Origin: a virus
Direction: 5' to 3' (one strand)
IMG/VR virus record: IMGVR_UViG_3300010157_000068
Location: 1 to 60,628 of that record
DNA length: 60,628 nucleotides
The notes under the pieces are model-generated. The model did no database searches and was not told where the DNA came from. It saw only the letters and a list, made by a program, of their open reading frames with translations. Position 1 is the stretch's first letter, and each line of letters begins with the position of its first letter. The translations under genes and the position numbers were made by a program. Below, piece after piece: positions 1 through 60,628 of this stretch.

Positions 1-105
1 ACCTTTGTTTGTGGAGATTCAAATTCTCATAGTATATTACCTATAAATGTATTAAGAGTGTTTTCATCAGGTACAGATTTAGTAAACCTTATAGCCCTTT
101 GGTAG
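1..105 (+). CDS. C-terminal 34 residues of a small structural protein (gene crosses the window ends)
   Basis: The reading frame is open from base 1 to a TAG at 103-105 and ends in ..NLIALW. Phage proteins of this family end in a similar ..IVALW after a GGD(I/T).TF segment. The N-terminal part is the open frame at 60259-60628, which stops at ..TVGGDI. Joining the two gives a coherent protein of about 157 residues if the terminal A is counted once. It is probably a small virion or tail-associated protein; the function is not known. The holin-like gene starts one base after this stop. Confidence 0.75.
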   Translation, partial: TFVCGDSNSHSILPINVLRVFSSGTDLVNLIALW

Positions 106-106
106 T

Positions 107-550
107 ATGAATTTAATTAGTACAAACTGGGAGATTATAGTAGGAGCTATAGGGTTGTTATCTGCTCCGTTTGCATGGTTTTTTGGTGGAAGGCAGTCTA
201 AGAATGTAGAGATAAAGAACTCGTCAGCAGACTTTATAGAGAAGATGCAGGGAATCTACGACAAGTGGGTCGAGGACGGAGATAAAAAACAGGCCGAGCT
301 AAAGCAGGAGATAGATCTTTTAAAGGCCGAGATGGCCGAGATGAGAAAGCATGAAAGAGACATCCAGAAACAGTTTAATAACATTCAACTTTCGTATGCT
401 AAGGAGGTGGAGATGTCTCAGAACTGGGAGAAGCTTCACAGAGACCTTTTAGCTAAGTACAACAATCTTGAGCAGGCTCATGAGGATCTTAAACAGTTCT
501 GTAATAAATTAAAGGCCGAGCTAGACAAGCATAAAAAAGATACCAAGTAA
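107..550 (+). CDS. Holin-like membrane protein with long coiled coil
   Basis: 147 residues. One hydrophobic helix (about residues 9-27, ending in WFFGGR) is followed by a positive charge and a long charged heptad-like coiled coil to the C-terminus, rich in E, K and Q. This N-in membrane anchor plus coiled coil is common directly before the endolysin in crAss-like and other Bacteroidota phages, where it is called a putative holin or spanin-like protein. The stop overlaps the endolysin start (TAATG), so the two are translationally coupled. The holin role is inferred from position and topology. Confidence 0.6.
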   Translation: MNLISTNWEIIVGAIGLLSAPFAWFFGGRQSKNVEIKNSSADFIEKMQGIYDKWVEDGDKKQAELKQEIDLLKAEMAEMRKHERDIQKQFNNIQLSYAKEVEMSQNWEKLHRDLLAKYNNLEQAHEDLKQFCNKLKAELDKHKKDTK

Positions 551-1041
551 TGAGAACAGGCTCTGCAGGAATAAAACTTATAAAGGGCTTTGAATCACTT
601 CATGACGGAGACCTAACACATATAGGTCTTCAGCCAAAGATGGATCCGAGAGGGATATGGACCGAGGGGTACGGCCGAGCAATGCGAGATAGCTCAGGAA
701 ACTTCTTGATAGGAGCCAAAGACAAGGCAGAGGCATACAAGAACATAACCATACATACCGAGTCCGAAGCAGAAAAAGCCTTGCTAAGAGATCTAGGGCC
801 AAGGGAAAATGTCGTTATTCAAAAGGTAAAAGTTCCTCTTACACAGAACCAGTTTGACGCTCTAGTATCTTACACTTACAACACAGGAGGTTCTGACACG
901 CTGTTTAAGCTTATAAATAAAAAGGCTCCAGAGGATCAGATAAAGAAATGGTTTGAGACTAAGTACGTTACATCTGGAGGCGTTTCTTTGCTAGGGTTAG
1001 TAAAGAGAAGGAAGGCAGAGTCTAATTTATTTTTTAGTTAA
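550..1041 (+). CDS. Endolysin, phage lysozyme family (GH24)
   Basis: 163 residues, a usual size for a GH24 muramidase that cuts the glycan strands of peptidoglycan. The start has the typical layout IKLIKGFES with the likely catalytic Glu15, followed by a loop and then WTEGYG (Thr38 to Gly42), the family's T.GYG signature. LTQNQFDALVSYTYNTG matches the conserved L...Q.DALVS..FN.G helix, and a C-terminal LVKRRKAE matches the usual GL..RR..E. No signal peptide is seen, so export should depend on the upstream holin-like protein. Spanin-like genes follow immediately. Confidence 0.93.
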   Translation: MRTGSAGIKLIKGFESLHDGDLTHIGLQPKMDPRGIWTEGYGRAMRDSSGNFLIGAKDKAEAYKNITIHTESEAEKALLRDLGPRENVVIQKVKVPLTQNQFDALVSYTYNTGGSDTLFKLINKKAPEDQIKKWFETKYVTSGGVSLLGLVKRRKAESNLFFS

Positions 1042-1042
1042 T

Positions 1043-1336
1043 ATGATAAATGTATTTAAAATTATAGACTTTATCAAGTCTCAATGGCTTGGGTTTATTG
1101 TTATAGCGCTTTGGATAATATTTTTGATTGTGTTTAGTAATAAAAAAACAGTAAGCAAGGAAGAAAAAAAAATAGAGCTTAACAAGTATCGTATAGACTC
1201 TGCTGTAAAGAATATAAAATCTATAGACACAAAGATTAAACTCATAAAGGTTAAGGGTGATGAAAAAATTAAATATATTGATACTATGTCTGTTAGCGAG
1301 CTTCAAAGTTACTTCTCAGATAGATACAAAAAATAA
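1043..1336 (+). CDS. Inner-membrane spanin-like protein (Rz-like)
   Basis: 97 residues with a short N-terminal segment, one strong membrane helix (about residues 15-33), then a Lys/Glu-rich periplasmic stalk. This is the topology of an i-spanin, which bridges to an outer-membrane partner in the last step of lysis. It lies directly after the endolysin and its 3' end overlaps the next exported gene by about 77 bases in another frame, the arrangement seen for Rz/Rz1 pairs. No sequence signature confirms it; the call rests on topology and position. Confidence 0.6.
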   Translation: MINVFKIIDFIKSQWLGFIVIALWIIFLIVFSNKKTVSKEEKKIELNKYRIDSAVKNIKSIDTKIKLIKVKGDEKIKYIDTMSVSELQSYFSDRYKK

Positions 1337-1679
1337 ATACGTAGTACTTACTGAGAGACAAGCCAAGTCAATAATAAAAGACCTGTCTAGGTATGACGAC
1401 TTAGTTAAGGTAGACTCCCTCAAAGATAAAAAGATATCAGAACTGGAAGACATATCATGCGCAAAGGATGATATAATAAAAGAAAAGGATAAAATTATAA
1501 CTAAATCAAGCAGGGCCAAGTTTGGATTGTTTGCTGGACTACAGTATATAAACACTAGCAAGGTTCAGCCGTATATGTCATGCATGTTACAGTTTAAAAA
1601 AGTAAACGTATCGGCGAGGTATTACATTATTTCAGATAATATAAGGTATAGTATAAACGTTGAATATAAGATATTTTAA
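1260..1679 (+). CDS. Exported protein with outer-membrane-type C-terminus, candidate spanin partner
   Basis: 139 residues from the ATG at 1260 (a GTG lies one codon upstream). It begins with a Sec signal (KKLNILILCLLASFKVTSQ); there is no convincing lipobox. A charged, probably helical middle follows. The last ~55 residues alternate hydrophobic and polar residues in four strand-like segments and end in Phe (..VEYKIF), like the closing strand of an outer-membrane beta barrel. It is nested over the i-spanin-like gene. I infer it is the outer-membrane half of the lysis bridge, replacing the usual small lipoprotein. It could instead be an unrelated outer-membrane protein. Confidence 0.5.
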   Translation: MKKLNILILCLLASFKVTSQIDTKNKYVVLTERQAKSIIKDLSRYDDLVKVDSLKDKKISELEDISCAKDDIIKEKDKIITKSSRAKFGLFAGLQYINTSKVQPYMSCMLQFKKVNVSARYYIISDNIRYSINVEYKIF

Positions 1680-4600
1680 TGACAAGGATAAGCTCATACG
1701 TTGTAGACAACAATATATACGGTAACGATAAGTGGATAGGGTCTGACGCTCAGAACAATCTTATAACCAAGAACTTCACACCTAATAACTTAGCTAACTT
1801 TTTTAATAACAATAACGTAATAGATATAGGTACGTCTATACGTTACAGGTACCAAACGCTTGATGTTGGAGAGTCTAGATCTCAAGGAACAATATCTTTT
1901 GAGACAGAGATTGGCCCACAGGTTAATTTTTCTTCTATTACCACATTTCTTCTTGCAAAAAATACCTTAAAACAGAACGATGTTTCTAGCTACCTGAATT
2001 TTTTAGTGGGAAGCTACACTATAATATCTAAGGCTAGTAACATAAATGTATTTGGATACTACAAGATAACATCTATAGAGCCTTGGATACCTAATCCAAA
2101 CTTCTTTGTGGTAAACGTAGAGTTTATTGACGGTAACGGATTTATATACGAGGACCTCGACTACCTAATAAGTTTGGTTGATAAACAAACCGGAGGTGGT
2201 GGATCTCCAACCGGGCCAGCCGGAGGTGATCTTTTAGGTGATTATCCAAACCCTTCCGTTAACTGGATTAATGGTGAATCAACTTATAATGATTTATACT
2301 ACCCATTATCGAGTAACCCAGCAGGTTATTTAACATCTGCAACGATACCAATCCCTACATTACAAGAAGTAACAACTTCAGGCAACACAACAACTAATGA
2401 AATAAAAAGTACCAATCTTATAATCTCAACTAACACAATAGCTTCTCTTTTTGATGAATCAGGACACGGGACTGGTTTAAATCCTACGAGTATACAGCTT
2501 GCAACAAACACTTCTTTGTTTGCAAATGCATTTATACAATCAGATAACATATTGGTTGATGAAATATTTCAACTACCAGCTAAGGGAGGATTTGGAGGGA
2601 CTTTTGCAATGACAAGTGATATACCTTCTGTAACTGGATTTGTACCATATACAGGAGCGACTGGAAATGTTGACATAGGAAACAATGATTTATACTTAGC
2701 TAAGCTTTGGCTGTATGACGAACCAAATAACGGATACGGGTCTGTACATTTAACGGATGGAGTTTTCCATGTTGAGGATATAGATGGCCATTCGATGATA
2801 ACTTTTGAGGATCAGTTTTTTACGTTTGCAAAAACATCCTCTATAAGGGCGTTATTAGACCTAAGCAATTTAACTGTAAACAGGGATTATTTATTTCCTA
2901 ACCAATCAGGAACTATTGCATTAACGAGTGATATACCTTCATTATCTGGTTACGTTCCAACGACAAGAACATTGACTATCAATGGGACTAATTATGATTT
3001 ATCAGCAAATAGATCATGGTCAGTAGGAGATTTATTCTCTTCAGGAAGTTACGCAAACCCATCTTGGATAACATCACTAGCCTATAGTAAATTAACAGGA
3101 GCGCCGACAATACCAACAGTTACACCCTCTGCTCTTACAAAGGTAGACGATACAAATGTAACCCTTACTTTAGGGGGTAGTCCTTCTACATCTTTACTAG
3201 CAGGAGTGTCTTTAACTCTTGGGTGGACAGGCACATTAGCAGATAGTAGAATATCTTCAGCAACAAATTGGAATACAGCATATACAAATAGAATAACGTC
3301 TTTAACTACGACAGGAAGTGGTTCTGCTACATTAGTATCTAATGTATTGAACATACCTACGCCTCCTTCTGCAACATTTACATCTCTTACAACTACAGGT
3401 TCATCAGGAGCTTCAACATTATTATCAGGAGTATTAAATGTTCCAACGTATACATTGAGTGGGCTAGGTGGACAGCCTTTAGCAACAAATCTTACATCAT
3501 TAAGTGGATTATCTTATGTTTCTAATTCATTTGTAAAAATGACGGCATCAGGTACATTTACTTTAGATACAAATTCTTATTATTCAAGCACTAATCCAAG
3601 TAATTTTATTGCATTAACAGCGTTATCATCTACTGCTACAGGACTTACATATACAAATACAACAGGAGTTTTTAGCTTGACAAGTGGTTATTTTATTCCT
3701 ACCACAGCTAGTTATAACAATACAAATTGGGACACTGCATATACAGATAGAAATAAATGGGATGGAGGAGCAACAGGATTAGTTGCTTCAACAGGAAGAA
3801 CATCTTTAGGAGCTACAACAGTTGGAGGTAATTTATTTACTCTAACCAATCCTTCTGCGATTACATTCGTTAGAATTAATGCAGATAATACAGTATCAAC
3901 ATTAGATGCTTCAACATTTAGAACAGCTATTGGTGCAGGTACATCAAGTACAAGTGGAACAGTTACAAGTGTAGCCGCTTTGACATTAGGAACAAGTGGT
4001 ACAGATTTAAGTTCAACAGTGGCTAATGGCACAACGACTCCTGTAATTACATTAAATGTACCTGATGCAAGTGCTACGGCAAGAGGAGTTATAACTGCAT
4101 CAGCTCAAACAATTGCAGGGGCAAAAACATTTTCAACTGCTCCAATATTAAGTTCTTTAACAGCATCTCAATTATTAGCATTAGATGGCAGTGGAAACAT
4201 ACAGTCATTAGCTATTTCAACATATCCAAGTTTAGCAGAGGTATCTTACATTAAGGGCGTTACTAGTTCTGTTCAAACACAACTTGATGCTAAAGCCACT
4301 AAATCAATGGGGGCTTATTCGTTTAGGGTAAACAACACCAACGCAACAGCAAACAGCACCGAGACAACTTATAAGGCTTTAGGCAAACAGACGTTAAGTG
4401 CAACTGGATTAGTATTTACAGGTACAACTGCGCCAAGTGGAACGGCTAACTTATCGTATAACTATACTCAAATAGGTAATACAGTTACGGTTAACTTTAA
4501 GTTATTGTATTCAGTAGCCGGTACATTAATCACTGCAGTATCTATCCCTTTCCCATCTGATTTACCAACCCCTATACAGCCTACAGGATTTACATCAGCA

Positions 4601-4780
4601 AACGAAAAGCTATACATAGGTGTTGGGCAAGTAAGTACAAGTAAAACGGTTGTTTCTGGGACATTAGGAAGCTCAATTATACGTAATAATAATGCAAATA
4701 ATGGTTTTGAATTCGTGATAACTGGTGCAAGCGCTAATGCTATAACTTTAGAAGGAACTGCAACTTATTTTACTTCGTAA
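1679..4780 (+). CDS. Tail fibre / receptor-binding protein
   Basis: 1033 residues. The N-terminal ~170 residues (starting MTRISSY, with a D..IGSD motif) form a conserved-looking anchor. A Gly-rich linker (GGGGSPTGPAGGDLLG) leads into a long low-complexity beta-rich shaft of Thr, Ser, Leu and Gly, with the FVPYTGATGNVDIG motif seen in many Bacteroidota phage fibres and internal near-repeats such as LTTTGSG.. / LTTTGSSG... The last ~130 residues look like a globular tip. By eye the codon use changes at the linker, suggesting the distal part has been exchanged. The 5563 gene carries a second, short version of the anchor. Confidence 0.85.
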   Translation: MTRISSYVVDNNIYGNDKWIGSDAQNNLITKNFTPNNLANFFNNNNVIDIGTSIRYRYQTLDVGESRSQGTISFETEIGPQVNFSSITTFLLAKNTLKQNDVSSYLNFLVGSYTIISKASNINVFGYYKITSIEPWIPNPNFFVVNVEFIDGNGFIYEDLDYLISLVDKQTGGGGSPTGPAGGDLLGDYPNPSVNWINGESTYNDLYYPLSSNPAGYLTSATIPIPTLQEVTTSGNTTTNEIKSTNLIISTNTIASLFDESGHGTGLNPTSIQLATNTSLFANAFIQSDNILVDEIFQLPAKGGFGGTFAMTSDIPSVTGFVPYTGATGNVDIGNNDLYLAKLWLYDEPNNGYGSVHLTDGVFHVEDIDGHSMITFEDQFFTFAKTSSIRALLDLSNLTVNRDYLFPNQSGTIALTSDIPSLSGYVPTTRTLTINGTNYDLSANRSWSVGDLFSSGSYANPSWITSLAYSKLTGAPTIPTVTPSALTKVDDTNVTLTLGGSPSTSLLAGVSLTLGWTGTLADSRISSATNWNTAYTNRITSLTTTGSGSATLVSNVLNIPTPPSATFTSLTTTGSSGASTLLSGVLNVPTYTLSGLGGQPLATNLTSLSGLSYVSNSFVKMTASGTFTLDTNSYYSSTNPSNFIALTALSSTATGLTYTNTTGVFSLTSGYFIPTTASYNNTNWDTAYTDRNKWDGGATGLVASTGRTSLGATTVGGNLFTLTNPSAITFVRINADNTVSTLDASTFRTAIGAGTSSTSGTVTSVAALTLGTSGTDLSSTVANGTTTPVITLNVPDASATARGVITASAQTIAGAKTFSTAPILSSLTASQLLALDGSGNIQSLAISTYPSLAEVSYIKGVTSSVQTQLDAKATKSMGAYSFRVNNTNATANSTETTYKALGKQTLSATGLVFTGTTAPSGTANLSYNYTQIGNTVTVNFKLLYSVAGTLITAVSIPFPSDLPTPIQPTGFTSANEKLYIGVGQVSTSKTVVSGTLGSSIIRNNNANNGFEFVITGASANAITLEGTATYFTS

Positions 4781-4781
4781 T

Positions 4782-4949
4782 ATGGCACATATAATACAGA
4801 AAAATAACGGGGGAGTTTATACAGTAGTAATTACAGACGGTTATACCGACCTAACAACGCACCCTAGTATAGTCGAACACCCCGATTTATTCGAGATTGC
4901 TACGAATGATTTACCAACTGAATATCAACTTTTAAACTACGATGGATAA
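4782..4949 (+). CDS. Hypothetical 55-residue protein in the tail-fibre module
   Basis: ATG one base after the fibre stop. It encodes MAHIIQKNNGGVYTVV... to ..LLNYDG. It is short, soluble-looking and has no recognised domain. Its last codons overlap the start of the next gene (ATGGATAA). Position directly after the fibre suggests a fibre chaperone or accessory, but this is a guess. Confidence 0.6.
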   Translation: MAHIIQKNNGGVYTVVITDGYTDLTTHPSIVEHPDLFEIATNDLPTEYQLLNYDG

Positions 4950-5295
4950 AATGACACACACTGATCTAATTATTGATTACATTTTAGGAGGGCTATTAGC
5001 TTTCTCTTTATTGTTAAATAAAATACCTTTAAAATATAAAGGAAAATTCTATGATTTCTTAAGAGAAAATTATCATAAACATATATTTGGCGGAGGTCTT
5101 TATGGGATGGTGCTTAGCACTACATTTACTGGGGTTCCTGTATTTATACAGTTAGTACTGACAATATTTACAACGTGGGCGCTAGGGACATTATGGGAAT
5201 GGCTATGGGGAGCATTTACAGGGTCTAAGGTCGATAATAACGATGTATGGTACGCAGTAGCTGCGGCGATGATTGCCGTAATTTATCATATGTAA
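4942..5295 (+). CDS. Small membrane protein, possible second holin
   Basis: 117 residues with three to four hydrophobic segments (about residues 10-24, 50-85 and 104-116), aromatic-rich in the middle (TLWEWLWGAF). No family is certain; it resembles small integral membrane proteins that phages carry near fibre or lysis genes. Start chosen at 4942, coupled to the previous stop; an alternative ATG is at 4951. A holin or antiholin role is possible but unproven, since a better-placed holin candidate lies next to the endolysin. Confidence 0.65.
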   Translation: MDKMTHTDLIIDYILGGLLAFSLLLNKIPLKYKGKFYDFLRENYHKHIFGGGLYGMVLSTTFTGVPVFIQLVLTIFTTWALGTLWEWLWGAFTGSKVDNNDVWYAVAAAMIAVIYHM

Positions 5296-5303
5296 AAAAC
5301 AGC

Positions 5304-5311
5304 TATATTTG
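5304..5311 (+). promoter_or_regulatory. Bacteroidota-type -7 promoter element
   Basis: TATATTTG followed by CAATAA, 16 bases before the ATG at 5328. It matches TAnnTTTG, the -7 element recognised by the Bacteroidota primary sigma factor. No clear -33 TTG is seen. Confidence 0.6.
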
Positions 5312-5327
5312 CAATAAAAATATAATC

Positions 5328-5576
5328 ATGAATAAAATTGAAGAACAAGAATTAACGACATTAAGAGATTTAAATTTAAAATTTAACAATCTCAGACAAA
5401 GACTAGCAGACATAGAGATTTCTATTAGAAATTTAGATATGCAAAAAAAGAATGTATTTTCTGACATGGACGAGCTATCTACTTCTTTTAAAAATATAGA
5501 GGCAGATATGCTTGAAAAGTACGGAAAAGTAGAAATTAACTTACAAACAGGAGAAATAAAAGATGACAAGAATTAG
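5328..5576 (+). CDS. Small coiled-coil protein
   Basis: 82 residues from the ATG at 5328, chosen because a promoter element lies just upstream; the frame is open further upstream but through the promoter. The sequence is an almost continuous helix (EEQELTTLRDLNLKFNNLRQ...) ending in KYGKVEINLQTGEI. Proteins with this layout recur in crAss-like phages without known function. Its 3' end overlaps the next gene by 14 bases. Confidence 0.75.
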   Translation: MNKIEEQELTTLRDLNLKFNNLRQRLADIEISIRNLDMQKKNVFSDMDELSTSFKNIEADMLEKYGKVEINLQTGEIKDDKN

Positions 5577-6018
5577 CGAATATCCAGTACTCTCTAATCC
5601 TACAGAGGATGATATATTAATCGGAACCGACAAGAATTCATTTAACGATACTAGAAACTTTAGTATAGGAAGTATTGTTAATCTAGTAGGAAATGGAGGT
5701 AGGCCTTATAACGTATATACTGCACTATTGTCTCAATCAGGAACCGATGATCCATCAGTTAATATTTTAGAAAACACACTAGGAGAAATACCTGTATGGT
5801 CTAGAGATTCAACTGGAAATTATTATTTAGATTCAACATCTAACTTATTCACTGAAAATAAAACTTTTACTACGGTAACTAATAGAGAAGTTCAGACTTT
5901 ACAATTCATATCTGTTCAAGGTCAAACTCAAATTTATCTTGAGCAAATAGAAAGATCTACCGGAACTCATAGAGACAGCATGTCAGAAATACCTGTAGAG
6001 ATAAGAGTTTACAACTAA
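5563..6018 (+). CDS. Short protein with the fibre-type N-terminal anchor motif
   Basis: 151 residues. The first ~35 residues (MTRISEYPVLSNPTEDD-ILIGTD..) match the start of the large fibre at 1679: MTRIS, a short spacer, then D..IG(S/T)D. This looks like a virion-attachment peptide. The rest is beta-rich with no recognised domain (..LGEIPVWSRDSTGNYYLDS..). It could be a second receptor-binding or adaptor protein competing for the same site. Paralogy of the N-termini is seen directly; the role is inferred. Confidence 0.7.
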   Translation: MTRISEYPVLSNPTEDDILIGTDKNSFNDTRNFSIGSIVNLVGNGGRPYNVYTALLSQSGTDDPSVNILENTLGEIPVWSRDSTGNYYLDSTSNLFTENKTFTTVTNREVQTLQFISVQGQTQIYLEQIERSTGTHRDSMSEIPVEIRVYN

Positions 6019-6034
6019 TTTAAACTTAAATCAA

Positions 6035-6256
6035 ATGGAATTAATAAGAAAGATATCTGTTGGCTCGGATTATAAGACAGCTATGCACTATATTGTGGGA
6101 CAAGATGTATTAGATGGGAGCCATAAGATACATCATATATCAAAAAGTAGCGCCACCGGTGATTACGAGATTTGGATAGAAAAGGATGATGAAGTTAAAA
6201 AGTGGAAGAACTTTGAAGGCATGCCTGTGTCTACAGAGAATAATATTAATTTTTAA
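6035..6256 (+). CDS. Hypothetical 73-residue protein conserved in Bacteroidota phages
   Basis: Starts MELIRKISVGSDYKTAMHY; beta-rich, ending ..MPVSTENNINF. I recognise the pattern from crAss-like and related phages, where it sits near the packaging genes without assigned function. It overlaps the next start (TAATG), so it is coupled to the GroES-like gene. Confidence 0.7.
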   Translation: MELIRKISVGSDYKTAMHYIVGQDVLDGSHKIHHISKSSATGDYEIWIEKDDEVKKWKNFEGMPVSTENNINF

Positions 6257-6825
6257 TGAGGTCTCCATTTTACTTTGTCGTTAAGCCCCTCAATGGTAGA
6301 AGGTACGACAACATTAAAAGAATTGGAGATATAGATCTGATCACTAGCGTATCTCAAGAAGACCATACAGTGGCCAATAGGTTTGCAGAGGTATTATCTG
6401 TTCCAAACAATTATAATGGAGATATAACCCCTGGAGATACACTACTGGTTCACCACAATACATTCAAGATTTACTACGATATGAAGGGTCAGGAGAGAAG
6501 CGGAACAAGCTTCTTAAAGGATGACCTATTCTTTGTTGATGATGACCAGTACTTCATGTACAAGCACGACGGAGAGTGGAAAACTCATTCAAAGTACTGC
6601 TTTGTCAAGCCTATAAAAAAAAGAGACTCTTACATTAAAAAAGGAGGGGTATATGAGCCGTTAACAGGAACTATAAAATACTCTAATAAGGAGTTATCTT
6701 CTCTAGGGGTATATGTAGGTGATGAGGTATCTTTTGAGCCTGATAGCGAGTATGAGTTTGAAGTTGACGGAGAAAAACTATACCGAATGTTTACTAAAAA
6801 CATAACTATCAAATGGAACCAATAA
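6256..6825 (+). CDS. Tandem GroES-like (Hsp10-fold) protein in the packaging module
   Basis: 189 residues that read as two Hsp10-like halves. The first runs FVVKPLNG..., then RFAEVLSVP..ITPGDTLLVHH, then a LKDDLFFVDD end. The second starts YCFVKPIKK, then EPLTGTIKYSN.., VGDEVSFEPDSEYEF, then GEKLYRMFTKNITI. This is the GroES order: V.KP strand, mobile loop, G.V....G, V.VGD.V.F, then a closing ..M...DI. It sits directly before TerS/TerL, far from the real groEL/groES pair at 56348. It may act as an unusual co-chaperonin or be a structural protein built on the same fold. The fold call is from pattern matching only. Confidence 0.65.
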   Translation: MRSPFYFVVKPLNGRRYDNIKRIGDIDLITSVSQEDHTVANRFAEVLSVPNNYNGDITPGDTLLVHHNTFKIYYDMKGQERSGTSFLKDDLFFVDDDQYFMYKHDGEWKTHSKYCFVKPIKKRDSYIKKGGVYEPLTGTIKYSNKELSSLGVYVGDEVSFEPDSEYEFEVDGEKLYRMFTKNITIKWNQ

Positions 6826-7088
6826 AGGATATAAAAAGCAGAATCATAGAGGCTGGATATAAGGCAGTTGAAGAACTTATAAAGGTAGCAAGTGATAAGA
6901 TTATAACAGGTAAAGATGATGACTTATCTGCAGATAAATTAAAGAATGCTGCCGCTACAAAACGGCTGGCTATCGAGGATGCGTTTCAAATACTTAGTAG
7001 AATTGAATCTGAAAAAGAACTAATAGATGGTGAGTCAAAACAAAAAGAGCCTTCAATCAAGGGATTTGCAGAGCGAAGATCAACATAA
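6813..7088 (+). CDS. Terminase small subunit candidate (TerS)
   Basis: 91 residues, helical (KDIKSRIIEAGYKAVEELIK.., then DLSADKLKNAAATKRLAIEDA). It lies immediately before and overlaps the large terminase gene, the usual TerS place. A TerS would bind phage DNA and regulate cutting by TerL. No helix-turn-helix is obvious, but short helical proteins of this type hold this position in many Bacteroidota phages. The 62-base overlap with TerL suggests coupling. Confidence 0.65.
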   Translation: MEPIKDIKSRIIEAGYKAVEELIKVASDKIITGKDDDLSADKLKNAAATKRLAIEDAFQILSRIESEKELIDGESKQKEPSIKGFAERRST

Positions 7089-9312
7089 ATTATATTCTGT
7101 TGTAGAAAATTTTATACCTAATAACGTTCTCTCTATAAAGAATAGAAACAAGTCGTGGGAGTACGGATATGACGACAAGTACGACCTGGTTGTTATATCA
7201 AAGGATGGTACTATAGGTCAGGTGTATAATATAAACGGAATATACATAGCGTTACCTTCCGTCCCAAATATTGTGTATAAAAGGGACCAAAGGAAAGAGG
7301 AGCAGTACTGGGAGGCCTCAGATTACCCTAAAGAACTAGGAAATGTAAAGTCAATATTTCAGTGGCACACGATGTCAAAAGACTTCAAAGCTAAGTGGGT
7401 AGACTACATAGAGACAGAGTTTATAAAGAGAGACGAGGGGATGTTCTTTATGAATAATGGGTCGCCAACTTATATAACCGGAAGTCATTACATGTACCTT
7501 CAGTGGACAAAGATAGATGTCGGCCACCCTGACTTTAGAGAGGCGAACAGGATATTTTTCATTTACTGGGAGGCGTGCAAGGCAGATGACAGGTGCTTCG
7601 GAATGACGTATCTTAAGATCAGGCGTTCAGGTTTTTCATTCATGGCCTCATCGGAGTCTGTTAATGTAGCAACACTTGCAAAAAATGCACGCATTGGAAT
7701 ATGCTCTAAAAAAGGTGAGGACGCTAAGGCGATGTTTACCGACAAGGTGGTTCCTATATCTAGCAACTACCCATTCTTCTTCAAGCCGATCATGGACGGT
7801 ATGGATAAGCCTAAGACAGAGCTTGCGTACAGAGTGCCAGCGGCAAAGATCACCAAGAAGAACATGTACGAGAATGATGAGTCAAACCTTGAGGGTCTTG
7901 ACACATCTATTGACTGGAGTAATACATCTGATAACTCATACGATGGTGAGAAGCTAAGACTTCTTATAGAGGATGAGTCTGGAAAACTAGAGAAGCCGAA
8001 CAATATACTAAACGGATGGCGCGTAAGAAAGACGTGTCTAAGACTTGGTAGCAAAATCATAGGGAAGTGTATGATGGGGTCTACAGTTAACGCTCTAGAC
8101 AAAGGAGGTGCAAACTTTAAAAGCCTGTACGAAGACTCTAAGATATCTACAAGGAACGCTAACGGCCAGACAAAGACAGGACTGTACTCTTTATTTATAC
8201 CTATGGAGTGGAACTTTGAGGGCTACATTGACAGGTACGGGATGCCTGTGTTTAGAAAGCCAGAAGAACCAGTAGTTGGGGTAGATGGAAGGTTAATCAA
8301 GATAGGAGCTATTGACTTCTGGGAGAATGAGGTGGATTCTTTAAAGAGTGATCCTGATGCTCTTAATGAGTTTTACAGGCAGTTCCCAAGGACAGAAGGA
8401 CATGCATTTAGAGATGAGAGCAAGTCATCTATATACAATCTTACTAAGATATACCAGCAGATAGACTATAACGACTCACTTGTGAAGGATAGGGTTCTTA
8501 CAAGGGGATCATTTCACTGGAAGGATGGAAAGCAAGACACAATAGTCGTGTGGACTCCAGATAGTAGGGGTAGGTTCTTAGTGTCTTGGATACCTAACAA
8601 CTCTCTAATAAACAATGTAATAAACAGGGGCGGTATAAAATACCCTGGCAACGAGCATATTGGAGCTTTCGGTTGTGACCCGTATGATATATCAGGAACC
8701 GTTGGAGGGGGTGGGTCCAAGGGGGCTCTTCATGGACTAACTAAATTCAACATGGACGACGCTCCTAGTAATCAGTTCTTCCTTGAATACATAGCAAGGC
8801 CACAGACGGCCGAGATATTTTTTGAAGATGTGCTTATGGCGTGCGTGTTTTACGGAATGCCTGTACTTATAGAGAATAACAAGCAGAGGCTTCTTTATCA
8901 CTTTAAGAATAGGGGGTACAGAGGTTTTTCATTTAATAGACCGGATAAGCCTTCTCATAAGCTTTCTAAGACAGAAAAAGAGCTTGGAGGTATACCTAAC
9001 TCATCTGAAGACGTTAAGCACTCTCACGCGTCAGGAATAGAGTCTTATATAGAAAAGTATGTCGGTCTAGATACAGAAGGTACATACAGGGATCCTGATG
9101 AGATGGGATCCATGTATTTTACTAAGACATTAGAGGATTGGGCCAAGTTTGATATTAATGATAGAACAAAGCATGATGCCTCAATTAGTTCTGGACTAGC
9201 TATTATGGCTACTCAAAGGTACTCATTCTCGCCTGTTAAAAAAGATTCAAAAATAAGTATTAAATTTGCAAGATACAATAACAACGGAAGATACAGCGAA
9301 ATATTAAAATAA
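7027..9312 (+). CDS. terL: Terminase large subunit (TerL), DNA-packaging motor
   Basis: 761 residues, ATPase plus nuclease. The ATPase half has a degenerate Walker A-like segment around residue 198 (KIRRSGFSFMAS) after a conserved W/Y-rich region (FMNNGSPTYITGSHYMYLQW). The C-terminal RNase H-like nuclease shows the acidic triad FGCDPYD (about Asp550), LIENNKQ (about Glu614) and KHDASIS (about Asp717). It cuts concatemers and pumps DNA through the portal encoded next. The start at 7027 overlaps TerS; no better in-frame Met is near. The 1-base gap to the portal gene indicates one operon. Confidence 0.92.
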   Translation: MVSQNKKSLQSRDLQSEDQHKLYSVVENFIPNNVLSIKNRNKSWEYGYDDKYDLVVISKDGTIGQVYNINGIYIALPSVPNIVYKRDQRKEEQYWEASDYPKELGNVKSIFQWHTMSKDFKAKWVDYIETEFIKRDEGMFFMNNGSPTYITGSHYMYLQWTKIDVGHPDFREANRIFFIYWEACKADDRCFGMTYLKIRRSGFSFMASSESVNVATLAKNARIGICSKKGEDAKAMFTDKVVPISSNYPFFFKPIMDGMDKPKTELAYRVPAAKITKKNMYENDESNLEGLDTSIDWSNTSDNSYDGEKLRLLIEDESGKLEKPNNILNGWRVRKTCLRLGSKIIGKCMMGSTVNALDKGGANFKSLYEDSKISTRNANGQTKTGLYSLFIPMEWNFEGYIDRYGMPVFRKPEEPVVGVDGRLIKIGAIDFWENEVDSLKSDPDALNEFYRQFPRTEGHAFRDESKSSIYNLTKIYQQIDYNDSLVKDRVLTRGSFHWKDGKQDTIVVWTPDSRGRFLVSWIPNNSLINNVINRGGIKYPGNEHIGAFGCDPYDISGTVGGGGSKGALHGLTKFNMDDAPSNQFFLEYIARPQTAEIFFEDVLMACVFYGMPVLIENNKQRLLYHFKNRGYRGFSFNRPDKPSHKLSKTEKELGGIPNSSEDVKHSHASGIESYIEKYVGLDTEGTYRDPDEMGSMYFTKTLEDWAKFDINDRTKHDASISSGLAIMATQRYSFSPVKKDSKISIKFARYNNNGRYSEILK

Positions 9313-11748
9313 ATGAAGGATGTTACCGTCAATATAAACCCTGCAGGGTTCCCAAATCAATTTGCTTCAGATAAAGAGAAAGAATCTCTAGAGTATGGAC
9401 TACAGATCATGCAGGCCGTGCAGTATGAGTGGTTTCGAAAGGACAGCAACTCCTGTAAGTTTTATAATCAATGGGGTGACTTTCATAGACTTAGATTGTA
9501 TGCTAGAGGAGAGCAGTCGGTTGCAAAGTACAAGAATGAGTTATCAGTCGATGGAGACCTTTCTCATTTAAACTTGGACTGGACCCCAATTCCTATCATC
9601 CCAAAATTTGTGGATATAGTTGTTAATGGAATGGCTGATAGGTTATTTAAACCTAGGGCCTATGCTCAGGATGCAATATCTGCAGAGAGAAGGAGCAAGT
9701 ATCAGGACATGATAGAGACCGATATGGTGTCTAAAGATATCCTGTCTCAGGTGAAGGATAGTTTTGGAATAAACGCATTTGATACCGACCCAGAAAATCT
9801 ACCTCAGGATACCGAAGAGCTTAATTTGTTTATGCAAATAAACTATAAGCCGGCTATAGAAATTGCAGAGGAGACAGCAATAAATACGATACTAGAAGAA
9901 AACAGGTATGACGACATAAGAAGTAGAGTTGATTACGATATTACCGTTATTGGTAAGGGTATCGTTAAGCACCAGTTCTTACCAGGCAGCGGAGTACAAG
10001 TAGATTATGTAGACCCTGCAAATGTTGTTCATAGCTATACAGAAGACCCTCATTTTAGAGACTGTTTTTATTGGGGAGAAATTAAGACGGTTCCAATAAC
10101 GGAGCTTTTAAAGATAGATCCTACACTTACCAATGAGCAGTTAGAGGAAATATCTAAGTACAGTCAGTCATGGTACAATTACTATAACAACTCGCAATTT
10201 TATCAGAATAGTCTTTTCAACAAAGACTCTGCAACATTGTTGTATGTAAATTATAAGACAACTAAAAAATTTGTTTACAAGAAAAAAATACTTGACACCG
10301 GAGGTGTAAGGATTATACAAAAGGATGATACGTTCAATCCTCCTGCCGACATGATGGAGGAGGGAAGATTTGAAAAGGTGGAGAAGACTATTGATGTCTG
10401 GTACGATGGGATAATGGTTATGGGGACAAATATCGTCCTTAAGTGGGAGCTGTGCAAGAATATGGTGCGGCCTAAGTCTTCGTCTCAGTATGCAATTCCT
10501 AACTATGTAGCTGTTGCGCCTAGAATGTACAAGGGTAATATAGAGTCTCTTACTAGAAGGATGATTCCATTTGCTGATTTGATCCAGGTAACACATTTAA
10601 AGTTGCAGCAAGTATTGGCTAGAGTGGTTCCGGACGGTGTATTTATAGATGCCGACGGAATTAATGAAGTTGATCTTGGTACAGGGGCGGCTTATAACCC
10701 AGAGGACGCACTTAGATTATACTTCCAAACAGGTAGTGTGATCGGTAGAAGTTATACACAGGATGGAGAGTTTAATAATGCAAGGGTTCCTATACAAGAA
10801 TTAAACACGAATAGCGGTCAAGGAAAGATATCTGCCCTTATAGGCAGTTATAATCACTACCTAGGAATGATACGCGATGTCACAGGATTAAACGAGGCTA
10901 GAGACGGAAGTATGCCGGATCCAGAGTCTTTAGTAGGACTTCAAAAACTAGCGGCCGCAAATTCAAACACGGCTACAAGACACATACTAGAGGGCAGCCT
11001 TAGTATTACCAAATCATTATCCGAAGCCATATCTTACAGGGTGGCAGATATTCTTGAATATTCTGACTTCTCGGAGACGTTTGCCATGCAGATAGGCAAG
11101 TATAACGTTAGCCTTCTTGAAGAGATAAAGGATCTATACATTTATGATTTTGGAATATTTATAGATGTATCCCCTGACGAGGAAGAAAAGGCCAAGCTAG
11201 AGCAGAACATACAGGTCGCGTTAAGCAGAGATCAGATATCTCTTGAAGACGTGATAGACATCAGAGAGATAAATAATATAAAACTAGCTAATCAACTTTT
11301 AAAGCTTAAGAAACGCAAGAAAAAGGAAGAGGATCAGCAGAATGCTATGCAGACTCAACAGATGCAAGCTCAGCTTAATACTCAGTCTCAACAGATGGCG
11401 GCGCAGAGCGCTATGCAGCAGATACAGGCAGAGACTCAGTCAAAGATTCAAATTAAGCAGGCAGAGGTTGGTTACGAAATAGAAAAGATGAAGACCGAGG
11501 CTCAGCTTAAGGTAGAGCTTATGAATGTTGAGTATCAAATGAACATGCATTTAAAAGGTGTTGAGGCGCAGGCTATAACAACTAAAGATGAGCTTAAGGA
11601 GAAGGCTAAGGATAATAGGATTCTAAAGCAGGCAACTACGCAATCAAAACTTATAGAGCAGAGAAAAAATAACCTTCCTCCTGTAGATTTCGAGTCGAAT
11701 GAGGATTCGCTTGACGGCTTTGATATGTCAGAGTTTGAGCCAAAATAA
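9313..11748 (+). CDS. Portal protein
   Basis: 811 residues, directly after TerL. An N-terminal mixed domain is followed by a central region with the portal-like NYVAVAPRMYKGNIESLTRRMIPF segment, then helices with ..ARDGSMPDPESLVGLQKLAA, resembling the portal stem/wing. From about residue 655 the chain is a Gln-rich coiled coil (QNAMQTQQMQAQ..) of ~120 residues, probably the barrel inside the capsid. The dodecamer should hold the capsid vertex and pass DNA. Large portals with Q-rich tails are typical of crAss-like and related phages. Confidence 0.88.
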   Translation: MKDVTVNINPAGFPNQFASDKEKESLEYGLQIMQAVQYEWFRKDSNSCKFYNQWGDFHRLRLYARGEQSVAKYKNELSVDGDLSHLNLDWTPIPIIPKFVDIVVNGMADRLFKPRAYAQDAISAERRSKYQDMIETDMVSKDILSQVKDSFGINAFDTDPENLPQDTEELNLFMQINYKPAIEIAEETAINTILEENRYDDIRSRVDYDITVIGKGIVKHQFLPGSGVQVDYVDPANVVHSYTEDPHFRDCFYWGEIKTVPITELLKIDPTLTNEQLEEISKYSQSWYNYYNNSQFYQNSLFNKDSATLLYVNYKTTKKFVYKKKILDTGGVRIIQKDDTFNPPADMMEEGRFEKVEKTIDVWYDGIMVMGTNIVLKWELCKNMVRPKSSSQYAIPNYVAVAPRMYKGNIESLTRRMIPFADLIQVTHLKLQQVLARVVPDGVFIDADGINEVDLGTGAAYNPEDALRLYFQTGSVIGRSYTQDGEFNNARVPIQELNTNSGQGKISALIGSYNHYLGMIRDVTGLNEARDGSMPDPESLVGLQKLAAANSNTATRHILEGSLSITKSLSEAISYRVADILEYSDFSETFAMQIGKYNVSLLEEIKDLYIYDFGIFIDVSPDEEEKAKLEQNIQVALSRDQISLEDVIDIREINNIKLANQLLKLKKRKKKEEDQQNAMQTQQMQAQLNTQSQQMAAQSAMQQIQAETQSKIQIKQAEVGYEIEKMKTEAQLKVELMNVEYQMNMHLKGVEAQAITTKDELKEKAKDNRILKQATTQSKLIEQRKNNLPPVDFESNEDSLDGFDMSEFEPK

Positions 11749-11765
11749 TAAAAGAAAATATTTAC

Positions 11766-11773
11766 TAACTTTG
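11766..11773 (+). promoter_or_regulatory. Bacteroidota-type -7 promoter element before the capsid operon
   Basis: TAACTTTG, 13 bases before the ATG at 11787 and just after the portal stop. It fits TAnnTTTG and gives the capsid genes their own promoter. Confidence 0.65.
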
Positions 11774-11786
11774 CAAAAATATAAAA

Positions 11787-12149
11787 ATGACACTAGAAGA
11801 TATAGCAGGTAGACTTGCTACGTTCCATGAGCAGATACATCAGATTCACTGGGAGACAAGGAGTTTTGCTGAGCACAAGGCTTTAGGAGAGTTCTATGAG
11901 TTTCTACAAGACTTTAAGGACGAGATAATTGAAAAGGTTATGGGGTACTCAGGAAAGAGGGTTAAAGGTTTTAGGGTTGATATTATAAAGCCAAACGAGA
12001 ATTCCGTAGATGTGGTTGACCAGGTACTTGTATTTGCTAGGGAGTTAGAAATGTTTGGAGACGCAAACATGTATCCTGACGTATGTAATATGGCTCAGTC
12101 GTTATCTGGAGAGACAGCAAAGGTTAAGTACCTTCTTACTTTATCGTAA
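11787..12149 (+). CDS. Dps/ferritin-like four-helix protein
   Basis: 120 residues, all helical. The start (FHEQIHQIHWETRSFAEHKA) resembles the Dps N-terminal helix with its HW...H..H spacing, followed by an E-rich second helix (FYEFLQDFKDEIIEKVMGY). Dps proteins bind iron and DNA; in phages this small version is found between portal and capsid genes with unknown role. It starts the capsid operon from its own promoter. Whether the metal site is complete cannot be judged from the sequence alone. Confidence 0.65.
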   Translation: MTLEDIAGRLATFHEQIHQIHWETRSFAEHKALGEFYEFLQDFKDEIIEKVMGYSGKRVKGFRVDIIKPNENSVDVVDQVLVFARELEMFGDANMYPDVCNMAQSLSGETAKVKYLLTLS

Positions 12150-12174
12150 TTAAATAAATTTAAAATTAAATCAA

Positions 12175-13278
12175 ATGGGAGAATTTACAGTTAGGGACGT
12201 AGGTGCCGGAGAAGAAAGGTCTATACAAGAGATCGAACAGGAATTACTTGATAAGCACGAGGAGAAGTTTAATAATGACGGAGTTCAAGAAAAGGAATCG
12301 TTCACGGAACGTGAACAGGTAGAAGAGGTTGAACATAAGGATACTACTTTAGAATTAAAGGACGAAGACATACTGTCTTATATTAAGGGCAGGTATAATA
12401 AAGACATCAGCTCAGTTGATGAGTTGTTCAAAGAAAGAGATAGTAATGAGGAGCTTCCGTCGGATGTATCCGCATTCTTAAAATATAAAAAAGAAACAGG
12501 AAGAGGTATAGATGACTTTATTAGGTTAAATAAGGACTTCGAAAAACTTTCGCCTGAAAAACTTTTAGCAGAGTACTACTCAGCTACCGAGTCAGACTTG
12601 GATGACGAAGATATCAGTTACATGATAGAGGATAGGTTTAGTTACGACCCTGACTTTGATGATGAAAAGGATATTAAGAAGAAAGAAATTGCCAAGAAAA
12701 AAGAGCTTGCTAAAGCAAAGAAGTTTTTTGAAGATCAGAAAGAACAGTACAAGACACCGGCTGAGTCAAAAGGTGGATTAGTTAGTGATGATGAGAAGGA
12801 AGCTTATAATGCTTACAAGAAATACGTTCAAGACTCGAATAACATACAGCAGGAGGGCTTAAAAAAAGCTGAGTACTTCCAGAAAAAGACTGAAGAGATT
12901 TTTAACTCAGAATTCAAAGGTTTTGATTTCAACGTGGGTGAAAAAGACATCAAGTTTCTACCTGGAGACCCGGCAGATTTAAAAAAGTCTCAGTCTGATC
13001 TAACAAACTACATATCCAAGTATTTGGATAAGGATGGGTTGGTTTCAGATGCCGTAGGTTATCATAGGTCATTATCTGTCGCTATGAATCCTGAAAAGTT
13101 TGCCAAGTTTTTTTATGAACAAGGTAAGGCTGAGGCGCTATTAGATACCGCCAAACAAACAAAAAATATAGACATGGATATGAGGTCTTCTCAACAGTCT
13201 ATCAGCACTTCAGGCATAAAGGTTAAGAGTATGAGTACTGATTCGGGTAGTGGACTTAAATTTAAAAGTTTAAAGTAA
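12175..13278 (+). CDS. Scaffold-like protein
   Basis: 367 residues, very rich in Glu, Asp and Lys and mostly predicted helix/coiled coil, with no Cys and few aromatic residues. It lies directly before the major capsid gene, the place of a scaffolding protein that guides shell assembly and is then removed. Residues ~160-240 are a long charged helix (KKKEIAKKKELAKAKKFFED). The C-terminus (..KVKSMSTDSGSGLKFKSLK) is basic, as is common in capsid-binding scaffold ends. No protease domain is seen. Confidence 0.65.
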   Translation: MGEFTVRDVGAGEERSIQEIEQELLDKHEEKFNNDGVQEKESFTEREQVEEVEHKDTTLELKDEDILSYIKGRYNKDISSVDELFKERDSNEELPSDVSAFLKYKKETGRGIDDFIRLNKDFEKLSPEKLLAEYYSATESDLDDEDISYMIEDRFSYDPDFDDEKDIKKKEIAKKKELAKAKKFFEDQKEQYKTPAESKGGLVSDDEKEAYNAYKKYVQDSNNIQQEGLKKAEYFQKKTEEIFNSEFKGFDFNVGEKDIKFLPGDPADLKKSQSDLTNYISKYLDKDGLVSDAVGYHRSLSVAMNPEKFAKFFYEQGKAEALLDTAKQTKNIDMDMRSSQQSISTSGIKVKSMSTDSGSGLKFKSLK

Positions 13279-13298
13279 CACTAAAAAATTAAAACAAA

Positions 13299-14720
13299 AT
13301 GGGAGTATTATCTACACCAGGCTATGATTTACAGCCGTCTGCTGAGAAGAAAACCTTAGCATCAAATTACATCACAAACTTCGACTTCTTGAATCAGTAC
13401 TTACCAGATACTTACGAGAAAGAGTTTGAAAGATACGGTAACCGATCGGTTGCATCGTTCTTAAGATCAGTAGGGGCTGAGATGCCTTCAACATCTGACC
13501 TTATCAAGTGGGCAGAACAAGGTCGTCTACACACTAAGTATGTTAACTGTGTTGCAACAGGCTATTCTGCCGGTGCTGATACGGCTACAATCATCGTTAA
13601 TGACGTATTAAATCCTGCCGTAACTACAGGAACTGGAATTGCATTTAGAAAGGGACAGACAGTATTTTTATCTGATAACAACGAAGCTTCTAAATCTAAC
13701 AAGGCAATTATCACTAACGTAAACTACTCTGCCAGCACATTTGATGTAGCTTACTATGAAGGTGGAGGCCAGACATTTGGAGCTACTGACGTGATCACAG
13801 CGTTTGTTTATGGTTCAGAGTTCAGAAAAGGTACAGAAGGAATGGTTGAGTCTTTAGAGGCTAACGACATATTCTTAGAGAACAGCCCGATCATCATCAA
13901 AGATAAGTACGCGGTATCTGGTTCAGATATGGCTCAAATCGGATGGGTTGAGGTTACTACTGAGAATGGGGCCACCGGATATTTATGGTACATTAAGTCA
14001 GAGCATGAGACTCGTCTACGTTTTGAGGACTACTTAGAATTAGCTATGATCGAAGCTGTACCTGCTGAGTCAGGATCTGGAGCTGCTGCCCAATCTACAT
14101 TTGGAAATAAGGGTTCTGAAGGTTTGTTCTACTCGGTTGCCGACAGAGGTAACATCTGGGGAGGCGGTAACCCAACCACATTGTCTGACTTTGATACTAT
14201 TATCCAACGTCTTGACAAACAAGGAGCTATTCAAGAGAACGTGTTGTTTGTTAACCGTCAGTTCTCTTTCGATATTGATGATATGTTGGCTGCTCAAAAC
14301 TCTTATGGTGCAGGTGGTACATCTTATGGTTTGTTTGATAACGATAAGGAAATGGCGTTGAACTTAGGTTTTACAGGATTCCGTAGAGGTTACGACTTCT
14401 ATAAAACTGACTGGAAGTACTTGAACGATGCTGCAACTCGTGGAGGTGTAGTTGGAGGCGCAGTTAACGGAGTTTTAGTCCCTGCTGGATCTACTACAGT
14501 TTACGATCAGGTGTTAGGTAAAAACGCTAAGCGTCCTTTCTTACACGTAAGATACCGGGCCTCTGAGACAGAAGACAGACGCTACAAGACTTGGATTACA
14601 GGTTCTGCTGGAGGAGCTACAAACTCTTCTTTAGATGCAATGGAGGTTCATTTCTTGTCTGAAAGAGCTTTATGTACTCTAGGAGCTAACAACTTCTTCT
14701 TATTCGAAGCTAATAGCTAG
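13299..14720 (+). CDS. Major capsid protein
   Basis: 473 residues, immediately after the scaffold. The codon choice is unlike neighbours (CGT Arg, AAC/TTC rich), as expected for the most abundant virion protein. The order is an N-terminal arm, a beta-rich domain with an ..IVNDVLNPAVTTGTGIAFRKGQ insert, then helices and a ..FLSERALCTLGANNFFLFEA end. It resembles HK97-fold capsids of crAss-like phages. A strong terminator follows the stop. Confidence 0.88.
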   Translation: MGVLSTPGYDLQPSAEKKTLASNYITNFDFLNQYLPDTYEKEFERYGNRSVASFLRSVGAEMPSTSDLIKWAEQGRLHTKYVNCVATGYSAGADTATIIVNDVLNPAVTTGTGIAFRKGQTVFLSDNNEASKSNKAIITNVNYSASTFDVAYYEGGGQTFGATDVITAFVYGSEFRKGTEGMVESLEANDIFLENSPIIIKDKYAVSGSDMAQIGWVEVTTENGATGYLWYIKSEHETRLRFEDYLELAMIEAVPAESGSGAAAQSTFGNKGSEGLFYSVADRGNIWGGGNPTTLSDFDTIIQRLDKQGAIQENVLFVNRQFSFDIDDMLAAQNSYGAGGTSYGLFDNDKEMALNLGFTGFRRGYDFYKTDWKYLNDAATRGGVVGGAVNGVLVPAGSTTVYDQVLGKNAKRPFLHVRYRASETEDRRYKTWITGSAGGATNSSLDAMEVHFLSERALCTLGANNFFLFEANS

Positions 14721-14733
14721 AAATAAATTACCC

Positions 14734-14767
14734 AACAGAGGGGCATTAGTGTCCCTCTGTTATTTTT
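14734..14767 (+). terminator. Rho-independent terminator after the capsid gene
   Basis: Nine-base stem AACAGAGGG / CCCTCTGTT (14734-14742 with 14753-14761), 10-base loop, then TATTTTT. It lies 14 bases after the capsid stop and should end or attenuate the capsid transcript. Confidence 0.9.
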
Positions 14768-14787
14768 AACAATTTAAATTATATCAA

Positions 14788-15528
14788 ATGGAAAAGAATA
14801 TTGCATTAGTAGATAGAATCTACGTATTAAAAAAAAGAAATACTCCGTTGTCATATATGCTGACATCGAAGAACACTTCAAGAAGTCCCTTATACTACTT
14901 TGACGGAACAACAAATAGAGCGCTTCGGTACGCTAGGAATCAAAAATCACCTTTCGAGGATGAGCAAGATGGTTCAGCAATACTAGAACCTATCGTCTTC
15001 GTAGATGGTTCATTAACAGTATTTAAAACAAACCCGGTGCTTCAAAAGTTCTTAGATTATCACCCTGGTAATGGGACCATATTTGAAGAGGTAAATACAG
15101 AAAAAGATGCCTCAGAGCAGGTAGAAAAGATCGATATGGAGCTTGATGCTCAGTTAGCAGCCAGAGACCTTTCTGTAGACATGCTTGAGGCTGTAGCCAG
15201 AGTTGTACTAGGTGTTAAGATAGACAAGATGTCTACGTCTGAATTAAAAAGAGATGTTAGAGTTTATGCTAAGGGCAACCCACAAAAGTTTATGGAGATA
15301 CTAAATGATCCTATGCTTAACCTTCAAAATACATGTGCTAAGTTCTTTGATCATGACCTTTTAAAATTAAAAAATAGAGGAAGAGATATCTATTTCAACT
15401 TAGAAACAAATAAGAAAAAAGTGCTTACGGTGCCTTATGGTGAGAATCATTTATTTACACTGGCCTCTCACCTGAGATCTGACGATGGAATTGAAACTTT
15501 AAGACTTTTAGAGAGTCACTTAGGGTAG
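14788..15528 (+). CDS. Structural-module hypothetical protein conserved in Bacteroidota phages
   Basis: 246 residues. The N-terminal half has a pattern I know from crAss-like and related phages: VDRIYVLKKRN.PLSYML.., then LRYARNQKSPFEDEQDG and NPVLQKFLDYHPGNG. The C-terminal half is helical and ends LRLLESHLG. No enzymatic motif is seen. Always found between capsid and tail genes, so a head or connector-associated role is likely. A run of T follows the stop, just before the next promoter. Confidence 0.75.
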   Translation: MEKNIALVDRIYVLKKRNTPLSYMLTSKNTSRSPLYYFDGTTNRALRYARNQKSPFEDEQDGSAILEPIVFVDGSLTVFKTNPVLQKFLDYHPGNGTIFEEVNTEKDASEQVEKIDMELDAQLAARDLSVDMLEAVARVVLGVKIDKMSTSELKRDVRVYAKGNPQKFMEILNDPMLNLQNTCAKFFDHDLLKLKNRGRDIYFNLETNKKKVLTVPYGENHLFTLASHLRSDDGIETLRLLESHLG

Positions 15529-15539
15529 TTTTTTTTTAT

Positions 15540-15547
15540 TATCTTTG
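15540..15547 (+). promoter_or_regulatory. Bacteroidota-type -7 promoter element
   Basis: TATCTTTG followed by CACC, 33 bases before the ATG at 15581. This is a perfect TAnnTTTG match after a ten-base T run. Confidence 0.75.
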
Positions 15548-15580
15548 CACCTATTATTAATAATAAATAACAAAAAGAAA

Positions 15581-15862
15581 ATGGAAAAATTTTTAAACAT
15601 CCCTGTTACAAATGAGCAGTTTCAGTTAGTTTCGGCTACAGATATTAAACTTATCGAGCAGGCGTCAACCACCACGGTTACTATCGCTTATGGTGGTGGA
15701 AAAGTAATTACAATTACTCATGCAGCTGCTGGATCAGGAGTTGAAACTCAAAGAGACGCTATCGAAGCTGCTGTAGTAGCTGCGTTAGGAGAGGGGTGGA
15801 CAAAGGTAACTTACGATGTTACATTGTTGCCATTCGCGGTGTCAGGTATTGCAATCGCGTAA
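15581..15862 (+). CDS. Small head protein, possible capsid decoration protein
   Basis: 93 residues from the ATG at 15581, chosen because the promoter lies between it and the upstream in-frame ATG. Beta-rich with a short helix (..RDAIEAAVVAALGEGW..). It has its own promoter and terminator, so it is a single-gene transcript, which suits an abundant protein such as a decoration or cement protein. No family is recognised with certainty. Confidence 0.7.
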   Translation: MEKFLNIPVTNEQFQLVSATDIKLIEQASTTTVTIAYGGGKVITITHAAAGSGVETQRDAIEAAVVAALGEGWTKVTYDVTLLPFAVSGIAIA

Positions 15863-15885
15863 CTAGATTACGTTTAAAACAAAGG

Positions 15886-15913
15886 AGCACTCTATCAAGG
15901 GTGCTTTTTTTTT
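15886..15913 (+). terminator. Rho-independent terminator
   Basis: Seven-base stem AGCACTC / GGGTGCT (one wobble pair), loop TATCAA, then nine T. It is followed within three bases by the next promoter element. Confidence 0.88.
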
Positions 15914-15915
15914 AT

Positions 15916-15923
15916 TATCTTTG
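15916..15923 (+). promoter_or_regulatory. Bacteroidota-type -7 promoter element for the tail operon
   Basis: TATCTTTG, 17 bases before the ATG at 15941 and directly after a terminator, so the tail operon starts a new transcript. Confidence 0.75.
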
Positions 15924-15940
15924 TAAAAAAGTTTTTTAAT

Positions 15941-16702
15941 ATGATAAACTCAGTTAGGAACACGGTTCTATCTGTTATAAACAAGAATAACTACGGGTAC
16001 ATAACACCTGCTGACTTTAACTTATATGCTAAGCAGGCTCAGATGGAGCTGTATGAAGAGTACTACTCTTCTTACAATAAGACCATTAACATGGAGAATG
16101 CTAGAATGTCTGGCACAGACTATGCTGATATAGAACAGCCAATAGCAGAAACTCTAGAATCATTCTTAGTGTCTTATAATTTGACCAATAAATCTGATAA
16201 TACATGGTACGCTCCGTCTGTAGATACTACAGGAAGTGATTCATACATGATCTTGAGGATGGACTGCTTAAATAGTTCTGGTGCCAGAATAGCCACTATA
16301 GACAAGGTATCTAATGGAAAATCCATGATGCTTATAGACTCTAATCTAACAGGTCCTTCTTTAATGTATCCTGCATATGTATATAGCTCTGACTCCGCAG
16401 GAAAGTCAACTGTAACAGTGTATCCTAGCACTATAAAGGATCCAGCATACGATATAAAGTGTACATACTTCACCTATCCTAAGGATCCTAAGTGGACGTA
16501 TATTGTTTTACAGAACGGATCACCTATGTTTGATCAGTCGCAATCTGACTACCAAGACTTTCAGCTTCCAAACGAGGACGAGTACAAGTTAGTAATGAAG
16601 ATACTTCAGTACGCTGGAATATCAATAAGAGAACAAGAGGTAGCTGCGTATGCTTTAGGCCAAGAACAGCACGAACAACCAACATTTAGTCAACAGCAAT
16701 AA
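15941..16702 (+). CDS. Head-to-tail connector / ring protein
   Basis: 253 residues. The start VRNTVLSVINKNNYGYITPADFNLYAKQAQ matches a family placed just after capsid genes in crAss-like phages, where such proteins build the rings below the portal. The N-terminus is helical and the rest beta-rich. The C-terminus is Gln-rich (..FSQQQ). It begins the tail operon and is followed two bases later by a second ring-like gene. The exact ring position is not deducible. Confidence 0.7.
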   Translation: MINSVRNTVLSVINKNNYGYITPADFNLYAKQAQMELYEEYYSSYNKTINMENARMSGTDYADIEQPIAETLESFLVSYNLTNKSDNTWYAPSVDTTGSDSYMILRMDCLNSSGARIATIDKVSNGKSMMLIDSNLTGPSLMYPAYVYSSDSAGKSTVTVYPSTIKDPAYDIKCTYFTYPKDPKWTYIVLQNGSPMFDQSQSDYQDFQLPNEDEYKLVMKILQYAGISIREQEVAAYALGQEQHEQPTFSQQQ

Positions 16703-16704
16703 CG

Positions 16705-17622
16705 ATGGCATACTTAACCGGATATCAGTACTATGAAAACGCTGGAGGAAACCCAGAAGACGCAAATTGGGGATCATACCAGTACCTATCATTAAAGGAT
16801 GTTGTTAATAACTTTATGTTGATGTATGTTGGGAACAATAAACTGGTCAATAATATAGATAAGTATGAGGTTTTATTTCATGCTAAGAGAGGAATTCAGG
16901 AGCTGAATTATGATGCTCTTAAAGAAATAAAGGTGGTAGAACTTAGTATACCTAGTGATTTAAAACTTGTACTCCCTCCTGACTTTATAAACTACGTTAG
17001 AATCTCTTTATATAAGGATGGAGTTTTAAGGCCGTTGTCTGAAAATATACAGACGATACATAGTAACTCATACCTTCAAGACAATACTTGCAGGGTGCTT
17101 TTTGATCAGGATGGAAACGTTCTAGAGGGTACGTCTATACTTGACTACGACAGGATAAATAAACTTAACAAGAGTATATACCTAGGAGACGGCAGGTTTG
17201 CAGGAATGGAAGGATACAACCTAGACGGAAGATGGTACTTTGATTACGCAGTAGGCGCTAGGTATGGTCTAAATACTGAGACAGCAAATAAAAATCCTAC
17301 ATACAATATAAATAAAAAGGCAGGGGTCATAAACTTTAGTTCTGGAATGGCAGATGAGCTTTGCGTGCTTGAATACATTACCGATGGAATGGAGGGTGGT
17401 GATGACGCGGAGGTGAGTGTGAATAAGTTAGCAGAAGAGTTTTTATACGCGTACATAAAGTATAGCATACTAACAAATAAGTACGGAGTTCAGGAGTATG
17501 TTGTAGCTAGAGCCAAGAAGGAAAAGACAGCACTTCTAAGAAACGCTAAAATAAGAATGAGTAACATGCATCCTGGCCGATTACTAATGAACATGAGGGG
17601 CAGAGATAAATGGATTAAATAG
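16705..17622 (+). CDS. Tail ring / tail adaptor protein
   Basis: 305 residues. The N-terminal region (..LSLKDVVNNFMLMYVGNNKLVNN..) and the following ..RGIQELNYDALKE..  then PPDFINYVRIS.. resemble the gp11-like tail tubular / adaptor proteins of short-tailed phages. A helical C-terminus ends in basic residues (..RMSNMHPGRLLMNMRGRDKWIK). It lies between the connector-like gene and the large nozzle protein, which fits a ring joining them. Confidence 0.7.
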   Translation: MAYLTGYQYYENAGGNPEDANWGSYQYLSLKDVVNNFMLMYVGNNKLVNNIDKYEVLFHAKRGIQELNYDALKEIKVVELSIPSDLKLVLPPDFINYVRISLYKDGVLRPLSENIQTIHSNSYLQDNTCRVLFDQDGNVLEGTSILDYDRINKLNKSIYLGDGRFAGMEGYNLDGRWYFDYAVGARYGLNTETANKNPTYNINKKAGVINFSSGMADELCVLEYITDGMEGGDDAEVSVNKLAEEFLYAYIKYSILTNKYGVQEYVVARAKKEKTALLRNAKIRMSNMHPGRLLMNMRGRDKWIK

Positions 17623-17624
17623 GT

Positions 17625-20600
17625 ATGGATATAAATAATAATTTCCTAAAGGGAAGAATGAACAAGTCTTATGACGAGAGAGTTATCCCCGAAGGAGAGT
17701 ACATAGATGCTTTAAATATTAGGATTGGTTCTACGGAAAACAATAGTGTAGGAGCTATTGAAAATTCTTTAGGAAACACAAAGTTGACATCGATCACATA
17801 CAACGGAGGGGCTTTATCTAATGCGGCCAGATGTATTGGAGTTTTTGAGGACGGGTCTAATGAGACTCTGTACTGGTTTATATGTGACCCAGGAAATGTA
17901 GATCTTATACTTTCTTACAATGCCAATAGCGGAGTTATAAAGTACCATGTAATATCTACATCTGTTTTAAATTTCGATTTAAAATACCTTATAAACAGCA
18001 TAAATAAGGTTGACAACTTATTATTTTTTACAGACGGATTAAATCCTCCAAGGAAGATAAATATAGATAGAAACTATCCTAACCCTGTGGCCGGAGTTGA
18101 CTCTATAACAGAGGATGATATACTGGTAATAGTAGCTCCTCCTACAGAGTCTCCGGTAGTTAACTTTGTCAACACCCCCGGAGAGGAGAACTACATTACA
18201 GAAAGATTTATATCATTCGCCTACAGATACAAGTACAAAGACAATGAATATAGCGCTCTGTCTCAATTTAGCACAGTAGCGTTTGAACCTGGTGACTTTG
18301 AATTAGACTACTCTACCTACACTAATAAGTCCATGCAGAACCTGTTTAATACCATAAATGTTGAGTTTAATACAGGAGGGGAGAACGTTATAGGCATAGA
18401 CCTTTGTTTTAAGCTGTCTGACACTAGTATAGTGAATGTAATAGAGAGATATAATAAACAAGAGCAGGGATGGTCTGATAATGTAACCAGAAGCGTTCTG
18501 TTTAACAATAGAAAAATATATACCGCGCTTCCATCTAGTGAGTTGACTAGACTATACGATAATGTTCCTAGGACCGCAGACTCACAGACGGTTATGGGTA
18601 ACAGGCTTATATACGGAAACTATGTAGACGGATACGATATAGATACTACGCTAGATTACAGTTTAGACCTTGTAAGCGAAACAATAGGGTATCATGAAAT
18701 ACCTTATGAACTAGGGAACGGTATTGACTATACTATAGACCCGTTAAACACAATAACGTCTAACAATTCTGCTGTATCCATTGACTTAACAGGGTTGGAG
18801 TTAAAGGAAGGTTCTCTCCTTTCCATGTCCTTTAGTTTACTACACGGAACATTTTCCGGGTACCCTGACTACAATGATCCGCCCACATCTCCTGCTCCGT
18901 TAAACGAGTTTCAGTACAACTTTATTTTCACGCTAAGACAAGACTATGCCAGTGTTTACGAGCTTGCTAATAGCGATGAATTCGTTAACGCTATATACAC
19001 ACATAACCCTTATGCTAGTGCATGCGACGGGTTTTCTATAACGGATAATTTTAACTGTTCAATAGTATCTAAGGGCGTATTCCCTCCATTTACTACAGGA
19101 TGGGATGACGTAGCTAGTGGTATAACCGGTCCAGATGGAGGATTCACAATAACGTCATCAATAGGAAGTAATATACTGCAGATACAGGTTCCTGCAGTTA
19201 AGTTTAAGATAGAAGATCCTGACAACCCGGGCACTTATTTTTACGCTTACGAGTACTTTTTTAATTCTACATTCTCTGCAGCATTTTCAAAAATAGGGGC
19301 TAGACAGAGCCTTCACAGTAATAGAGATTATGAGGTAGCTATAGTTTATGCTGACAATTATTTGCGAAGCTCTACTGCCTTGGTCAATAATATGAACACA
19401 GTTTTTGTTCCGGCATCTGCGTCAGAAAAAAAGAACTACATAGTAGCTACGATAAATAATTTAGCTCCGAGCTGGGCTACAAGGTATAAATTTGTAATCA
19501 AGCCTTCAAAGACAAACTACGAGATAATATACACCAACCAGTTTTATGTTGATGACGCTAACCTAACATGGTTTAAGCTTGAAGGAGAAAACATAAGCAA
19601 GGTTAAGATGGACGATGTTTTGATAGTCAAGTCTGACACAAATGGAGTCCTTAACGATCTAATAAAGACAAAGGTCTTAGAGGTTAAGGCTCAGTCATCG
19701 AATTTTATAACAGGCAACAAGACAGACACAAATCAAGAAATAATAGAGCCTGCAGGGGTTTATATGGCGCTTAAAACATCAAACTTCGCCGCCGAATACA
19801 AGCCAAACTCTTATATAGATTTCGGAAACAAGCAGACCGGTGAAACAACGGTATATCCTTGCTATATAGATAACCCAAACTATGACTCAGGAACTCCACC
19901 TGGCCCTACAAATCAACCATTTGTTCCGTACGACATTCCTGCCGGAAGCAGGGTTAATATAAGAATATCTCTGGATAGGAATGGCAGGGGCAGTCGTTGT
20001 GGGTCATCTCACTACTTGTTTGACAAGACGTTTATTGCATCTCAAAACTATGACAACATATTTGATTTTGTAAATGGAGACCATATAAATTTTGCTTCAG
20101 GCACGTATAGTGGAGGAGAGGATCCAAATGATAACTATCAGAACAGAACGCTAGAGGTTTTTTATCCTAACTGCATAGGTGGTACTTCCTGTCACTTACC
20201 TTTTAATCAAGGGTTAAACCAGTATGAGTTTCAGCAAAATCCAGACAACGGGGCGTTATATTTGGTTGTGACAACGGGGCAGCCAAGTTGTAATGGGATC
20301 AATCTTAAGTCCTCTATAACTAGCATACATATAACCGTACAAAGGGCTGAGTCTTTACTTGTTTTTGAGACGGAGGCTCTTGACTCTGATGGAGAAATTT
20401 ATTTCGAAGGTAGTGACAGCTTCCATATAGAGAATAGACTGCACATGAGTGGAGATAAGGATGGAGATCAGAACCAATCATCTACTGTAGTTCCAGCTAT
20501 TGTAACTCTAAATTTTTTCAACTGCTATTCTTTTGGAAATGGTGTTGAGAGTTATAAAGTAAACGACTCCATAACAGGAGCTCCCTTGTACTTAGGTAGC

Positions 20601-21974
20601 AGGGTTACCGCTGTAGCTCAGGAGGAGTACAAGGAGGCTCACAGGTACGCTTCGTTAACGTATAGCGGAATATATAATGCAGAGACAAATATAAACAAGC
20701 TAAACGAGTTTAATCTTTCATTGGCTAACTTTAAAGATTTAGAGAAATCTTTCGGACCTGTTAATAGATTGTACGCTAGAAAGACAGATATACTGTCTAT
20801 TCAAGAAGACAAGATATCTTATATACTTGCAGGGAAGAATTTATTGTCTGACTCTGCAGGGGGAGGTCAGATCGCATCAATACCAGAGGTGTTAGGGACT
20901 CAGATATCAAGAATAGAAGACTACGGAATAAGTAGCAATCCTGAGAGTTTTGCGGTTCGAGGTGGTGAGGTTTACTTTACTGATGCGAAGAGGGATGCTG
21001 TAATAAATCTTAGGGGAGGGTCTGCTCAAGCAGACGCGCTAAATGTTATATCTGACTCAGGCCTAAAGTACTGGTTCAGAGATGAATTCAAAAATACGTT
21101 AAGGTTTCAGAAGATAGGAGGATTTGATCCGTACATGAACGAATACGTGCTATCTATAAACAATATATTACTGCCTTACAATGAGGACGTATATAATTGC
21201 GGAGTGACTATATCTCAGCAGCAGTTTTCTGGAACATACTCATTTAGATTAAACCTTAAGAGCACAGTGGGGATCGTAGTATTTAATTATAGCTTCTCTA
21301 CAGGCGGGGCTGATTTACTTGTAAAATATAACGGAACAAACGTCATTAATCAGGCGATATCAGGAACCGGTTCTGCATCGTTCAACAAGACAACAGTTTA
21401 CCCAGACTATGTAGAGGTGACTGTATCATCTGATGATTTGTCTTCGTTTATAATGACTCCTAACTGTCCAGTATCCGATGAGATAACGGTCGTCAGAGTT
21501 GTTGTCAACTCAGAAAGTTACGCACCAGACACGATACACAATAGCTACAGATGGGAGCTAGGATCGTTTGTTAGTCCTTACAGTACTGACTTTATTATCC
21601 TACAGAACGATACGATCTCTCTTTATGATGCAGATACAAACATGAATTCTGTTGGTGTATTTCCTGCATTTGGAAGCACTGTATATATGGATTCAACTAA
21701 ACTTAACGGAGACACGTTTACATTTGATTATGGAGCCCACTCGTTTAGATATCTTGTTTCTGATGACTTATATCTGGAGTCAGACATACCTGATCTACTA
21801 TTAGATGCTATGCCTGTAACACCTATATTAAATCCATCAACAGGAAGGTATGTATCGTCCTTTGTATACGACAATCCTACTTCTAAGCAGTACTTGTATA
21901 TGATTTGGGATTACAGAGCTCCAGATTACACACACTTAGATTATGATCCTACAGATTACGCAACAACATATTAA
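17625..21974 (+). CDS. Large tail nozzle / muzzle-like protein
   Basis: 1449 residues, beta-rich throughout. It starts INNNFLKGRMNKSYDERVIPEGEYIDALNIRIG, a pattern seen at the start of tail-tube/nozzle proteins (T7 gp12-like function) in crAss-like and related phages: a blade-type beta propeller with inserted domains. Repeated Y.Y..N.YSALSQ-type segments (RYKYKDNEYSALSQFS) are typical. No peptidase or tape-measure features are seen. It probably forms the DNA exit channel of a short tail and carries the fibres. It is the longest tail gene here. Confidence 0.75.
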   Translation: MDINNNFLKGRMNKSYDERVIPEGEYIDALNIRIGSTENNSVGAIENSLGNTKLTSITYNGGALSNAARCIGVFEDGSNETLYWFICDPGNVDLILSYNANSGVIKYHVISTSVLNFDLKYLINSINKVDNLLFFTDGLNPPRKINIDRNYPNPVAGVDSITEDDILVIVAPPTESPVVNFVNTPGEENYITERFISFAYRYKYKDNEYSALSQFSTVAFEPGDFELDYSTYTNKSMQNLFNTINVEFNTGGENVIGIDLCFKLSDTSIVNVIERYNKQEQGWSDNVTRSVLFNNRKIYTALPSSELTRLYDNVPRTADSQTVMGNRLIYGNYVDGYDIDTTLDYSLDLVSETIGYHEIPYELGNGIDYTIDPLNTITSNNSAVSIDLTGLELKEGSLLSMSFSLLHGTFSGYPDYNDPPTSPAPLNEFQYNFIFTLRQDYASVYELANSDEFVNAIYTHNPYASACDGFSITDNFNCSIVSKGVFPPFTTGWDDVASGITGPDGGFTITSSIGSNILQIQVPAVKFKIEDPDNPGTYFYAYEYFFNSTFSAAFSKIGARQSLHSNRDYEVAIVYADNYLRSSTALVNNMNTVFVPASASEKKNYIVATINNLAPSWATRYKFVIKPSKTNYEIIYTNQFYVDDANLTWFKLEGENISKVKMDDVLIVKSDTNGVLNDLIKTKVLEVKAQSSNFITGNKTDTNQEIIEPAGVYMALKTSNFAAEYKPNSYIDFGNKQTGETTVYPCYIDNPNYDSGTPPGPTNQPFVPYDIPAGSRVNIRISLDRNGRGSRCGSSHYLFDKTFIASQNYDNIFDFVNGDHINFASGTYSGGEDPNDNYQNRTLEVFYPNCIGGTSCHLPFNQGLNQYEFQQNPDNGALYLVVTTGQPSCNGINLKSSITSIHITVQRAESLLVFETEALDSDGEIYFEGSDSFHIENRLHMSGDKDGDQNQSSTVVPAIVTLNFFNCYSFGNGVESYKVNDSITGAPLYLGSRVTAVAQEEYKEAHRYASLTYSGIYNAETNINKLNEFNLSLANFKDLEKSFGPVNRLYARKTDILSIQEDKISYILAGKNLLSDSAGGGQIASIPEVLGTQISRIEDYGISSNPESFAVRGGEVYFTDAKRDAVINLRGGSAQADALNVISDSGLKYWFRDEFKNTLRFQKIGGFDPYMNEYVLSINNILLPYNEDVYNCGVTISQQQFSGTYSFRLNLKSTVGIVVFNYSFSTGGADLLVKYNGTNVINQAISGTGSASFNKTTVYPDYVEVTVSSDDLSSFIMTPNCPVSDEITVVRVVVNSESYAPDTIHNSYRWELGSFVSPYSTDFIILQNDTISLYDADTNMNSVGVFPAFGSTVYMDSTKLNGDTFTFDYGAHSFRYLVSDDLYLESDIPDLLLDAMPVTPILNPSTGRYVSSFVYDNPTSKQYLYMIWDYRAPDYTHLDYDPTDYATTY

Positions 21975-21985
21975 AACATAAAGAA

Positions 21986-22411
21986 ATGACATACGCTGAA
22001 ATTTTAACACTGATAAATACAAACCTTGCAAGCGGAACAAATATAACCGCTGCCGAACATAGAGCTGTAGAGATAGCTCTGCTTAATTACTCTCAAGCAA
22101 AGAGCAACTATGTTGGATATATAACTGGATTTAATGTAGGCGCATCCGGAAGCTTTACTGTCGGAGGAGGTTTAGTATCTGCGGTAGGAGATGGCTTGAG
22201 TACATTATGTACCATAGCTAATCCTATGCCTAGTACTAATTACATGGTTAAGATATACATAGAGAGCTTAGGAGACGCTAATAAAGACTTTGGTATATTC
22301 ACTCCTTCATTTAAAAAGGTAAATACTACTCAGTTTTACCTTGTATTAGGAGAGCCTGGTCCTTATGATCAAAACTTAAGAATTCACTTTGAAGTTGTAT
22401 CTTTAGATTAA
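21986..22411 (+). CDS. Tail-associated beta-rich protein
   Basis: 141 residues. A helical N-terminal ~45 residues (MTYAEILTLINTNLASGTNITAAEHR..) of a type that starts many Bacteroidota phage tail proteins is followed by a small beta domain (GFNVGASGSFTVGGG..). It lies between the nozzle and another structural gene. It could be a fibre tip or spike component; the function is unknown. Confidence 0.65.
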   Translation: MTYAEILTLINTNLASGTNITAAEHRAVEIALLNYSQAKSNYVGYITGFNVGASGSFTVGGGLVSAVGDGLSTLCTIANPMPSTNYMVKIYIESLGDANKDFGIFTPSFKKVNTTQFYLVLGEPGPYDQNLRIHFEVVSLD

Positions 22412-22413
22412 CA

Positions 22414-23193
22414 ATGGAGAAAACACTTTCATATAGCGAACAGGCACAGGGGTGGACGTCATTCTTCTCGTACATACCAGATATGATGATAGGGATGAAC
22501 TCTTATTTTTATTCGTTCAAGAATGGAGACCTGTACAGACACAATTCAAACGTGTCAAGGAATACGTTTTACAAGGAGTGGTTTGATAAGATAAATCAGC
22601 CATTATTAGCGTACAATCCTTCAACAGTAACGGCGGTCTTTAATATTGAGCCCATGACTGTAAAGACATTTAAGACAATAGCCACATACGGAAGCGATCC
22701 TTGGGACTGCATAATAAATACAGATATGTCTACAGGGTCTATAAGCTCGTCATACTTTGAACAAAAGGAGGGGAACTGGTTCGCTTACATAAGGAATGAC
22801 GACGGAGATGATAACCTGAAACTAAGGTCAGCACAGGGTGTGGGATCTGTGACTACGGTTACACTTCCGGGCACGTCGGCTACTAAGCTTAAGTTTAACT
22901 TTAATATTGGAACAATAGTTAGTATAGGTGACGCGGCATATAAGTACGAATCTGGAACGCTTAAGCCAATTGGAAACGTAGTAGGATTCGGGGTTGACTT
23001 TATAACTATAAACAACAGTTCGCCAGGATTATTCACTCCGGTAGATGATGATTATATACTATACATAAAAAATAGCGTGGCCGAGTCAAACGGAGCACGA
23101 GGTTATTATATGCAGTATAAGCTAGAGAACTATTCAACATCAAGGGTAGAGCTTTTCTCTGTAAAATCAAACATATTCAAAAGCTATCCTTAA
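22414..23193 (+). CDS. Structural protein of the tail module, unknown role
   Basis: 259 residues, beta-rich. It starts with a Y/F/W-rich segment (SYSEQAQGWTSFFSYIPDMM) followed by FYSFKNGDLYRHN, a pattern I recognise from crAss-like phage tail clusters. It lies between nozzle-associated and internal-protein genes and ends just before a new promoter. Confidence 0.7.
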   Translation: MEKTLSYSEQAQGWTSFFSYIPDMMIGMNSYFYSFKNGDLYRHNSNVSRNTFYKEWFDKINQPLLAYNPSTVTAVFNIEPMTVKTFKTIATYGSDPWDCIINTDMSTGSISSSYFEQKEGNWFAYIRNDDGDDNLKLRSAQGVGSVTTVTLPGTSATKLKFNFNIGTIVSIGDAAYKYESGTLKPIGNVVGFGVDFITINNSSPGLFTPVDDDYILYIKNSVAESNGARGYYMQYKLENYSTSRVELFSVKSNIFKSYP

Positions 23194-23199
23194 AATTAT

Positions 23200-23207
23200 T
23201 ATCTTTG
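23200..23207 (+). promoter_or_regulatory. Bacteroidota-type -7 promoter element for the internal-protein operon
   Basis: TATCTTTG, 16 bases before the ATG at 23224 and directly after the previous stop. Confidence 0.72.
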
Positions 23208-23223
23208 TAAAATATATTAATGT

Positions 23224-24000
23224 ATGTCAGGAATTTATTCAACATCAGATTCTCCATTAGGCGTGTTAAATTTAGGTAATGACGGAATGTCATCCGCCGC
23301 ATCTGGATTTTCAAAAGCCTTGCCATTTATAGGCTTAGGTCTTAGCGCTATAGATACAGTAATGTCATTCACGGAGGCTGGAAAAGCAGAAGACGCTAGA
23401 AAGGCTGCTGAAAGAGAGGCTGCAAGACAGGCCGCAGAACATTTAAGACTACTAGAGCAGAATAGATACGAAGCCTTACAGGCTCCAACAGAGGCATACA
23501 ACAAGGCGTTTATGGCCAATACCGCTGCAGCAGCTAACGCTGTAGATGCTTTGAGTCAGGACCCTAGGACTCTAATAGGCGCTGTTCAAGGAGTTCAAAA
23601 CTCTACAGTAGATGCAAACGCTAGACAACAAGAGCAGTTAGCAGATAGGATCTATAACATGGACGTAATGAAGGCTGGGGCGGCTACTGCACAGAATGAT
23701 AAGTTAGCACAGTTTGCCGGAGAGCAGGCTCAAGGTGCTCAAATAGCAGCTATGGCGGCACAGAAGGCTCAGATCGCACAAGAACAGGCAGGCCTTCAAG
23801 GGATTGGAAACATGATAACTCAGGGAGCTGGAATGGTCGGAACGTACGGAAAAATGGCTACTAACGAGGATAACTTATCCGGCCTTTTATCTGCAGTTTC
23901 AGGGACTGGTTTTTCAAAGCCTGATGCTACATCAGGAATCGATCCTAACATAATGGCTGCATTTGCTCAATTCATGAAAATATACAAACCACAAGGATAA
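23224..24000 (+). CDS. Ala/Gln-rich internal virion protein
   Basis: 258 residues. After a hydrophobic, Gly-rich segment (residues ~33-50, FSKALPFIGLGLSAIDTVMS) comes a long Ala/Gln/Glu helix (ARKAAEREAARQAAEHLRLL.., then ..AQNDKLAQFAGEQAQGAQ). This resembles the smallest of the T7-type internal core proteins (gp14-like), which are ejected ahead of the DNA and enter the outer membrane. Two larger internal-protein candidates follow, as in T7. The functional link is inferred from order and composition. Confidence 0.7.
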   Translation: MSGIYSTSDSPLGVLNLGNDGMSSAASGFSKALPFIGLGLSAIDTVMSFTEAGKAEDARKAAEREAARQAAEHLRLLEQNRYEALQAPTEAYNKAFMANTAAAANAVDALSQDPRTLIGAVQGVQNSTVDANARQQEQLADRIYNMDVMKAGAATAQNDKLAQFAGEQAQGAQIAAMAAQKAQIAQEQAGLQGIGNMITQGAGMVGTYGKMATNEDNLSGLLSAVSGTGFSKPDATSGIDPNIMAAFAQFMKIYKPQG

Positions 24001-24003
24001 TCT

Positions 24004-25563
24004 ATGCCAAGCTATTATAAATATCAGAACCCCTCAGAAATAGGGGCAGCACCTACTCTTGACTGGGGATCCGTAATTAATAATGTAAACGAGACTCTTC
24101 AGAAGCAGGAGCAGCAACGCTACGAAAATAGAGAGGCCGATAAAAAGTTAAGTAACGATATCCTAACAAAGGTAAATGAACTTAATTTAACATCAGACCC
24201 TAACGCCAATGCTTTAATAACCAATATGGCTTATGAGGCAAAGGATAATTTATTTGCTCTTAATAAAAAACTAAGAGAGGGTAAAATATCAAGATCTGAT
24301 TTCAATATACTTAGCCAAAATACATCAGCAAGCATAGGCCAGTTAAATCAGTTTTCTAAATCTTATGGAGCTGACTACGACAAGTATCTTAAGGATGTTC
24401 AGGAAGGAAAGACGTCTGCTTATGCAGATTTTATGCAGAAATGGAAGGGAGGATTTCAAAACTTTAAAAATAAAAAGCTGATACATAGCCCTACAGATGG
24501 CAGGCTATACGTTGCTGAAGTAGGAGAGGATGGAAAGGTAAAGGAGGGGCCGCTTGGAATGGTTCCGATATCCAGCTTAGTTGAGGTGAAAAACTTTGAT
24601 GACAAGAAGATCGATCTTCTTGCTGAAACAAATAGATACGCTGCTCAGTTGAAACCGTTTGTAGAACTAATGAGGTCTAAAGGAGTAGAATCCAGAGAAG
24701 CTCTTGACCAGATGCCTGGATTCCAAGACTTCGTAAACAACACTACGGAAGCTATCGCTAAGAATGAAAAGGGTTACGCAAGCATACTGACCGATACAGA
24801 TGGAACATATAAAATAACAGGAGAGGGTGATTCTTCAGGTAAAAATATAGGTCTTAAAAATAATGGAGCTGGGGAGATGATTCCTGTTATAGACGACTCT
24901 ATGAAGGGGAGAACAAGGGAGCTTGTAAAGCAGTTTCTTATAGCTCAGACAGGTATTAAAGAAGAAGGGACTAAACAGTTTGCTCCTACACAGCCTAGGG
25001 CAGCTAAAGCTGGAACTCCTCCTAAATATACTCCGGAAGTTAGTGAAGTATCTGTATTAAAAGATCCAGGGACAAAACAAGTAAGAGGAGTATCTATAAA
25101 TGTTTCAGGTGTGGTCATACCTGTTTCAAAAGGAATAGAGGAAAGAGTAGATAGTGTTGCATACGATCAGGGTAAGCTAAGAATGAAGCTTACTAAGGTG
25201 GCTGGCACAGAAACAAATGAGTTAACCACTGGATCAGAAGATGCAGGAGGAACTGTTAAGGTTGGAGAAGGAAAGAAAGATATAAAAGAAACTACTAGAT
25301 TTATAACTACAGATAAGGAAAATGCGCAATTTTCTTTACGTATAAAACAGGTTCCTTACCCTGGTAAAGATAGAAACTTTAGAAGTATTAAAGAGGCCGA
25401 AGATTTCTTTAAGAGTCAGTATAGACAACAAGGAGGTGCAAGTAGCACCGCATCCTCTTCAAGCAAAACAATAAGTCAGGACGACTTTAATGCTAAATGG
25501 TCTAAATTAAAAAAGGGACAGACTCTAGTTGGTCCTGATGGTAACACATATACAAAAGGATAA
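24004..25563 (+). CDS. Internal/cargo virion protein candidate
   Basis: 519 residues. The N-terminal ~150 residues are helical and polar (..IINNVNETLQKQEQQRYENREADKK..). The rest is mixed, with a C-terminal ..ISQDDFNAKWSKLKKGQTLVGPDGNTY segment of a type seen at the ends of phage internal proteins and helper domains. It lies between the gp14-like protein and the giant 2942-residue protein, so it is likely co-packaged and ejected. No enzymatic motif is visible. Confidence 0.65.
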   Translation: MPSYYKYQNPSEIGAAPTLDWGSVINNVNETLQKQEQQRYENREADKKLSNDILTKVNELNLTSDPNANALITNMAYEAKDNLFALNKKLREGKISRSDFNILSQNTSASIGQLNQFSKSYGADYDKYLKDVQEGKTSAYADFMQKWKGGFQNFKNKKLIHSPTDGRLYVAEVGEDGKVKEGPLGMVPISSLVEVKNFDDKKIDLLAETNRYAAQLKPFVELMRSKGVESREALDQMPGFQDFVNNTTEAIAKNEKGYASILTDTDGTYKITGEGDSSGKNIGLKNNGAGEMIPVIDDSMKGRTRELVKQFLIAQTGIKEEGTKQFAPTQPRAAKAGTPPKYTPEVSEVSVLKDPGTKQVRGVSINVSGVVIPVSKGIEERVDSVAYDQGKLRMKLTKVAGTETNELTTGSEDAGGTVKVGEGKKDIKETTRFITTDKENAQFSLRIKQVPYPGKDRNFRSIKEAEDFFKSQYRQQGGASSTASSSSKTISQDDFNAKWSKLKKGQTLVGPDGNTYTKG

Positions 25564-25566
25564 TCC

Positions 25567-28500
25567 ATGCCAGATAATAAATTTATTCCGCCATCTGATG
25601 CGGTAGAAGTAAAAAAGAACAGTAAGTTTGTTCCACCATCTGATGCGGTAGAAGTAAAAAAAAAAGAGTCTTCAGAACCTACTGGACAAAAAAAACCTTT
25701 GGAGTCAGCTACGAAAGCAGTGGCTCAAAGTGCTTCGTCGGATACCGAGCCACCGACAAGGGCTCAGGTTTCGGTTTCTTTAGGTGGACCTACTAAGTTA
25801 TTCGAAAAGCAGCCGGATCAGCATCCGGAATCTGTAATGTATGGAGACGGGATTAAACAACCTGAGCTGTTGGTCCCAAGTAAACCTATTGATTTAAAGC
25901 AAAAAAAATACTACAGGGTAGTTGCTGACGAGAGAAGAGATGTTAAAAATACTATATCTGCGTTAGAGAGTAGAAATAGAGAGTTAGGAAGGAGTGAAGA
26001 AAACCTTCAGAATGAGGGTACATACCAGTATTTAAAAAATAAGGAGGAGCAGTTAGATGCAGAGTTTAAGCCTGCAGAGATGGCTGTTAAGGAGATTCAA
26101 AAGCACTCTGGAGTTTGGACTAGGCCAATTGAAAGCCTTGTTAGCTCTGCTACAGAAGGTAAATACTCTTTAGTTAACACAGAGACTATAAACCTAAACA
26201 AGGATGTAGAAGACAAACTTATAGATACATTTGATAATGCTCCGGAAGAGATGAAGCAGAAATGGTATAAGGGGCAACTCCCTTTAGATCAGAAAGAGCA
26301 CATAATAAACGTAGCTAAAACAGATGTACTAAATGAGTCCTACAAAGGGTTAAAAAACGATGTGTCTGATTTTGTTAAAAATATAAAGGATAACCCTAAT
26401 ATATCAACACAAGATAAGTTAATAGTTAAAGAAAAACTAAAGGCTAAAAGTGACGCGTTTAACGCTCAGGTAGCCATGGACTTTTCAGATAATTTATTAA
26501 AGAATAACTTCAAAGCCACAGAAGAGAATAAAAACCTAGACGAGGCAATAGCTAAAAAATATAAGGGATTCCTTCCAGACACGCTTGACTTTGTTTCCAG
26601 GCTAGGAGAGGGAATAATAAATACAGGGGGAAAGGCACTGACAGGTATTGGGACGATGGCGTTATTAGGAGCCGAAAGGTTTAATCAAATTACAGGAGCG
26701 TCCAATGCCGATGATTATACTCCTATAGAGGCTACTCTTGACTTAATTAATGATACTACAAACTATAACTGGCTTCCTAGCTCTAAAACTAAAGAAGGTA
26801 ATATATTAGATGACAAAGGAAATTTAAACCTTAGTTACAAATCTATAACTAGAACTCTAGCAGACACTCTTCCGTTCACTATGCAAATAATGAACGACGT
26901 TAAGAAGGGTAGGATAGAAGGATCTCCTCAGTCAATGATCTCTCAGTTAATAAACCCTAAGAATAGTAAAGAATTTGCCGATAAAATAAAGGTAGTTGAG
27001 ACAGCTTATAAAGTTACGATTGGCGACAACTATAGAGAGGCTAAGGGCATGGGAATGGATGATTCTAAAGCATTTACATACGCCAATATAATGTCTCTAG
27101 CTGAAGGTGTTTCTGAGAATATAATGCCTGACTTTAAATACTTTGATTCTGTCGCAGGATCAACAATTAAAGATGTATTTAAAGGAAATTTAAAGAGCGC
27201 TGCTACAAAACAGGCGGTTAAAAATGTTACAAAAGAATTTTTTAAAGATATAGCATCGGAGATAGGAGAGGAAGAATTTTCCTTAGCTGTAGAGGATGGG
27301 CTTAAGTATTCTTTGTTATTAAACCACCCTAACTCTGAGTTCTTTAATATAAAGCGCCAAAAGGAGTTAATAGCATCTACAGCTATCATGTCCGGAGCCA
27401 CAGGACTAAGATATGCGCCTGAAAAAATAAAACAGAACAGGACTGATATTTATAGAGAAGTATACAATAACATTGGAGATCTTCAAGACTCGTTTAATTC
27501 AGAGATAAACTCTCCTTTGAACGATGATAAAACAAAAGAATCTCTTAAGGTAGCTTATAATTTTGCTTCTGATATATCAAATGCTATAGCCAAATCTCCA
27601 GAGAATGTTACGGCAGACCAGATAGATCTACTAGTTCAAAAGGATAAGCTAGAAGGGAAGAAGAAGGCTATGGACCCAGCCTTTCACCCAGACATAAACA
27701 AAGAGATAGCTGATATAGACGCTAAGATAAGAGAGATGTCTAATATTCCTGCTGAGGTTGCGGCTCCTGCAGTCTCAGAGGTGACTGCTATTCAACAAGA
27801 AATAACTCCTACACCAATGTTAACAGAAGAAGACAAGTCTGCTGTTAAGTCAGGCCAGAAGGTATCTGATGTACTGAACAGACCTGCCGTACTTGAGTCA
27901 TTCGGCGGTAGTAAGTTAGATTCTCCTGTAGAGGGTGATGTATATCAGGAGGGCCATAGAGTCATATTTGAAGACAAGAATAAGAAGACTTATGATCTTG
28001 GTAATATTGATGAGATATCAGATAGCACCGTAGAAGATTTAGGCCTTAAACCTCAGGAGCAGTTAATGAGTGTGAAGCCTGTTGAAATAAAGGTTGAGAG
28101 CAATGAAGATTTAGACTCTAAGAAGTCTGATATAGAAAGAAGACGTAATGATGAACTCGCTGTTTTAAATGCTAGAATAAAAGCTGCTGAAAAGGAAGGA
28201 AGGATACCTGTTGATGAAAATGGAAATGGAATAAGAGGTAAGGAAGAGATTCAAAAAATCAATGCTAAATATGATGCAGAACTAGAAGCGTTAAAATCTA
28301 AAAAAACTCCTAAAGGAATATCTCCAGAGACATCATCTAACGTGGCGAATATGACGCAGGACGCTAATGGAAACTACGTATTCTATCATGTATCTCATAA
28401 TACTTTGGATACTATAGATCCTAGCAAGCACGGGACTAATCCTGCTGGAGTTACATCTTCCACAGAGAAGGCAGCTATATCGAGAGTCGGAGGTGTATCA

Positions 28501-31500
28501 ATGTATTATCCTGCCGAGAACGCTACTGAGCATATGGTAAAGGGAAACATGCACATGGTAAAGGTTCCGGAGGCTGAGGTGTATGATTTTAATTCAGATC
28601 CTTTAAACTTAATAGAAGAGGCTAGAAAAAGATTTGAAGAAGAACATCCTAATCTTCCATTTACGCCTAACGATCAGTTTGCTCAGGTTACTAAAATAGC
28701 TAATGAGAAGGGATACAAGATGGTTGTTGGTGAATGGAATGGTGGTACTAGAGCTCAAACGACGGAGGCAATGAATCCTATTGACGTTAAAGAAATGAGT
28801 GGAGACACTATCGTTAAACCATTTCAAGAACAGCTTACTAGCAATAAGGATAAGGGATATAAATCTGTTATTCCAGAGGCTAAAGAGGCTAGACTAAAAG
28901 CGGTTTATGATGAGATTCATAACGAAAGAAACAAGCAAAATAAGTACGACTCCTTGTATCATTTAGCAGCAAGTGACTTATCAAAAATGCCTCAGGAGGA
29001 GATAACTAAAATGATTGAGGAGTCAGACCTTTCTCAAGAGACTAAAGATAAGTACGCTGAGGCTCTTAAGTATGAGCCGGAGCAGAGAAGATCAGAGGCC
29101 CCTAAGGAGCCAGAATCTGTAGAGCACAACGGAATAAAATACACAAAAAACGAGAACGGGAACTGGGTTAATGAGAAGACGGGTAATGAAGTAAAAGGAA
29201 TAGGTGATAAAGGGAAGGAGCTTGTAAAAACTCTTGACGGACTTGTAGAGCCTAAATATGAAAGGACTGATAATGTAAAGATAGAAGGAGCTCCAGAAGG
29301 AAACTATGTAAACATAGGTATGAACATTGGGACCACAGATGAGGTGATGTCTGAACAAGAAATAGAATCCATGCTTCCAGAAGATGTAGATGTTGTAGAG
29401 AAGGACGTTAAGGAGGTAAAAAGCGTTTTGGATGGAAAAGAAAACGTAGAGAAGACTATGTCATTAAGGCTGTCTAGGCCACTTACTGATACCGAGATGA
29501 AGAAGCTCTTGAAAGATACTAAGCAAAAAGCTATTCCTCAGATGGTAGAAGGTGAAGGAGCTATGCATGGTACTAAAGAGTGGGGAGATTTTAATCCTGA
29601 ATACTTCCACATGCCTGACGGAAAACTTCTTTCTGAAAAATTAGCTAAGCCTGCAGAGGTAAAAGAATCTACAAAAAGTAAGTTGGAAGCTTTTAAGCAA
29701 AAACATATAAATAAGCCAGTGTTTGATAAGGAGAAATTAAAATCTCAAGTTGAAAACGCTAAGAAATCTATTGCTAAAATACTGCCTAATGTTAAGATAG
29801 TGGTTCATGATAATCCTGATTCATTTATACTAGAGACAGGTAAAAATGCGAGTGGATTTTACGAAACAGAGACTGGAACTATACATATTAATGCGTCTAG
29901 AGCTAACGCTAGAACAGTCGCACATGAGGTTTTTCATGCAGTACTTTTTGAAAAGTTAAAAACAGAGTCTAGTGTGAGAGACTTGACTAAAAAAATGGTC
30001 TCTGCAATATCAAGAACTCTTGACTCTAATCCTGAATTAAAAAAACAACTTGATGATTTTATATCTGATTACGATAGCAATGTTCATAACGAAGAGAAAA
30101 TGTCTGAGCTTTTTGGGCATCTTGTTGATGGATATGAAGGATTCGATGCTACAGCTAAATCATTAGTCAAGAAATTCATAGATCGAATAGCTACTATGTT
30201 TGGATTAAAGCCATTCACAGAGGGAGACGTAGTGGATATGCTTAAGACTATTGCCGGAAAAGTTTCTACTGGAGAAGAAATAGTTAGTAAGGATGTGAAA
30301 ATAATCAAACCTGCTAAAATAGATATTAAGGGTAATTTAGAAAAACCTAGTATAAAATCTAAAGATAACTTAGAGTCTAAAAAATATCAATTAACTGAAG
30401 ATACTAAATCAGAGGTTAAAAAAGGAAGTATTGTAAGTACTAGAACTCCTGATATTGAAGGAGTACATAAGACTAATAATAATATTGTAGATTTAAAATC
30501 ATTAGAAAAAGATGATGCATTAGTTATAAAAATAGCTAAAGAATTATCCAGTTATGGTCTATCAAAAATAGAAGAGGTAAATAATATTAATGATGCAAGA
30601 AATTTAATACAAGACTTTAAAAACTCTGTAAAGGATAATCTTAGGTTTTTACACGATAGTTTTGGAAAAGAAGTAAGAGATGTAGCTAAGTTATGGTATG
30701 ATGGAGCTAATAAAATATCTAATGAAATAGCTGATAAGTATAATTATTCAACAGATCAAGTTGCAGGAGTAATGGCTGTTCTTAGTCCTCAAATGGATTG
30801 GTTTAGAAACTTGTCTTTAGGTAAGAGGGTTATAGATATATATAAAAACCAACAAGATACATTGTTTGATTCTAAAATGAGGTCTTGGATTGAAAATTCT
30901 ACTAGCGGAACTGGTAAAAATAAAAAAGAATTATTCCCTAACTCAAAAGAAATTATTAAAAGAGTTGATGGTAAAAAATTATCAGAACTTGACATAAAAG
31001 ATAAAGCAATATTTATAAGATCTTATGACGAAGTGTATAATTCTAAAAACTATGAAAATATTTCTCCTAATGGAGAGGTTAATGGATTAGTTAGAAATTC
31101 AAATGGAAGTCCTGGTGCTTGTGGATGGGGAGCTTTTTCTACTATAGAAAAATCAATATCTATACTAGAAGATGGATCTATAGAAAATATATCTAAAAAC
31201 CTTGGTAATATGCACAAGGTTAGAAACTTTTTTAATAACATATCTGATCCTAGCGATCCTAATGCGGTAACTATAGATACGCATGCTGTAGCAGCTGGAT
31301 TAATGCTTCCATTATCTGGATCTTCAAAAGAAGTATTATATAATTTTGGAGGAGCTTCTAGTAAATCAACTGGATCTAAAGGATCATATCCTGTATATGC
31401 AGATGCTTATAGAGAACTAGCTAAAGAATTAGGAATACTACCTAGAGAGTTACAATCAATAACTTGGGAGGCTGTTAGAGGTTTATTCAAGGCTGATTTT

Positions 31501-34395
31501 AAATCAAATAAATCTAACGAAGAGAATGTAAAAAAAGTATGGGAAAGATATAAGAATGGAGAGATAAGTATTGATAAGGCTCATTCAGATATTAGTGATT
31601 TAGCTGGAGGTATTAGTAAGCCAATATGGTATGAGTATGTTGCTGATGATAATGTTAAATCATTAGATGAAAATTCAGCAGCAATGGATCAGGCTAATGA
31701 AGACTCAATAGGAAAATTCCAAGACTCTCAAGGGTATTCTGATATGAAAGATATCGTTAAGGATATGATTGACGAGGGCAAATCAATTGACGAAATAAAA
31801 AAGATCATTAATGACGAGTTAGGATCAGATCAAGTATCCTTGGCTGAAAGAGCTCATAAAGAATTAACTGCAGAACCTAAAAAAGAAAACATAGCAAAAA
31901 AAACAGTCAAATCATTCTTTGATAATGACATAGCGCCTATGTTCAAGAGTAAGGCAGAGGCCTTGGTAGAGACTGCTAAAGCAGTCGTAAATACGTTAAG
32001 TCCAAAAACTGGTGTTGATAAAGGCGTTGTGAATAAGTTCTACGAGATGGTTGGAGATAGAAACAAGTCTGCAACCTTAATAGATAAGCAGATAGGAGAG
32101 TACAAAAAGACATTTGATAAAATGTCTGACACAGACAGAATAAGTTTTGTAGACAGAATGAAGAATGGAGAGACTCAACCTACTCCAGAATTAGATGCCA
32201 TAGCTAAAACTATTTCCAAGTTAGATTCAGATATGTATGACGAGATAACAAAATACAATCCTAACCTAGCATGGAAAGAAAACCACTTTAGAGTACTATG
32301 GAAAAAGGTCCCTGGATCTGAAAAAGAAAAGTACTGGTCATTCCTATCTAAAAGACCAGTAAGAGGTAGTAGAGGATTCTTCAAGCAGTCAACACTTAGA
32401 AGTATGTCTGAAGGTATAGAGAAGGGAGGGGTTCCGTACAGCACAAACCCTGTAGAGATGTTTGAAATGTCATACAATGACGGTATGAAGTATATTACCG
32501 CGCAAAGAATTATAGAGTCGTTTAAGAAGGACAATATAATAAAGTTTGTAAAGAGTGGGCAAGACGTGCCTGATGGTTATACTAAGATAAACGATAGCTT
32601 GGCTAATGTTTACTTCAAGGGAGACCAGGGCATGGTAAAAACTGGTGAGTATTATATACAAGAAGCACCTGGAAGAATGCTTAATAACATGCTTAGCAGG
32701 GACTATATAAGAGACACAAAGTTGGGATCGTCACTTATGGGAATCAAGAACTTTTATACCGGAATAGAGCTAGGCATAAGTCCATTCCACGCAGTAGCAA
32801 TATCTTTAGAACAGATTGCTTCTGGTGCTGGAATAGGCGTTAGAAAGATAGTTAATTTAGGAGATGTAAAGGGAGGTATAAAAGATATTGTAACGGCTCC
32901 GTTCTCTCCTAAAACAACATTCTCTTTAGGACGAGACTTCTTTAAATTTTCTACGGTAAAGGATTTTGAAAATAGCGATGGAGGAAAAAAATTCTTAGAG
33001 AAGAACCCTAATGCTAAGCAATATGTTGATGATTTCTTCAAAGGAGGAGGTCTTATGAAGCAGCATGAAGAATTAAAATCAAACACATACAAAGCGCTTA
33101 AAGAAAACCTAGGGAAGGACAACTATATAGGAGCTACTATGAGAGCGCTTCCAGCTCTTAACGAGGGAGTTATGAGTCCATTATTTAATGTTTACATTCC
33201 TTCGCTAAAGGTTGGCTTGTTTATGAAAGAGTTTCCGCTTGTATTGGCCGAGAACAAAGCAGCGTTAGAGAGTGGTAAGGTGACCAGAGAAGAACTTTCT
33301 AGAAAGGTAGTTGATGGAATTGACAATAGGCTTGGAGAGATGAATTTCGATAACCTATACTGGAACAGAACATTCAAGACCGCTAGTCAGTTCATGCTAA
33401 GATCTGTTACCTGGAAGTTGGGTAATATTAGACAAATGGGTGGAGCTGCTCCTGAGCAGGCAATAGAGTTTGTTAATGCAATAAAGGAAGGAAGAAGACC
33501 GAACTTATCTCCTAAGATGGCATGGCTGCTAGGCCTTTCATTAATACAGGTTGTTTTAGCAAGTGTTATACAGCATGCGTCACTTAAAAAGGATGATGAG
33601 GATAAGGACCTAAAAGACTTTAAAGACATTGTAGCTCCTAGGATAAATAGCGATGATAATAAGGAACGTGTAGTAATACCAACCTACTACAAGGATTTAC
33701 TTCATTTTTGGCATGCTCCAGGAGAGTATGTATCTTCGGGTATATCCGGCCCATTAGGTAAAATGATGGATGTATATAATAACAAAGACTTTTACAATTA
33801 TGAGATACGAGATGAAAATGATCCGGCCACTAAACAGTTAATAGATGCTGGAAAATACGTAATGCCAAAACCATTCTCCGTTACATCATTTCAAAAAATG
33901 AAAGAAAAGGGAGAACCAGTAAGTAAACAAGCTCTTAGTTTTATGGGGTTCAACAAGGCGCCAGGATATTTAGAACACAGCGATCTTGAGTCTGAGATAC
34001 TTGATCTTTACAGAATAAGAAATACAAGCGTAAAACCTTTAAAAATGAAAGAGGCCAATGATAAGAAGAAGGAGATACGAGACATGTACAAGAAGGATGT
34101 AAAGAAGGCTCAAGTAATGGCAGATGAGGCTGTTAAAAGCGGATTATTAAGACCTACACAAATAACTAGGTTGTTTCATGATGTAGCTAAAAATCAAGAC
34201 GCCATGGTTTATTTCTTTAACAGGCTTCCAGAGACTGACAAGGAATACTTGGAAAGCAAAATGACTGATGAAGAGAAGGCTAAATTTAACGTTAAGAAAA
34301 AGTTAACTGAACAAGAAATGAAAGCCAAGTATGGAGAGGAGACGTACAAAAAAATAATGATGGCTAGACAAAAATTAAAAAAGGGAGCTAATTAG
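25567..34395 (+). CDS. Giant polyvalent internal/ejected protein with zinc-protease motif
   Basis: 2942 residues. A short N-terminal tandem repeat (KF(I/V)PPSDAVEVKK, residues ~5-14 and 18-27) may be a packaging or cleavage tag. Residues ~930-1080 (YVFYHVSHNTLD..) resemble the ADP-ribosyltransferase-like domains of phage polyvalent proteins. At ~1456 lies HEVFH with a downstream Glu in ..NEEKMSELFGHL, a zinc-metalloprotease signature. Residues ~1690-2035 (VRDVAKLWYDGANKI.., VAGVMAVLSPQMDWFRN) form a compact domain whose DNA is clearly more A/T-rich. The C-terminal ~800 residues are a large helical conserved region with a membrane-like segment near 2650 (MAWLLGLSLIQVVLASV). By analogy with T7 gp15/16 and crAss cargo proteins it is probably injected with the DNA. 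Activities are inferred. Confidence 0.75.
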   Translation: MPDNKFIPPSDAVEVKKNSKFVPPSDAVEVKKKESSEPTGQKKPLESATKAVAQSASSDTEPPTRAQVSVSLGGPTKLFEKQPDQHPESVMYGDGIKQPELLVPSKPIDLKQKKYYRVVADERRDVKNTISALESRNRELGRSEENLQNEGTYQYLKNKEEQLDAEFKPAEMAVKEIQKHSGVWTRPIESLVSSATEGKYSLVNTETINLNKDVEDKLIDTFDNAPEEMKQKWYKGQLPLDQKEHIINVAKTDVLNESYKGLKNDVSDFVKNIKDNPNISTQDKLIVKEKLKAKSDAFNAQVAMDFSDNLLKNNFKATEENKNLDEAIAKKYKGFLPDTLDFVSRLGEGIINTGGKALTGIGTMALLGAERFNQITGASNADDYTPIEATLDLINDTTNYNWLPSSKTKEGNILDDKGNLNLSYKSITRTLADTLPFTMQIMNDVKKGRIEGSPQSMISQLINPKNSKEFADKIKVVETAYKVTIGDNYREAKGMGMDDSKAFTYANIMSLAEGVSENIMPDFKYFDSVAGSTIKDVFKGNLKSAATKQAVKNVTKEFFKDIASEIGEEEFSLAVEDGLKYSLLLNHPNSEFFNIKRQKELIASTAIMSGATGLRYAPEKIKQNRTDIYREVYNNIGDLQDSFNSEINSPLNDDKTKESLKVAYNFASDISNAIAKSPENVTADQIDLLVQKDKLEGKKKAMDPAFHPDINKEIADIDAKIREMSNIPAEVAAPAVSEVTAIQQEITPTPMLTEEDKSAVKSGQKVSDVLNRPAVLESFGGSKLDSPVEGDVYQEGHRVIFEDKNKKTYDLGNIDEISDSTVEDLGLKPQEQLMSVKPVEIKVESNEDLDSKKSDIERRRNDELAVLNARIKAAEKEGRIPVDENGNGIRGKEEIQKINAKYDAELEALKSKKTPKGISPETSSNVANMTQDANGNYVFYHVSHNTLDTIDPSKHGTNPAGVTSSTEKAAISRVGGVSMYYPAENATEHMVKGNMHMVKVPEAEVYDFNSDPLNLIEEARKRFEEEHPNLPFTPNDQFAQVTKIANEKGYKMVVGEWNGGTRAQTTEAMNPIDVKEMSGDTIVKPFQEQLTSNKDKGYKSVIPEAKEARLKAVYDEIHNERNKQNKYDSLYHLAASDLSKMPQEEITKMIEESDLSQETKDKYAEALKYEPEQRRSEAPKEPESVEHNGIKYTKNENGNWVNEKTGNEVKGIGDKGKELVKTLDGLVEPKYERTDNVKIEGAPEGNYVNIGMNIGTTDEVMSEQEIESMLPEDVDVVEKDVKEVKSVLDGKENVEKTMSLRLSRPLTDTEMKKLLKDTKQKAIPQMVEGEGAMHGTKEWGDFNPEYFHMPDGKLLSEKLAKPAEVKESTKSKLEAFKQKHINKPVFDKEKLKSQVENAKKSIAKILPNVKIVVHDNPDSFILETGKNASGFYETETGTIHINASRANARTVAHEVFHAVLFEKLKTESSVRDLTKKMVSAISRTLDSNPELKKQLDDFISDYDSNVHNEEKMSELFGHLVDGYEGFDATAKSLVKKFIDRIATMFGLKPFTEGDVVDMLKTIAGKVSTGEEIVSKDVKIIKPAKIDIKGNLEKPSIKSKDNLESKKYQLTEDTKSEVKKGSIVSTRTPDIEGVHKTNNNIVDLKSLEKDDALVIKIAKELSSYGLSKIEEVNNINDARNLIQDFKNSVKDNLRFLHDSFGKEVRDVAKLWYDGANKISNEIADKYNYSTDQVAGVMAVLSPQMDWFRNLSLGKRVIDIYKNQQDTLFDSKMRSWIENSTSGTGKNKKELFPNSKEIIKRVDGKKLSELDIKDKAIFIRSYDEVYNSKNYENISPNGEVNGLVRNSNGSPGACGWGAFSTIEKSISILEDGSIENISKNLGNMHKVRNFFNNISDPSDPNAVTIDTHAVAAGLMLPLSGSSKEVLYNFGGASSKSTGSKGSYPVYADAYRELAKELGILPRELQSITWEAVRGLFKADFKSNKSNEENVKKVWERYKNGEISIDKAHSDISDLAGGISKPIWYEYVADDNVKSLDENSAAMDQANEDSIGKFQDSQGYSDMKDIVKDMIDEGKSIDEIKKIINDELGSDQVSLAERAHKELTAEPKKENIAKKTVKSFFDNDIAPMFKSKAEALVETAKAVVNTLSPKTGVDKGVVNKFYEMVGDRNKSATLIDKQIGEYKKTFDKMSDTDRISFVDRMKNGETQPTPELDAIAKTISKLDSDMYDEITKYNPNLAWKENHFRVLWKKVPGSEKEKYWSFLSKRPVRGSRGFFKQSTLRSMSEGIEKGGVPYSTNPVEMFEMSYNDGMKYITAQRIIESFKKDNIIKFVKSGQDVPDGYTKINDSLANVYFKGDQGMVKTGEYYIQEAPGRMLNNMLSRDYIRDTKLGSSLMGIKNFYTGIELGISPFHAVAISLEQIASGAGIGVRKIVNLGDVKGGIKDIVTAPFSPKTTFSLGRDFFKFSTVKDFENSDGGKKFLEKNPNAKQYVDDFFKGGGLMKQHEELKSNTYKALKENLGKDNYIGATMRALPALNEGVMSPLFNVYIPSLKVGLFMKEFPLVLAENKAALESGKVTREELSRKVVDGIDNRLGEMNFDNLYWNRTFKTASQFMLRSVTWKLGNIRQMGGAAPEQAIEFVNAIKEGRRPNLSPKMAWLLGLSLIQVVLASVIQHASLKKDDEDKDLKDFKDIVAPRINSDDNKERVVIPTYYKDLLHFWHAPGEYVSSGISGPLGKMMDVYNNKDFYNYEIRDENDPATKQLIDAGKYVMPKPFSVTSFQKMKEKGEPVSKQALSFMGFNKAPGYLEHSDLESEILDLYRIRNTSVKPLKMKEANDKKKEIRDMYKKDVKKAQVMADEAVKSGLLRPTQITRLFHDVAKNQDAMVYFFNRLPETDKEYLESKMTDEEKAKFNVKKKLTEQEMKAKYGEETYKKIMMARQKLKKGAN

Positions 34396-34410
34396 CTCCC
34401 TTAAGTTTAT
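34381..34410. terminator. Bidirectional terminator between convergent late and early operons
   Basis: A perfect 22-base palindrome (34381-34402; half-site AAGGGAGCTAA) covers the end of the giant gene. It is followed by T-rich sequence on the + strand and preceded by an A-rich run that reads as T-rich on the - strand. It ends both the late (+) and early (-) transcripts. Confidence 0.88.
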
Positions 34411-34772
34411 CTTTTAATATGTTGCGGTATACGCTGTTCACTGATTCCTTGTTGGCTCCTCGGAGATACAGGTAGTTCATTACTATTTTTACTCTCTGCA
34501 TCGGACTTATTAAATGTACCTTCTTGCTCATTATATTCTTGTTTTAGTTTTTCTGCGTATAGGATCGCGTCCTGTAATTCCATTTGAAGATGATTTAGCC
34601 ATTCTAAGAGGTTTAAATCCTTACGATCTAAGTTGGTACCGTACTTCTTAAATCCTGTCTCAGAACGGCTCTTAAAGCTTTCTACTACGTTCTTTACTAT
34701 GGAGTCTTCAGGCGTTACAATTTGATGATCTCTTACCATCATGTTCATTACGTGTTCGTCTAGGTATATCAT
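34407..34772 (-). CDS. MazG-like / all-alpha NTP-pyrophosphatase-like protein
   Basis: 121 residues. The core ..FKSRSETGFKKYGTNLDRKDLNLLEWLNHLQMELQDAILYAEKL matches a widespread small phage protein of the all-alpha nucleotide pyrophosphohydrolase type, with the acidic E..D on the second helix that would hold Mg. Such enzymes hydrolyse dNTPs or alarmones. The last ~35 residues are disordered. It is the last gene of the early operon. Confidence 0.6.
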   Translation of the reverse strand: MIYLDEHVMNMMVRDHQIVTPEDSIVKNVVESFKSRSETGFKKYGTNLDRKDLNLLEWLNHLQMELQDAILYAEKLKQEYNEQEGTFNKSDAESKNSNELPVSPRSQQGISEQRIPQHIKR

Positions 34773-34774
34773 GG

Positions 34775-35029
34775 TTAAATTTTTTCAAACATTACCATAT
34801 TACTACAATTTGGACATTCAAGCCTGTCTAGTTCTTTTGGATAAACAGATGTCCATTTGTGATTACATAGGTCACATTGAATGTAATCAGAAGTCCAGAT
34901 TTCTTCATTTTCTTCTAAGTACTTTTCATACTCAGGAATATAACTAACTAAGTCTTCTATTTTTATTTGAGTAATGTTTTTAGTGTTTTTTAACCACTCA
35001 CACAAATCTTCTATAAATTTATTTGTCAT
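34775..35029 (-). CDS. Small zinc-ribbon protein
   Basis: 84 residues. A helical N-terminus is followed by a C-terminal zinc ribbon: CDLC (residues ~52-55) and CPNC (~72-75). Zinc ribbons bind nucleic acid or proteins; the partner is unknown. It sits two bases upstream of the MazG-like gene. Confidence 0.7.
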   Translation of the reverse strand: MTNKFIEDLCEWLKNTKNITQIKIEDLVSYIPEYEKYLEENEEIWTSDYIQCDLCNHKWTSVYPKELDRLECPNCSNMVMFEKI

Positions 35030-35041
35030 AATTGAATTCTG

Positions 35042-35278
35042 TTATTTACTATATCTACTTTGATTACCTCTTTTACAATTTTCCGAAAAAGTTATCCATT
35101 GAATATTGTCTAAGGTATAACTTTTTTTACTATCTATCCTATCAATACTAGGTGTGTATTTTCTTTGATGATTAGATATTTTCCAATAAACAAATAAGTC
35201 TTGAAAACTAATATTGTCTATAGACCATTTATAGAAAGTTTCTTTATCTAATATTTCAATTAAAATATATGTGTTATT
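35042..35278 (-). pseudogene. 5'-truncated HNH homing endonuclease remnant
   Basis: An open - strand frame of 78 codons without an ATG, ending at 35042-35044. It encodes ETFYKWSIDN.., then YTPSIDRIDSKKSYTLDNI followed by QWITFSENCKRGNQ, which is the C-terminal half of a phage HNH endonuclease (..PSIDRID..GYTLDNIQW.T..EN). The frame is closed upstream by a TAG at 35281-35279, inside the end of the phosphoesterase gene, so the N-terminal part with the rest of the active site is missing. This is a decaying homing-endonuclease insertion. Confidence 0.75.
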
Positions 35279-36480
35279 CTAGCAATCTGGCCATTATTTT
35301 TATCATGAACAAACCCCTCTACGGCTTTTGGAGAATGCTGATACCCGTTTCTATGGTGCCAACTATCTGTTCCGCATGGAGTTCTTAAGCTCTCAACGCA
35401 TACACTCATGTAGTCCTTGCTTATTTTGTGATGAAAATGATGAACATAGAAATACTTATGCTTGCATGAGCTCCAGTTTTCACTTTCGTTAGCCATTAAT
35501 AAAGGTAAATCCTGTTGTTTAGCTCCGTCTCCGTGAGTAGTGCCTATTAAGTTCTGCCCATATACAAAATACTTTCTATGTGATACGCTGCAGTCAAAAT
35601 CTACATTACTACAATTCGAAAAGTGAGACTCTATAAGCTGAGCTAAAAAGAATCCGTTTGTGTAATCATGGTTTGAAGGATTAAACACAACACTTACGTC
35701 CGCAATAGATATAAGTTTTTCTATTATATCAACATACAACCTCTTAGCTATTAAAAAATTATCATACCACATCCCGTCGGTGTCTTGCGGAGTTCCGCTA
35801 GTTGTAGTTCTTTTCGGATTGTCGATATGAAGTATGTCGTTTCCAATCACAAAAAGTATCTTATCTATGTTGAAGCTTTCTGCTTTACAAAGAATACCGT
35901 CTACACCTTCTAAAACTCTTTTTACAGCTATCTGGTTATTATATGTCTCTCCTGTTTCGAATGAACTACATAACTTTCCAATATGGACATCTGCAGGATC
36001 AACAATAAGAAGATTTCCGTCCGTAGGGTTTATCCTTTTGTATGAGTTGTATTTAGGCGCGTACTGTTTTATATCATTAAGCAGCAAGTCATATATATTA
36101 TTCGCGTCGTCTTTAGATATTATACTACTAGCGATGTTATAGTATGGTACGCCGGTGTGAGTAACGAGCTTATAAGTTCTTACATGATTAAATGGTATGT
36201 TATAGTACCTGCAGTACTCATCAATACTCATCAGCTCGCCGTTAGACTTCAGGGCCGACATCTGCTGCTCAACTTTGTACTGATTTGTGTCTGTTTCGGT
36301 TGTATTCTCTAGGTCCTGGCTGATCTTGTTAAGGTGAGTAGAGAAGTGCCTCCTAACGGTGTCGTCCCACTCGAATCCGTACTCGCGGCAGGCCTCCTTA
36401 GAGGCCGCTGTTACAGACAGGCCCTCGGACACAAGTGAGGTTACCCTCTCCTGCATCTCAATTGGATAGTTGTGTCTCAT
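35260..36480 (-). CDS. Calcineurin-like metallophosphoesterase with N-terminal helix-turn-helix
   Basis: 406 residues. The first ~60 residues (IEMQERVTSLVSEGLSVTAASKEACREYG) look like a DNA-binding helix-turn-helix. From about residue 155 the metallophosphoesterase motifs come in order: DPADVHIG, GNDILH, NPSNHDY (in place of GNHD), THGDG, and a final HHFHHK. Such enzymes cleave phosphodiesters, and DNA-repair nucleases of the SbcD/Mre11 type share the fold. Widely found in Bacteroidota phages next to replication genes. Its start overlaps the stop of the upstream small gene. The C-terminus abuts an HNH remnant. Confidence 0.78.
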   Translation of the reverse strand: MRHNYPIEMQERVTSLVSEGLSVTAASKEACREYGFEWDDTVRRHFSTHLNKISQDLENTTETDTNQYKVEQQMSALKSNGELMSIDEYCRYYNIPFNHVRTYKLVTHTGVPYYNIASSIISKDDANNIYDLLLNDIKQYAPKYNSYKRINPTDGNLLIVDPADVHIGKLCSSFETGETYNNQIAVKRVLEGVDGILCKAESFNIDKILFVIGNDILHIDNPKRTTTSGTPQDTDGMWYDNFLIAKRLYVDIIEKLISIADVSVVFNPSNHDYTNGFFLAQLIESHFSNCSNVDFDCSVSHRKYFVYGQNLIGTTHGDGAKQQDLPLLMANESENWSSCKHKYFYVHHFHHKISKDYMSVCVESLRTPCGTDSWHHRNGYQHSPKAVEGFVHDKNNGQIARITHIF

Positions 36481-36647
36481 TACATTTCGTCTTTAAGTGT
36501 CTGCTGCAGCTCCTTCAACAGACCAGTTAGTAAGAATATACTCTTATTAAGTTCCTCATTATCTCCGTCCATTAGGCTCTCGTAGATCGTGTCGGTGTAT
36601 GAGTTTATTGACTTCATTACCGAGTTTACATGCGCTATATTGTTCAT
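36480..36647 (-). CDS. Small helical protein, 55 residues
   Basis: MNNIAHVNSVMKSINSYT.. to ..LQQTLKDEM, all helical with an acidic centre (MDGDNEELNKS). The stop overlaps the phosphoesterase ATG (taATG). It is too short for family assignment. It may be a partner of the phosphoesterase. Confidence 0.65.
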   Translation of the reverse strand: MNNIAHVNSVMKSINSYTDTIYESLMDGDNEELNKSIFLLTGLLKELQQTLKDEM

Positions 36648-36702
36648 TGTACGTTTTTTATTGCAATTTACCGTGAAAATAAATTTTCGAGATAAAAAGT
36701 TA

Positions 36703-37167
36703 TTAACAATTCATTCGGATTATTGATTCTAGTCGCTCTCTGATTAAGCCCTTTTTTTCTTCAGGTATAGTCTCTATCATAGAGTGTATACCGTGATTCA
36801 TCTTTTGCTCTATCTTCTCTAGCTTAGACTTTAGGATTATATTCTCGTACCATACCTTGCTGGTCTCCTCTGGGGTACCGGTCCGCATTCCGCAAGAGTA
36901 CGCCTCTAAGATGTTGTAATACTTATCTCTAAGTACCTGATCGTGCTTTATCCACGTCTCTATCTTCTTGATATAATTGAAGATAGATCCGTGCTTCTTA
37001 CCTAGCATCCTTCCAATATCTGTGTATCCAACCTTGTGGTGCCGGTACATTATATTTGAAAATATGGCCCTAGCCTCGACGTACTCTTTCTCTCTAGTAT
37101 CCTCAAATATATTTAGGGCATACTCATTATTAATAACATTTATTAGCTCCTTTATGTTATTCTCCAT
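36703..37167 (-). CDS. DnaA domain IV-like DNA-binding protein
   Basis: 154 residues from the ATG at 37167, which is coupled to the previous stop (ATGGAGAATAA); an upstream in-frame ATG is at 37191. Residues ~30-80 (EYVEARAIFSNIMYRHHK.., then GYTDIGRMLGKKHGSIFNYI) follow the DnaA C-terminal helix-turn-helix: R.I..YL......S...IG..FG..HSTV..AI. No ATPase domain is present. It may bind DnaA boxes or the phage origin, recruiting or mimicking host DnaA. The role is inferred. Confidence 0.7.
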   Translation of the reverse strand: MENNIKELINVINNEYALNIFEDTREKEYVEARAIFSNIMYRHHKVGYTDIGRMLGKKHGSIFNYIKKIETWIKHDQVLRDKYYNILEAYSCGMRTGTPEETSKVWYENIILKSKLEKIEQKMNHGIHSMIETIPEEKKGLIRERLESIIRMNC

Positions 37168-37396
37168 TGTAGACTTCTGTTTTAAATCCATAGCTCTCTA
37201 GTTCTTTAATTCTGTACTTTTGTATTTCCGAAAGCTTACCCTTCGGTGTTTTAATTTCTGAGAAGAGTATGCTACCCTCCTTAATAGCTACAAGATCAGG
37301 GATACCGTTCTTGTTTGTCTTTATAAGCTTCAAGACGTAGTAACCTTCGGCCTCTAACTGCTTAATCCTTTTGGCTTGTATATGCTGTTCCTTCAT
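37157..37396 (-). CDS. VRR-NUC family nuclease
   Basis: 79 residues. GIPDLVAIKEGSILFSEIKT, then PKGKLSEIQ, carries the PD-(D/E)XK active site of VRR-NUC enzymes (PD at ~33, E.K at ~47-49, Q following). Stand-alone VRR-NUC proteins of this size in phages are structure-specific nucleases, some acting on Holliday junctions. It overlaps both neighbours, so it is tightly coupled in the replication operon. Confidence 0.82.
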   Translation of the reverse strand: MKEQHIQAKRIKQLEAEGYYVLKLIKTNKNGIPDLVAIKEGSILFSEIKTPKGKLSEIQKYRIKELESYGFKTEVYNGE

Positions 37397-37610
37397 AAAC
37401 TTTAATAAAATTATTGTCCTTGTCGTAGATTTTTATTAGATTAAATTTTCTGTCTATGTGCTCTAAGATGTTATCAAGGCTTACAGAGTTAAATATAGCT
37501 CCGAAGTTATTAATGTCTATGCTATCGTTAGTGTTCTGCCTATAGTAATCATAGAACCAATTAAGATTATACTTGCCTGTGTTTCTCATCTGAATGTATT
37601 TAACCTTCAT
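37362..37610 (-). CDS. Hypothetical 82-residue protein between helicase and nuclease
   Basis: MKVKYIQMRNTGKYNLNWFY.. then ..IKIYDKDNNFIKVYEG. No recognised domain; a beta-hairpin-like C-terminus. It overlaps the helicase stop and the VRR-NUC start, so it belongs to the same translational unit. Confidence 0.7.
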   Translation of the reverse strand: MKVKYIQMRNTGKYNLNWFYDYYRQNTNDSIDINNFGAIFNSVSLDNILEHIDRKFNLIKIYDKDNNFIKVYEGTAYTSQKD

Positions 37611-38830
37611 AAGTAGTCTCTTTTAAAATGGTTAGTAGTGTATGATTTTTTGTTTAGTACTGACTTATAGATCTTTTCCTCTATGCCGCCTTCCGAGAAG
37701 ATCCAGTATACCTTATTGAACTTCCTATCGATAGTCGTCATTCGATCACGAGCCTGCCAGTAACTAGTTGCCGAGAAGTCTATGTTATAAAATACTAGGT
37801 ACTCAGCGTTTCTTAGAGATATCCCTTCGCGGCCAGAGACAATCTGAAGAGCTATGCTTTTATCTGTACTATTAAACTCCTCTAGGCTAGTTGTTAGCTT
37901 GTCGCCAAAGATAGTCTTTAGCGCGTTAAATTCCTCAACAAATTTGTAGAATATTCCTATTTTCATATTCTCGAATCGAGAAAATATGAACTCAGCCTTG
38001 CTGTAGTCGATCACCATAGAGTCTCCACTCTCGAACTTGATGGTACCGGAGTACATCTGGTGAAGCTTCTGCTGCAGCTTGACTGAAGTATCAGCTAGTA
38101 TAACCTGGCTTGAACCCTCTATCACTAGGTCCTTCATAAGCCGGTTACACATCTCGTAAGTGGAGTCCTTCATTCTTACCTTAAGCACCTCCTCCTCAAT
38201 CACAGACTCAAATCCGGCCTGCTCCTGCGTGTATGTTAATATGTAGGGAGAGATCACACTCATAATCTTGCCTATGTCCGCATCACTGTAGTCATTCACC
38301 TTGGCATAACCTAGGTGCTTAACCTTTATATTGACGTAGTTAGCCGCCCACTTGTAGAAGTTAACCTCCTTGAACGGAGAGAACAGGCTGCACCAGAACT
38401 GATGGTACACCTGAGAGTATGACTCCGGGCTTGGGGTACCTGACAGGAAGATGGCCGGAAGGTGTCCGAACATCTTCTTGTAGGTCTTTGCTCCTAGACT
38501 AGGCTTAGGGAATGACCCAAACCGGTGGTGCTCGTCATGAATAACTAGGTCAAACTTGCCGTCGATCTTATGCATGGACTCGTCATTATATACGAACAAC
38601 TCGAAGTGCTTGTCGTACTCGAAGTTAATGTAGTCAGACTCGATAGAAGATATTGCCTTCTTCTTTGTCAAGAATAAGACTCTTTTAGCTCCAAAAAGTA
38701 CAGCCGTCTCTAGAGATACACTTGTTTTTCCTAAACGTACTTCTAAAGCATAGTAAACTACTCCTTTTAATTTAAGTATATTTACTCCTTTATTAGCTAT
38801 ATTTACTTGGTAATCCCTAAGTTTATACAT
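37607..38830 (-). CDS. SF2 helicase (SNF2/DEAD-like)
   Basis: 407 residues, a compact superfamily 2 helicase. Motif I is VRLGKTS (residues 31-37), motif II is DEHH (~95), motif III is LSGTPSPES, and the motif VI region is YWQARDRMTT. The RecA-like second domain includes IALQIVSGREGISL. Phage helicases of this type unwind DNA or remodel DNA-protein complexes in replication or recombination. The first ~45 codons are, by eye, more A/T-rich than the rest and abut a homing endonuclease gene, which may mark a co-conversion tract. The start overlaps the endonuclease stop by eight bases. Confidence 0.85.
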   Translation of the reverse strand: MYKLRDYQVNIANKGVNILKLKGVVYYALEVRLGKTSVSLETAVLFGAKRVLFLTKKKAISSIESDYINFEYDKHFELFVYNDESMHKIDGKFDLVIHDEHHRFGSFPKPSLGAKTYKKMFGHLPAIFLSGTPSPESYSQVYHQFWCSLFSPFKEVNFYKWAANYVNIKVKHLGYAKVNDYSDADIGKIMSVISPYILTYTQEQAGFESVIEEEVLKVRMKDSTYEMCNRLMKDLVIEGSSQVILADTSVKLQQKLHQMYSGTIKFESGDSMVIDYSKAEFIFSRFENMKIGIFYKFVEEFNALKTIFGDKLTTSLEEFNSTDKSIALQIVSGREGISLRNAEYLVFYNIDFSATSYWQARDRMTTIDRKFNKVYWIFSEGGIEEKIYKSVLNKKSYTTNHFKRDYL

Positions 38831-39356
38831 AATACTTATTATTTAACACGTTTAAAATACAGCGTCTTCCTACATTGTATTTCAACATAAAATTTTTTAC
38901 ATTACCATCAGATTTAATCACGTCTTTAGAGTTTCCTTTTACGCAATTTTTTCTAATATCGAGAATAGCTTCTTCAGATAATTTTCTATTTGAATTTATT
39001 TTTTTTAACACATCGTACGAGTGTCTTTCATTTTCTGAATGAGTACACCATTCTAAATTATGAATATTGTTATTACTTCCATTTCCGTCTATGTGATTTA
39101 CACAAGGTTTGTTTTTTGGATTAGGAATAAAATATAAGGCTACCAATCTATGCACTTGATATCTTTTTTGAATGTTGTTTTGACTAAAAGTAACTCTTTT
39201 GTATTTATTTTTAACCGTTTCTTGTGTTAATAATTTTTCTTTATAATTTGTAATTACTCCATTAGAATAAATTATTTTACATTTTTTTCTCCTAACATTT
39301 CCGTAACTAGAAATTTCATAATTAGTAAAATAAGCAATTGTTTTCCAAATTTCCAT
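38823..39356 (-). CDS. HNH homing endonuclease (NUMOD4-HNH)
   Basis: 177 residues. A NUMOD4-like N-terminus (EIWKTIAYFTNYEISSYGNV) is followed by an HNH core (VHRLVALYFIPNP.., then CVNHIDGNGSNNNIHNLEW) with the catalytic His in VNHIDG, then a C-terminal NUMOD1/HTH-like segment. These selfish enzymes cut a site in related genomes lacking them and are copied by repair. The gene is very A/T-rich compared with its neighbours and is inserted at the 5' end of the helicase gene. It appears intact. Confidence 0.9.
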   Translation of the reverse strand: MEIWKTIAYFTNYEISSYGNVRRKKCKIIYSNGVITNYKEKLLTQETVKNKYKRVTFSQNNIQKRYQVHRLVALYFIPNPKNKPCVNHIDGNGSNNNIHNLEWCTHSENERHSYDVLKKINSNRKLSEEAILDIRKNCVKGNSKDVIKSDGNVKNFMLKYNVGRRCILNVLNNKYYV

Positions 39357-39361
39357 AAATA

Positions 39362-39437
39362 AAAAACCACCAAATCAAAAGGTCGCCGTCTTTATCATTG
39401 GTGGAATTTGTATAAATCTTTAATTGTAGCGGCGACT
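39362..39437 (-). ncRNA. Candidate pseudoknotted leader RNA upstream of the homing endonuclease
   Basis: Two seven-base helices interleave: 39367-39373 with 39398-39404 (CCACCAA/TTGGTGG), and 39382-39388 with 39430-39436 (GTCGCCG/CGGCGAC). One strand of the second lies in the loop of the first, the definition of an H-type pseudoknot. On the - strand the element begins within ~10 bases of the predicted transcription start and ends in six T, so it may be an attenuator or a short RNA. No known riboswitch or ribozyme class is matched with certainty. Confidence 0.5.
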
Positions 39438-39446
39438 CTACAGGTG

Positions 39447-39454
39447 CAAAGATA
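39447..39454 (-). promoter_or_regulatory. Bacteroidota-type -7 promoter element (minus strand)
   Basis: Reads TATCTTTG on the - strand followed by CACC. It should drive the pseudoknot leader, homing endonuclease and helicase cluster. No clear -33 element. Confidence 0.7.
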
Positions 39455-39488
39455 GTAAAAATATTATAAATCTTTTAGGTTAATTCGT

Positions 39489-39581
39489 TTATTTAGCTCC
39501 TTTTTTAATTAGGTAGTACCATAACCAGATTGCTTTAGACCTAAGAATCTCATAAAATGCCCATAACAGAATGTATTTCAT
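39489..39581 (-). CDS. Tiny hydrophobic peptide, 30 residues
   Basis: A - strand frame from ATG 39581 to TAA 39489: MKYILLWAFYEILRSKAIWL, then WYYLIKKGAK. The start is two bases after the stop of the upstream gene, suggesting coupling. Trp/Leu-rich with a basic tail, it would sit in the membrane. It is too short to be sure it is made. Confidence 0.4.
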   Translation of the reverse strand: MKYILLWAFYEILRSKAIWLWYYLIKKGAK

Positions 39582-39583
39582 AT

Positions 39584-40114
39584 CTATAGGTTTAAGTTAC
39601 TTCTGTTCTGGTGAACTTCCTTCTCCATCTGTTCGTAAAATATAGTCACCTTACGTGTCTCGCACCCCATTTTGTGTATTCCACCTGCTTGATTACAGTG
39701 GGTGCACTTATCTGTAATGATCTTGTATCCAGTGTCAATGCGCTTGAAGTCCTTGACCAAATAATCTTTGAATCCAAAACTATCTAGCGGCATACCTCTA
39801 GAAATATAGGGGCCGCCTGACGGATCCACCATCTCGATCTCATTAGTCAGTGAGTCAATCATCCTGACGTACTTATCGTATATGTGTTTATGAGTCTCAT
39901 CATCATATTCGTGTACAGCTTTTTTAAACTGTTGAAGTGTCATCAAAGACTGAACGTGTTCGTTATCTTTTAGGTAAGTTTCGTATGCTCTAGTGTAATC
40001 ATTAGGTATTCCAAACCTGCAATATTTAAAATCACCCTCCCAAAGTACGTCGTGGTTTTCATCTCTTGTAAATGTGTACTCGTCACCGTACCTATTTTTA
40101 TAAATGTTTTTCAT
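39584..40114 (-). CDS. Hypothetical protein with C-terminal zinc-finger-like motif
   Basis: 176 residues. N-terminal ~100 residues are mixed (YTFTRDENHDVLWEGDFKYC..). Near the end lies CTHC..(10)..CETRK with a His in between, a possible zinc knuckle. Function unknown. The start overlaps the stop of the gene at 40111. Confidence 0.7.
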   Translation of the reverse strand: MKNIYKNRYGDEYTFTRDENHDVLWEGDFKYCRFGIPNDYTRAYETYLKDNEHVQSLMTLQQFKKAVHEYDDETHKHIYDKYVRMIDSLTNEIEMVDPSGGPYISRGMPLDSFGFKDYLVKDFKRIDTGYKIITDKCTHCNQAGGIHKMGCETRKVTIFYEQMEKEVHQNRSNLNL

Positions 40115-40524
40115 AGTTTTAATTTTACAAATTCTTTTAATGATTTTTCGCTTATATAAAATGCAATTACATCTCCGTTAAATTCTCTTGAATAACCAAA
40201 CATTTTACACACATCGTCATAACTCAAGCAAGGCTTATTGTATAGTATAAACTCCTCGGCCTCTTCTTCGGTTTTAAAGTTTCTTAAACTGTCCTGTAAA
40301 ATTGGAAGACATCCTTTATTATGTACCTGATATACCTTCCATGGGTCAAATGACTGATACTTGTCTTTAAAAACTACATAGTGTTTGTCAGTTACTTTTT
40401 TCCAATATTCAGGGTGCGACACATAAAAACCTATCCCCTTCCATTCGTTAGTTTTGTTTTCTGAAGAATGTACAGTACCTAGCTCAGGCGAGCCAGGATA
40501 CTCTTTAATTAATTTATATTTCAT
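40111..40524 (-). CDS. Hypothetical phage protein, 137 residues
   Basis: The start MKYKLIKEYPGSPELGTVH is a widespread phage motif, followed by an HPEYWKKV segment. The C-terminal half (FILYNKPCLSYDDVCKMFGY..) resembles small domains of unknown function in flavobacterial phages. Coupled to both neighbours by 4-base overlaps. Confidence 0.72.
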   Translation of the reverse strand: MKYKLIKEYPGSPELGTVHSSENKTNEWKGIGFYVSHPEYWKKVTDKHYVVFKDKYQSFDPWKVYQVHNKGCLPILQDSLRNFKTEEEAEEFILYNKPCLSYDDVCKMFGYSREFNGDVIAFYISEKSLKEFVKLKL

Positions 40525-40793
40525 ATCCTCTCTCTTTTAGTTACTACCTCGTATATTATTTCTCTGTTAATTAACTTCAGCAAGATAAGTAATTTTTCTG
40601 CTGTAGAATAGTCTAGATATACTAATTTTTCATTTTCTGTGGTAACTGCTAATCCATTACCGTCGTCTGTTATTCTTAACGCTAACTCTCCAGAACTCAG
40701 CCATTCAATATTATCTGAATAATACAACTCGTGGTGGTTGTCATCTAATTTGTAATCGTACTCGTGCTTGTTATCTACTAGTATCTGTTCCAT
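40521..40793 (-). CDS. Hypothetical 90-residue protein
   Basis: Acidic N-terminus (..HEYDYKLDDNHHELYYSDN..), then a helix (YSTAEKLLILLKLINREIIYE). No recognised domain. It lies between the PAPS-reductase-like gene and the 137-residue protein in one operon. Confidence 0.65.
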   Translation of the reverse strand: MEQILVDNKHEYDYKLDDNHHELYYSDNIEWLSSGELALRITDDGNGLAVTTENEKLVYLDYSTAEKLLILLKLINREIIYEVVTKRERI

Positions 40794-40796
40794 ATT

Positions 40797-41675
40797 TTAA
40801 ATATTTAATTCTAATTCAGTTTGACTTCTTGGTATTAAATCATTTATTCCACACATACCATTACATTCAAATAAAGGCTCTACCTTTCTAGGTGGCATGT
40901 CGTCTATACTCTTGTTGTTCGGATACGCAGGGTGTTTCTTAAGGAACACTAGGTGAGACTTAGGATCTGTTTTCTTTTTCTGCTCTGCCTCGTTAGACTG
41001 ATCCTTAAGCATGGTTACCGGCTCTCCTTTTAACTCTGTAAGTTCGTGCTCTAGGTCTGCCATCACATCAAACTTATCCGGAAAGTCTCTCTTCATCTTC
41101 TGCCAGTAACCTATACCTCCCTGAACGCAGCCAGTGGAGAAGCAGTTGTTATTTTGAAAACCTAACCTGTACATCTCAGGCACCTGTATGCCGGCGTCTT
41201 CCGTAATCCTTATACAGTCCTGCTTGTTATATCCTAGCATAAGCAGTGGGTATATTGCCTTGGTCCTCTTACCATGATTTAGAGTCATTGATAATGCCCT
41301 GTTAAACTCCTTCTTATCAAACTCAAATCCGAATACCTGATGCTTAAAGTCGTTAGTCTTCTCCCACTTCTCGCGAACAACCCTCTTAAGATTCGTAGAA
41401 CATATGGCGCCATTAGCTGTATTTAAGGACTTGTGCTTCCTCCACACATCAAATATGTTTCCGTACTTTTCTCCTATCCCAGTAATAACTTCTATATCTA
41501 GTCCGTACCATTTCTCGCAGTCAGTCTTAAATCTATACGTATCCGGATGCTCGTTCTGTGTATCAATCATTATAACCCTGCAATTCTCTAGTCCGTAAGT
41601 ATCTATAGCTATCTTACAAGCTACAGCAGAGGTTACCCCCCCCGACCACCACGCTATTATTTTATTATTTTCCAT
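40797..41675 (-). CDS. PAPS-reductase-like PP-loop enzyme
   Basis: 292 residues. The PP-loop WWSGGVTSAV (residues ~9-18) binds ATP or adenylated substrate; Cys residues occur in ..NGAICSTNLKR, CFSTGCVQGG and near the end (CNGMCG). This is the adenine-nucleotide alpha-hydrolase / phosphoadenosine phosphosulfate reductase superfamily, common in phages. Some relatives serve DNA phosphorothioation or sulphur transfer, but no Dnd or cys partners are present, so the reaction is unknown. DNA or nucleotide modification is possible. Confidence 0.82.
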   Translation of the reverse strand: MENNKIIAWWSGGVTSAVACKIAIDTYGLENCRVIMIDTQNEHPDTYRFKTDCEKWYGLDIEVITGIGEKYGNIFDVWRKHKSLNTANGAICSTNLKRVVREKWEKTNDFKHQVFGFEFDKKEFNRALSMTLNHGKRTKAIYPLLMLGYNKQDCIRITEDAGIQVPEMYRLGFQNNNCFSTGCVQGGIGYWQKMKRDFPDKFDVMADLEHELTELKGEPVTMLKDQSNEAEQKKKTDPKSHLVFLKKHPAYPNNKSIDDMPPRKVEPLFECNGMCGINDLIPRSQTELELNI

Positions 41676-41968
41676 ATTATAACTATTATAATTAATGTAA
41701 TTACAAATAAAAAAATTCCTGTTTCAACTTCTTCTTCATCTTTTGTTTTTGGATTCCAGTATCTTTCTTCGTCAATAGATTCTTGAGGAGTTCCAAAACT
41801 ATGATGATTATATCTTTGATTATTTTGAACAGATAATAAATTATCAACTATTTTATTAGCATCTTCTTTAGAATATAAATCATATACATTATCATTACAT
41901 TTTTCACACTCTACAACCCATTCGCTTCCGTAGTAAACTGAATGAAACTTATGTAAACAATTTTTCAT
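41657..41968 (-). CDS. Small protein with zinc-finger-like start and C-terminal membrane helix
   Basis: 103 residues from the ATG at 41968, chosen because it directly follows the upstream stop. N-terminus: KNCLHKFHSVYYGSEWVVECEKC, a possible C-H..C..C knuckle. The middle is polar, and the last ~22 residues are a hydrophobic helix (TGIFLFVITLIIIVIIWKI), a tail anchor. Function unknown; A/T-rich like nearby accessory genes. Confidence 0.65.
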   Translation of the reverse strand: MKNCLHKFHSVYYGSEWVVECEKCNDNVYDLYSKEDANKIVDNLLSVQNNQRYNHHSFGTPQESIDEERYWNPKTKDEEEVETGIFLFVITLIIIVIIWKIIK

Positions 41969-41972
41969 ACTT

Positions 41973-42242
41973 TTATTTTTTAGGTTTTTCAAAGTACTTC
42001 ATAGTGATGTAGTGCATACTTACGCTACCTACAACAGAGCCTATTAAATAAGCTATCATTAGTGTAACGTTTCCAAAGTTAGTTACAACATTTCGGATAA
42101 CTAATAACCAAATTCCATTACTCAGTACAGATGCAATAGTGTGATACATTATACTATTACTATTTCTTGCCCTGCTAACTAAAGTAAAACTTGCGTTTTG
42201 TAACGCAGTTAATCCAAGCATTATTAAAATTTCATTTACCAT
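41973..42242 (-). CDS. Small membrane protein conserved in phages
   Basis: 89 residues with three hydrophobic helices. The pattern VSRARNSNS..YHTIASVLSNGIWLLVIR.. and ..YLIGSVVGSVSMHY.. recurs in unrelated phages as an inner-membrane protein of unknown role. It has been suggested elsewhere as a holin, but its early location argues against lysis here. Confidence 0.72.
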   Translation of the reverse strand: MVNEILIMLGLTALQNASFTLVSRARNSNSIMYHTIASVLSNGIWLLVIRNVVTNFGNVTLMIAYLIGSVVGSVSMHYITMKYFEKPKK

Positions 42243-42486
42243 ACCTTAAATATTTATACACCTTTGGCAGTACTGCCATGGCTAGTTCAACTTTCTTATA
42301 ATATACCTTACCAAGGTTCTCCCTGGATCGGTACTCTATTCCGGTCACTGAGTCGTAGTGCCGGTCCTTACCGCACGCGGTTATACCTCCCTTCCTGACC
42401 GCTATGTACGCCCCACCACCGAACGGTTTGACGTACACCTGCCAGTCATTCTGTACTGCCCATCTGAAGTCGTCTGGATCTATCAA
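42232..42486 (-). CDS. Hypothetical 84-residue protein after the primase-helicase
   Basis: MIDPDDFRWAVQNDWQVYVK, then ..GGGAYIAVRKGGITACGKD.. ; beta-rich with a basic helical C-terminus. No family known. It overlaps the primase-helicase stop by four bases, so it is co-translated with it. Confidence 0.7.
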   Translation of the reverse strand: MIDPDDFRWAVQNDWQVYVKPFGGGAYIAVRKGGITACGKDRHYDSVTGIEYRSRENLGKVYYKKVELAMAVLPKVYKYLRYGK

Positions 42487-44885
42487 AATTTAAACTCTTC
42501 GTTATTATGTGTGTCACCCTCCTTAGTGATGAACTTGATCCACCGCCCGTTTCCGTCGCGTCCCTCAAGAGGAGTCACTCCGGTGACGTACACCCCGTAT
42601 GCTATTAGCCACTTGTAGAATAACGTCCTACTGATGGTCATCTTAGCCTTGGGTGCAAAGTCAGGGTTGTCCTGAATAAAGTCAAGGTACAGGTCCTGCT
42701 TGTATAGCAGCTCGTCTAGCCTCATCATCCCGTTATGAGAGTCTCCGCCGACCATCCCACACCACTCTATAAACTCGTGACAGGTCTCGGCAGATAGCTT
42801 ACGAACCTTAAGGTTCACAAACGTGCTCTTGATAAGTCCGGTGTCTAGGTAGGACTTCAGGTTATTCACAACGTAGTTATCGAACCTGCACCACTCCTCC
42901 TCATCCCAGTCATCGAACATCATCCGGCCGAACTCGACAAGCGGAGTGAACTCCTTGCTATAGAACTGCTTAAACTCTAGCTCCCACTTACGTCTCTCGA
43001 AAGAGTTACCCTTACCCCTAACGGCGTAGTTGGTGGTGATGATAATCTTTGGCGACTTTCTAAACGGAAGGTGGAACGCGTCCTTATTCTTCTTCTCAAC
43101 CGTAAGCCCCTCGGTAACAACACTGAACAACCTCTCGAAGTCGAAGTGCTTCTTAACGTCGTCAAAGGACAGGACCTGGGTACCTACGTTAACCGTCTGA
43201 TACGCGAAGGACTTGTCAAAGTTAAATGACTTTCCATCTATAAATATGGTCTTCTTGATCTTAGATATAGCTCTAACGAAGATACCCTTTCCGGTACCTC
43301 CCTCAGGGTTGTCGCTGATCACCTCGTCGTTTAAGATAATGGCCGGACAGTATGCAGGGTTCTTGTACCCGTGCATAAGGAACCCTATCGTGCTCTCCAT
43401 GGACTTGATCCTCTGGTCATCCTCTCCTGATATGTTGGATATAAAGGTCCTGAAGTCGCACTCGGTTACCTCGCATATCGCGAAGTCTCTGTCGATTACC
43501 TGCTCCTTCCATATGTACCCGTCAAGGTCTATGTAGTCTATAATGTCGACACGGTCCTTGGTCACCTTAACCGCACAGTTGTTATAGTACAGGTGAGCCG
43601 TATCGGCCGTATCTTCTACGAAGTACACATCTACAGATCCTAGCATGGATAGGAAGTCCTCCTTAAAGAACCTGGTCTTGTCGGCAAAGTAGTTGTACAC
43701 TGAAAGGTCATCCATGTCCTCAAGGTACGATAGCACGAAGTCCTTTATCTCGTCCTCTGAAGTGTTGTCTATCAGGTTGTTAGTAACCTTAACTAGGTTA
43801 AAACTCTTGCTGTTCTCAGGGTAGAACTTATAGAACCCGTTGTCCTCCAAGAACTCCTTGAATAGGTTATGCACTATACTTACGGCGCCCTTATCGTTCT
43901 TGGTCCAGAACCGCTTTGTGTCGCTATCAATCCTGTCCAGGACTGCGTCGATGACACCCTCCTCAATGTCAGTCATCTCCGCCTTGATCTGCTTGACCGT
44001 GGCGCCGTCCTTGACCTTCTTCTTTAGCTGAGAGACCCTAGCGGTGTCTTCGTAGTACTTGGTGCCGAACTTGCTCACGTGACTGTATGCGGAGTTGATG
44101 GTCATCTTAATCTCAGACATGGGGAAGTCCTTCTGCTCGAACTGACCTATGATGTACTCGGCAAGAGACTTGCTGATTCCGTAGTCGTTAAACGCGGCAG
44201 CCAATATGTACACGTTGTGGTTGCGCTCACCGTCAACCATTCCGTACTTGTTTGTCCACCACTTCATGAGTATGTCAACGATCCTGTTCTCGTTGGTTAT
44301 TGGAATGGTAGGGGCCTCACTTACCCTCTCAATCTCAACGAACTCCTCCTCGTGCATGCGGTCCCACAGCTTAGACTCCTTGTTGATGTAGATATCCTTG
44401 TCGTAAGACTCGTAGCATACCCTTGAGATATTCTTAGACGTGGTGTCAAAGTGAGGTGTGTTAAAGTAGTTCTGAAGCGCGTTGAAGTACTTGACGTGGT
44501 TGTCTACGTCCTGAGGTATCCTTACAAGGACCTTTAGACCGTCCCCGGATGGAGATACAAATACAGCGTACACGTACTCGTCGGCTGCAATAGTAGCCTT
44601 CTCTAACATCATCTGCTTCTTGCTAGAGTATCCGTCAAAGTCTAGACATATAAGGCCGCTGTGCTCGGCTATTGAGTTGTCTAGTCTCTTGGTAAATATT
44701 CCTGAAAAGCATATGGCCGGCAGTGACTTTTTAATCTCGTTGCGCTCGGTCTTATCAGTCTCGGCCTGTATGCGCTCCACTATCTCTCGGCTCGCTCCGA
44801 TTCGTATGCGCTCCAGGACCACGTCTATGTTCCTATAGAACGGGGTGGAGGTGCTACGAATGTCCTTAAATATTGTTATCTTCAT
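42483..44885 (-). CDS. Primase-helicase (VirE-N/primase domain plus SF3 helicase)
   Basis: 800 residues. Residues ~60-130 (SGLICLDFDGY.., VFVSPSGDGLKVLVRI) match the VirE N-terminal/BT4734-type domain typical of Bacteroidota mobile elements, an archaeo-eukaryotic primase relative. Around residue 220 a PriCT-like helical region follows (..NHNVYILAAAFNDYGIS..). Near residue 528 is a P-loop (NPEGGTGKGIF), with a downstream acidic strand (VLSFDDVKK) and ..SPKIIITTNYAV, as in superfamily 3 helicases. It should prime and unwind DNA at the fork. As no polymerase is encoded, host polymerase is presumably recruited. Confidence 0.85.
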   Translation of the reverse strand: MKITIFKDIRSTSTPFYRNIDVVLERIRIGASREIVERIQAETDKTERNEIKKSLPAICFSGIFTKRLDNSIAEHSGLICLDFDGYSSKKQMMLEKATIAADEYVYAVFVSPSGDGLKVLVRIPQDVDNHVKYFNALQNYFNTPHFDTTSKNISRVCYESYDKDIYINKESKLWDRMHEEEFVEIERVSEAPTIPITNENRIVDILMKWWTNKYGMVDGERNHNVYILAAAFNDYGISKSLAEYIIGQFEQKDFPMSEIKMTINSAYSHVSKFGTKYYEDTARVSQLKKKVKDGATVKQIKAEMTDIEEGVIDAVLDRIDSDTKRFWTKNDKGAVSIVHNLFKEFLEDNGFYKFYPENSKSFNLVKVTNNLIDNTSEDEIKDFVLSYLEDMDDLSVYNYFADKTRFFKEDFLSMLGSVDVYFVEDTADTAHLYYNNCAVKVTKDRVDIIDYIDLDGYIWKEQVIDRDFAICEVTECDFRTFISNISGEDDQRIKSMESTIGFLMHGYKNPAYCPAIILNDEVISDNPEGGTGKGIFVRAISKIKKTIFIDGKSFNFDKSFAYQTVNVGTQVLSFDDVKKHFDFERLFSVVTEGLTVEKKNKDAFHLPFRKSPKIIITTNYAVRGKGNSFERRKWELEFKQFYSKEFTPLVEFGRMMFDDWDEEEWCRFDNYVVNNLKSYLDTGLIKSTFVNLKVRKLSAETCHEFIEWCGMVGGDSHNGMMRLDELLYKQDLYLDFIQDNPDFAPKAKMTISRTLFYKWLIAYGVYVTGVTPLEGRDGNGRWIKFITKEGDTHNNEEFKF

Positions 44886-45216
44886 GACTAATAAGTTGTT
44901 GTTTGTGTCTAAGTATAAGTCCTAGTATCTCTAAAGCAACTGTGTCAGGAACCCTCACAGTAAGTCCCTCCTCATTTATCTCTGGCTGATCGTCTGAGAT
45001 AACAAACGCACCGGTGGCCGTAGTCGATGTCCACATATAAGGCTGCTGAGAGTTCATCTCGTTAAGTAGGTCGGTCTCGAAGTCCATCGATATCCATACA
45101 GCAGACTTAGACTCTATTGTCTTTTCAGCGGCCTCTTGTACTGCGTCTATGTCGTCCTGAAGGTTGAGTATTCTTTCGTAGGCCTCAACTACCTGCTGCA
45201 TTTTTTTTCGTTCCAT
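44866..45216 (-). CDS. Hypothetical 116-residue protein before the primase-helicase
   Basis: N-terminal helix (MQQVVEAYERILNLQDDIDAV..), beta centre, and C-terminal ..PDTVALEILGLILRHKQQL. No recognised domain. Its 3' end overlaps the primase-helicase start by 20 bases, suggesting coupling. Confidence 0.7.
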   Translation of the reverse strand: MERKKMQQVVEAYERILNLQDDIDAVQEAAEKTIESKSAVWISMDFETDLLNEMNSQQPYMWTSTTATGAFVISDDQPEINEEGLTVRVPDTVALEILGLILRHKQQLISHEDNNI

Positions 45217-45367
45217 ATATGAATTTGTTCTTTTCTTTTAAAACGTTATGACAAAAATTTATCTCGTCCTCGGTGAGCATATTGTAAAATATCTGAAACT
45301 TACCGGTGAACCTCATGTTCTTGATGCAGGACTTCTCGTTAAGGTAGTTCCTATAGTTAAGCATCAT
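45185..45367 (-). CDS. Hypothetical 60-residue protein
   Basis: MMLNYRNYLNEKSCIKNMRF.. then ..MLTEDEINFCHNVLKEKNKF. Helical in the second half. Start overlaps the previous stop (ATGATG near 45364); the 3' end overlaps the next gene by 32 bases. No family recognised. Confidence 0.55.
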   Translation of the reverse strand: MMLNYRNYLNEKSCIKNMRFTGKFQIFYNMLTEDEINFCHNVLKEKNKFIYGTKKNAAGS

Positions 45368-45645
45368 AGCCTGTGTATTACCTGTTCTAGTCTCTCTACC
45401 CTGCCCAACAGGTCTGTGATGTCATTGCTAGCGTTAAGCACTAGCTCTGAGTATCTTCTAATCGTCTGACTCAGCTTAGGGAAGTAGTAGCGCTCCTCGA
45501 ACTTGTAGCCCTCGGTTCCGCCGTCCTTCTTCTCTCTTACTCGCTGCTCGTGGAATACTAGGACTAGTCCCTTGAACTGATCCGGCTCTAGGTAGTAGTT
45601 ATTGTCTAGAGTTATCTTCTGCTTCTCTTTAAATATTTTGTTCAT
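45364..45645 (-). CDS. Hypothetical 93-residue protein after the SSB terminator
   Basis: MNKIFKEKQKITLDNNYYLE.. then ..VFHEQRVREKKDGG.. and a helical end with LLGRVERLEQVIHRL (coiled coil). Resembles small phage proteins of unknown function near primases. First gene after the terminator at 45657. Confidence 0.68.
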   Translation of the reverse strand: MNKIFKEKQKITLDNNYYLEPDQFKGLVLVFHEQRVREKKDGGTEGYKFEERYYFPKLSQTIRRYSELVLNASNDITDLLGRVERLEQVIHRL

Positions 45646-45656
45646 GTCTAAATAAT

Positions 45657-45685
45657 ATTAAAAACCCTCCGTCTATAGGAGGGTT
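45657..45685 (-). terminator. Rho-independent terminator after the SSB-like gene (minus strand)
   Basis: Eight-base stem AACCCTCC / GGAGGGTT (45663-45670 with 45678-45685) with a seven-base loop. On the - strand it is followed by TTTTTAAT. It splits recombination from replication genes. Confidence 0.85.
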
Positions 45686-45695
45686 ATGGTTAATG

Positions 45696-45986
45696 CTAAA
45701 ACGGCAAGTCATTTTCAGGTTCTGCCGGTGCTTCCTTCGGGGCTGGCTTCTTAGCGGATCCGTCTCCGTCCCATACAACCTTTCCGTTACCCAAGAAGTT
45801 ACGGTTCGCCTTAGACTCGCGCTCCTCTTTTGTTTGACCCTCCCACACAGAGACATTGTTTCCGAACTGATCCTCTTCGTCGTTCACGCTGATTGTAAGG
45901 TTAGCGTAAGTTCCCTTTGCGCCTGAAACAAGTTTACTCTTGTCTAGTTTTGTCACGTCGATACTCAAAGCAATTAACTTTGCCAT
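45696..45986 (-). CDS. ssb: SSB-like single-stranded DNA-binding protein
   Basis: 96 residues. The N-terminal beta-rich part (KLIALSIDVTKLDKSKLVSG.., ANLTISVNDEEDQFGNN) is a short OB-like form found in Bacteroidota phages. A Pro/Ala linker leads to the acidic tail PENDLPF, the classic SSB interaction tip (..DLPF) for helicase, recombination and polymerase partners. It lies between the recombination pair and the primase-helicase. The OB fold itself is inferred. Confidence 0.78.
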   Translation of the reverse strand: MAKLIALSIDVTKLDKSKLVSGAKGTYANLTISVNDEEDQFGNNVSVWEGQTKEERESKANRNFLGNGKVVWDGDGSAKKPAPKEAPAEPENDLPF

Positions 45987-46297
45987 AATAAAATAATTTA
46001 ATGTTTCGCTTACTCTATTACACAGTTTTCAGCTACCCTGTTTATTTTAAAAACCAAACACATCCACCAAGATTGGAATAAATTTATTGACTTTGGTGAA
46101 CTTATCTGTTTACTCCTAATCCTCAATATTTTTACCATACTCAACAAAAATAACACTTCTTGGGAGTGTTTACAATACGCTAAAATAGTCCTTGATACTT
46201 GGTCTACCCTTTAGCTTCGAGCATCCTATATTGTATTCGTTGTCTTTCTATGTGTTTGGTTTGTGCATTATTTGCACATCACTCTTTTAATTTCTCA
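45987..46297. other. 311-base gap with no gene, holding a structured RNA candidate
   Basis: No ORF with a reasonable start fits here on either strand. The gap is A/T-rich and contains the inverted-repeat network at 46051-46262 plus a hairpin TGTGCA/TGCACA at 46262-46278. Confidence 0.7.
46051..46262 (-). ncRNA. Candidate multi-branched structured RNA upstream of the SSB-like gene
   Basis: A 13-base perfect inverted repeat (46051-46063 with 46250-46262, AAACCAAACACAT) encloses further perfect pairings: 46065-46070 with 46093-46098, 46152-46157 with 46165-46170, 46172-46177 with 46229-46234, and inside that 46179-46184 with 46210-46215. These are nested and compatible, giving a multi-helix junction. 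It lies between the exonuclease and SSB genes, so on the - strand it would be a leader or an independent RNA. No known family is recognised. Strand is assumed from the flanking genes. Confidence 0.55.
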
Positions 46298-47029
46298 TCA
46301 TAAAGTATCCTGAATAAAGTAGTTGTTAATGTCCTCTGTAGCATTCGCGCTGAAGAACGTGTTATACACGTTCACTGCTCTGGCCACCTTGTCTCGGCCC
46401 GCCATCAAGAACTCCTCGCTAGGCTCAAACACACCTAGCCTGTGGCTCTTCTTGCATATCACATAGAACACAAGGGGTTTTCCAAACAACTGCCCGTAGA
46501 TGTAAGCCTGGCTGTCGTAGTTGTACTTGCGCGCAGACCACTTGAAGTCGTCTATGTCTGATGTGGTCTTGATGTCGATAAGGATCTCATCCGTTACAAT
46601 ATCAGCCTTGCCTTTGAAAGGCAGTCCGAATAACTCTCCGATGGCTGGCTCCTCGTAGATGTTACCCTCCCTGTAGATGTTATCGTAGAAGAAGAAGTTA
46701 CCCTTCATGGTCCCTACCAAAAGATCTAACTCCTGCTGCTCATTTTTAAGAAGCAGGATAGGATTAGATGAGTGTGACACGGCATCCTTGTAGATGTTTG
46801 TGTTACGGGTTGAGGCCTCAACAACCTCAAAGTTTACTAGCTTCTCAGGCTCAAGCATTGACGTGTGCAGGTACGACCCGTGAAGCATCGGTAGGGTCGG
46901 CTCCTCTCGGACCTTAAACATCTTAGGGTTCTTTAACAGCGTTCCTATGTCGCTGTTGCTGATGTACTTACTACCGTACTCGCCGTAGTAGTTAAAGTCA
47001 TTTCTTAGTGTGTCAATTACGTTCTCCAT
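46298..47029 (-). CDS. PD-(D/E)XK recombination exonuclease
   Basis: 243 residues. GKADIV (residue ~143) followed by EILIDIKTT (~152) is the PD-(D/E)XK core, then a KWSARKYNYDSQAYIY helix with the Q..Y of RecE/lambda-Exo-like and DUF3799-type nucleases. The N-terminal ..YISNSDIGTLLKNP.. and LHGSYLHTSMLEP match phage exonucleases that resect DNA ends. It pairs with the annealase gene one base upstream, forming a Red-type module. Confidence 0.85.
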   Translation of the reverse strand: MENVIDTLRNDFNYYGEYGSKYISNSDIGTLLKNPKMFKVREEPTLPMLHGSYLHTSMLEPEKLVNFEVVEASTRNTNIYKDAVSHSSNPILLLKNEQQELDLLVGTMKGNFFFYDNIYREGNIYEEPAIGELFGLPFKGKADIVTDEILIDIKTTSDIDDFKWSARKYNYDSQAYIYGQLFGKPLVFYVICKKSHRLGVFEPSEEFLMAGRDKVARAVNVYNTFFSANATEDINNYFIQDTL

Positions 47030-47030
47030 A

Positions 47031-47612
47031 CTACTTCAATAAATCTCCTAAGGCCTTCTTAACGGCAGTGGATAGGTTATACTTCACTGATAAATTCTTG
47101 ACGATCGTGTTCAGGTCCATCTTGGACTTGTTGGCGGTAACGTAGTTAACCACTCCTGCCCAGTTCGTGTCGTCAACCTTAAGGTCAATCTTTGTGGAAG
47201 GGACTGGCTTGGTGGCCTTTGCCGTGTCAATAGAGTCCTCTCCACTCCACAAATTTAGTCCAAGGCCGTGCATCGCTATCGCCTTAGTTGTTGATCTTTG
47301 AATCGTTTTATTAACATCCATCGACGTGATAGCATCAATTGATATCGACTTGTTGTTGTAGCTCATGATCGGAAGGTAGTCGATATGCTCTAGGCCGTCT
47401 ATGTTTACCCCGACCTTTACATAGGCGCTCTTGCCGTCGTTGAAGTAGTTAAGGCCTGTGTGAGGGTCCTCGTATACTGTTCGGTTAAGTGACGGGTATA
47501 ATGCCTTGGCGCTGCCCCACGCGTTTGACCAGCTTAGGTAGTCCTGGCCGCCCTTCTTCTCTATCTTAGACTTGATGTCTACCTCTGATAACTTCTTGAA
47601 TGTGTTCTCCAT
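47031..47612 (-). CDS. Sak3-like single-strand annealing protein (DUF1071)
   Basis: 193 residues. The start ..KIEKKGGQDYLSWSNAWGSA and later ..RSTTKAIAMHGLGLNLWSGE are typical of the DUF1071/Sak3 family, which anneals complementary single strands. With the exonuclease downstream and an SSB-like gene it completes a recombination set. A run of five TTTA units lies in its ribosome-binding region. Confidence 0.83.
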   Translation of the reverse strand: MENTFKKLSEVDIKSKIEKKGGQDYLSWSNAWGSAKALYPSLNRTVYEDPHTGLNYFNDGKSAYVKVGVNIDGLEHIDYLPIMSYNNKSISIDAITSMDVNKTIQRSTTKAIAMHGLGLNLWSGEDSIDTAKATKPVPSTKIDLKVDDTNWAGVVNYVTANKSKMDLNTIVKNLSVKYNLSTAVKKALGDLLK

Positions 47613-47614
47613 TG

Positions 47615-47634
47615 TTTATTTATTTATTTATTTA
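47615..47634 (-). repeat. (TTTA)5 tandem repeat in the leader of the annealase gene
   Basis: Five perfect TTTA units (TAAA on the - strand). They cover the stop of the upstream 62-residue gene and end two bases before the ATG of the annealase gene. Slippage here would change the spacing upstream of the start, where Bacteroidota use A/T-rich translation signals. Confidence 0.8.
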
Positions 47635-47816
47635 TAGTTATTTTTTTTATCAATCTCCCTCGCCTTATCTACAAACTTGGTCAGGTCAACATGAGAATGG
47701 TACATGGTAACGTACCTTATTTTTGGTGTGTCTGTAAGGTTTCCGTCGTCGTCGAGGTATATCTCTTCCGCGTGCAAGGTCTTACTTATTAGGTACTCTA
47801 GCGCTGACTGCTGCAT
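47628..47816 (-). CDS. Hypothetical 62-residue protein
   Basis: MQQSALEYLISKTLHAEEIY.. then VTMYHSHVDLTKFVDKAREI. No known domain. Its stop is within the TTTA repeat, and its start overlaps the upstream gene by 19 bases. Confidence 0.65.
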   Translation of the reverse strand: MQQSALEYLISKTLHAEEIYLDDDGNLTDTPKIRYVTMYHSHVDLTKFVDKAREIDKKNNYK

Positions 47817-48199
47817 GTTTCTAATTTTAAGATGTTAATTGTTTCTACGAATCTATTAATGACCGTGTCTCTGTACTTTACTAGCGTGTTATACCTTCTT
47901 AGGTTGCTCATGGTCTTTATCTCAGCTGAGATCTTGTCGGACACGTTGTTTAGGGATCGGCTGTTGTTCTTGGTGGCTATCACGCAGCAGCCAACCTTCC
48001 ACCCGTGCCTCTTGAATACTAGGTACTCCTCAGGAGAGATCTCCGAGTAGTAGTCACCGTTAAACTTTGTGTTGAGTATAACGATGTCTCCGGACCGGTT
48101 CTCTATCTTTACCCCTTTAAATATGTAAGACACCGAATGGTCCGTAACAATTCTTGTGCTCGTCTTATCTCTGCTGGCCTGATCAAATACTTTATTCAT
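47798..48199 (-). CDS. Hypothetical 133-residue protein
   Basis: Beta-rich first half (..VSYIFKGVKIENRSGDIVILNTKFNGDYYSEISPEEYLVF) with a ..HGWKVGCCVIAT.. core, then a helical tail with N-R-F-V-E-T-I. Recognised only as a phage hypothetical near recombination genes. G/C-rich relative to the genes upstream. Confidence 0.7.
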   Translation of the reverse strand: MNKVFDQASRDKTSTRIVTDHSVSYIFKGVKIENRSGDIVILNTKFNGDYYSEISPEEYLVFKRHGWKVGCCVIATKNNSRSLNNVSDKISAEIKTMSNLRRYNTLVKYRDTVINRFVETINILKLETCSSQR

Positions 48200-48202
48200 A
48201 AC

Positions 48203-48607
48203 TTATTTCTTTTTAAATTGTTCAAATAATTTATTGATTAAAGCTCCATCAAGCATAATACCATAATGCTTTCCATATTCTCCAAAAGCATTGTAAAGAA
48301 TCTCTCCAACTTCTTCCTCACTATACATTCTTTTAGCTTTCCATTCAGCACCATCTACTACACCTGCTTTGTATGCTAATTGTAATTCTTCTGAGTGACC
48401 ATATAGTAAATCATTGTTTTCATGAATTATGTATAATTTTTCACCAATTTCTTCAAGTGTTTCTTGTTTAGGTAAAGACTTGTAAGCCATTTCAGCGTCT
48501 AAATGCATACATTTTTGAATTGTTTTTGATTGACCAATAGCGTAATCAGAAATTATATCTCCTGTGCTTTTTGGGTATTCTTGTTTAGGTTCTTCTTCTT
48601 TCTTCAT
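48203..48607 (-). CDS. Hypothetical flavobacterial-phage protein, 134 residues
   Basis: Acidic, helical protein. The C-terminal MYSEEEVGEILYNAFGEYGK.. and NKLFEQFKKK segment is a recurrent module at the ends of small hypothetical proteins in flavobacterial phages and prophages. First of a visibly more A/T-rich block (48203-49974), suggesting recent exchange. Function unknown. Confidence 0.68.
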   Translation of the reverse strand: MKKEEEPKQEYPKSTGDIISDYAIGQSKTIQKCMHLDAEMAYKSLPKQETLEEIGEKLYIIHENNDLLYGHSEELQLAYKAGVVDGAEWKAKRMYSEEEVGEILYNAFGEYGKHYGIMLDGALINKLFEQFKKK

Positions 48608-48610
48608 AAT

Positions 48611-48880
48611 TTACATTTTCAAAAGTTCGTCTTTTATTTGGTTTAGATACACTAATTTTACAACAATATCGTGATTATAAATAATTCTTAAAACTTCCTC
48701 CAACAACTCAATCTCTCGGTTGATTGATATTAGTGCGCATTGTGCCTTATGTCCTTGATTCATAGAAACAGGAAGTCCTTTAGAGTCTTTATTTTTACCT
48801 CCTAGTTTGTAATAATAAATTACGTTATCGTATTCTTTAATCCTTCTCTCCGCTTCTTGTCTTGCTTGTTCTTGTGTCAT
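48611..48880 (-). CDS. Hypothetical 89-residue helical protein
   Basis: MTQEQARQEAERRIKEYDNV.. then ..QCALISINREIELLEEVLRI; mostly helix/coiled coil. A common small protein type in flavobacterial phages without assigned function. Confidence 0.68.
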   Translation of the reverse strand: MTQEQARQEAERRIKEYDNVIYYYKLGGKNKDSKGLPVSMNQGHKAQCALISINREIELLEEVLRIIYNHDIVVKLVYLNQIKDELLKM

Positions 48881-49104
48881 AACTTCTCCTTAAATTTTGT
48901 TAGTAATTGGTCGATGTCCTCAACTGCAACAGCAGTATTAAAATTATCTACATCATATTTTTTACTCTTAACCTCCTCCGCAAATGCTTCTAGTAGGTAG
49001 TTGGAGTAGGCTTGTGCAAAAGCTAAATCATCATCTGTTACCCAACAAATAGCATTTTGTTTATCACTCTTAAACCACTCCTTTGATGATAGTATTTTAT
49101 CCAT
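48877..49104 (-). CDS. Hypothetical 75-residue protein
   Basis: MDKILSSKEWFKSDKQNAIC.. then ..LLEAFAEEVKSKK. and a C-terminal VEDIDQLLTKFKEKL, similar in style to the ends of the neighbouring accessory proteins. Unknown function. Overlaps both neighbours. Confidence 0.65.
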   Translation of the reverse strand: MDKILSSKEWFKSDKQNAICWVTDDDLAFAQAYSNYLLEAFAEEVKSKKYDVDNFNTAVAVEDIDQLLTKFKEKL

Positions 49105-49267
49105 TGTTATCGTTAATAATAGTGTTTAAATGAAACATTGAGTGTAAAAATGCTAGTGCAAAAGCCAATACAGATAATTTATTTAAATCATTGTAGAAAG
49201 CTATTACTCCACAAGCTAAACAAATAGCGCATCTTATTAAGTATATGTTTTTTAATATTTTATCCAT
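49097..49267 (-). CDS. Small membrane protein, 56 residues
   Basis: - strand frame MDKILKNIYLIRCAICLACG.. to ..LNTIINDNNG, with two hydrophobic stretches (about residues 9-23 and 33-46). The first four residues MDKIL repeat those of the downstream gene, whose start it overlaps by eight bases. Role unknown. Confidence 0.6.
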   Translation of the reverse strand: MDKILKNIYLIRCAICLACGVIAFYNDLNKLSVLAFALAFLHSMFHLNTIINDNNG

Positions 49268-49763
49268 TGTGTTTAGTTATTAGTTGTTTAAGTTCTTTTA
49301 TTATTGGATTTGAAAAACTATACTGTTGGTCGTTATAAAAATAATCATAAGCATTTTCTAATCCTTTAACCAACTCCTCCTTATCCCTTCTCAACTCCTC
49401 TATTGTTTTATCTCTTTGTTGTAAAGCATTTTCACAATGTTTAAGAAGTTTTTTTGTTTTTTCTAAATCAATATTACTAAGTTCTAAGTCTAACTTTGAC
49501 ATATCTATTTCTTTCTGTGCGTGGTTGTAGGCTTCCTCTAACTGTGTAATGTATCTAAGAACACTAATTGGTGTTGTCATATAATTTTCTTGACAATTTT
49601 CTTTGTAATAATTAATGTCTTTCTCAATAGTCTGTTTAGGTTTAACCTCAATATAATGCCCTTCACTTCCACAAGGACTATCGCAATTTACACAACGATA
49701 AAACTTATTAGCTTCACCGCAAAATATTTCTTTAGGTTGGTCTTGTGGGATGTTCTTATTCAT
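49260..49763 (-). CDS. Coiled-coil protein with Cys-rich start
   Basis: 167 residues from the ATG at 49763, chosen because it overlaps the previous stop by eight bases; the frame is open upstream without support. The N-terminus has C-G-E-A..YRCVNCDSPCGSEGHY, a zinc-knuckle-like cluster, followed by a long coiled coil (LEEAYNHAQKEIDMSKLDLE..). A common flavobacterial-phage type. Function unknown. Confidence 0.65.
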   Translation of the reverse strand: MNKNIPQDQPKEIFCGEANKFYRCVNCDSPCGSEGHYIEVKPKQTIEKDINYYKENCQENYMTTPISVLRYITQLEEAYNHAQKEIDMSKLDLELSNIDLEKTKKLLKHCENALQQRDKTIEELRRDKEELVKGLENAYDYFYNDQQYSFSNPIIKELKQLITKHNG

Positions 49764-49974
49764 AATATTTGTCTTTAAAGATTTGTAATAGTTCGGTGGA
49801 AGTATATAATACTCCTTTATAATCAAACTTATCATCCCAACAATCATAGTCGGTGTTATTTTTTGCAAAATTCGCAAACTTAACAGCAAAATCATCCGCT
49901 ATTTGTTCGCACTTATCCGCTTTGTCAAAATAGTCTAAAATTATAGCTTCAAACTTCTCTCTTAACTTACTCAT
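49756..49974 (-). CDS. Hypothetical 72-residue protein
   Basis: MSKLREKFEAIILDYFDKAD.. then ..YDCWDDKFDYKGVLYTSTEL. Acidic and helical. Last gene of the A/T-rich accessory block. Unknown function. Confidence 0.65.
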   Translation of the reverse strand: MSKLREKFEAIILDYFDKADKCEQIADDFAVKFANFAKNNTDYDCWDDKFDYKGVLYTSTELLQIFKDKYYE

Positions 49975-50147
49975 AACTCTATTATTAAAGGATTGCTTAC
50001 CGTATTAATATGGTTATTGTAGACCCTCTGATAGGCCTCAGACATTCTGCTCGCGTCCGCGTAGTGGATCGTCTTGACCCTGAGTCTCATCCACCGATCG
50101 AACCTATTCATCTCTCTGGCTGCCGCCTTGCTCTTTGTATCTTTCAT
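49971..50147 (-). CDS. Small basic protein, 58 residues
   Basis: - strand frame from ATG 50147: MKDTKSKAAAREMNRFDRWM, then RLRVKTIHYADASRMSEAYQ, ending ..NPLIIEL. The stop overlaps the next ATG (ATGA). Arg-rich; may bind nucleic acid. No family is recognised. Confidence 0.65.
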   Translation of the reverse strand: MKDTKSKAAAREMNRFDRWMRLRVKTIHYADASRMSEAYQRVYNNHINTVSNPLIIEL

Positions 50148-50271
50148 TTTTGTATATCTTTATGTAATAATTTAGTAACTCCTTGTCTGTCATGTAAGCG
50201 AAGTCTATAGTCCGCGTGTGCCCGTAGAACATTATCATCTCTAAAACGGTGCTCCTTCTGTTAAATTGCAT
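50104..50271 (-). CDS. Small phage protein of the MNRRTT-type, 55 residues
   Basis: MQFNRRSTVLEMIMFYGHTR, then TIDFAYMTDKELLNYYIKIY.. . I recognise this short pattern (RR.T.LEMI.FYGHTR.I....M.D.EL) from crAss-like phages, always without function. It overlaps the next gene by 44 bases in another frame. Confidence 0.7.
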   Translation of the reverse strand: MQFNRRSTVLEMIMFYGHTRTIDFAYMTDKELLNYYIKIYKNERYKEQGGSQRDE

Positions 50272-50315
50272 GCTCTAGCTTCTTAGTGCCTGACTTGACT
50301 GTCTAGCAAGTTCCA

Positions 50316-50507
50316 TTAGCAGTTTCTTAATAAATGACATATCGTCTTGTGTTTTAGGTTGTTATTAACTACGTTTTTAGCCTCCGACCATGGAAGGTCA
50401 CACTCATCAGCGGTCATCCTTACCAAGGCACCGTACACCCTTTGGCGTCTCTTCTCCGTCTGAAGGAACGCCCTGATGTCTACTCTGTTTACTATCCTAG
50501 GTCTCAT
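50316..50507 (-). CDS. Hypothetical basic protein, 63 residues
   Basis: MRPRIVNRVDIRAFLQTEKR.., then VRMTADECDLPWSEAKNVV. The start overlaps the upstream stop (ATGA). Helical and Arg-rich; nucleic acid binding is possible. Unknown function. Confidence 0.6.
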   Translation of the reverse strand: MRPRIVNRVDIRAFLQTEKRRQRVYGALVRMTADECDLPWSEAKNVVNNNLKHKTICHLLRNC

Positions 50508-50650
50508 GCCTGTATTGGGTTAGATGTTGCCTCGCTCCATCCTGCCAACTCTTTCCAAATTCGGAAGAGTTTTTTAGAGCGTATTATGTCTCTCTCGGTG
50601 ATAACGGACTTATTAAATATGTCCACTATCTGTTGCTCAATTTTTTTCAT
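50504..50650 (-). CDS. Small helical protein, 48 residues
   Basis: - strand frame MKKIEQQIVDIFNKSVITER, then DIIRSKKLFRIWKELAGWSE, ending ..NPIQA. It is coupled on both sides by overlaps (14 bases upstream, ATGA downstream). Unknown function. Confidence 0.6.
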   Translation of the reverse strand: MKKIEQQIVDIFNKSVITERDIIRSKKLFRIWKELAGWSEATSNPIQA

Positions 50651-51428
50651 CGCTCAATATTTTAATTAGTTCCTCCTTACCGTATTTTAATGAAAGTTGC
50701 TCGATGTCGGAGGGTAGGGTGTTTTCGATTTTTTCTGCCCAAGTGCCGTTTTTAAAAATTAAACATCCTCCCTTATATAGTTCATTATCTTTAAAATAAA
50801 ATGTAGTTATATCTCCGTTTAAATCTACAATTCTACCATCTGCTAAAGAGTGAACTTTCACCCCCTTTTTAAACCCTCTCTTAACCGCTTCTTTAGTCAA
50901 TGCTTCTTCTACTTCTTGGGGGGTGGCTAGAGTCCATTCTGAAATAGGGTATCCACTTAATCCATTTTCTCTATATTTATCAAACCAAAATCCACAACTA
51001 TCAATTCCATATCCTAATCCTTCGTTATAAGCCACAGTTCCTACGCTATTTTTATACCACTTCCCAACCTCCAAACTAGGCTTTCTAAACTCTTGAAACC
51101 ACTCCTCTATTTTCTCCTTGCACTCATTTAACGAGTGCAGATAGGTTATTTGTTTTTTGGTTAGGGTGTAGGTTGGTTCGATACCACAGGCATTTAAAAA
51201 TATCTGCTCGTCCCATTCCTCGTATCGTTTTTCTAAATCAAGTACCGAAATATCAAGTTCGGAACCGTTACCAATACAAGGACAGTACTTTCCAACCCAA
51301 CTATTACATAGATAAGGGTGGTACTCCAATCCCCAAACATTTTTTGTAATTCCTACCAACTTAGGCTCAATAGCCGACCACTGCTCTTTATTGCATTTCA
51401 TCGCAATAGGCGTAAATTTTGTTTTCAT
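50637..51428 (-). CDS. Hypothetical flavobacterial-phage protein, 263 residues
   Basis: Mixed protein. It includes ..TLTKKQITYLHSLNECKEKI, a KPSLEVGKWYKN.. segment and ..KRGFKKGVKVHSLADGRIV.., modules that recur in hypothetical proteins of flavobacterial phages. A/T-rich and likely exchanged as a unit. No catalytic motif seen. Confidence 0.7.
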   Translation of the reverse strand: MKTKFTPIAMKCNKEQWSAIEPKLVGITKNVWGLEYHPYLCNSWVGKYCPCIGNGSELDISVLDLEKRYEEWDEQIFLNACGIEPTYTLTKKQITYLHSLNECKEKIEEWFQEFRKPSLEVGKWYKNSVGTVAYNEGLGYGIDSCGFWFDKYRENGLSGYPISEWTLATPQEVEEALTKEAVKRGFKKGVKVHSLADGRIVDLNGDITTFYFKDNELYKGGCLIFKNGTWAEKIENTLPSDIEQLSLKYGKEELIKILSDEKN

Positions 51429-51769
51429 CTGTTAAATAATTGAATTAGGCATCCGCTTGTAGGGGCGCCTGAGTTAAACGTGTATGTTAATTTATTGTCC
51501 CTAGTCATTCCGATAACTATAGGCTTGGCTTGCTCGTTCTGAACCCTCATCTCAAAGTACCCTCGGTCCAACATCTTAACCTCTGACACTCTGTCGGTGG
51601 TTGATAGCAACGTGTCAGGTATAGAGCCGTTAAGGTCGATAAGGGTGAGTCTGTCACCCGATTGTAGGTGGATAGATGTTGTTTTTAGGTCTTCTGAGAG
51701 ACTTTCTTGCTCGGAAGGTGATGAGCACCCGTACACTAGTACAAGTGCGCTTAGGATTAGTTTTTTCAT
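51425..51769 (-). CDS. Phage-encoded lipoprotein
   Basis: 114 residues. The signal KKLILSALVLVYGC has Cys15 after V-Y-G, a near-standard lipobox, so it should be lipidated. The mature part is a small beta-rich domain (IHLQSGDRLTLIDLNGS..). It is encoded in the early region, not with lysis genes. Phage early lipoproteins of this size often block the phage's own receptor (superinfection exclusion, as T5 Llp); that role is inferred here. Confidence 0.75.
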   Translation of the reverse strand: MKKLILSALVLVYGCSSPSEQESLSEDLKTTSIHLQSGDRLTLIDLNGSIPDTLLSTTDRVSEVKMLDRGYFEMRVQNEQAKPIVIGMTRDNKLTYTFNSGAPTSGCLIQLFNR

Positions 51770-51772
51770 GTC

Positions 51773-51934
51773 TTAATGATTTAAGTTATAAAATAAGGTC
51801 CACCCTATGCATGTTAGTATCATGCATATGAATCTAAGTTGTTTGTTGTCGCCTGACTTGTTTATAAAGTCTACTGCCGATGACTCTGCATAGGACAGTG
51901 TAAAAAATAAAGATAAAAAGAATATAGCCGTCAT
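51773..51934 (-). CDS. Small exported or membrane protein, 53 residues
   Basis: MTAIFFLSLFFTLSYAESSA, then a short polar part and a second hydrophobic stretch (FICMILTCIGWTLFYN). It could be a two-helix membrane protein. It lies just before the lipoprotein gene, so the pair may act at the envelope. Confidence 0.6.
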   Translation of the reverse strand: MTAIFFLSLFFTLSYAESSAVDFINKSGDNKQLRFICMILTCIGWTLFYNLNH

Positions 51935-51944
51935 GATTATTTGT

Positions 51945-52220
51945 CTAGTTTAATTGTTCTATTTTAAATTGTTCTGAAAGTTCCTTGCATAGGTCTTCGG
52001 CAAACTTGTAGTCAAGTTTTCGGAATCGATTCTGACCATAGTGAGGTATTGCCTTTTCTCCATCCGCGCATATAACGAATGGTACCTCTTCAATAAATAC
52101 GTTTCCCGATTCTCGGATGCCTTTTATTGTGTACATACTTCCTTTTACTAAGGACTTTGTTTTTGAGTAGTCTCCGACTGCGTCGCAAATACATACTACT
52201 TTTTCTCCTACTTTAAACAT
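51945..52220 (-). CDS. SH3/KOW-like small phage protein, 91 residues
   Basis: FKVGEKVVCICDAVGD.., then ..LVKGSMYTIKGIRESGNVFI. and ..NRFRKLD. This is a widespread phage hypothetical of the 'G..V.C.......L..G..Y.I' type with a small beta barrel. The role is unknown, possibly binding RNA polymerase or nucleic acid. Confidence 0.72.
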   Translation of the reverse strand: MFKVGEKVVCICDAVGDYSKTKSLVKGSMYTIKGIRESGNVFIEEVPFVICADGEKAIPHYGQNRFRKLDYKFAEDLCKELSEQFKIEQLN

Positions 52221-52222
52221 GA

Positions 52223-52630
52223 TTATTTGTTTTGATTGTTATACCATCTGATGAATTTTACGCACGCGTTATAAACTGCATTAATTTTAATATCTGAGAA
52301 TTCAGATGACACGATACTGCTCTTAGTAACCAAGCACTGATAATCTCCGTCCTCTTGTTTGTTGATTTCGACTGAGTAATTTAGGTCCTCAATCTTCTCT
52401 ACCACATCCATTAACCAATTCCAATCTGAACTATACAAATCATCTTCCCATGACTGAGGGTTTTCGTGACCCATAAACTCAGCAATCATCTCGTTGTTCT
52501 CCTCGGTAGTAGGCTCTATGTATAGGCTCCGCTTGGCGCCCTCTAGAGTGCTATAGTCTTGGCTTTCGAATGACTCGTTTCCCTCCTGAATGACTTGTCT
52601 GTTGCCTTTTTTGTATACTACTGTGCGCAT
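52223..52630 (-). CDS. Hypothetical acidic protein, 135 residues
   Basis: Starts at ATG 52630 (MRTVVYKKGNRQVIQEGNES), chosen because it overlaps the previous stop; the frame is open further upstream without support. Acidic centre with Trp (..SSDWNWLMDVVEKIEDLNYS). Unknown function. Confidence 0.65.
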   Translation of the reverse strand: MRTVVYKKGNRQVIQEGNESFESQDYSTLEGAKRSLYIEPTTEENNEMIAEFMGHENPQSWEDDLYSSDWNWLMDVVEKIEDLNYSVEINKQEDGDYQCLVTKSSIVSSEFSDIKINAVYNACVKFIRWYNNQNK

Positions 52631-52881
52631 AATTCCCATGTGTTTAGTTTGGTTGAACGTGTTATCTCTAGGCGCTCGCATATGAACCGCGCCAACTTGT
52701 TGTTTACTGATTTTTGATCGATGCTCGGTGAGCCTATCACACTCACCACGTCGCGTGGCGACATGCCTAGTACCCGTGTGCAGAACTTGACGTCCTGACC
52801 TAGGTAGTAGATTCTGCCGTATGCCTCCAATGTCCAATCGTGTCCGAAGCCGTATGAGCCTCTTGTTATATTTACCTTCAT
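52618..52881 (-). CDS. Hypothetical 87-residue protein
   Basis: Starts at ATG 52881, coupled to the stop of the upstream gene (ATGA). MKVNITRGSYGFGHDWTLEA.. then a helical C-terminus with ..SPRDVVSVIGSPSIDQKSVN, slightly helix-turn-helix-like. Unknown function. Confidence 0.62.
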   Translation of the reverse strand: MKVNITRGSYGFGHDWTLEAYGRIYYLGQDVKFCTRVLGMSPRDVVSVIGSPSIDQKSVNNKLARFICERLEITRSTKLNTWELCAQ

Positions 52882-53129
52882 AGCTGAGTGTATAAAATTT
52901 CTAACTCGTTCTTGTGCTCGTGGTTGTTGTCTATAGCGGACTGTACCGCCTTCTTCATGCTCGTTTGGTAGTCGTACTGCTCCCAAGTTCTGTTCAGGTA
53001 CCTTACGTGGCTAGTGCCAACATAGTTGTCGTTAATGTATAACGAACTAGCATGGACGAAGCCGTCACTCTTAGAACTGTAACTATTATCTAGTCTGTAC
53101 GTGTTGTTGTTTAATTTAAATTCTTTCAT
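52878..53129 (-). CDS. First gene of the early operon, hypothetical 83 residues
   Basis: MKEFKLNNNTYRLDNSYSSK.. with ..LNRTWEQYDYQTSMKKAVQS. No known domain. Its ATG lies inside the last base pairs of control element A, so it is the first gene transcribed from that element. Confidence 0.65.
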   Translation of the reverse strand: MKEFKLNNNTYRLDNSYSSKSDGFVHASSLYINDNYVGTSHVRYLNRTWEQYDYQTSMKKAVQSAIDNNHEHKNELEILYTQL

Positions 53130-53238
53130 GTCAGAAATGTCGTTTTAGGGTTGCCCTACTCTACTATATATATTATTATATTATTATTATTTTATTTTAC
53201 TCTATAAAAGTAAGTAAAAATCAGAATACTAACATAGA
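53128..53238 (-). repeat. Control element A (inverted copy of 56151-56261)
   Basis: Read on the - strand, this 111-base element matches element B in order. There is a 23-base perfect block (53216-53238, starting TCTATGTTAGTATTC), then TTTTATAGA, an A/T-only tract, GAGTAGGG, and a 20-base perfect block (53128-53147, TAAAACGACATTTCTGACAT). It ends in the ATG of the first early gene. This points to a shared promoter-operator or origin sequence. Confidence 0.85.
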
Positions 53239-53320
53239 ATAGACTAAACCCTTATAAACAAAGGGCTCAGTCATGTGTCGTTTTCTAAAAAAATCGTCAG
53301 GCCATGTCAGATAATCGACA

Positions 53321-53328
53321 CAAACCTA
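53321..53328 (-). promoter_or_regulatory. Possible Bacteroidota -7 element upstream of element A
   Basis: Reads TAGGTTTG on the - strand, then TGTCGATT. It fits TAnnTTTG and would give a ~190-base leader through element A. Confidence 0.45.
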
Positions 53329-53667
53329 TACTTTTATGCGTCTGAATAGCTTCTCGTCGAACTTGTACGGCTCTCCCGTGTACCTTGGACTGAATGCTAT
53401 CGCGTCCATCACGTCTGTTGAGATGGCAATACTATCCTGAGTCATCTCCGATGCCAGGTTCTCGAAGTCGGTTAGGACCTTAGACTGCCTAGCGTACTTG
53501 TACTCGAACAGACCGACAAATGTCGGCTCTACGTTTCCTAGGTACTCCATATCTACGATTTGGAATCCCATCAGCCTATAGTTGCCTTCCGATGCCATCC
53601 TGTCTATTACTTCTGAAGCCGTGTAGGGGTTGTTGTTTAACCCGATGTTTACTTGTAGTGTTTTCAT
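53326..53667 (-). CDS. Hypothetical 113-residue protein
   Basis: LQVNIGLNNNPYTASEVIDR, then ..EPTFVGLFEYKYARQSK. and a basic end. A family of small phage proteins ('VN.GLN.NP') with unknown function. Last gene of the ribozyme-led operon, before element A. Confidence 0.7.
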   Translation of the reverse strand: MKTLQVNIGLNNNPYTASEVIDRMASEGNYRLMGFQIVDMEYLGNVEPTFVGLFEYKYARQSKVLTDFENLASEMTQDSIAISTDVMDAIAFSPRYTGEPYKFDEKLFRRIKV

Positions 53668-53957
53668 GCCTTTTTAATTTGAATGTTTAACGTTGGATAT
53701 TTTAATGAGAAGCTAGACGCGACCTCTAGGGTCTCGTCGTAAGAACTAAACCCGAATATTTTAGTCTCTTCTAGGTTGTCGTCAATTAGTACGACCTCGT
53801 AGTTATCTTCACTGTCCACGCTCTCTGTTACGTACAGAAAGTTGTTGTCCTTGGCTTGCTTTTCAAGCGCCTCATAGCACGCATCGTATGTTGCCTCGCT
53901 ATCAAAGATGGCTACCAATTCAGCGTAGCCATCCGTCTCAAAGTATACTCTTACCAT
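53664..53957 (-). CDS. Hypothetical acidic 97-residue protein
   Basis: MVRVYFETDGYAELVAIFDS.., acidic and mixed alpha/beta (ferredoxin-like spacing). No known family. Overlaps the next gene by four bases. Confidence 0.68.
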   Translation of the reverse strand: MVRVYFETDGYAELVAIFDSEATYDACYEALEKQAKDNNFLYVTESVDSEDNYEVVLIDDNLEETKIFGFSSYDETLEVASSFSLKYPTLNIQIKKA

Positions 53958-53962
53958 AATAA

Positions 53963-54139
53963 TTAGAATGTGCCCTCTGTGGGCGGTTTGTGGTTATCAA
54001 TCATCTCCTTTAGTCTCTCTATGGTGCCCGATTGGGCAATGACCTTGCCCCTCTCGTACCTATAGTTGGTGTGCTTGTTGCCCTTGTAGTCTGTACGTTC
54101 AAACTCTGTAACGTACCTCATAAATTCTGTGTAGTCCAT
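53963..54139 (-). CDS. Hypothetical 58-residue protein
   Basis: - strand frame MDYTEFMRYVTEFERTDYKG, then ..YRYERGKVIAQSGTIERLKE, ending KPPTEGTF. It fills the space between two accepted genes with 2- and 5-base gaps. Unknown function. Confidence 0.65.
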   Translation of the reverse strand: MDYTEFMRYVTEFERTDYKGNKHTNYRYERGKVIAQSGTIERLKEMIDNHKPPTEGTF

Positions 54140-54141
54140 AC

Positions 54142-54393
54142 CTATTCTATTTCAGTTAGTACCCCGTCTACCTCCTCGTATTGGTAGTCATCCTCGTCCT
54201 CCCACTCTGTGTAGTAGCACTCTTCGTTGTCGTTGTCCTCCCACTCTGCCTCAAACATCTGCTCGAAGTCATCGTATCCGTTAAATGCAGCGACCTCGTC
54301 TGCCATCGATTGCTCGGAGTAGTACTCACCAAATATGTACCACCCCTTGTTCATTCCCTTGCCCGAAAACGAGCACTTTCTTGCGTACTTCAT
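54142..54393 (-). CDS. Small acidic phage protein of the KYARKCS type
   Basis: 83 residues. The start MKYARKCSFSGKGMNKGWYI is a pattern widespread in phages; the rest is strongly acidic with Trp and Tyr (..AEWEDNDNEECYYTEWEDED). Possibly a DNA mimic or protein inhibitor, but no evidence shows this directly. Confidence 0.72.
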   Translation of the reverse strand: MKYARKCSFSGKGMNKGWYIFGEYYSEQSMADEVAAFNGYDDFEQMFEAEWEDNDNEECYYTEWEDEDDYQYEEVDGVLTEIE

Positions 54394-54773
54394 AATTTTA
54401 GTATTAGTTGATTTGATTTGTATATCATCGCAGTGAGTATGCCTCTAACGTTAGGCACAAAGAAGTTATCCTTGACCACCTTGTTAAGTTCTCTTTTCAC
54501 TACTAGTCTCTCCCATATAGTTTGAAAAGAAGCCAAGGGGTCTATGCAGTCCCAAAGACCGTTCGCGCTTATGTATTCCCTAGCTTCCTTGTATGTTGAG
54601 TAAGGACCCTCGTGTAACGCTAGGCGTACCTCGAAGTCGTGAGTAGACATACCTAATTCCTTAGCTACAATCTCTGTAGCTTTGTATATCAATTCCTGAG
54701 TCTCGTCAGAGTAGAACCTACCCTCGCTTTGCAGTCTGTCTAAGACATCTTCTACTATTTTTAGTGCTCTCAT
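54390..54773 (-). CDS. Hypothetical helical protein, 127 residues
   Basis: ALKIVEDVLDRLQSEGRFYS, then ..KATEIVAKELGMSTHDFEVR.. . Mostly helical. No known family. Coupled upstream to the membrane peptide and downstream to the KYARKCS protein by ATGA overlaps. Confidence 0.68.
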   Translation of the reverse strand: MRALKIVEDVLDRLQSEGRFYSDETQELIYKATEIVAKELGMSTHDFEVRLALHEGPYSTYKEAREYISANGLWDCIDPLASFQTIWERLVVKRELNKVVKDNFFVPNVRGILTAMIYKSNQLILKL

Positions 54774-54949
54774 CTTATATCTTTGTTAAATACGTAAATC
54801 ATTACCGCGCTTAGTACCATAATCATCTCTAACCACCCCACAAGGATGATGTTAATGATACTTTTGTCAGGCATCTCAATGCCCAACTTGATTACAAGGA
54901 TGGCGCCTAGTATAAACACCACCATTAGTAGTTTGTCTGTTGTCTTCAT
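54770..54949 (-). CDS. Small two-helix membrane protein, first gene after the ribozyme
   Basis: 59 residues, - strand: MKTTDKLLMVVFILGAILVI, then ..NIILVGWLEMIMVLSAVMIY. Two membrane helices with a short polar loop (KLGIEMPDKS). It begins 65 bases after the hammerhead cut site, so its mRNA would start with a 5'-OH end made by the ribozyme. Role unknown. Confidence 0.7.
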   Translation of the reverse strand: MKTTDKLLMVVFILGAILVIKLGIEMPDKSIINIILVGWLEMIMVLSAVMIYVFNKDIR

Positions 54950-54966
54950 AACTATAATGTTTTAAG

Positions 54967-55021
54967 TAACTGTTTCGTCATTTGTGACTCATCAGTCAGG
55001 GCACACACCCTGATACAGTTA
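54967..55021 (-). ncRNA. Type III hammerhead ribozyme
   Basis: All core parts are present on the - strand, in order: stem III 5' strand TAACTG (55021-55016); cleavage triplet G-U-A, cut after 55014; stem I TCAGGG, loop TGTGTG, CCCTGA (55013-54996); conserved CTGATGA (54995-54989); stem II GTCA, loop CAAA, TGAC (54988-54977); conserved GAAA (54976-54973); stem III 3' strand CAGTTA (54972-54967). Every pair is Watson-Crick. Stem III is the open stem, making it type III. Loops I and II could make the usual tertiary contact. It should cut its transcript between 55014 and 55013. Confidence 0.93.
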
Positions 55022-55279
55022 ACGACCTATGCCTATGTAGTTGGCAGTATCGTAGCTTCGGACCTAAAGGATTACTTTGACCTCTTATTCCTGAGTAGCT
55101 ACACCCGATGTTATAGTCTGTTCTGACTGCCTCCACTTTATAGGTCTGTGGTACCGACCGAGTTAATGACTGCCTTACTCCGCAGTGGTGATTCTTTTGA
55201 CTAGCACAGTGAACCACCTAAACTATATCGACTTTTTCTTTGGAGTCGTGAACCGTGAGAAGAACGTTGTCCCTTTTGA
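55014..55279 (-). ncRNA. Structured leader RNA whose 3' end is made by the hammerhead
   Basis: On the - strand, perfect compatible helices are P1 55140-55146 with 55024-55030 (GACCTAT/ATAGGTC), P2 55126-55131 with 55043-55048 (GGCAGT/ACTGCC), a three-pair step 55107-55109 with 55049-55051, and P3 55097-55102 with 55052-55057 (GTAGCT/AGCTAC). The 3' side of P2-P3 is 15 consecutive paired bases. Upstream hairpins are 55244-55248 with 55229-55233, and 55213-55217 with 55185-55189. Together with the promoter at 55285 this defines an RNA of about 265 bases after self-cleavage. No known class is matched. Boundaries are inferred. Confidence 0.6.
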
Positions 55280-55284
55280 CACTG

Positions 55285-55292
55285 CAAACATA
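55285..55292 (-). promoter_or_regulatory. Bacteroidota-type -7 element for the ribozyme leader (minus strand)
   Basis: Reads TATGTTTG then CAG on the - strand, fitting TAnnTTTG. It would start transcription near 55279. No clear -33 element. Confidence 0.5.
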
Positions 55293-55332
55293 TGGCGAGT
55301 GTTTCAGTTGACCTAGAAAAAAATGATAAATC

Positions 55333-55367
55333 CGATTAAGTGCACAGTTTTATCGATTAAATGCACA
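55333..55367 (+). repeat. Direct repeat with 21-base spacing (operator or iteron pair)
   Basis: CGATTAAGTGCACA (55333-55346) and CGATTAAATGCACA (55354-55367) differ at one base and are exactly 21 bases apart, two turns of DNA, so a protein pair would bind one face. It lies about 40 bases upstream of the ribozyme promoter. Confidence 0.7.
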
Positions 55368-55454
55368 TCTGATAGAGTAGATTCCTACAAATCGTGTAGA
55401 TATTACTGCTCACAATATGTAACTGATTGATAACGAGATAGTTAATATGTATAG

Positions 55455-55540
55455 TAACTTTGCATATATAGAACGCGTGTGCGTAGGTGACTAACGGGTG
55501 TTAGTTAACTTGCCATCTGTAAGCCTTTAAGCGCTTTTTT
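55455..55540 (+). ncRNA. Possible small RNA with promoter element and terminator-like end
   Basis: TAACTTTG (55455-55462) fits the -7 element. Downstream is a six-pair hairpin ACTAAC-GGGT-GTTAGT (55490-55505), then a weak stem AAGC/GCTT running into six T (55535-55540). This would give an RNA of ~70 bases. The terminator stem is weak and no ORF fits. Confidence 0.35.
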
Positions 55541-55597
55541 CTTACAATTCAATAACAAAACCCTACATATAATACGAATTTCGCATTTTAAAGCTAT

Positions 55598-55810
55598 TTA
55601 AGCGACGATTATGTAATCAGAGGTAGTTAGATACCACCTACCCAGAGATAGTGTCTTAATCGCAAATCCCCAATGAATACGCGGGCTCACGTCGTAGGAA
55701 TATACTGCAGTATAGTTGCAGACTATCAGGCCTTGGCTGCTCCATAGATCTCTGTTATAGTTTACTCTTACCCGTTTGTTGTCGGCTATCCGTTTACAAA
55801 TGGATATCAC
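55598..55810 (-). CDS. Weak ORF, 70 residues, GTG start
   Basis: GTG-started frame on the - strand with ..RVRVNYNRDLWSSQGLIVCN.. and ..SLGRWYLTTSDYIIVA. The composition is protein-like, but no RBS or homologue is recognised and it lies alone in a regulatory region. A 14-base palindrome sits eight bases upstream. May be chance. Confidence 0.3.
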   Translation of the reverse strand: MISICKRIADNKRVRVNYNRDLWSSQGLIVCNYTAVYSYDVSPRIHWGFAIKTLSLGRWYLTTSDYIIVA

Positions 55811-55817
55811 CGTATCG

Positions 55818-55831
55818 CATATCGCGATATG
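55818..55831. promoter_or_regulatory. Perfect 14-base palindrome
   Basis: CATATCGCGATATG, perfectly self-complementary, with no loop; it is a likely protein-binding site rather than a terminator. Confidence 0.5.
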
Positions 55832-56061
55832 AAATGCAGAAGACTTGCCATCGTAATGTCAAACGTGCACGTCACAAGCTATCAGATAGGGGATGGAAAA
55901 AGCTAAAAAATCTGAAAGAAATTTCTGAAAATGTGACCCCGGGGGTGAAATAAAAGCGACTTTCGGATGAGGCATGCCGACGTGAAACCTATATATAACC
56001 CAAACACCATACATTTCTAACATATTTTTTTTAGCTCATCCCTTGCTATCAGAGGGCTACG

Positions 56062-56101
56062 TCGATTTTTGATGCCTTGTGTCGATTTTGTGTCGATTTT
56101 T
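56062..56101 (+). repeat. Three GTCGATTTT boxes upstream of element B
   Basis: Perfect GTCGATTTT at 56062, 56082 and 56093 (20 and 11 bases apart, about two and one helical turns), the last two preceded by TGT. A related TGTGTCGATT lies upstream of element A (- strand, 53322-53313). This looks like an iteron or regulator site. Confidence 0.65.
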
Positions 56102-56150
56102 TTTAAAGTTGTCATGAGATAATTATTTGACTATCAAGTAGTTAGCTATC

Positions 56151-56261
56151 TCTATGTTAGTATTCTGATTTTTTTCCTATTTTATAGAAGAAAAAAAATA
56201 AATATATATATATAATTATATATAGAGAGAGTAGGGAGATGTAAAACGACATTTCTGACAT
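56151..56261 (+). repeat. Control element B (inverted copy of 53128-53238)
   Basis: Same order as element A: a 23-base block at 56151-56173, TTTTATAGA, an A/T-only tract (56190-56227), GAGTAGGG, then the 20-base block TAAAACGACATTTCTGACAT (56242-56261). It precedes groEL, whereas copy A precedes the early operon, both in the direction of transcription. Confidence 0.85.
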
Positions 56262-56262
56262 A

Positions 56263-56281
56263 CAACTATTTTTAATAGTTG
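56263..56281 (+). promoter_or_regulatory. Dyad operator candidate at the groEL promoter
   Basis: CAACTATT-TTT-AATAGTTG: eight pairs with a three-base centre. It is placed 25 bases before the -7 element, over the expected -33 region. It has no T tail, so an operator is more likely than a terminator. Confidence 0.55.
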
Positions 56282-56305
56282 TGAATCATATATATAAAAA
56301 AACCA

Positions 56306-56313
56306 TATATTTG
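56306..56313 (+). promoter_or_regulatory. Bacteroidota-type -7 element for the groEL operon
   Basis: TATATTTG followed by CCCC, 34 bases before the groEL ATG. A TTG lies at 56279-56281, 24 bases away, slightly longer than usual spacing. The leader before the ATG is extremely A/T-rich. Confidence 0.65.
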
Positions 56314-56347
56314 CCCCATACAATAATTAAATTAAATTTTTTTTATA

Positions 56348-57931
56348 ATGAGCAACGAATTATTTTTTAAAGAAGAGGGCCGTCAGAAACTTGTAGATGG
56401 TATCACAAAGATCAGCAGCGCTGTAAAGAGCACCCTAGGCCCTAGGGGGAAGACTGTGCTTATCGAATCACAGAACCACGTGCACGGTATAACTGTGACA
56501 AAGGATGGTGTAACTGTGGCTAAATCAATAACACTTGAGGACCCGGTAGAGAACCTGGCTGTAAAGATGATGAAGGAGGCTGCGGACCGTACGGCGACAA
56601 GCGCAGGAGATGGTACAACAACCGCAATTGTTCTAACAGAGGCAATAGTAAACAAGGGGACCGAGTTTATAACCAGTAGAAATAATCCTACCATGGTCCT
56701 TAGGGAGGTGAACACGATCGTGGACGGCGTTGTAAAGACACTTGAGAAGAAGTCAAAGAAGGTCAGAGGAAAGACCCTAAGAGATGTCGCGTCTATATCC
56801 GCAAACAATGACAAGGAGATAGGGGATATTATCGCTGACGCGTACTCAAAGGTTGGCAAGGACGGCGTTGTGACTGTTGATGACTCCCAGGACGAGAACA
56901 CATACGGAGAGGTGACAAACGGAATCCGGGTGGATAAGGGGTACACGAGCAGGCTATTTGTGAACGACATGAAGAAGGAGGAGTGCATACTAGACAACGT
57001 GTACGTGATGGTCACAGACCAGGAGATAAATAACATGATGTCTATAGAGAACGTCCTAAAGCCGATAGTTCAGGACAAGAAGAAGCTCCTTATAATTGGC
57101 CCGTGTACAAACAACATGATCAACACACTAGCCGCGAACGTAATACATAACGACCTTAAGTTCTGTAACATTCCGCCCCCACAGTTTGGTTACAAGCAGC
57201 AGGAGCTGATGCAGGACATAGCCCTGGCACTTGGAGCCACGTACTTCAGCGAGCAGACCGGAGACGACCTTTCGCTAATGACGCCGGAACACCTGGGACT
57301 AGCCAAGAGAATTATAGTCGGAAGGGACTCTACAGTAATTGTAAGGAATGAGGACGCCAGCGAGGCCGTTAAGGAGAGAGTGGCACAGTTATGGGTTCAG
57401 CACGAGAACTCGTCTAAGAAGGGCGAAAAGGATGCGATTAAGGAGCGCATAGCCTCTCTATCTGGCGGAGTAGGAGTGATACACGTAGGAGGAGGATCGG
57501 GCGTGGAGCAGAAGGAGCGCAAGGACAGGGTCGACGACGCGGTCTGTGCTGTAAGGAGCGCGCTTGAGGAGGGGATCATACCAGGAGGAGGTGTGGCACT
57601 ATACAACGCGGCGTCTGACATCATAGCGTACGCTGACGATAACATGGAGCATATAAGTCACGACCAGTACACGGCGATGCAGATCGTTGGCTGGGCACTT
57701 CAGGCACCCCTGATTCAGATAATGGAGAACGCAGGGCTGGACGCCTACGCGATAATGGCCTCTATCAGCGAAGAAGGGCACGGGTACGATGTAAAGAACG
57801 AGTGCTACGGAGACATGATGGCCATGGGCGTTATTGACCCGTTAAAGGTTACCAAGAACGCTCTGAAGAACGCGACCAGCGTAGCCACGACAATACTTAG
57901 TACGAACGCGATAGTAACAATTAAACGATAG
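56348..57931 (+). CDS. groL: Phage-encoded chaperonin GroEL
   Basis: 527 residues, a full Hsp60. ATP-site motifs are at the E. coli positions: LGPRGK (30-35), TKDGVTVAK (51-59), GDGTTT (87-92), the catalytic Asp near residue 396 in RVDDAV, and IPGGGVAL. The apical domain is diverged (..YTSRLFVNDMKKEECI.., ..MMSIENVLKPIVQDKKKL). The chain ends ..NAIVTIKR with no Gly-Gly-Met tail, which in bacterial GroEL lines the cavity. Phage chaperonins usually fold capsid or tail proteins too demanding for the host machine. It is co-transcribed with its own GroES two bases downstream. G/C-richer than nearby genes. Confidence 0.97.
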   Translation: MSNELFFKEEGRQKLVDGITKISSAVKSTLGPRGKTVLIESQNHVHGITVTKDGVTVAKSITLEDPVENLAVKMMKEAADRTATSAGDGTTTAIVLTEAIVNKGTEFITSRNNPTMVLREVNTIVDGVVKTLEKKSKKVRGKTLRDVASISANNDKEIGDIIADAYSKVGKDGVVTVDDSQDENTYGEVTNGIRVDKGYTSRLFVNDMKKEECILDNVYVMVTDQEINNMMSIENVLKPIVQDKKKLLIIGPCTNNMINTLAANVIHNDLKFCNIPPPQFGYKQQELMQDIALALGATYFSEQTGDDLSLMTPEHLGLAKRIIVGRDSTVIVRNEDASEAVKERVAQLWVQHENSSKKGEKDAIKERIASLSGGVGVIHVGGGSGVEQKERKDRVDDAVCAVRSALEEGIIPGGGVALYNAASDIIAYADDNMEHISHDQYTAMQIVGWALQAPLIQIMENAGLDAYAIMASISEEGHGYDVKNECYGDMMAMGVIDPLKVTKNALKNATSVATTILSTNAIVTIKR

Positions 57932-57933
57932 AC

Positions 57934-58194
57934 ATGCAGCCAATAGGTAAATACATAGTGATAACTCCGATAGAGGAGCAGATAAAGTCGGACGTAACCG
58001 GACTGATAATGTCAGGTTCAGATGCCGCCAAGATGAGGTACAAGAAGGCCGAGATAGTAAGGGTTGGAACGGAGGTCACCGCTGTGAGTGATGGGCAGAC
58101 GATATACTACGACAAGAACGCTGGGTTCAGCATGGTGACACAGGCCGGTACGTACACGGTGATAATGGAGAGGGATGTTATTGTGATTATTTAA
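57934..58194 (+). CDS. groS: Phage-encoded co-chaperonin GroES
   Basis: 86 residues (bacterial GroES ~95-97). It has the strand PIGKYIVITPIEE, a mobile loop with GLIM at 23-26 in place of the GIVL that docks to GroEL, then KKAEIVRVG and a closing strand ..MERDVIVII. The roof hairpin is shortened. Directly behind groEL, it should cap that ring. Independent of the GroES-like tandem protein at 6256. Confidence 0.92.
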   Translation: MQPIGKYIVITPIEEQIKSDVTGLIMSGSDAAKMRYKKAEIVRVGTEVTAVSDGQTIYYDKNAGFSMVTQAGTYTVIMERDVIVII

Positions 58195-58204
58195 AATAAA
58201 TTTG

Positions 58205-58212
58205 TATCTTTG
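58205..58212 (+). promoter_or_regulatory. Bacteroidota-type promoter (-33 TTG and -7 TATCTTTG)
   Basis: TATCTTTG with a TTG at 58181-58183, spaced 21 bases: the best -33/-7 pair in the window. It lies only four bases before the ATG at 58217, so the mRNA would be nearly leaderless. Confidence 0.72.
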
Positions 58213-58216
58213 CACC

Positions 58217-58513
58217 ATGGGGTTATTCACTTTCAATATTAACTATTATTCAGACGACAAGACGCTGTCTGATATTAACAAAAAACTAGACAAGATTATG
58301 GCAAACGTTCAAGAGTTAACAGATTTAGTAGACGCGTTACAGGCTTCAGTTGACACGCTACAGGAAACAATTACAACCACTATCACTGGCTTAGATGCAA
58401 CTATTGCAGACCTAACGGATCAGTTGGCTAATGGGGCAACACCTGCTCAGGTTCAAGTATTAGTGGAAAAATTGACTGCTACAAAGGCAGACTTGGAGGC
58501 TACTAACGTATAA
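58217..58513 (+). CDS. Small coiled-coil protein
   Basis: 98 residues from ATG 58217; an alternative ATG at 58298 would suit a transcript starting at the adjacent promoter. After ..DINKKLDKIMANVQELTDL the chain is a regular heptad coiled coil with Thr/Ala-rich repeats (..LQETITTTITGLDATIADLT..). Similar short coiled coils are common in Bacteroidota phages. Own promoter and terminator suggest strong expression. Role unknown. Confidence 0.72.
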   Translation: MGLFTFNINYYSDDKTLSDINKKLDKIMANVQELTDLVDALQASVDTLQETITTTITGLDATIADLTDQLANGATPAQVQVLVEKLTATKADLEATNV

Positions 58514-58574
58514 AGATTGACAGTACTTTGAGCACCTCTTCATAACAAAGTGTCCCAGTCAAAGGCAATTAATT

Positions 58575-58623
58575 AACCCCTAATTTTTGGATTGTGGTGT
58601 CCGCAGTCGGTTAGGGGTTTTTT
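58575..58623 (+). terminator. Rho-independent terminator
   Basis: Nine-base stem AACCCCTAA / TTAGGGGTT (58575-58583 with 58611-58619) with a long 27-base loop, then six T. It also faces the end of the convergent gene at 58625. Confidence 0.82.
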
Positions 58624-58624
58624 A

Positions 58625-59101
58625 TTATTTTTTCTTTGCGGCATTAATAGCCGCATTCATTTCTTCTATCATACCCCTGTATACCTTATCCCTTGGAGAT
58701 GCGGTGGCTTTAAACAACGGGTTCTTAAGACGGTTCTCGCTTATTATCTCCTCGCCACTAAGCTTCTTGTAGACGGAGCCCATCAGCCTCTTTCCTTTGT
58801 ATGAAAGCGTATACAAGGCGCACTCCTTGTTTGTGTGCGTCCTCCACTTCCTAATCCAGTCATCCTTAACCAGCCTCTGAAAGCGAACAACATCCCAAGA
58901 CATTATCATCTCGTACCTCTCAAAGTCGTCCCTTGAGAATAGGTCCTCTGAGTACAGGAACAGAAGCATCTCTAGATCAGGATAGTTAAGTCCGTAAGCC
59001 GCATGTACCCAGTACCTTACAACCCTCCAGTACTTTAGCCAGTCGTGCTTTGGCTGCAGACGGTCGTAGTTCTTTCTAATTATTTTCTTCCTTAATTTCA
59101 T
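58625..59101 (-). CDS. Winged-helix (MarR-like) DNA-binding protein
   Basis: 158 residues. The core ..[20 protein letters not shown].., [20 protein letters not shown].., DDWIRKWR.. with [20 protein letters not shown] has the order of a winged helix-turn-helix, and I know the family from crAss-like and related phages. Very basic N-terminus. It stands alone, divergent from the late region and sharing a palindromic promoter with it, so it may control the late switch or itself. The regulatory role is inferred. Confidence 0.75.
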
Positions 59102-59116
59102 TGTAATTTAATTTAT

Positions 59117-59132
59117 TATCTTTGCAAAGATA
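59117..59132. promoter_or_regulatory. Palindromic bidirectional promoter core
   Basis: TATCTTTGCAAAGATA is a perfect 16-base palindrome, presenting TATCTTTG as the -7 element on both strands. It serves the late genes (ATG 59147) to the right and the winged-helix gene (ATG 59101) to the left. Confidence 0.8.
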
Positions 59133-59146
59133 AAACATTTAAGACT

Positions 59147-59281
59147 ATGCCACTAAAAAATGGATCGAGTGCTAAAACCGTGAGCGCAAATATAAGAACC
59201 GAGATGAAACACGGTAAGAGTCAGAAGCAGAGTATAGCAATAGCATTGTCTAAGGCAGGTAAATCTAAAAACAAAAAATAA
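59147..59281 (+). CDS. Small basic protein of the DUF6496 type
   Basis: 44 residues: [20 protein letters not shown], then [20 protein letters not shown]. The ..EM.HGKS.KQ.IAIALS.AGK pattern is a well-known short phage/bacterial motif (I recall it as DUF6496) without function. First gene from the palindromic promoter. Confidence 0.72.
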
Positions 59282-59285
59282 TAAC

Positions 59286-59435
59286 ATGAAAGCTAAGGTA
59301 ACAAAAAAAGTAGTAATTGAAAAATCAACAGGCGAAAAGTATGCGTCAAAGGCGGCAATGATGAAGCACGAAAAGGGAGAAGGTAAGAAGATGCAGATGA
59401 AGGAGAAGATGATGGCTAAAAAAATGAAAAAGTAA
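59286..59435 (+). CDS. Small Lys/Met-rich protein, 49 residues
   Basis: MKAKVTKKVVIEKSTGEKYA, then SKAAMMKHEKGEGKKMQMKE, ending KKMKK. Very basic. Part of the small-protein series; may be packaged with DNA or bind nucleic acid. Unknown function. Confidence 0.65.
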   Translation: MKAKVTKKVVIEKSTGEKYASKAAMMKHEKGEGKKMQMKEKMMAKKMKK

Positions 59436-59441
59436 TAAACA

Positions 59442-59717
59442 ATGCCAGGCAGAACAGCTAAGTACTACGCATCCAATCCGGAAGCCAGAAAGAAGCACGT
59501 TGAGTACCAGAAGGAGTACAACAAGAAGGATCGAGAAGTTAAAAAACGTGTAGAGTTAAATTCTGAGAACCGTAAGCGTGGAACATATGGGAACGGAGAC
59601 GGAATGGACGTGGCACACACAAGGAGTGGTACAAAATTACAAAAAGCGTCTGTAAATCGAGGTTCTAAGACGGCGATGCCTGGAGATAAAAGAGCAAGGG
59701 GTGGCAGACAAAAGTAA
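59442..59717 (+). CDS. Basic Arg/Lys-rich protein, 91 residues
   Basis: PGRTAKYYASNPEARKKHVE, then YQKEYNKKDREVKKRVELNS, and a C-terminus with ..GDKRARGGRQK. I know this type from late regions of Bacteroidota and other phages, where HNH-like 'N..H.R...' residues occur, but no catalytic motif is clear. Probably a DNA-binding virion or packaging accessory. Confidence 0.7.
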   Translation: MPGRTAKYYASNPEARKKHVEYQKEYNKKDREVKKRVELNSENRKRGTYGNGDGMDVAHTRSGTKLQKASVNRGSKTAMPGDKRARGGRQK

Positions 59718-59991
59718 GATGAGGTGTAACGTCCCTCAGAAGAGCGACCGAGAAGGAAAGAAGAGAATGGTCAAGGCCTGTGAGAACGGGCAGGAGAAGC
59801 TAATTCATTACGGAGCAGTAGGATACGGAAATAACTACTCTGATGCCGCGCGCAAGTCTTTTAGAGCCAGACAGAAGTGTGATACTGCGGATAGTAAGTT
59901 AACCGCTAGACACTGGGCCTGTAAAGATTTATGGGGAGGAAAGGGAGGAAACACAACGTCAAATCCTAAAAACAGACAAGGAAAGTACTAA
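59701..59991 (+). CDS. Conserved small basic phage protein, 96 residues
   Basis: GTG start at 59701 overlapping the previous gene, or ATG at 59719 directly after its stop. ..RCNVPQKSDREGKKRMVKAC.., then ..SDAARKSFRARQKCDTADSK and LTARHWACKDLWGGKGG. This Cys-containing basic family recurs in many marine and gut phages without known role. Overlaps the next start (TAATG). Confidence 0.75.
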   Translation: MADKSKMRCNVPQKSDREGKKRMVKACENGQEKLIHYGAVGYGNNYSDAARKSFRARQKCDTADSKLTARHWACKDLWGGKGGNTTSNPKNRQGKY

Positions 59992-60107
59992 TGAAAAAGA
60001 CAACAGCAAGAGCAAAACAATACGAATCAAAGGCGTCCTTAAATGGAAAGATGAAGTACCTAAAAGGAAACATGGGCAAGGTAACTAAAAACAAGAAGAT
60101 ATGTTAG
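59991..60107 (+). CDS. Tiny basic protein, 38 residues
   Basis: MKKTTARAKQYESKASLNGK, then MKYLKGNMGKVTKNKKIC. It overlaps genes on both sides (TAATG; 7 bases with the next). One more of the series of small basic proteins. Confidence 0.6.
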   Translation: MKKTTARAKQYESKASLNGKMKYLKGNMGKVTKNKKIC

Positions 60108-60262
60108 GAGATAGCATCGAAAAAATAACAAAGAAGACCGGAATAAAAAAAGCGGTAGGAGTTCTTTCTAAGGCGACTGGCCATGACTGTGGTTGCTCTG
60201 CAAGGAAAGAAAAACTAAACAACCCAAACCTAAAAATTAACAAAATACTATACAAGAAATGA
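60101..60262 (+). CDS. Small protein with CGC motif, 53 residues
   Basis: MLGDSIEKITKKTGIKKAVG, then ..LSKATGHDCGCSARKEKLNN. Matches a short family seen in crAss-like phages (..ATG.DCGC..RK..LN), where the Cys pair may bind metal. The stop overlaps the next ATG (ATGA). Confidence 0.7.
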   Translation: MLGDSIEKITKKTGIKKAVGVLSKATGHDCGCSARKEKLNNPNLKINKILYKK

Positions 60263-60628
60263 AGTTCTTAAAAACACACTACGGGAGAGCTATTAACGTT
60301 ATTCAAAGCGACACAGTTAATATACCTAATCCGGCCGGAAGAGGTATTACAGGGATTACAACTGCTGGATCGGGAAGTTATCTTATAGATTCTACAAAAA
60401 AATTTACAACAAACTTATTGGGAGCTATAGCTGTTAACGATAGTACAGGAGTTTCTGCTAATGTTGTTGGAATCACAAATACTCATCAGTTGGTTTTGGA
60501 CGCTCCAATAATGCTTGTAGACGCCTCATACTCTATTTATAACTCTGTAAATAATGAAGGATGTGCTATATACATACCTCCTCAAACACCTAACAATATA
60601 ACTATACAAACTGTTGGCGGAGATATTA
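60259..60628 (+). CDS. N-terminal part of a small structural protein (continues at base 1)
   Basis: MKFLKTHYGRAINVIQSDTV.., then ..NPAGRGITGITTAGSGSYLI.., reaching ..TIQTVGGDI at the window end. The family begins with YG.A..V...DT..IPNPA and ends GGD..TF...(S/T)..LP..V.RV......IVALW, and the missing end is at 1-105. Small beta-rich virion protein; the role is unknown. Confidence 0.8.
   Translation, partial: MKFLKTHYGRAINVIQSDTVNIPNPAGRGITGITTAGSGSYLIDSTKKFTTNLLGAIAVNDSTGVSANVVGITNTHQLVLDAPIMLVDASYSIYNSVNNEGCAIYIPPQTPNNITIQTVGGDI

Follow-up and report, generated by a model that had tools for sequence, protein, structure and literature searches.

The haloviruses HF1 and HF2 have an early polycistronic transcript whose first ORF is preceded, at a distance of 13 nt, by a variant hammerhead ribozyme; the 5' end of this transcript maps within 3 nt of the cleavage site (PMC3088659). 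This provides a precedent both for the position and for cutting at such a site. Intergenic hammerheads of prophages have been proposed to cut long phage transcripts, and their cleavage has been shown in vitro and in E. coli (PMC3088659). Theta (HDV-like) ribozymes, which constitute another ribozyme class, are found beside phage tRNAs, with hosts that include Bacteroidota, and were proposed to mature the 3' end of noncoding RNA (PMC10879173).

The locus described here lies in a viral DNA of 60,628 nt (IMG/VR record IMGVR_UViG_3300010157_000068), the whole of which is termed the window. As in HF1 and HF2, a hammerhead stands shortly before the first early ORF; however, the HF1/HF2 element belongs to an archaeal virus and has a variant core with insertions, and is not known to come with a conserved leader RNA. 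The prophage hammerheads flank genes inside operons, whereas that of the window ends a promoter-proximal RNA. The RNA matured by theta ribozymes is a tRNA, not a leader. With rRNA and lambda-type boxA leaders (PMC10250234) the window shares a promoter-proximal boxA-like sequence after a small hairpin, in the boxB-boxA order of rrn; the leader body is unlike those of rRNA leaders and has a ribozyme at its end. In the open-licence papers searched, no hammerhead was found described at the end of a conserved leader RNA of phages. The first-pass annotation, which had located the ribozyme, knew of none described in this setting, a remark that was too strong given the HF1/HF2 hammerhead (PMC3088659). 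The hammerhead itself belongs to a known class, and the leader-plus-hammerhead unit is a new variant. By its placement the ribozyme stands where it could sever a leader RNA from the mRNA, as that annotation had proposed, and the hammerhead is probably an RNA-processing site that frees the leader from the early mRNA.

Architecture of the ribozyme

In the direction of transcription, the control region comprises a Bacteroidota-type promoter, a leader of ~265 nt, the hammerhead, 17 nt and the first gene, with the following features:

55285-55292, minus strand: promoter -7 element TATGTTTG, Bacteroidota TAnnTTTG type (sequence; relatives)
55257-55281, minus strand: small hairpin UGUC-AAAAGG-GACA, then boxA-like GTTCTTCTC (pattern search)
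55187-55218, minus strand: leader hairpin GGUGGUUC/GAAUCACC, covarying with AACGGUUC/GAAUCGUU in L129
55169-55186, minus strand: leader hairpin ACUGC/GCAGU with loop GGAGUAAG, kept in L129 and similar, with GAGUAA, in L128
55047-55156, minus strand: leader core, model R1, three hairpins (covariation in 7 and 22 sequences)
55030-55046, minus strand: hairpin UGCC/GGCA between core and ribozyme (consensus fold of five homologues; one-sided changes only)
54967-55021, minus strand: type III hammerhead ribozyme (RF00008, E=4.8e-9; covariation in all three stems, 10 homologues)
54770-54949, minus strand: first gene after the ribozyme, 59 aa, hydrophobic (ORF list)

The window's terminase is 72% identical to that of podovirus MW202828, 46% to those of 68 Flavobacterium elemo phages (Elemovirus) and 33-43% to those of Cellulophaga, Maribacter and Tenacibaculum phages.

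Read on the minus strand, the hammerhead is UAACUG-UA-UCAGGG-UGUGUG-CCCUGA-CUGAUGA-GUCA-CAAA-UGAC-GAAA-CAGUUA, with six pairs plus U16.1-A15.1 in stem III, six in stem I and four in stem II, Watson-Crick throughout. The core elements CUGAUGA and GAAA are intact and GUA occupies the cut site, in agreement with the type III core and the NUH rule, and cleavage is predicted between A55014 and U55013. Stems I and II are closed by loops and stem III is open, which is the three-helix layout of type III, and the core-adjacent pairs are the expected ones (U-A at 1.1-2.1, G-C at 10.1-11.1 and A-U at 15.1-16.1). The element thus shares with Rfam Hammerhead_3 (RF00008) the core, the three stems, the open stem III and the NUH cut site; it differs in its short loop II, CAAA (CAGAA in most relatives), and in that most members of its subtype stand at the 3' end of a leader RNA. 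The first-pass annotation was exact as to coordinates, strand, stems, core and GUA site, and the covariance-model search it had suggested returned RF00008 at exactly 54967-55021, with 47.4 bits and an E-value of 4.8e-9, computed for 1.1 kb against all Rfam families. A scan at the Rfam gathering score missed the hammerhead of the window by 1.1 bits (47.4 vs 48.5), a score passed by the close relatives L036 and L338 (49.6 bits each); in two elemo records checked the hammerhead scores 36.3 bits (E=7.4e-5). The annotation's 18 bases to the first gene are in fact a spacer of 17 nt to the ATG at 54949.

Across 10 homologues, two-sided changes occur at 10 of 18 pairs and in stems I, II and III alike, with a covariation score of 0.499 against 0.221 +/- 0.032 in shuffles. 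When the window was shuffled 300 times (first order), hammerhead-like arrangements with at least 4/3/3 stem pairs arose 0.013 times per shuffled window and those with 6/4/6 not at all; the real window has exactly one. The hammerhead of L129 is imperfect, as a U-U mismatch replaces the core-adjacent pair at 10.1-11.1, and Perreault et al. treat a mismatch there as ground to reject a hammerhead (PMC3088659). This mismatch adjoining the core, together with the score of the window under the gathering cut-off, could be taken as signs of a chance match or a dead relic, but the low chance expectation, the covariation across the 10 homologues and the single arrangement shared by 60 non-redundant relatives (see below) make that very improbable. 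On this comparative evidence, the element at 54967-55021 is a true hammerhead of type III.

In isolation, the 63-mer adopts the hammerhead structure (z = -2.3). Stem III is absent from the lowest-energy fold computed for the full precursor, with the hammerhead conformation only 1.5 kcal/mol higher, and in a model without tertiary contacts the hammerhead has a probability of ~0.003 in the full precursor of the window. In the precursors of the homologues L124 and L125 this probability is 0.56 and 0.59, respectively, and the hammerhead is the minimum-energy fold in both. Since it is not the energy minimum in the precursor of the window, cutting there may depend on co-transcriptional folding or loop contacts.

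Type III hammerheads are also capable of ligation, and the ribozyme could on that ground serve RNA circularisation, as in retrozymes or viroid-like elements. However, two sites or a tandem template would be required, whereas the window contains a single hammerhead and the complete elemo record a single Rfam match to one, so that circularisation is very improbable.

The leader RNA and its linkage to the ribozyme

The same -7 element precedes the leader in L128, L129, L036 and elemo, and the -33 element is weak in the window. Transcription is predicted to start ~6 nt past the -7 element, near 55279. A search with the pattern TTTGCARTGTCAAAAN{4,8}ACAN{1,16}GTTCYT found only five IMG/VR contigs, three with hammerhead leaders and two with tRNA-like ends. 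A boxA role may be ascribed to this 5' element; compared with the GTTCATTGAAAATATTG of Tenacibaculum rrn, the window has GTTCTTCTC, and L036 and MW202828 match better. An rrn-type boxA pattern of excessive strictness matched none of eight records. In the relative G014, a noncoding stretch before a small gene contains CTCATTGAAATATTG (L294:6575-6591), which is near the host rRNA boxA; there is no hammerhead at that place.

The first gene found no family match in PHROG and Pfam searches and shows no homology to the first genes of relatives. Between 35260 and 52837, every ORF of 150 aa or more lies on the minus strand, the structural genes being on the plus strand, and the minus-strand genes include primase-, helicase- and nuclease-like ones. 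Because of this run and its replication-type genes, the minus-strand genes are presumed to form an early operon, and the placing of the ribozyme in a phage control region ahead of such an operon by the first-pass annotation holds. Elsewhere in the window, the phage encodes a GroEL (527 aa), which together with a small GroES-like ORF adjoins the control region (56348-58194), a 2942-aa protein lies within the structural gene block (25567-34395), and a small protein at 36703-37191 has a DnaA C-terminal-like helix-turn-helix (Pfam Bac_DnaA_C, below cut-off).

The R1 core of the leader contains 23 pairs in four helices. In seven leaders 100% of the pair cells are paired, and six pairs show two-sided changes, five of them in the long third hairpin. 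Among 22 distinct sequences 97.6% of the cells are paired, two-sided changes affect 16 of the 23 pairs, and the covariation score is 0.409 against 0.131 +/- 0.013 when shuffled and at most 0.060 when slid; pairing is favoured by the fitting of this alignment to the model, but so many two-sided changes are not explained by such fitting. Upstream of the core, compensated changes convert CGAC/GUCG of the window to CUAC/GUAG in L129. The strong covariation in the core bears out the long structured leader that had been noticed next to the ribozyme; the leader is probably a regulatory RNA, and its core a candidate new RNA family.

Other identities for the leader were tried and rejected. Against Rfam 15, the leader body gave only chance-level matches besides the hammerhead in 54600-55700 and none in relatives, so that it is not taken for a known RNA, and ARAGORN was negative for tRNA and tmRNA on both window and elemo. 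A 73-aa ORF with a GTG start (54996-55217) was dismissed as coding sequence on account of single-base indels between window and elemo and of the RNA covariation. The CDS that elemo records in GenBank place across the leader core, on the other strand (L122:2918-3058), is likely to be a spurious gene call, as the core covaries.

All 68 GenBank elemo phages match the DNA at 54945-55152 with 79.7% identity, and the match spans the hammerhead and ~130 nt upstream of it; outside these 68, the phage collection gave no match to it. Two leader-only patterns, devoid of ribozyme sequence, retrieved six IMG/VR contigs (L124-L129), and the hammerhead directly follows the leader in all six. Loss of the ribozyme core in homologues that keep its flank had been named beforehand as the observation that would speak against the ribozyme; none of the six displays it. 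Since contigs fetched by the leader alone carry the hammerhead, the two travel together. The terminase lineage is common to the leader-bearing records where tested; the L129 contig (5.6 kb) has no terminase. First genes after the ribozyme are mostly unrelated among phages, with weak similarity only between L127 and L095, and the first genes of L128 and L129 have their homologues in the window ~1 kb further downstream. The ATG, however, is found 14-22 nt past GAAAC in 10 of 10 homologues. Given that the first gene turns over while the distance to the start codon holds, the conserved unit, as far as these relatives indicate, is promoter, leader and ribozyme, with no gene.

Neither hammerhead nor R1 core was found in MW202828, the TerL of which is 72% identical, and the inspected leaders of MW202828, G014, G017 and G019 had no hammerhead at their ends. 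A search of 151 genomes of one Flavobacterium family with R1 gave no match, under stricter filters and with no positive control, and shows little. Matches in Tenacibaculum phage pT24 were rejected as low-complexity. The 73.8-kb contig G001 (L136, L140) contains two terminase genes, 78% and 62% identical to that of the window, and is two genomes joined or a chimera.

Distribution and apparent exchange of leader bodies and 3' ends

Phage contigs often carry hammerheads: the core pattern identified at least 165, and among the matches listed, 96 are followed by an ATG-ORF no more than 80 nt away, 88 of these lying between ORFs. The subtype pattern, defined by the stem II loop CAGAA, matched 91 contigs, and 78 of the subtype contigs and elemo records pass the stem tests, all of them as type III (78/78). 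After removal of near-duplicates and addition of the window, a non-redundant set of 60 remained. An ATG-ORF begins 10-30 nt past GAAAC in 57 of these (median 17), and 49 are preceded by an ORF-free leader. At the 49 leader-type sites, a TAnnTTTG box 100-360 nt before the cut was found 31 times, compared with 13 for the antisense and 6 for the downstream control. The R1 model, built on the first seven leaders, detected 17 more among the subtype loci (E up to 0.05), directly before the ribozyme where positions were compared. Another arrangement is seen at L269, L270, L272 and L275-L277 (relatives G027, G033 and G040), where intergenic type III hammerheads come right after a stable GGGGGUGUCUUCAAAGACACUCCC-like hairpin; hairpin and hammerhead between cistrons are apparently a combined 3'-end protector and cut site.

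A second leader body, different from R1, occurs in L116, L334, L343, L351, L352, L357, L359, L360 and L375. Its strands, read by eye, vary together (GAGUG/CACUC, GAGUAG/CUACUC, GUAUGG/CCAUAC), a probable pseudoknot is contained in it, and it matches no Rfam family. Further non-R1 leaders before subtype hammerheads form a third group of eight plus singletons. Bodies A (R1) and B are found in phages with TerL equally close to that of the window (~77-79% identical). Such apparent exchange among close relatives suggests selection on the RNA itself, and is what one would expect for a trans-acting RNA under diversifying selection.

The 3' end also varies. The 5' element TTTGCARTGTCAAAA..ACA..GTTCYT occurs in L289 and L290 as well, both without a hammerhead. 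The leaders of these two have at their end a tRNA-like fold that includes a canonical T-arm (L289:4918-4973) and lies ~30 nt short of the first ATG. The best Rfam match of this fold is mascRNA/menRNA (E=0.0095, below the Rfam threshold); no call comes from ARAGORN at the standard threshold or from the tRNA model of Rfam. The position is suggestive of a tRNA-like element that replaces the hammerhead as processing module in L289 and L290. Weak permuted-tmRNA calls for L289 and MW202828, obtained only at the 70% threshold, were set aside; in the leader of MW202828 a tRNA-like fold is possible, its 8-nt T-loop being non-canonical.

Possible roles of the cleavage and of the leader

In the proposed mechanism, host RNA polymerase would start near 55279 from the promoter at 55285-55292, and the ribozyme, as soon as the 3' part of stem III has been transcribed, would cut between 55014 and 55013. 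One product would be a leader RNA of ~265 nt with a defined 3' end and a 2',3'-cyclic phosphate, the other a 5'-OH early mRNA that opens with the stem I and stem II hairpins and has 64 nt ahead of the ATG. Cleavage would serve mainly to mature the leader RNA and split it off, and to rid the mRNA of it.

Cleavage might instead serve the mRNA only, by removing a leader that hinders translation and by leaving a hairpin-capped 5'-OH mRNA that resists 5'-end-dependent decay, with the leader as by-product. The constant start-codon spacing (14-22 nt), the A/T-rich stretch upstream of the ATG and the intergenic hammerheads that follow a GGGGGUGUCUUCAAAGACACUCCC-type hairpin in related phages agree with this, as does the proposal by Perreault et al. 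that phage transcripts are processed into shorter mRNAs (PMC3088659). However, the strong covariation of the leader core and its conservation above any first gene are left unexplained, and the reading is distinctly unlikely.

For the leader itself, the two likeliest roles, rated about equal, are a promoter-proximal, antitermination-like elongation element and a trans-acting phage RNA. Elongation control is argued for by the promoter-proximal place of the leader, held despite gene turnover, by the boxA-like stretch and by the long early operon. As cis antitermination, a boxB-boxA-like 5' end and the structured body would load elongation factors, and the ribozyme would uncouple the mRNA from the polymerase-bound leader of an early operon of ~20 kb. 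The leader always directly follows the promoter though the first gene varies, and the window, L128, L129 and elemo promoter 1 each have a GTTCTT-type element no more than ~25 nt from the predicted start. Start-proximal GTTCCTTGAAATATTG in L036 and GTTCTTTGACATAT in MW202828 are comparable, and these elements resemble the rRNA leader GTTCATTGAAAATATTG of a Tenacibaculum genome; the long ORF run (at least 150 aa, 35260-52837) is also entirely on the minus strand. However, the boxA likeness is only partial in the window (GTTCTTCTCACGG), no boxA was seen in L124 or L116, and cutting the leader off could undo the tethering, so that this specific form of elongation control is somewhat unlikely, if less so than a role confined to the mRNA.

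Release of the leader by the hammerhead is the preferred reading for the window; against it count the computed fold of the window's precursor, the mismatch in L129 and the finding of neither hammerhead nor R1 core in MW202828. Beyond it, one may tentatively picture a large, undescribed family of early regulatory RNAs in Bacteroidota phages, in which swappable leader bodies share a common promoter and 5' element and a 3' maturation module, either a hammerhead or a tRNA-like substrate of RNase P type, and which would act as elongation-control or anti-host RNAs once freed. In 2011 hundreds of hammerheads were described from bacterial and prophage DNA, and why phages carry them is a standing question. 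A fixed, lineage-wide site, at the 3' end of a structured RNA and a set distance before the first gene, makes the purpose of the ribozyme testable, and isolates are available in the 68 GenBank elemo phages of Flavobacterium sp. BAL314.

Follow-up and report, generated by a model that had tools for sequence, protein, structure and literature searches.

The 60,628-bp stretch of viral DNA analysed here (IMG/VR record IMGVR_UViG_3300010157_000068, class "linear"; hereafter the window) carries two neighbouring genes on the same strand that encode the two halves of a group I chaperonin, GroEL and GroES (Table 1). The deduced GroEL matches the Pfam family Cpn60_TCP1 (PF00118, E=2e-65, residues 22-525 against profile positions 1-488 of 490) and the deduced GroES the family Cpn10 (PF00166, E=5e-8), both scores exceeding the curated cut-offs, and PHROGs assigns them to groEL (E=1e-137) and groES (E=4e-11), respectively. 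The AF2 model of GroEL (mean pLDDT 83.5) has the equatorial, intermediate and apical fold of group I chaperonins, and Foldseek matches it to GroEL structures (E about 1e-49; for 1oel, TM 0.83 and E=6e-49). The GroES model (mean pLDDT 88.6) matches GroES 8wuw (TM 0.81) and also the fold of T4 gp31, confirming the beta-barrel. Chance is untenable as the source of these matches.

A first-pass annotation had described a coupled pair with both halves present, intact ATP motifs and no GGM tail, and all of this was confirmed. The ATP-site residues D52, D87, T89-T91, D398 and D495 are all present, and they are invariant in the 82 members of the phage clade defined below, save for one partial sequence at D52. 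A GGM-rich C-terminal tail, common though not universal in group I chaperonins, was found in none of 91 phage GroELs, compared with 74 of 80 bacterial ones; in E. coli GroEL the last 13 residues have been reported as necessary (PMC11978752). The 110 nt upstream of groEL, when scanned for promoters, yielded the -7 motif of Table 1 alone, a weak call with a poorly fitting -33 spacing; similar motifs occur 31-40 nt upstream of the gene in several relatives.

The window holds nearly all of a genome of about 60.7 kb, in agreement with its initial description as a phage of some 60 kb. End repeats were not found in the 60,628-bp record. In three relatives (L010, L011 and L035), however, the counterpart of the window's right-end gene lies about 600 nt ahead of an M15 peptidase gene, the one found at the left end of the window, and joining the window's ends gives a spacing of about 550 nt, against about 600 nt inside L010. 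Moreover, a relative with the same layout, MW202828, is circular with 60,850 bp. In another relative of 61.7 kb, the capsid gene spans both ends of the record. PHROGs matches in the window include TerL, portal, the capsid candidate and virion proteins; the closest cultured kin are podoviruses of Bacteroidota, and the host group is probably Bacteroidota as well. MW202828 (an uncultured podovirus from Manatee Spring, annotated only as encoding "groeL" and "chaperonin 10 kd") and the closest IMG/VR relatives share with the window 56-81% identity in GroEL, layout, gene order and the residue changes described below, and together form what is here called the clade.

Table 1. Positions of the chaperonin genes, their elements and related features within the window.
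Feature	Position	Strand	Remarks
Capsid candidate	13299..14720	+	473-aa (51.6 kDa) virion protein, homolog of the phi38:1 putative major capsid protein
TATATTTG	56306..56313	+	Bacteroidota-like -7 promoter motif (TAnnTTTG), 42 nt upstream of groEL
groEL (Cpn60)	56348..57931	+	527 aa, 57.1 kDa; full ATP site, no GGM tail (Pfam, PHROGs, AF2)
Inter-ring site 1 region	56663..56677	+	K105 to E (aa 106), A109 to S (aa 110)
Apical domain	56918..57472	+	About aa 191-375; groove Y203L, L234E, V263A, V264A (E. coli numbering; alignment)
Other canonical inter-ring sites	57659..57751	+	E434/D435; R452 to I (aa 456), E461 to D (465), S463 to Y (467), V464 to A (468)
groES (Cpn10)	57934..58194	+	86 aa, 9.4 kDa; 2 nt after the groEL stop codon
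GroES mobile loop	57982..58035	+	Tripeptide LIM; 2 residues longer than bacterial; low-confidence (flexible) in AF2
Place of GroES roof hairpin	58066..58098	+	9 residues; coil in AF2 model, pLDDT about 98
TATCTTTG	58205-58212		Bacteroidota-type promoter motif upstream of ATG 58217 of the coiled-coil ORF

Apical groove, lid and ring-ring contacts

The strong divergence of the apical domain noted in the first annotation is real: with 33% identity to bacterial GroELs it is the least conserved domain, whereas among bacteria no domain is better conserved (76%). The changes extend to the groove that binds both substrate and GroES, where (in E. coli numbering) Y203 is replaced by L or M, L234 by E in 81 of 82 clade GroELs, E238 by K or R in all 82, V263 by A in 77 of 82 and V264 mostly by A, with L237 retained. 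Mutations of groove residues in E. coli GroEL impair the binding of polypeptide as well as of GroES. Placed in E. coli GroEL, L234E should weaken its hold on GroES, a point against the reading preferred below; L234, L237 and V264 are key residues for this interaction (PMC12696368, with numbering one lower). As judged from the alignment, the rewired groove is a novelty of the whole clade.

The lid has been reshaped at two places. Its mobile loop is longer by two residues (three in one case) in all 82 clade GroES, spanning 25 residues compared with 23 in bacteria. The tripeptide in this loop, singled out early on as changed, does read LIM after the conserved Gly where bacteria have III, but it is not noteworthy in itself, being a conservative variant in a clade dominated by LLL (the commonest), LIM and LIL. 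The roof spans 9 residues in 82 of 82 clade GroES, compared with 13 or 18 in most bacteria (18 in E. coli), and the AF2 model of the window's GroES contains no roof beta-hairpin. A 9-residue roof also occurs in 2 of 71 bacterial GroES, roof length being variable in bona fide GroES, and is shared by Elemovirus and phage DAC19, so that the clade is not alone in this trait; its combination with the lengthened mobile loop is a clade-wide feature newly described here. An absent roof and a lengthened mobile loop are also the traits of T4 gp31, which is believed to let the host GroEL fold the 56 kDa gp23 (PMC6318259). This definition, including the roof-less state of gp31, was taken from that work, as the sequence alignment of gp31 is unreliable in the roof region; the window's GroES has both traits.

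In E. coli GroEL, the two rings are joined through the pairs K105-D435 and R452-E461, and the SR1 mutant carries changes at R452, E461, S463 and V464 (PMC5575113). The window has E/D and I/D at these pairs, and thus, reading the contact residues alone, lacks the salt-bridge signature of a double heptameric ring. An opposite-charge pair is retained at K105-D435 in only 2 of 36 clade members and at R452-E461 in 5 of 36, compared with 64 of 64 dereplicated bacteria in both cases; judged from these alignments, near-absence of both salt bridges is a clade-wide novelty. In the clade, entropy at eight inter-ring sites averages 2.40 bits, compared with 0.78 in bacteria; for equatorial sites of like bacterial entropy the value is 0.95 bits, and none of 5000 draws reached 2.40. 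Sites in the intra-ring stem and termini are nearly fixed (0.30 bits, compared with 1.16 for random equatorial sites). The site lists are those of E. coli GroEL. Mean pairwise identity is alike in the clade and bacterial sets (0.64 and 0.68), so that the depth of the sets does not explain the contrast. The simplest inference from these patterns is that ring formation is under selection and ring pairing of the GroEL type is not. As the canonical ring-ring contacts are lost and those within the ring nearly fixed, the rings are most likely single, or pair only transiently.

Loss of the E. coli-type contacts is no proof of single rings, since other chaperonins pair their rings by different means. 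Human Hsp60 has no salt bridge of either kind and still makes football complexes (PMC5575113), and the phiEL chaperonin uses non-GroEL contacts to build double rings that are sensitive to ATP (PMC7185714); the two salt bridges do not define all group I members, as mitochondrial Hsp60 illustrates. A functional phage GroEL-GroES with stable double rings, held together by a different, lineage-specific interface, is accordingly the alternative to be taken most seriously, and the AF2 monomer resembles single-ring and double-ring chaperonins alike. Such a replacement interface should nevertheless have left conserved positions nearby, whereas the region of the distal inter-ring sites is hypervariable and prone to indels across the clade, with a 13-residue gap in two members (L055 and L061) and an insert of about 20 residues in a third (L067). 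We therefore consider stable double rings rather unlikely, and single or transiently paired rings the better reading.

A candidate client and the proposed mode of action

The first-pass annotation also proposed a dedicated substrate. This is plausible in view of the apical divergence, the rewired groove, the shortened lid and the presence of GroES in every phage tested that has the capsid-candidate gene and a record long enough to judge. The 473-aa protein is assigned as a capsid candidate because it is homologous to gp093 of Cellulophaga phage phi38:1 (45% identity); a Pfam search of it returned no HK97 capsid domain. By reversed numbering, gp093 corresponds to gp067 of PMC13288928, where it is a putative major capsid protein, and the same rule fits GroEL (gp005 = gp054) and the polymerase (gp012 = gp047). 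The capsid-candidate gene was used to fetch 42 records; GroEL and GroES are both encoded in every one of the 14 that reach 50 kb, and those without GroEL are shorter fragments (<50 kb); GroEL was likewise found in the six tested records with at least 45% identity to the 473-aa protein. Cellulophaga phages phi18:3 and phi46:3, with a capsid homolog of 27% identity, encode GroES and no GroEL. The capsid-chaperonin link is one of co-occurrence, and the relatives lacking groEL differ in much else too. On this basis the 473-aa protein is plausibly the best candidate substrate.

The GroES genes of phi18:3 and phi46:3 are located at 31108-31362 of NC_021794 and 28569-28790 of NC_021792, respectively. 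Both phages are distant relatives of the window and of the Baltivirus/Bacelvirus type. By analogy with T4, GroES in phi18:3 and phi46:3 would represent a gp31-like half system within the same wider lineage.

Taken together, the sequence patterns point to a functional, phage-specialised group I chaperonin, probably single-ring and with its own lid, plausibly serving the 52 kDa coat protein, a reading to which we assign a probability of roughly 0.6. GroEL would form heptameric rings with ATP-binding and ATPase activity; on ATP binding, a ring would accept its cognate GroES and enclose the phage substrate, working singly or pairing only transiently, with release independent of a second ring. The rewired groove and the longer-looped, roof-shortened lid would fit an exclusive partnership of GroEL and GroES whose cage is more spacious or open at the top. 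Single-ring GroEL of E. coli is non-functional owing to overly tight GroES binding, and becomes functional once this binding is weakened (PMC5575113); the alterations at L234, V263 and V264 might represent just such a tuning towards weaker binding. The client would most likely be a virion protein produced in large amounts, with the 52 kDa major capsid candidate ranking first, and the task performed in T4 by gp31 and host GroEL would here be carried out with both parts encoded by the phage. In keeping with this reading, phi38:1 produces its GroEL during infection, and the protein is seen in infected cells (PMC13288928). It is tempting to go further and speculate that an obligate single-ring, capsid-dedicated GroEL-GroES is present lineage-wide in Bacteroidota podoviruses, with a recoded interface (L234E/E238K, extended loop) incompatible with host GroES. 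We put this forward tentatively, as possible rather than probable; if true, it would be the natural counterpart of engineered single-ring GroEL-GroES systems.

Alternatively, the phage GroES might act mainly on host GroEL, in the manner of gp31, with the phage GroEL in another role, such as that of a holdase or of a component associated with the virion. The GroES-only phages phi18:3 and phi46:3 fit such an arrangement, as does phi38:1, in whose free-virion preparations GroEL was detected through methylated peptides, one of only two methylated phage proteins there (Table 3 of PMC13288928); it may thus travel with or in the virion. Detection in virions may, however, reflect carry-over of an abundant cytosolic protein, and in the clade both groove and loop are altered relative to bacteria, and the two genes, adjacent or nearly so in 80 loci, are both under purifying selection. 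This division of labour is thus improbable, and a phage GroEL working with its own GroES remains the preferred reading.

Comparison with known systems places the pair among several relatives. T4 resembles the window in the traits of gp31 and in the logic of enlarging the cage for a capsid protein of ~55 kDa, but has no GroEL of its own, and gp31 shares the fold without clear sequence similarity. Pseudomonas phages EL and OBP encode GroEL homologs that form single rings, but these are giant phages with no known GroES partner. Membership in their GroEL-like group was rejected, the window's GroEL being far closer to the ancestral GroEL of the FCB group (E=2e-124) than to phiEL 6tmt (E=3e-29). Elemovirus (Flavobacterium phages vB_FspP_elemo, 60 kb) is related through TerL (46%) and the capsid candidate (48-51%) and has groES directly after groEL, but its GroEL is only 37% identical, K105, R452 and L234 are kept, and the mobile loop is not lengthened. 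Phages phi38:1 and Calle (Callevirus, Pervagoviridae, 72 kb), related through TerL (36%) and the capsid candidate (45%), have both Cpn10 and GroEL annotated; unlike in the window, Cpn10 lies upstream of GroEL with one gene between, and GroEL, at 36% identity, sits on a long branch of its own. A profile of the window's clade did not find the Callevirus Cpn10. Bacteroidota GroEL-GroES share the fold, the ATP site and the three-domain group I architecture with Cpn10, but differ in identity (at most 43% among the matches listed), in the groES-groEL order, and in having the GGM tail, the salt bridges and a longer roof.

Whether the GroEL-GroES cage needs a second ring is a long-running question, pursued mostly with engineered mutants and mitochondrial Hsp60. 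The clade offers many natural, strongly selected pairs in which the ring-ring signature is gone and the lid is kept and reshaped. With cultured Elemovirus, Callevirus and GroES-only Baltivirus on Flavobacterium and Cellulophaga hosts, capsid folding by GroES alone could be compared with folding by a complete phage chaperonin.

Distribution, selection and descent

A complete pair in a small genome had at first been regarded as uncommon. This argument fails, because the pair is universal in the lineage records tested and known in Elemovirus, Callevirus and the phi38:1 group: groES lies downstream of groEL on the same strand in all 80 of the closest IMG/VR loci, mostly within a few hundred bases (in one locus the gap is 2.6 kb), and both genes are annotated in cultured phages of Elemovirus (60 kb) and Callevirus (72 kb). 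In the phi38:1 group, 36 environmental genomes had already been found to encode GroEL (Nishimura et al. 2017, PMC5332604). A GroES, annotated or detected, likewise accompanies GroEL in Panino (77 kb), immuto and DAC19. Of the first interpretation, a real, coupled and specialised pair with intact ATP machinery stands, and its rarity does not. A phage GroEL-GroES pair as such is of a known kind; what is new is a clade that has lost the ring-ring signature and shortened the lid. The order of the genes is a clade-wide novelty as well, groEL-groES in 80 of 80 loci, the reverse of the groES-groEL order seen in 73 of the 74 bacterial loci where it was found. In a circular, myovirus-like genome of 38,956 bp (MW202566), smaller than that of the window, groeL and an adjacent mhsp60 ORF are annotated.

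Both genes are under purifying selection, with dN/dS of 0.01-0.12 for groEL and 0.10-0.23 for groES, values that are rough at deeper divergences, where dS is near saturation. The large apical and inter-ring divergence might be taken as a sign of decaying or non-functional chaperonin genes, but reading frames intact in all 80 relatives, the invariant ATP site and the low dN/dS of groEL make this very improbable.

The tree of GroEL places the phage clade on one branch outside bacteria (support 100), with a possible deep origin in Bacteroidota (support 79), and the best match among solved structures is a reconstructed ancestor of the FCB group (E=2e-124). Close identity to a host groEL was also looked for, and the best bacterial match among those listed, from a Flavobacterium MAG, is 43% identical. 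The clade's version of the chaperonin is thus old. That an unspecialised host groEL was acquired recently, as the GC content of groEL (0.50, genome mean 0.39) and the host-nested GroEL of another Bacteroides phage, DAC19, might suggest, can be dismissed given this low identity, the fully supported branch, the reversed gene order and a raised GC that was seen in each of the 73 relatives measured and is shared by replication genes of the window itself. High GC was likewise rejected as a sign of foreign origin. In DAC19 (179 kb), where a GroES with a 9-residue roof is encoded upstream of GroEL, GroEL nests within Bacteroidales and, on the evidence of the tree, appears to be an independent, more recent capture.

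Several features elsewhere in the window deserve mention. A 1033-aa ORF (1679-4780) upstream of the terminase gene has no PHROG and no significant Pfam family. A small coiled-coil ORF (58217-58513), its likely start being ATG 58217, directly follows groES and has no match in the other fetched loci. Between the leftward early genes and groEL, about 1.4 kb (54950-56347) contain no convincing gene, possibly representing a divergent promoter or origin region. Within 42483-58194, several replication genes and groEL/groES have a GC3 of about 0.6, compared with about 0.35 in virion genes, which suggests two classes of codon usage, perhaps split by time or level of expression.
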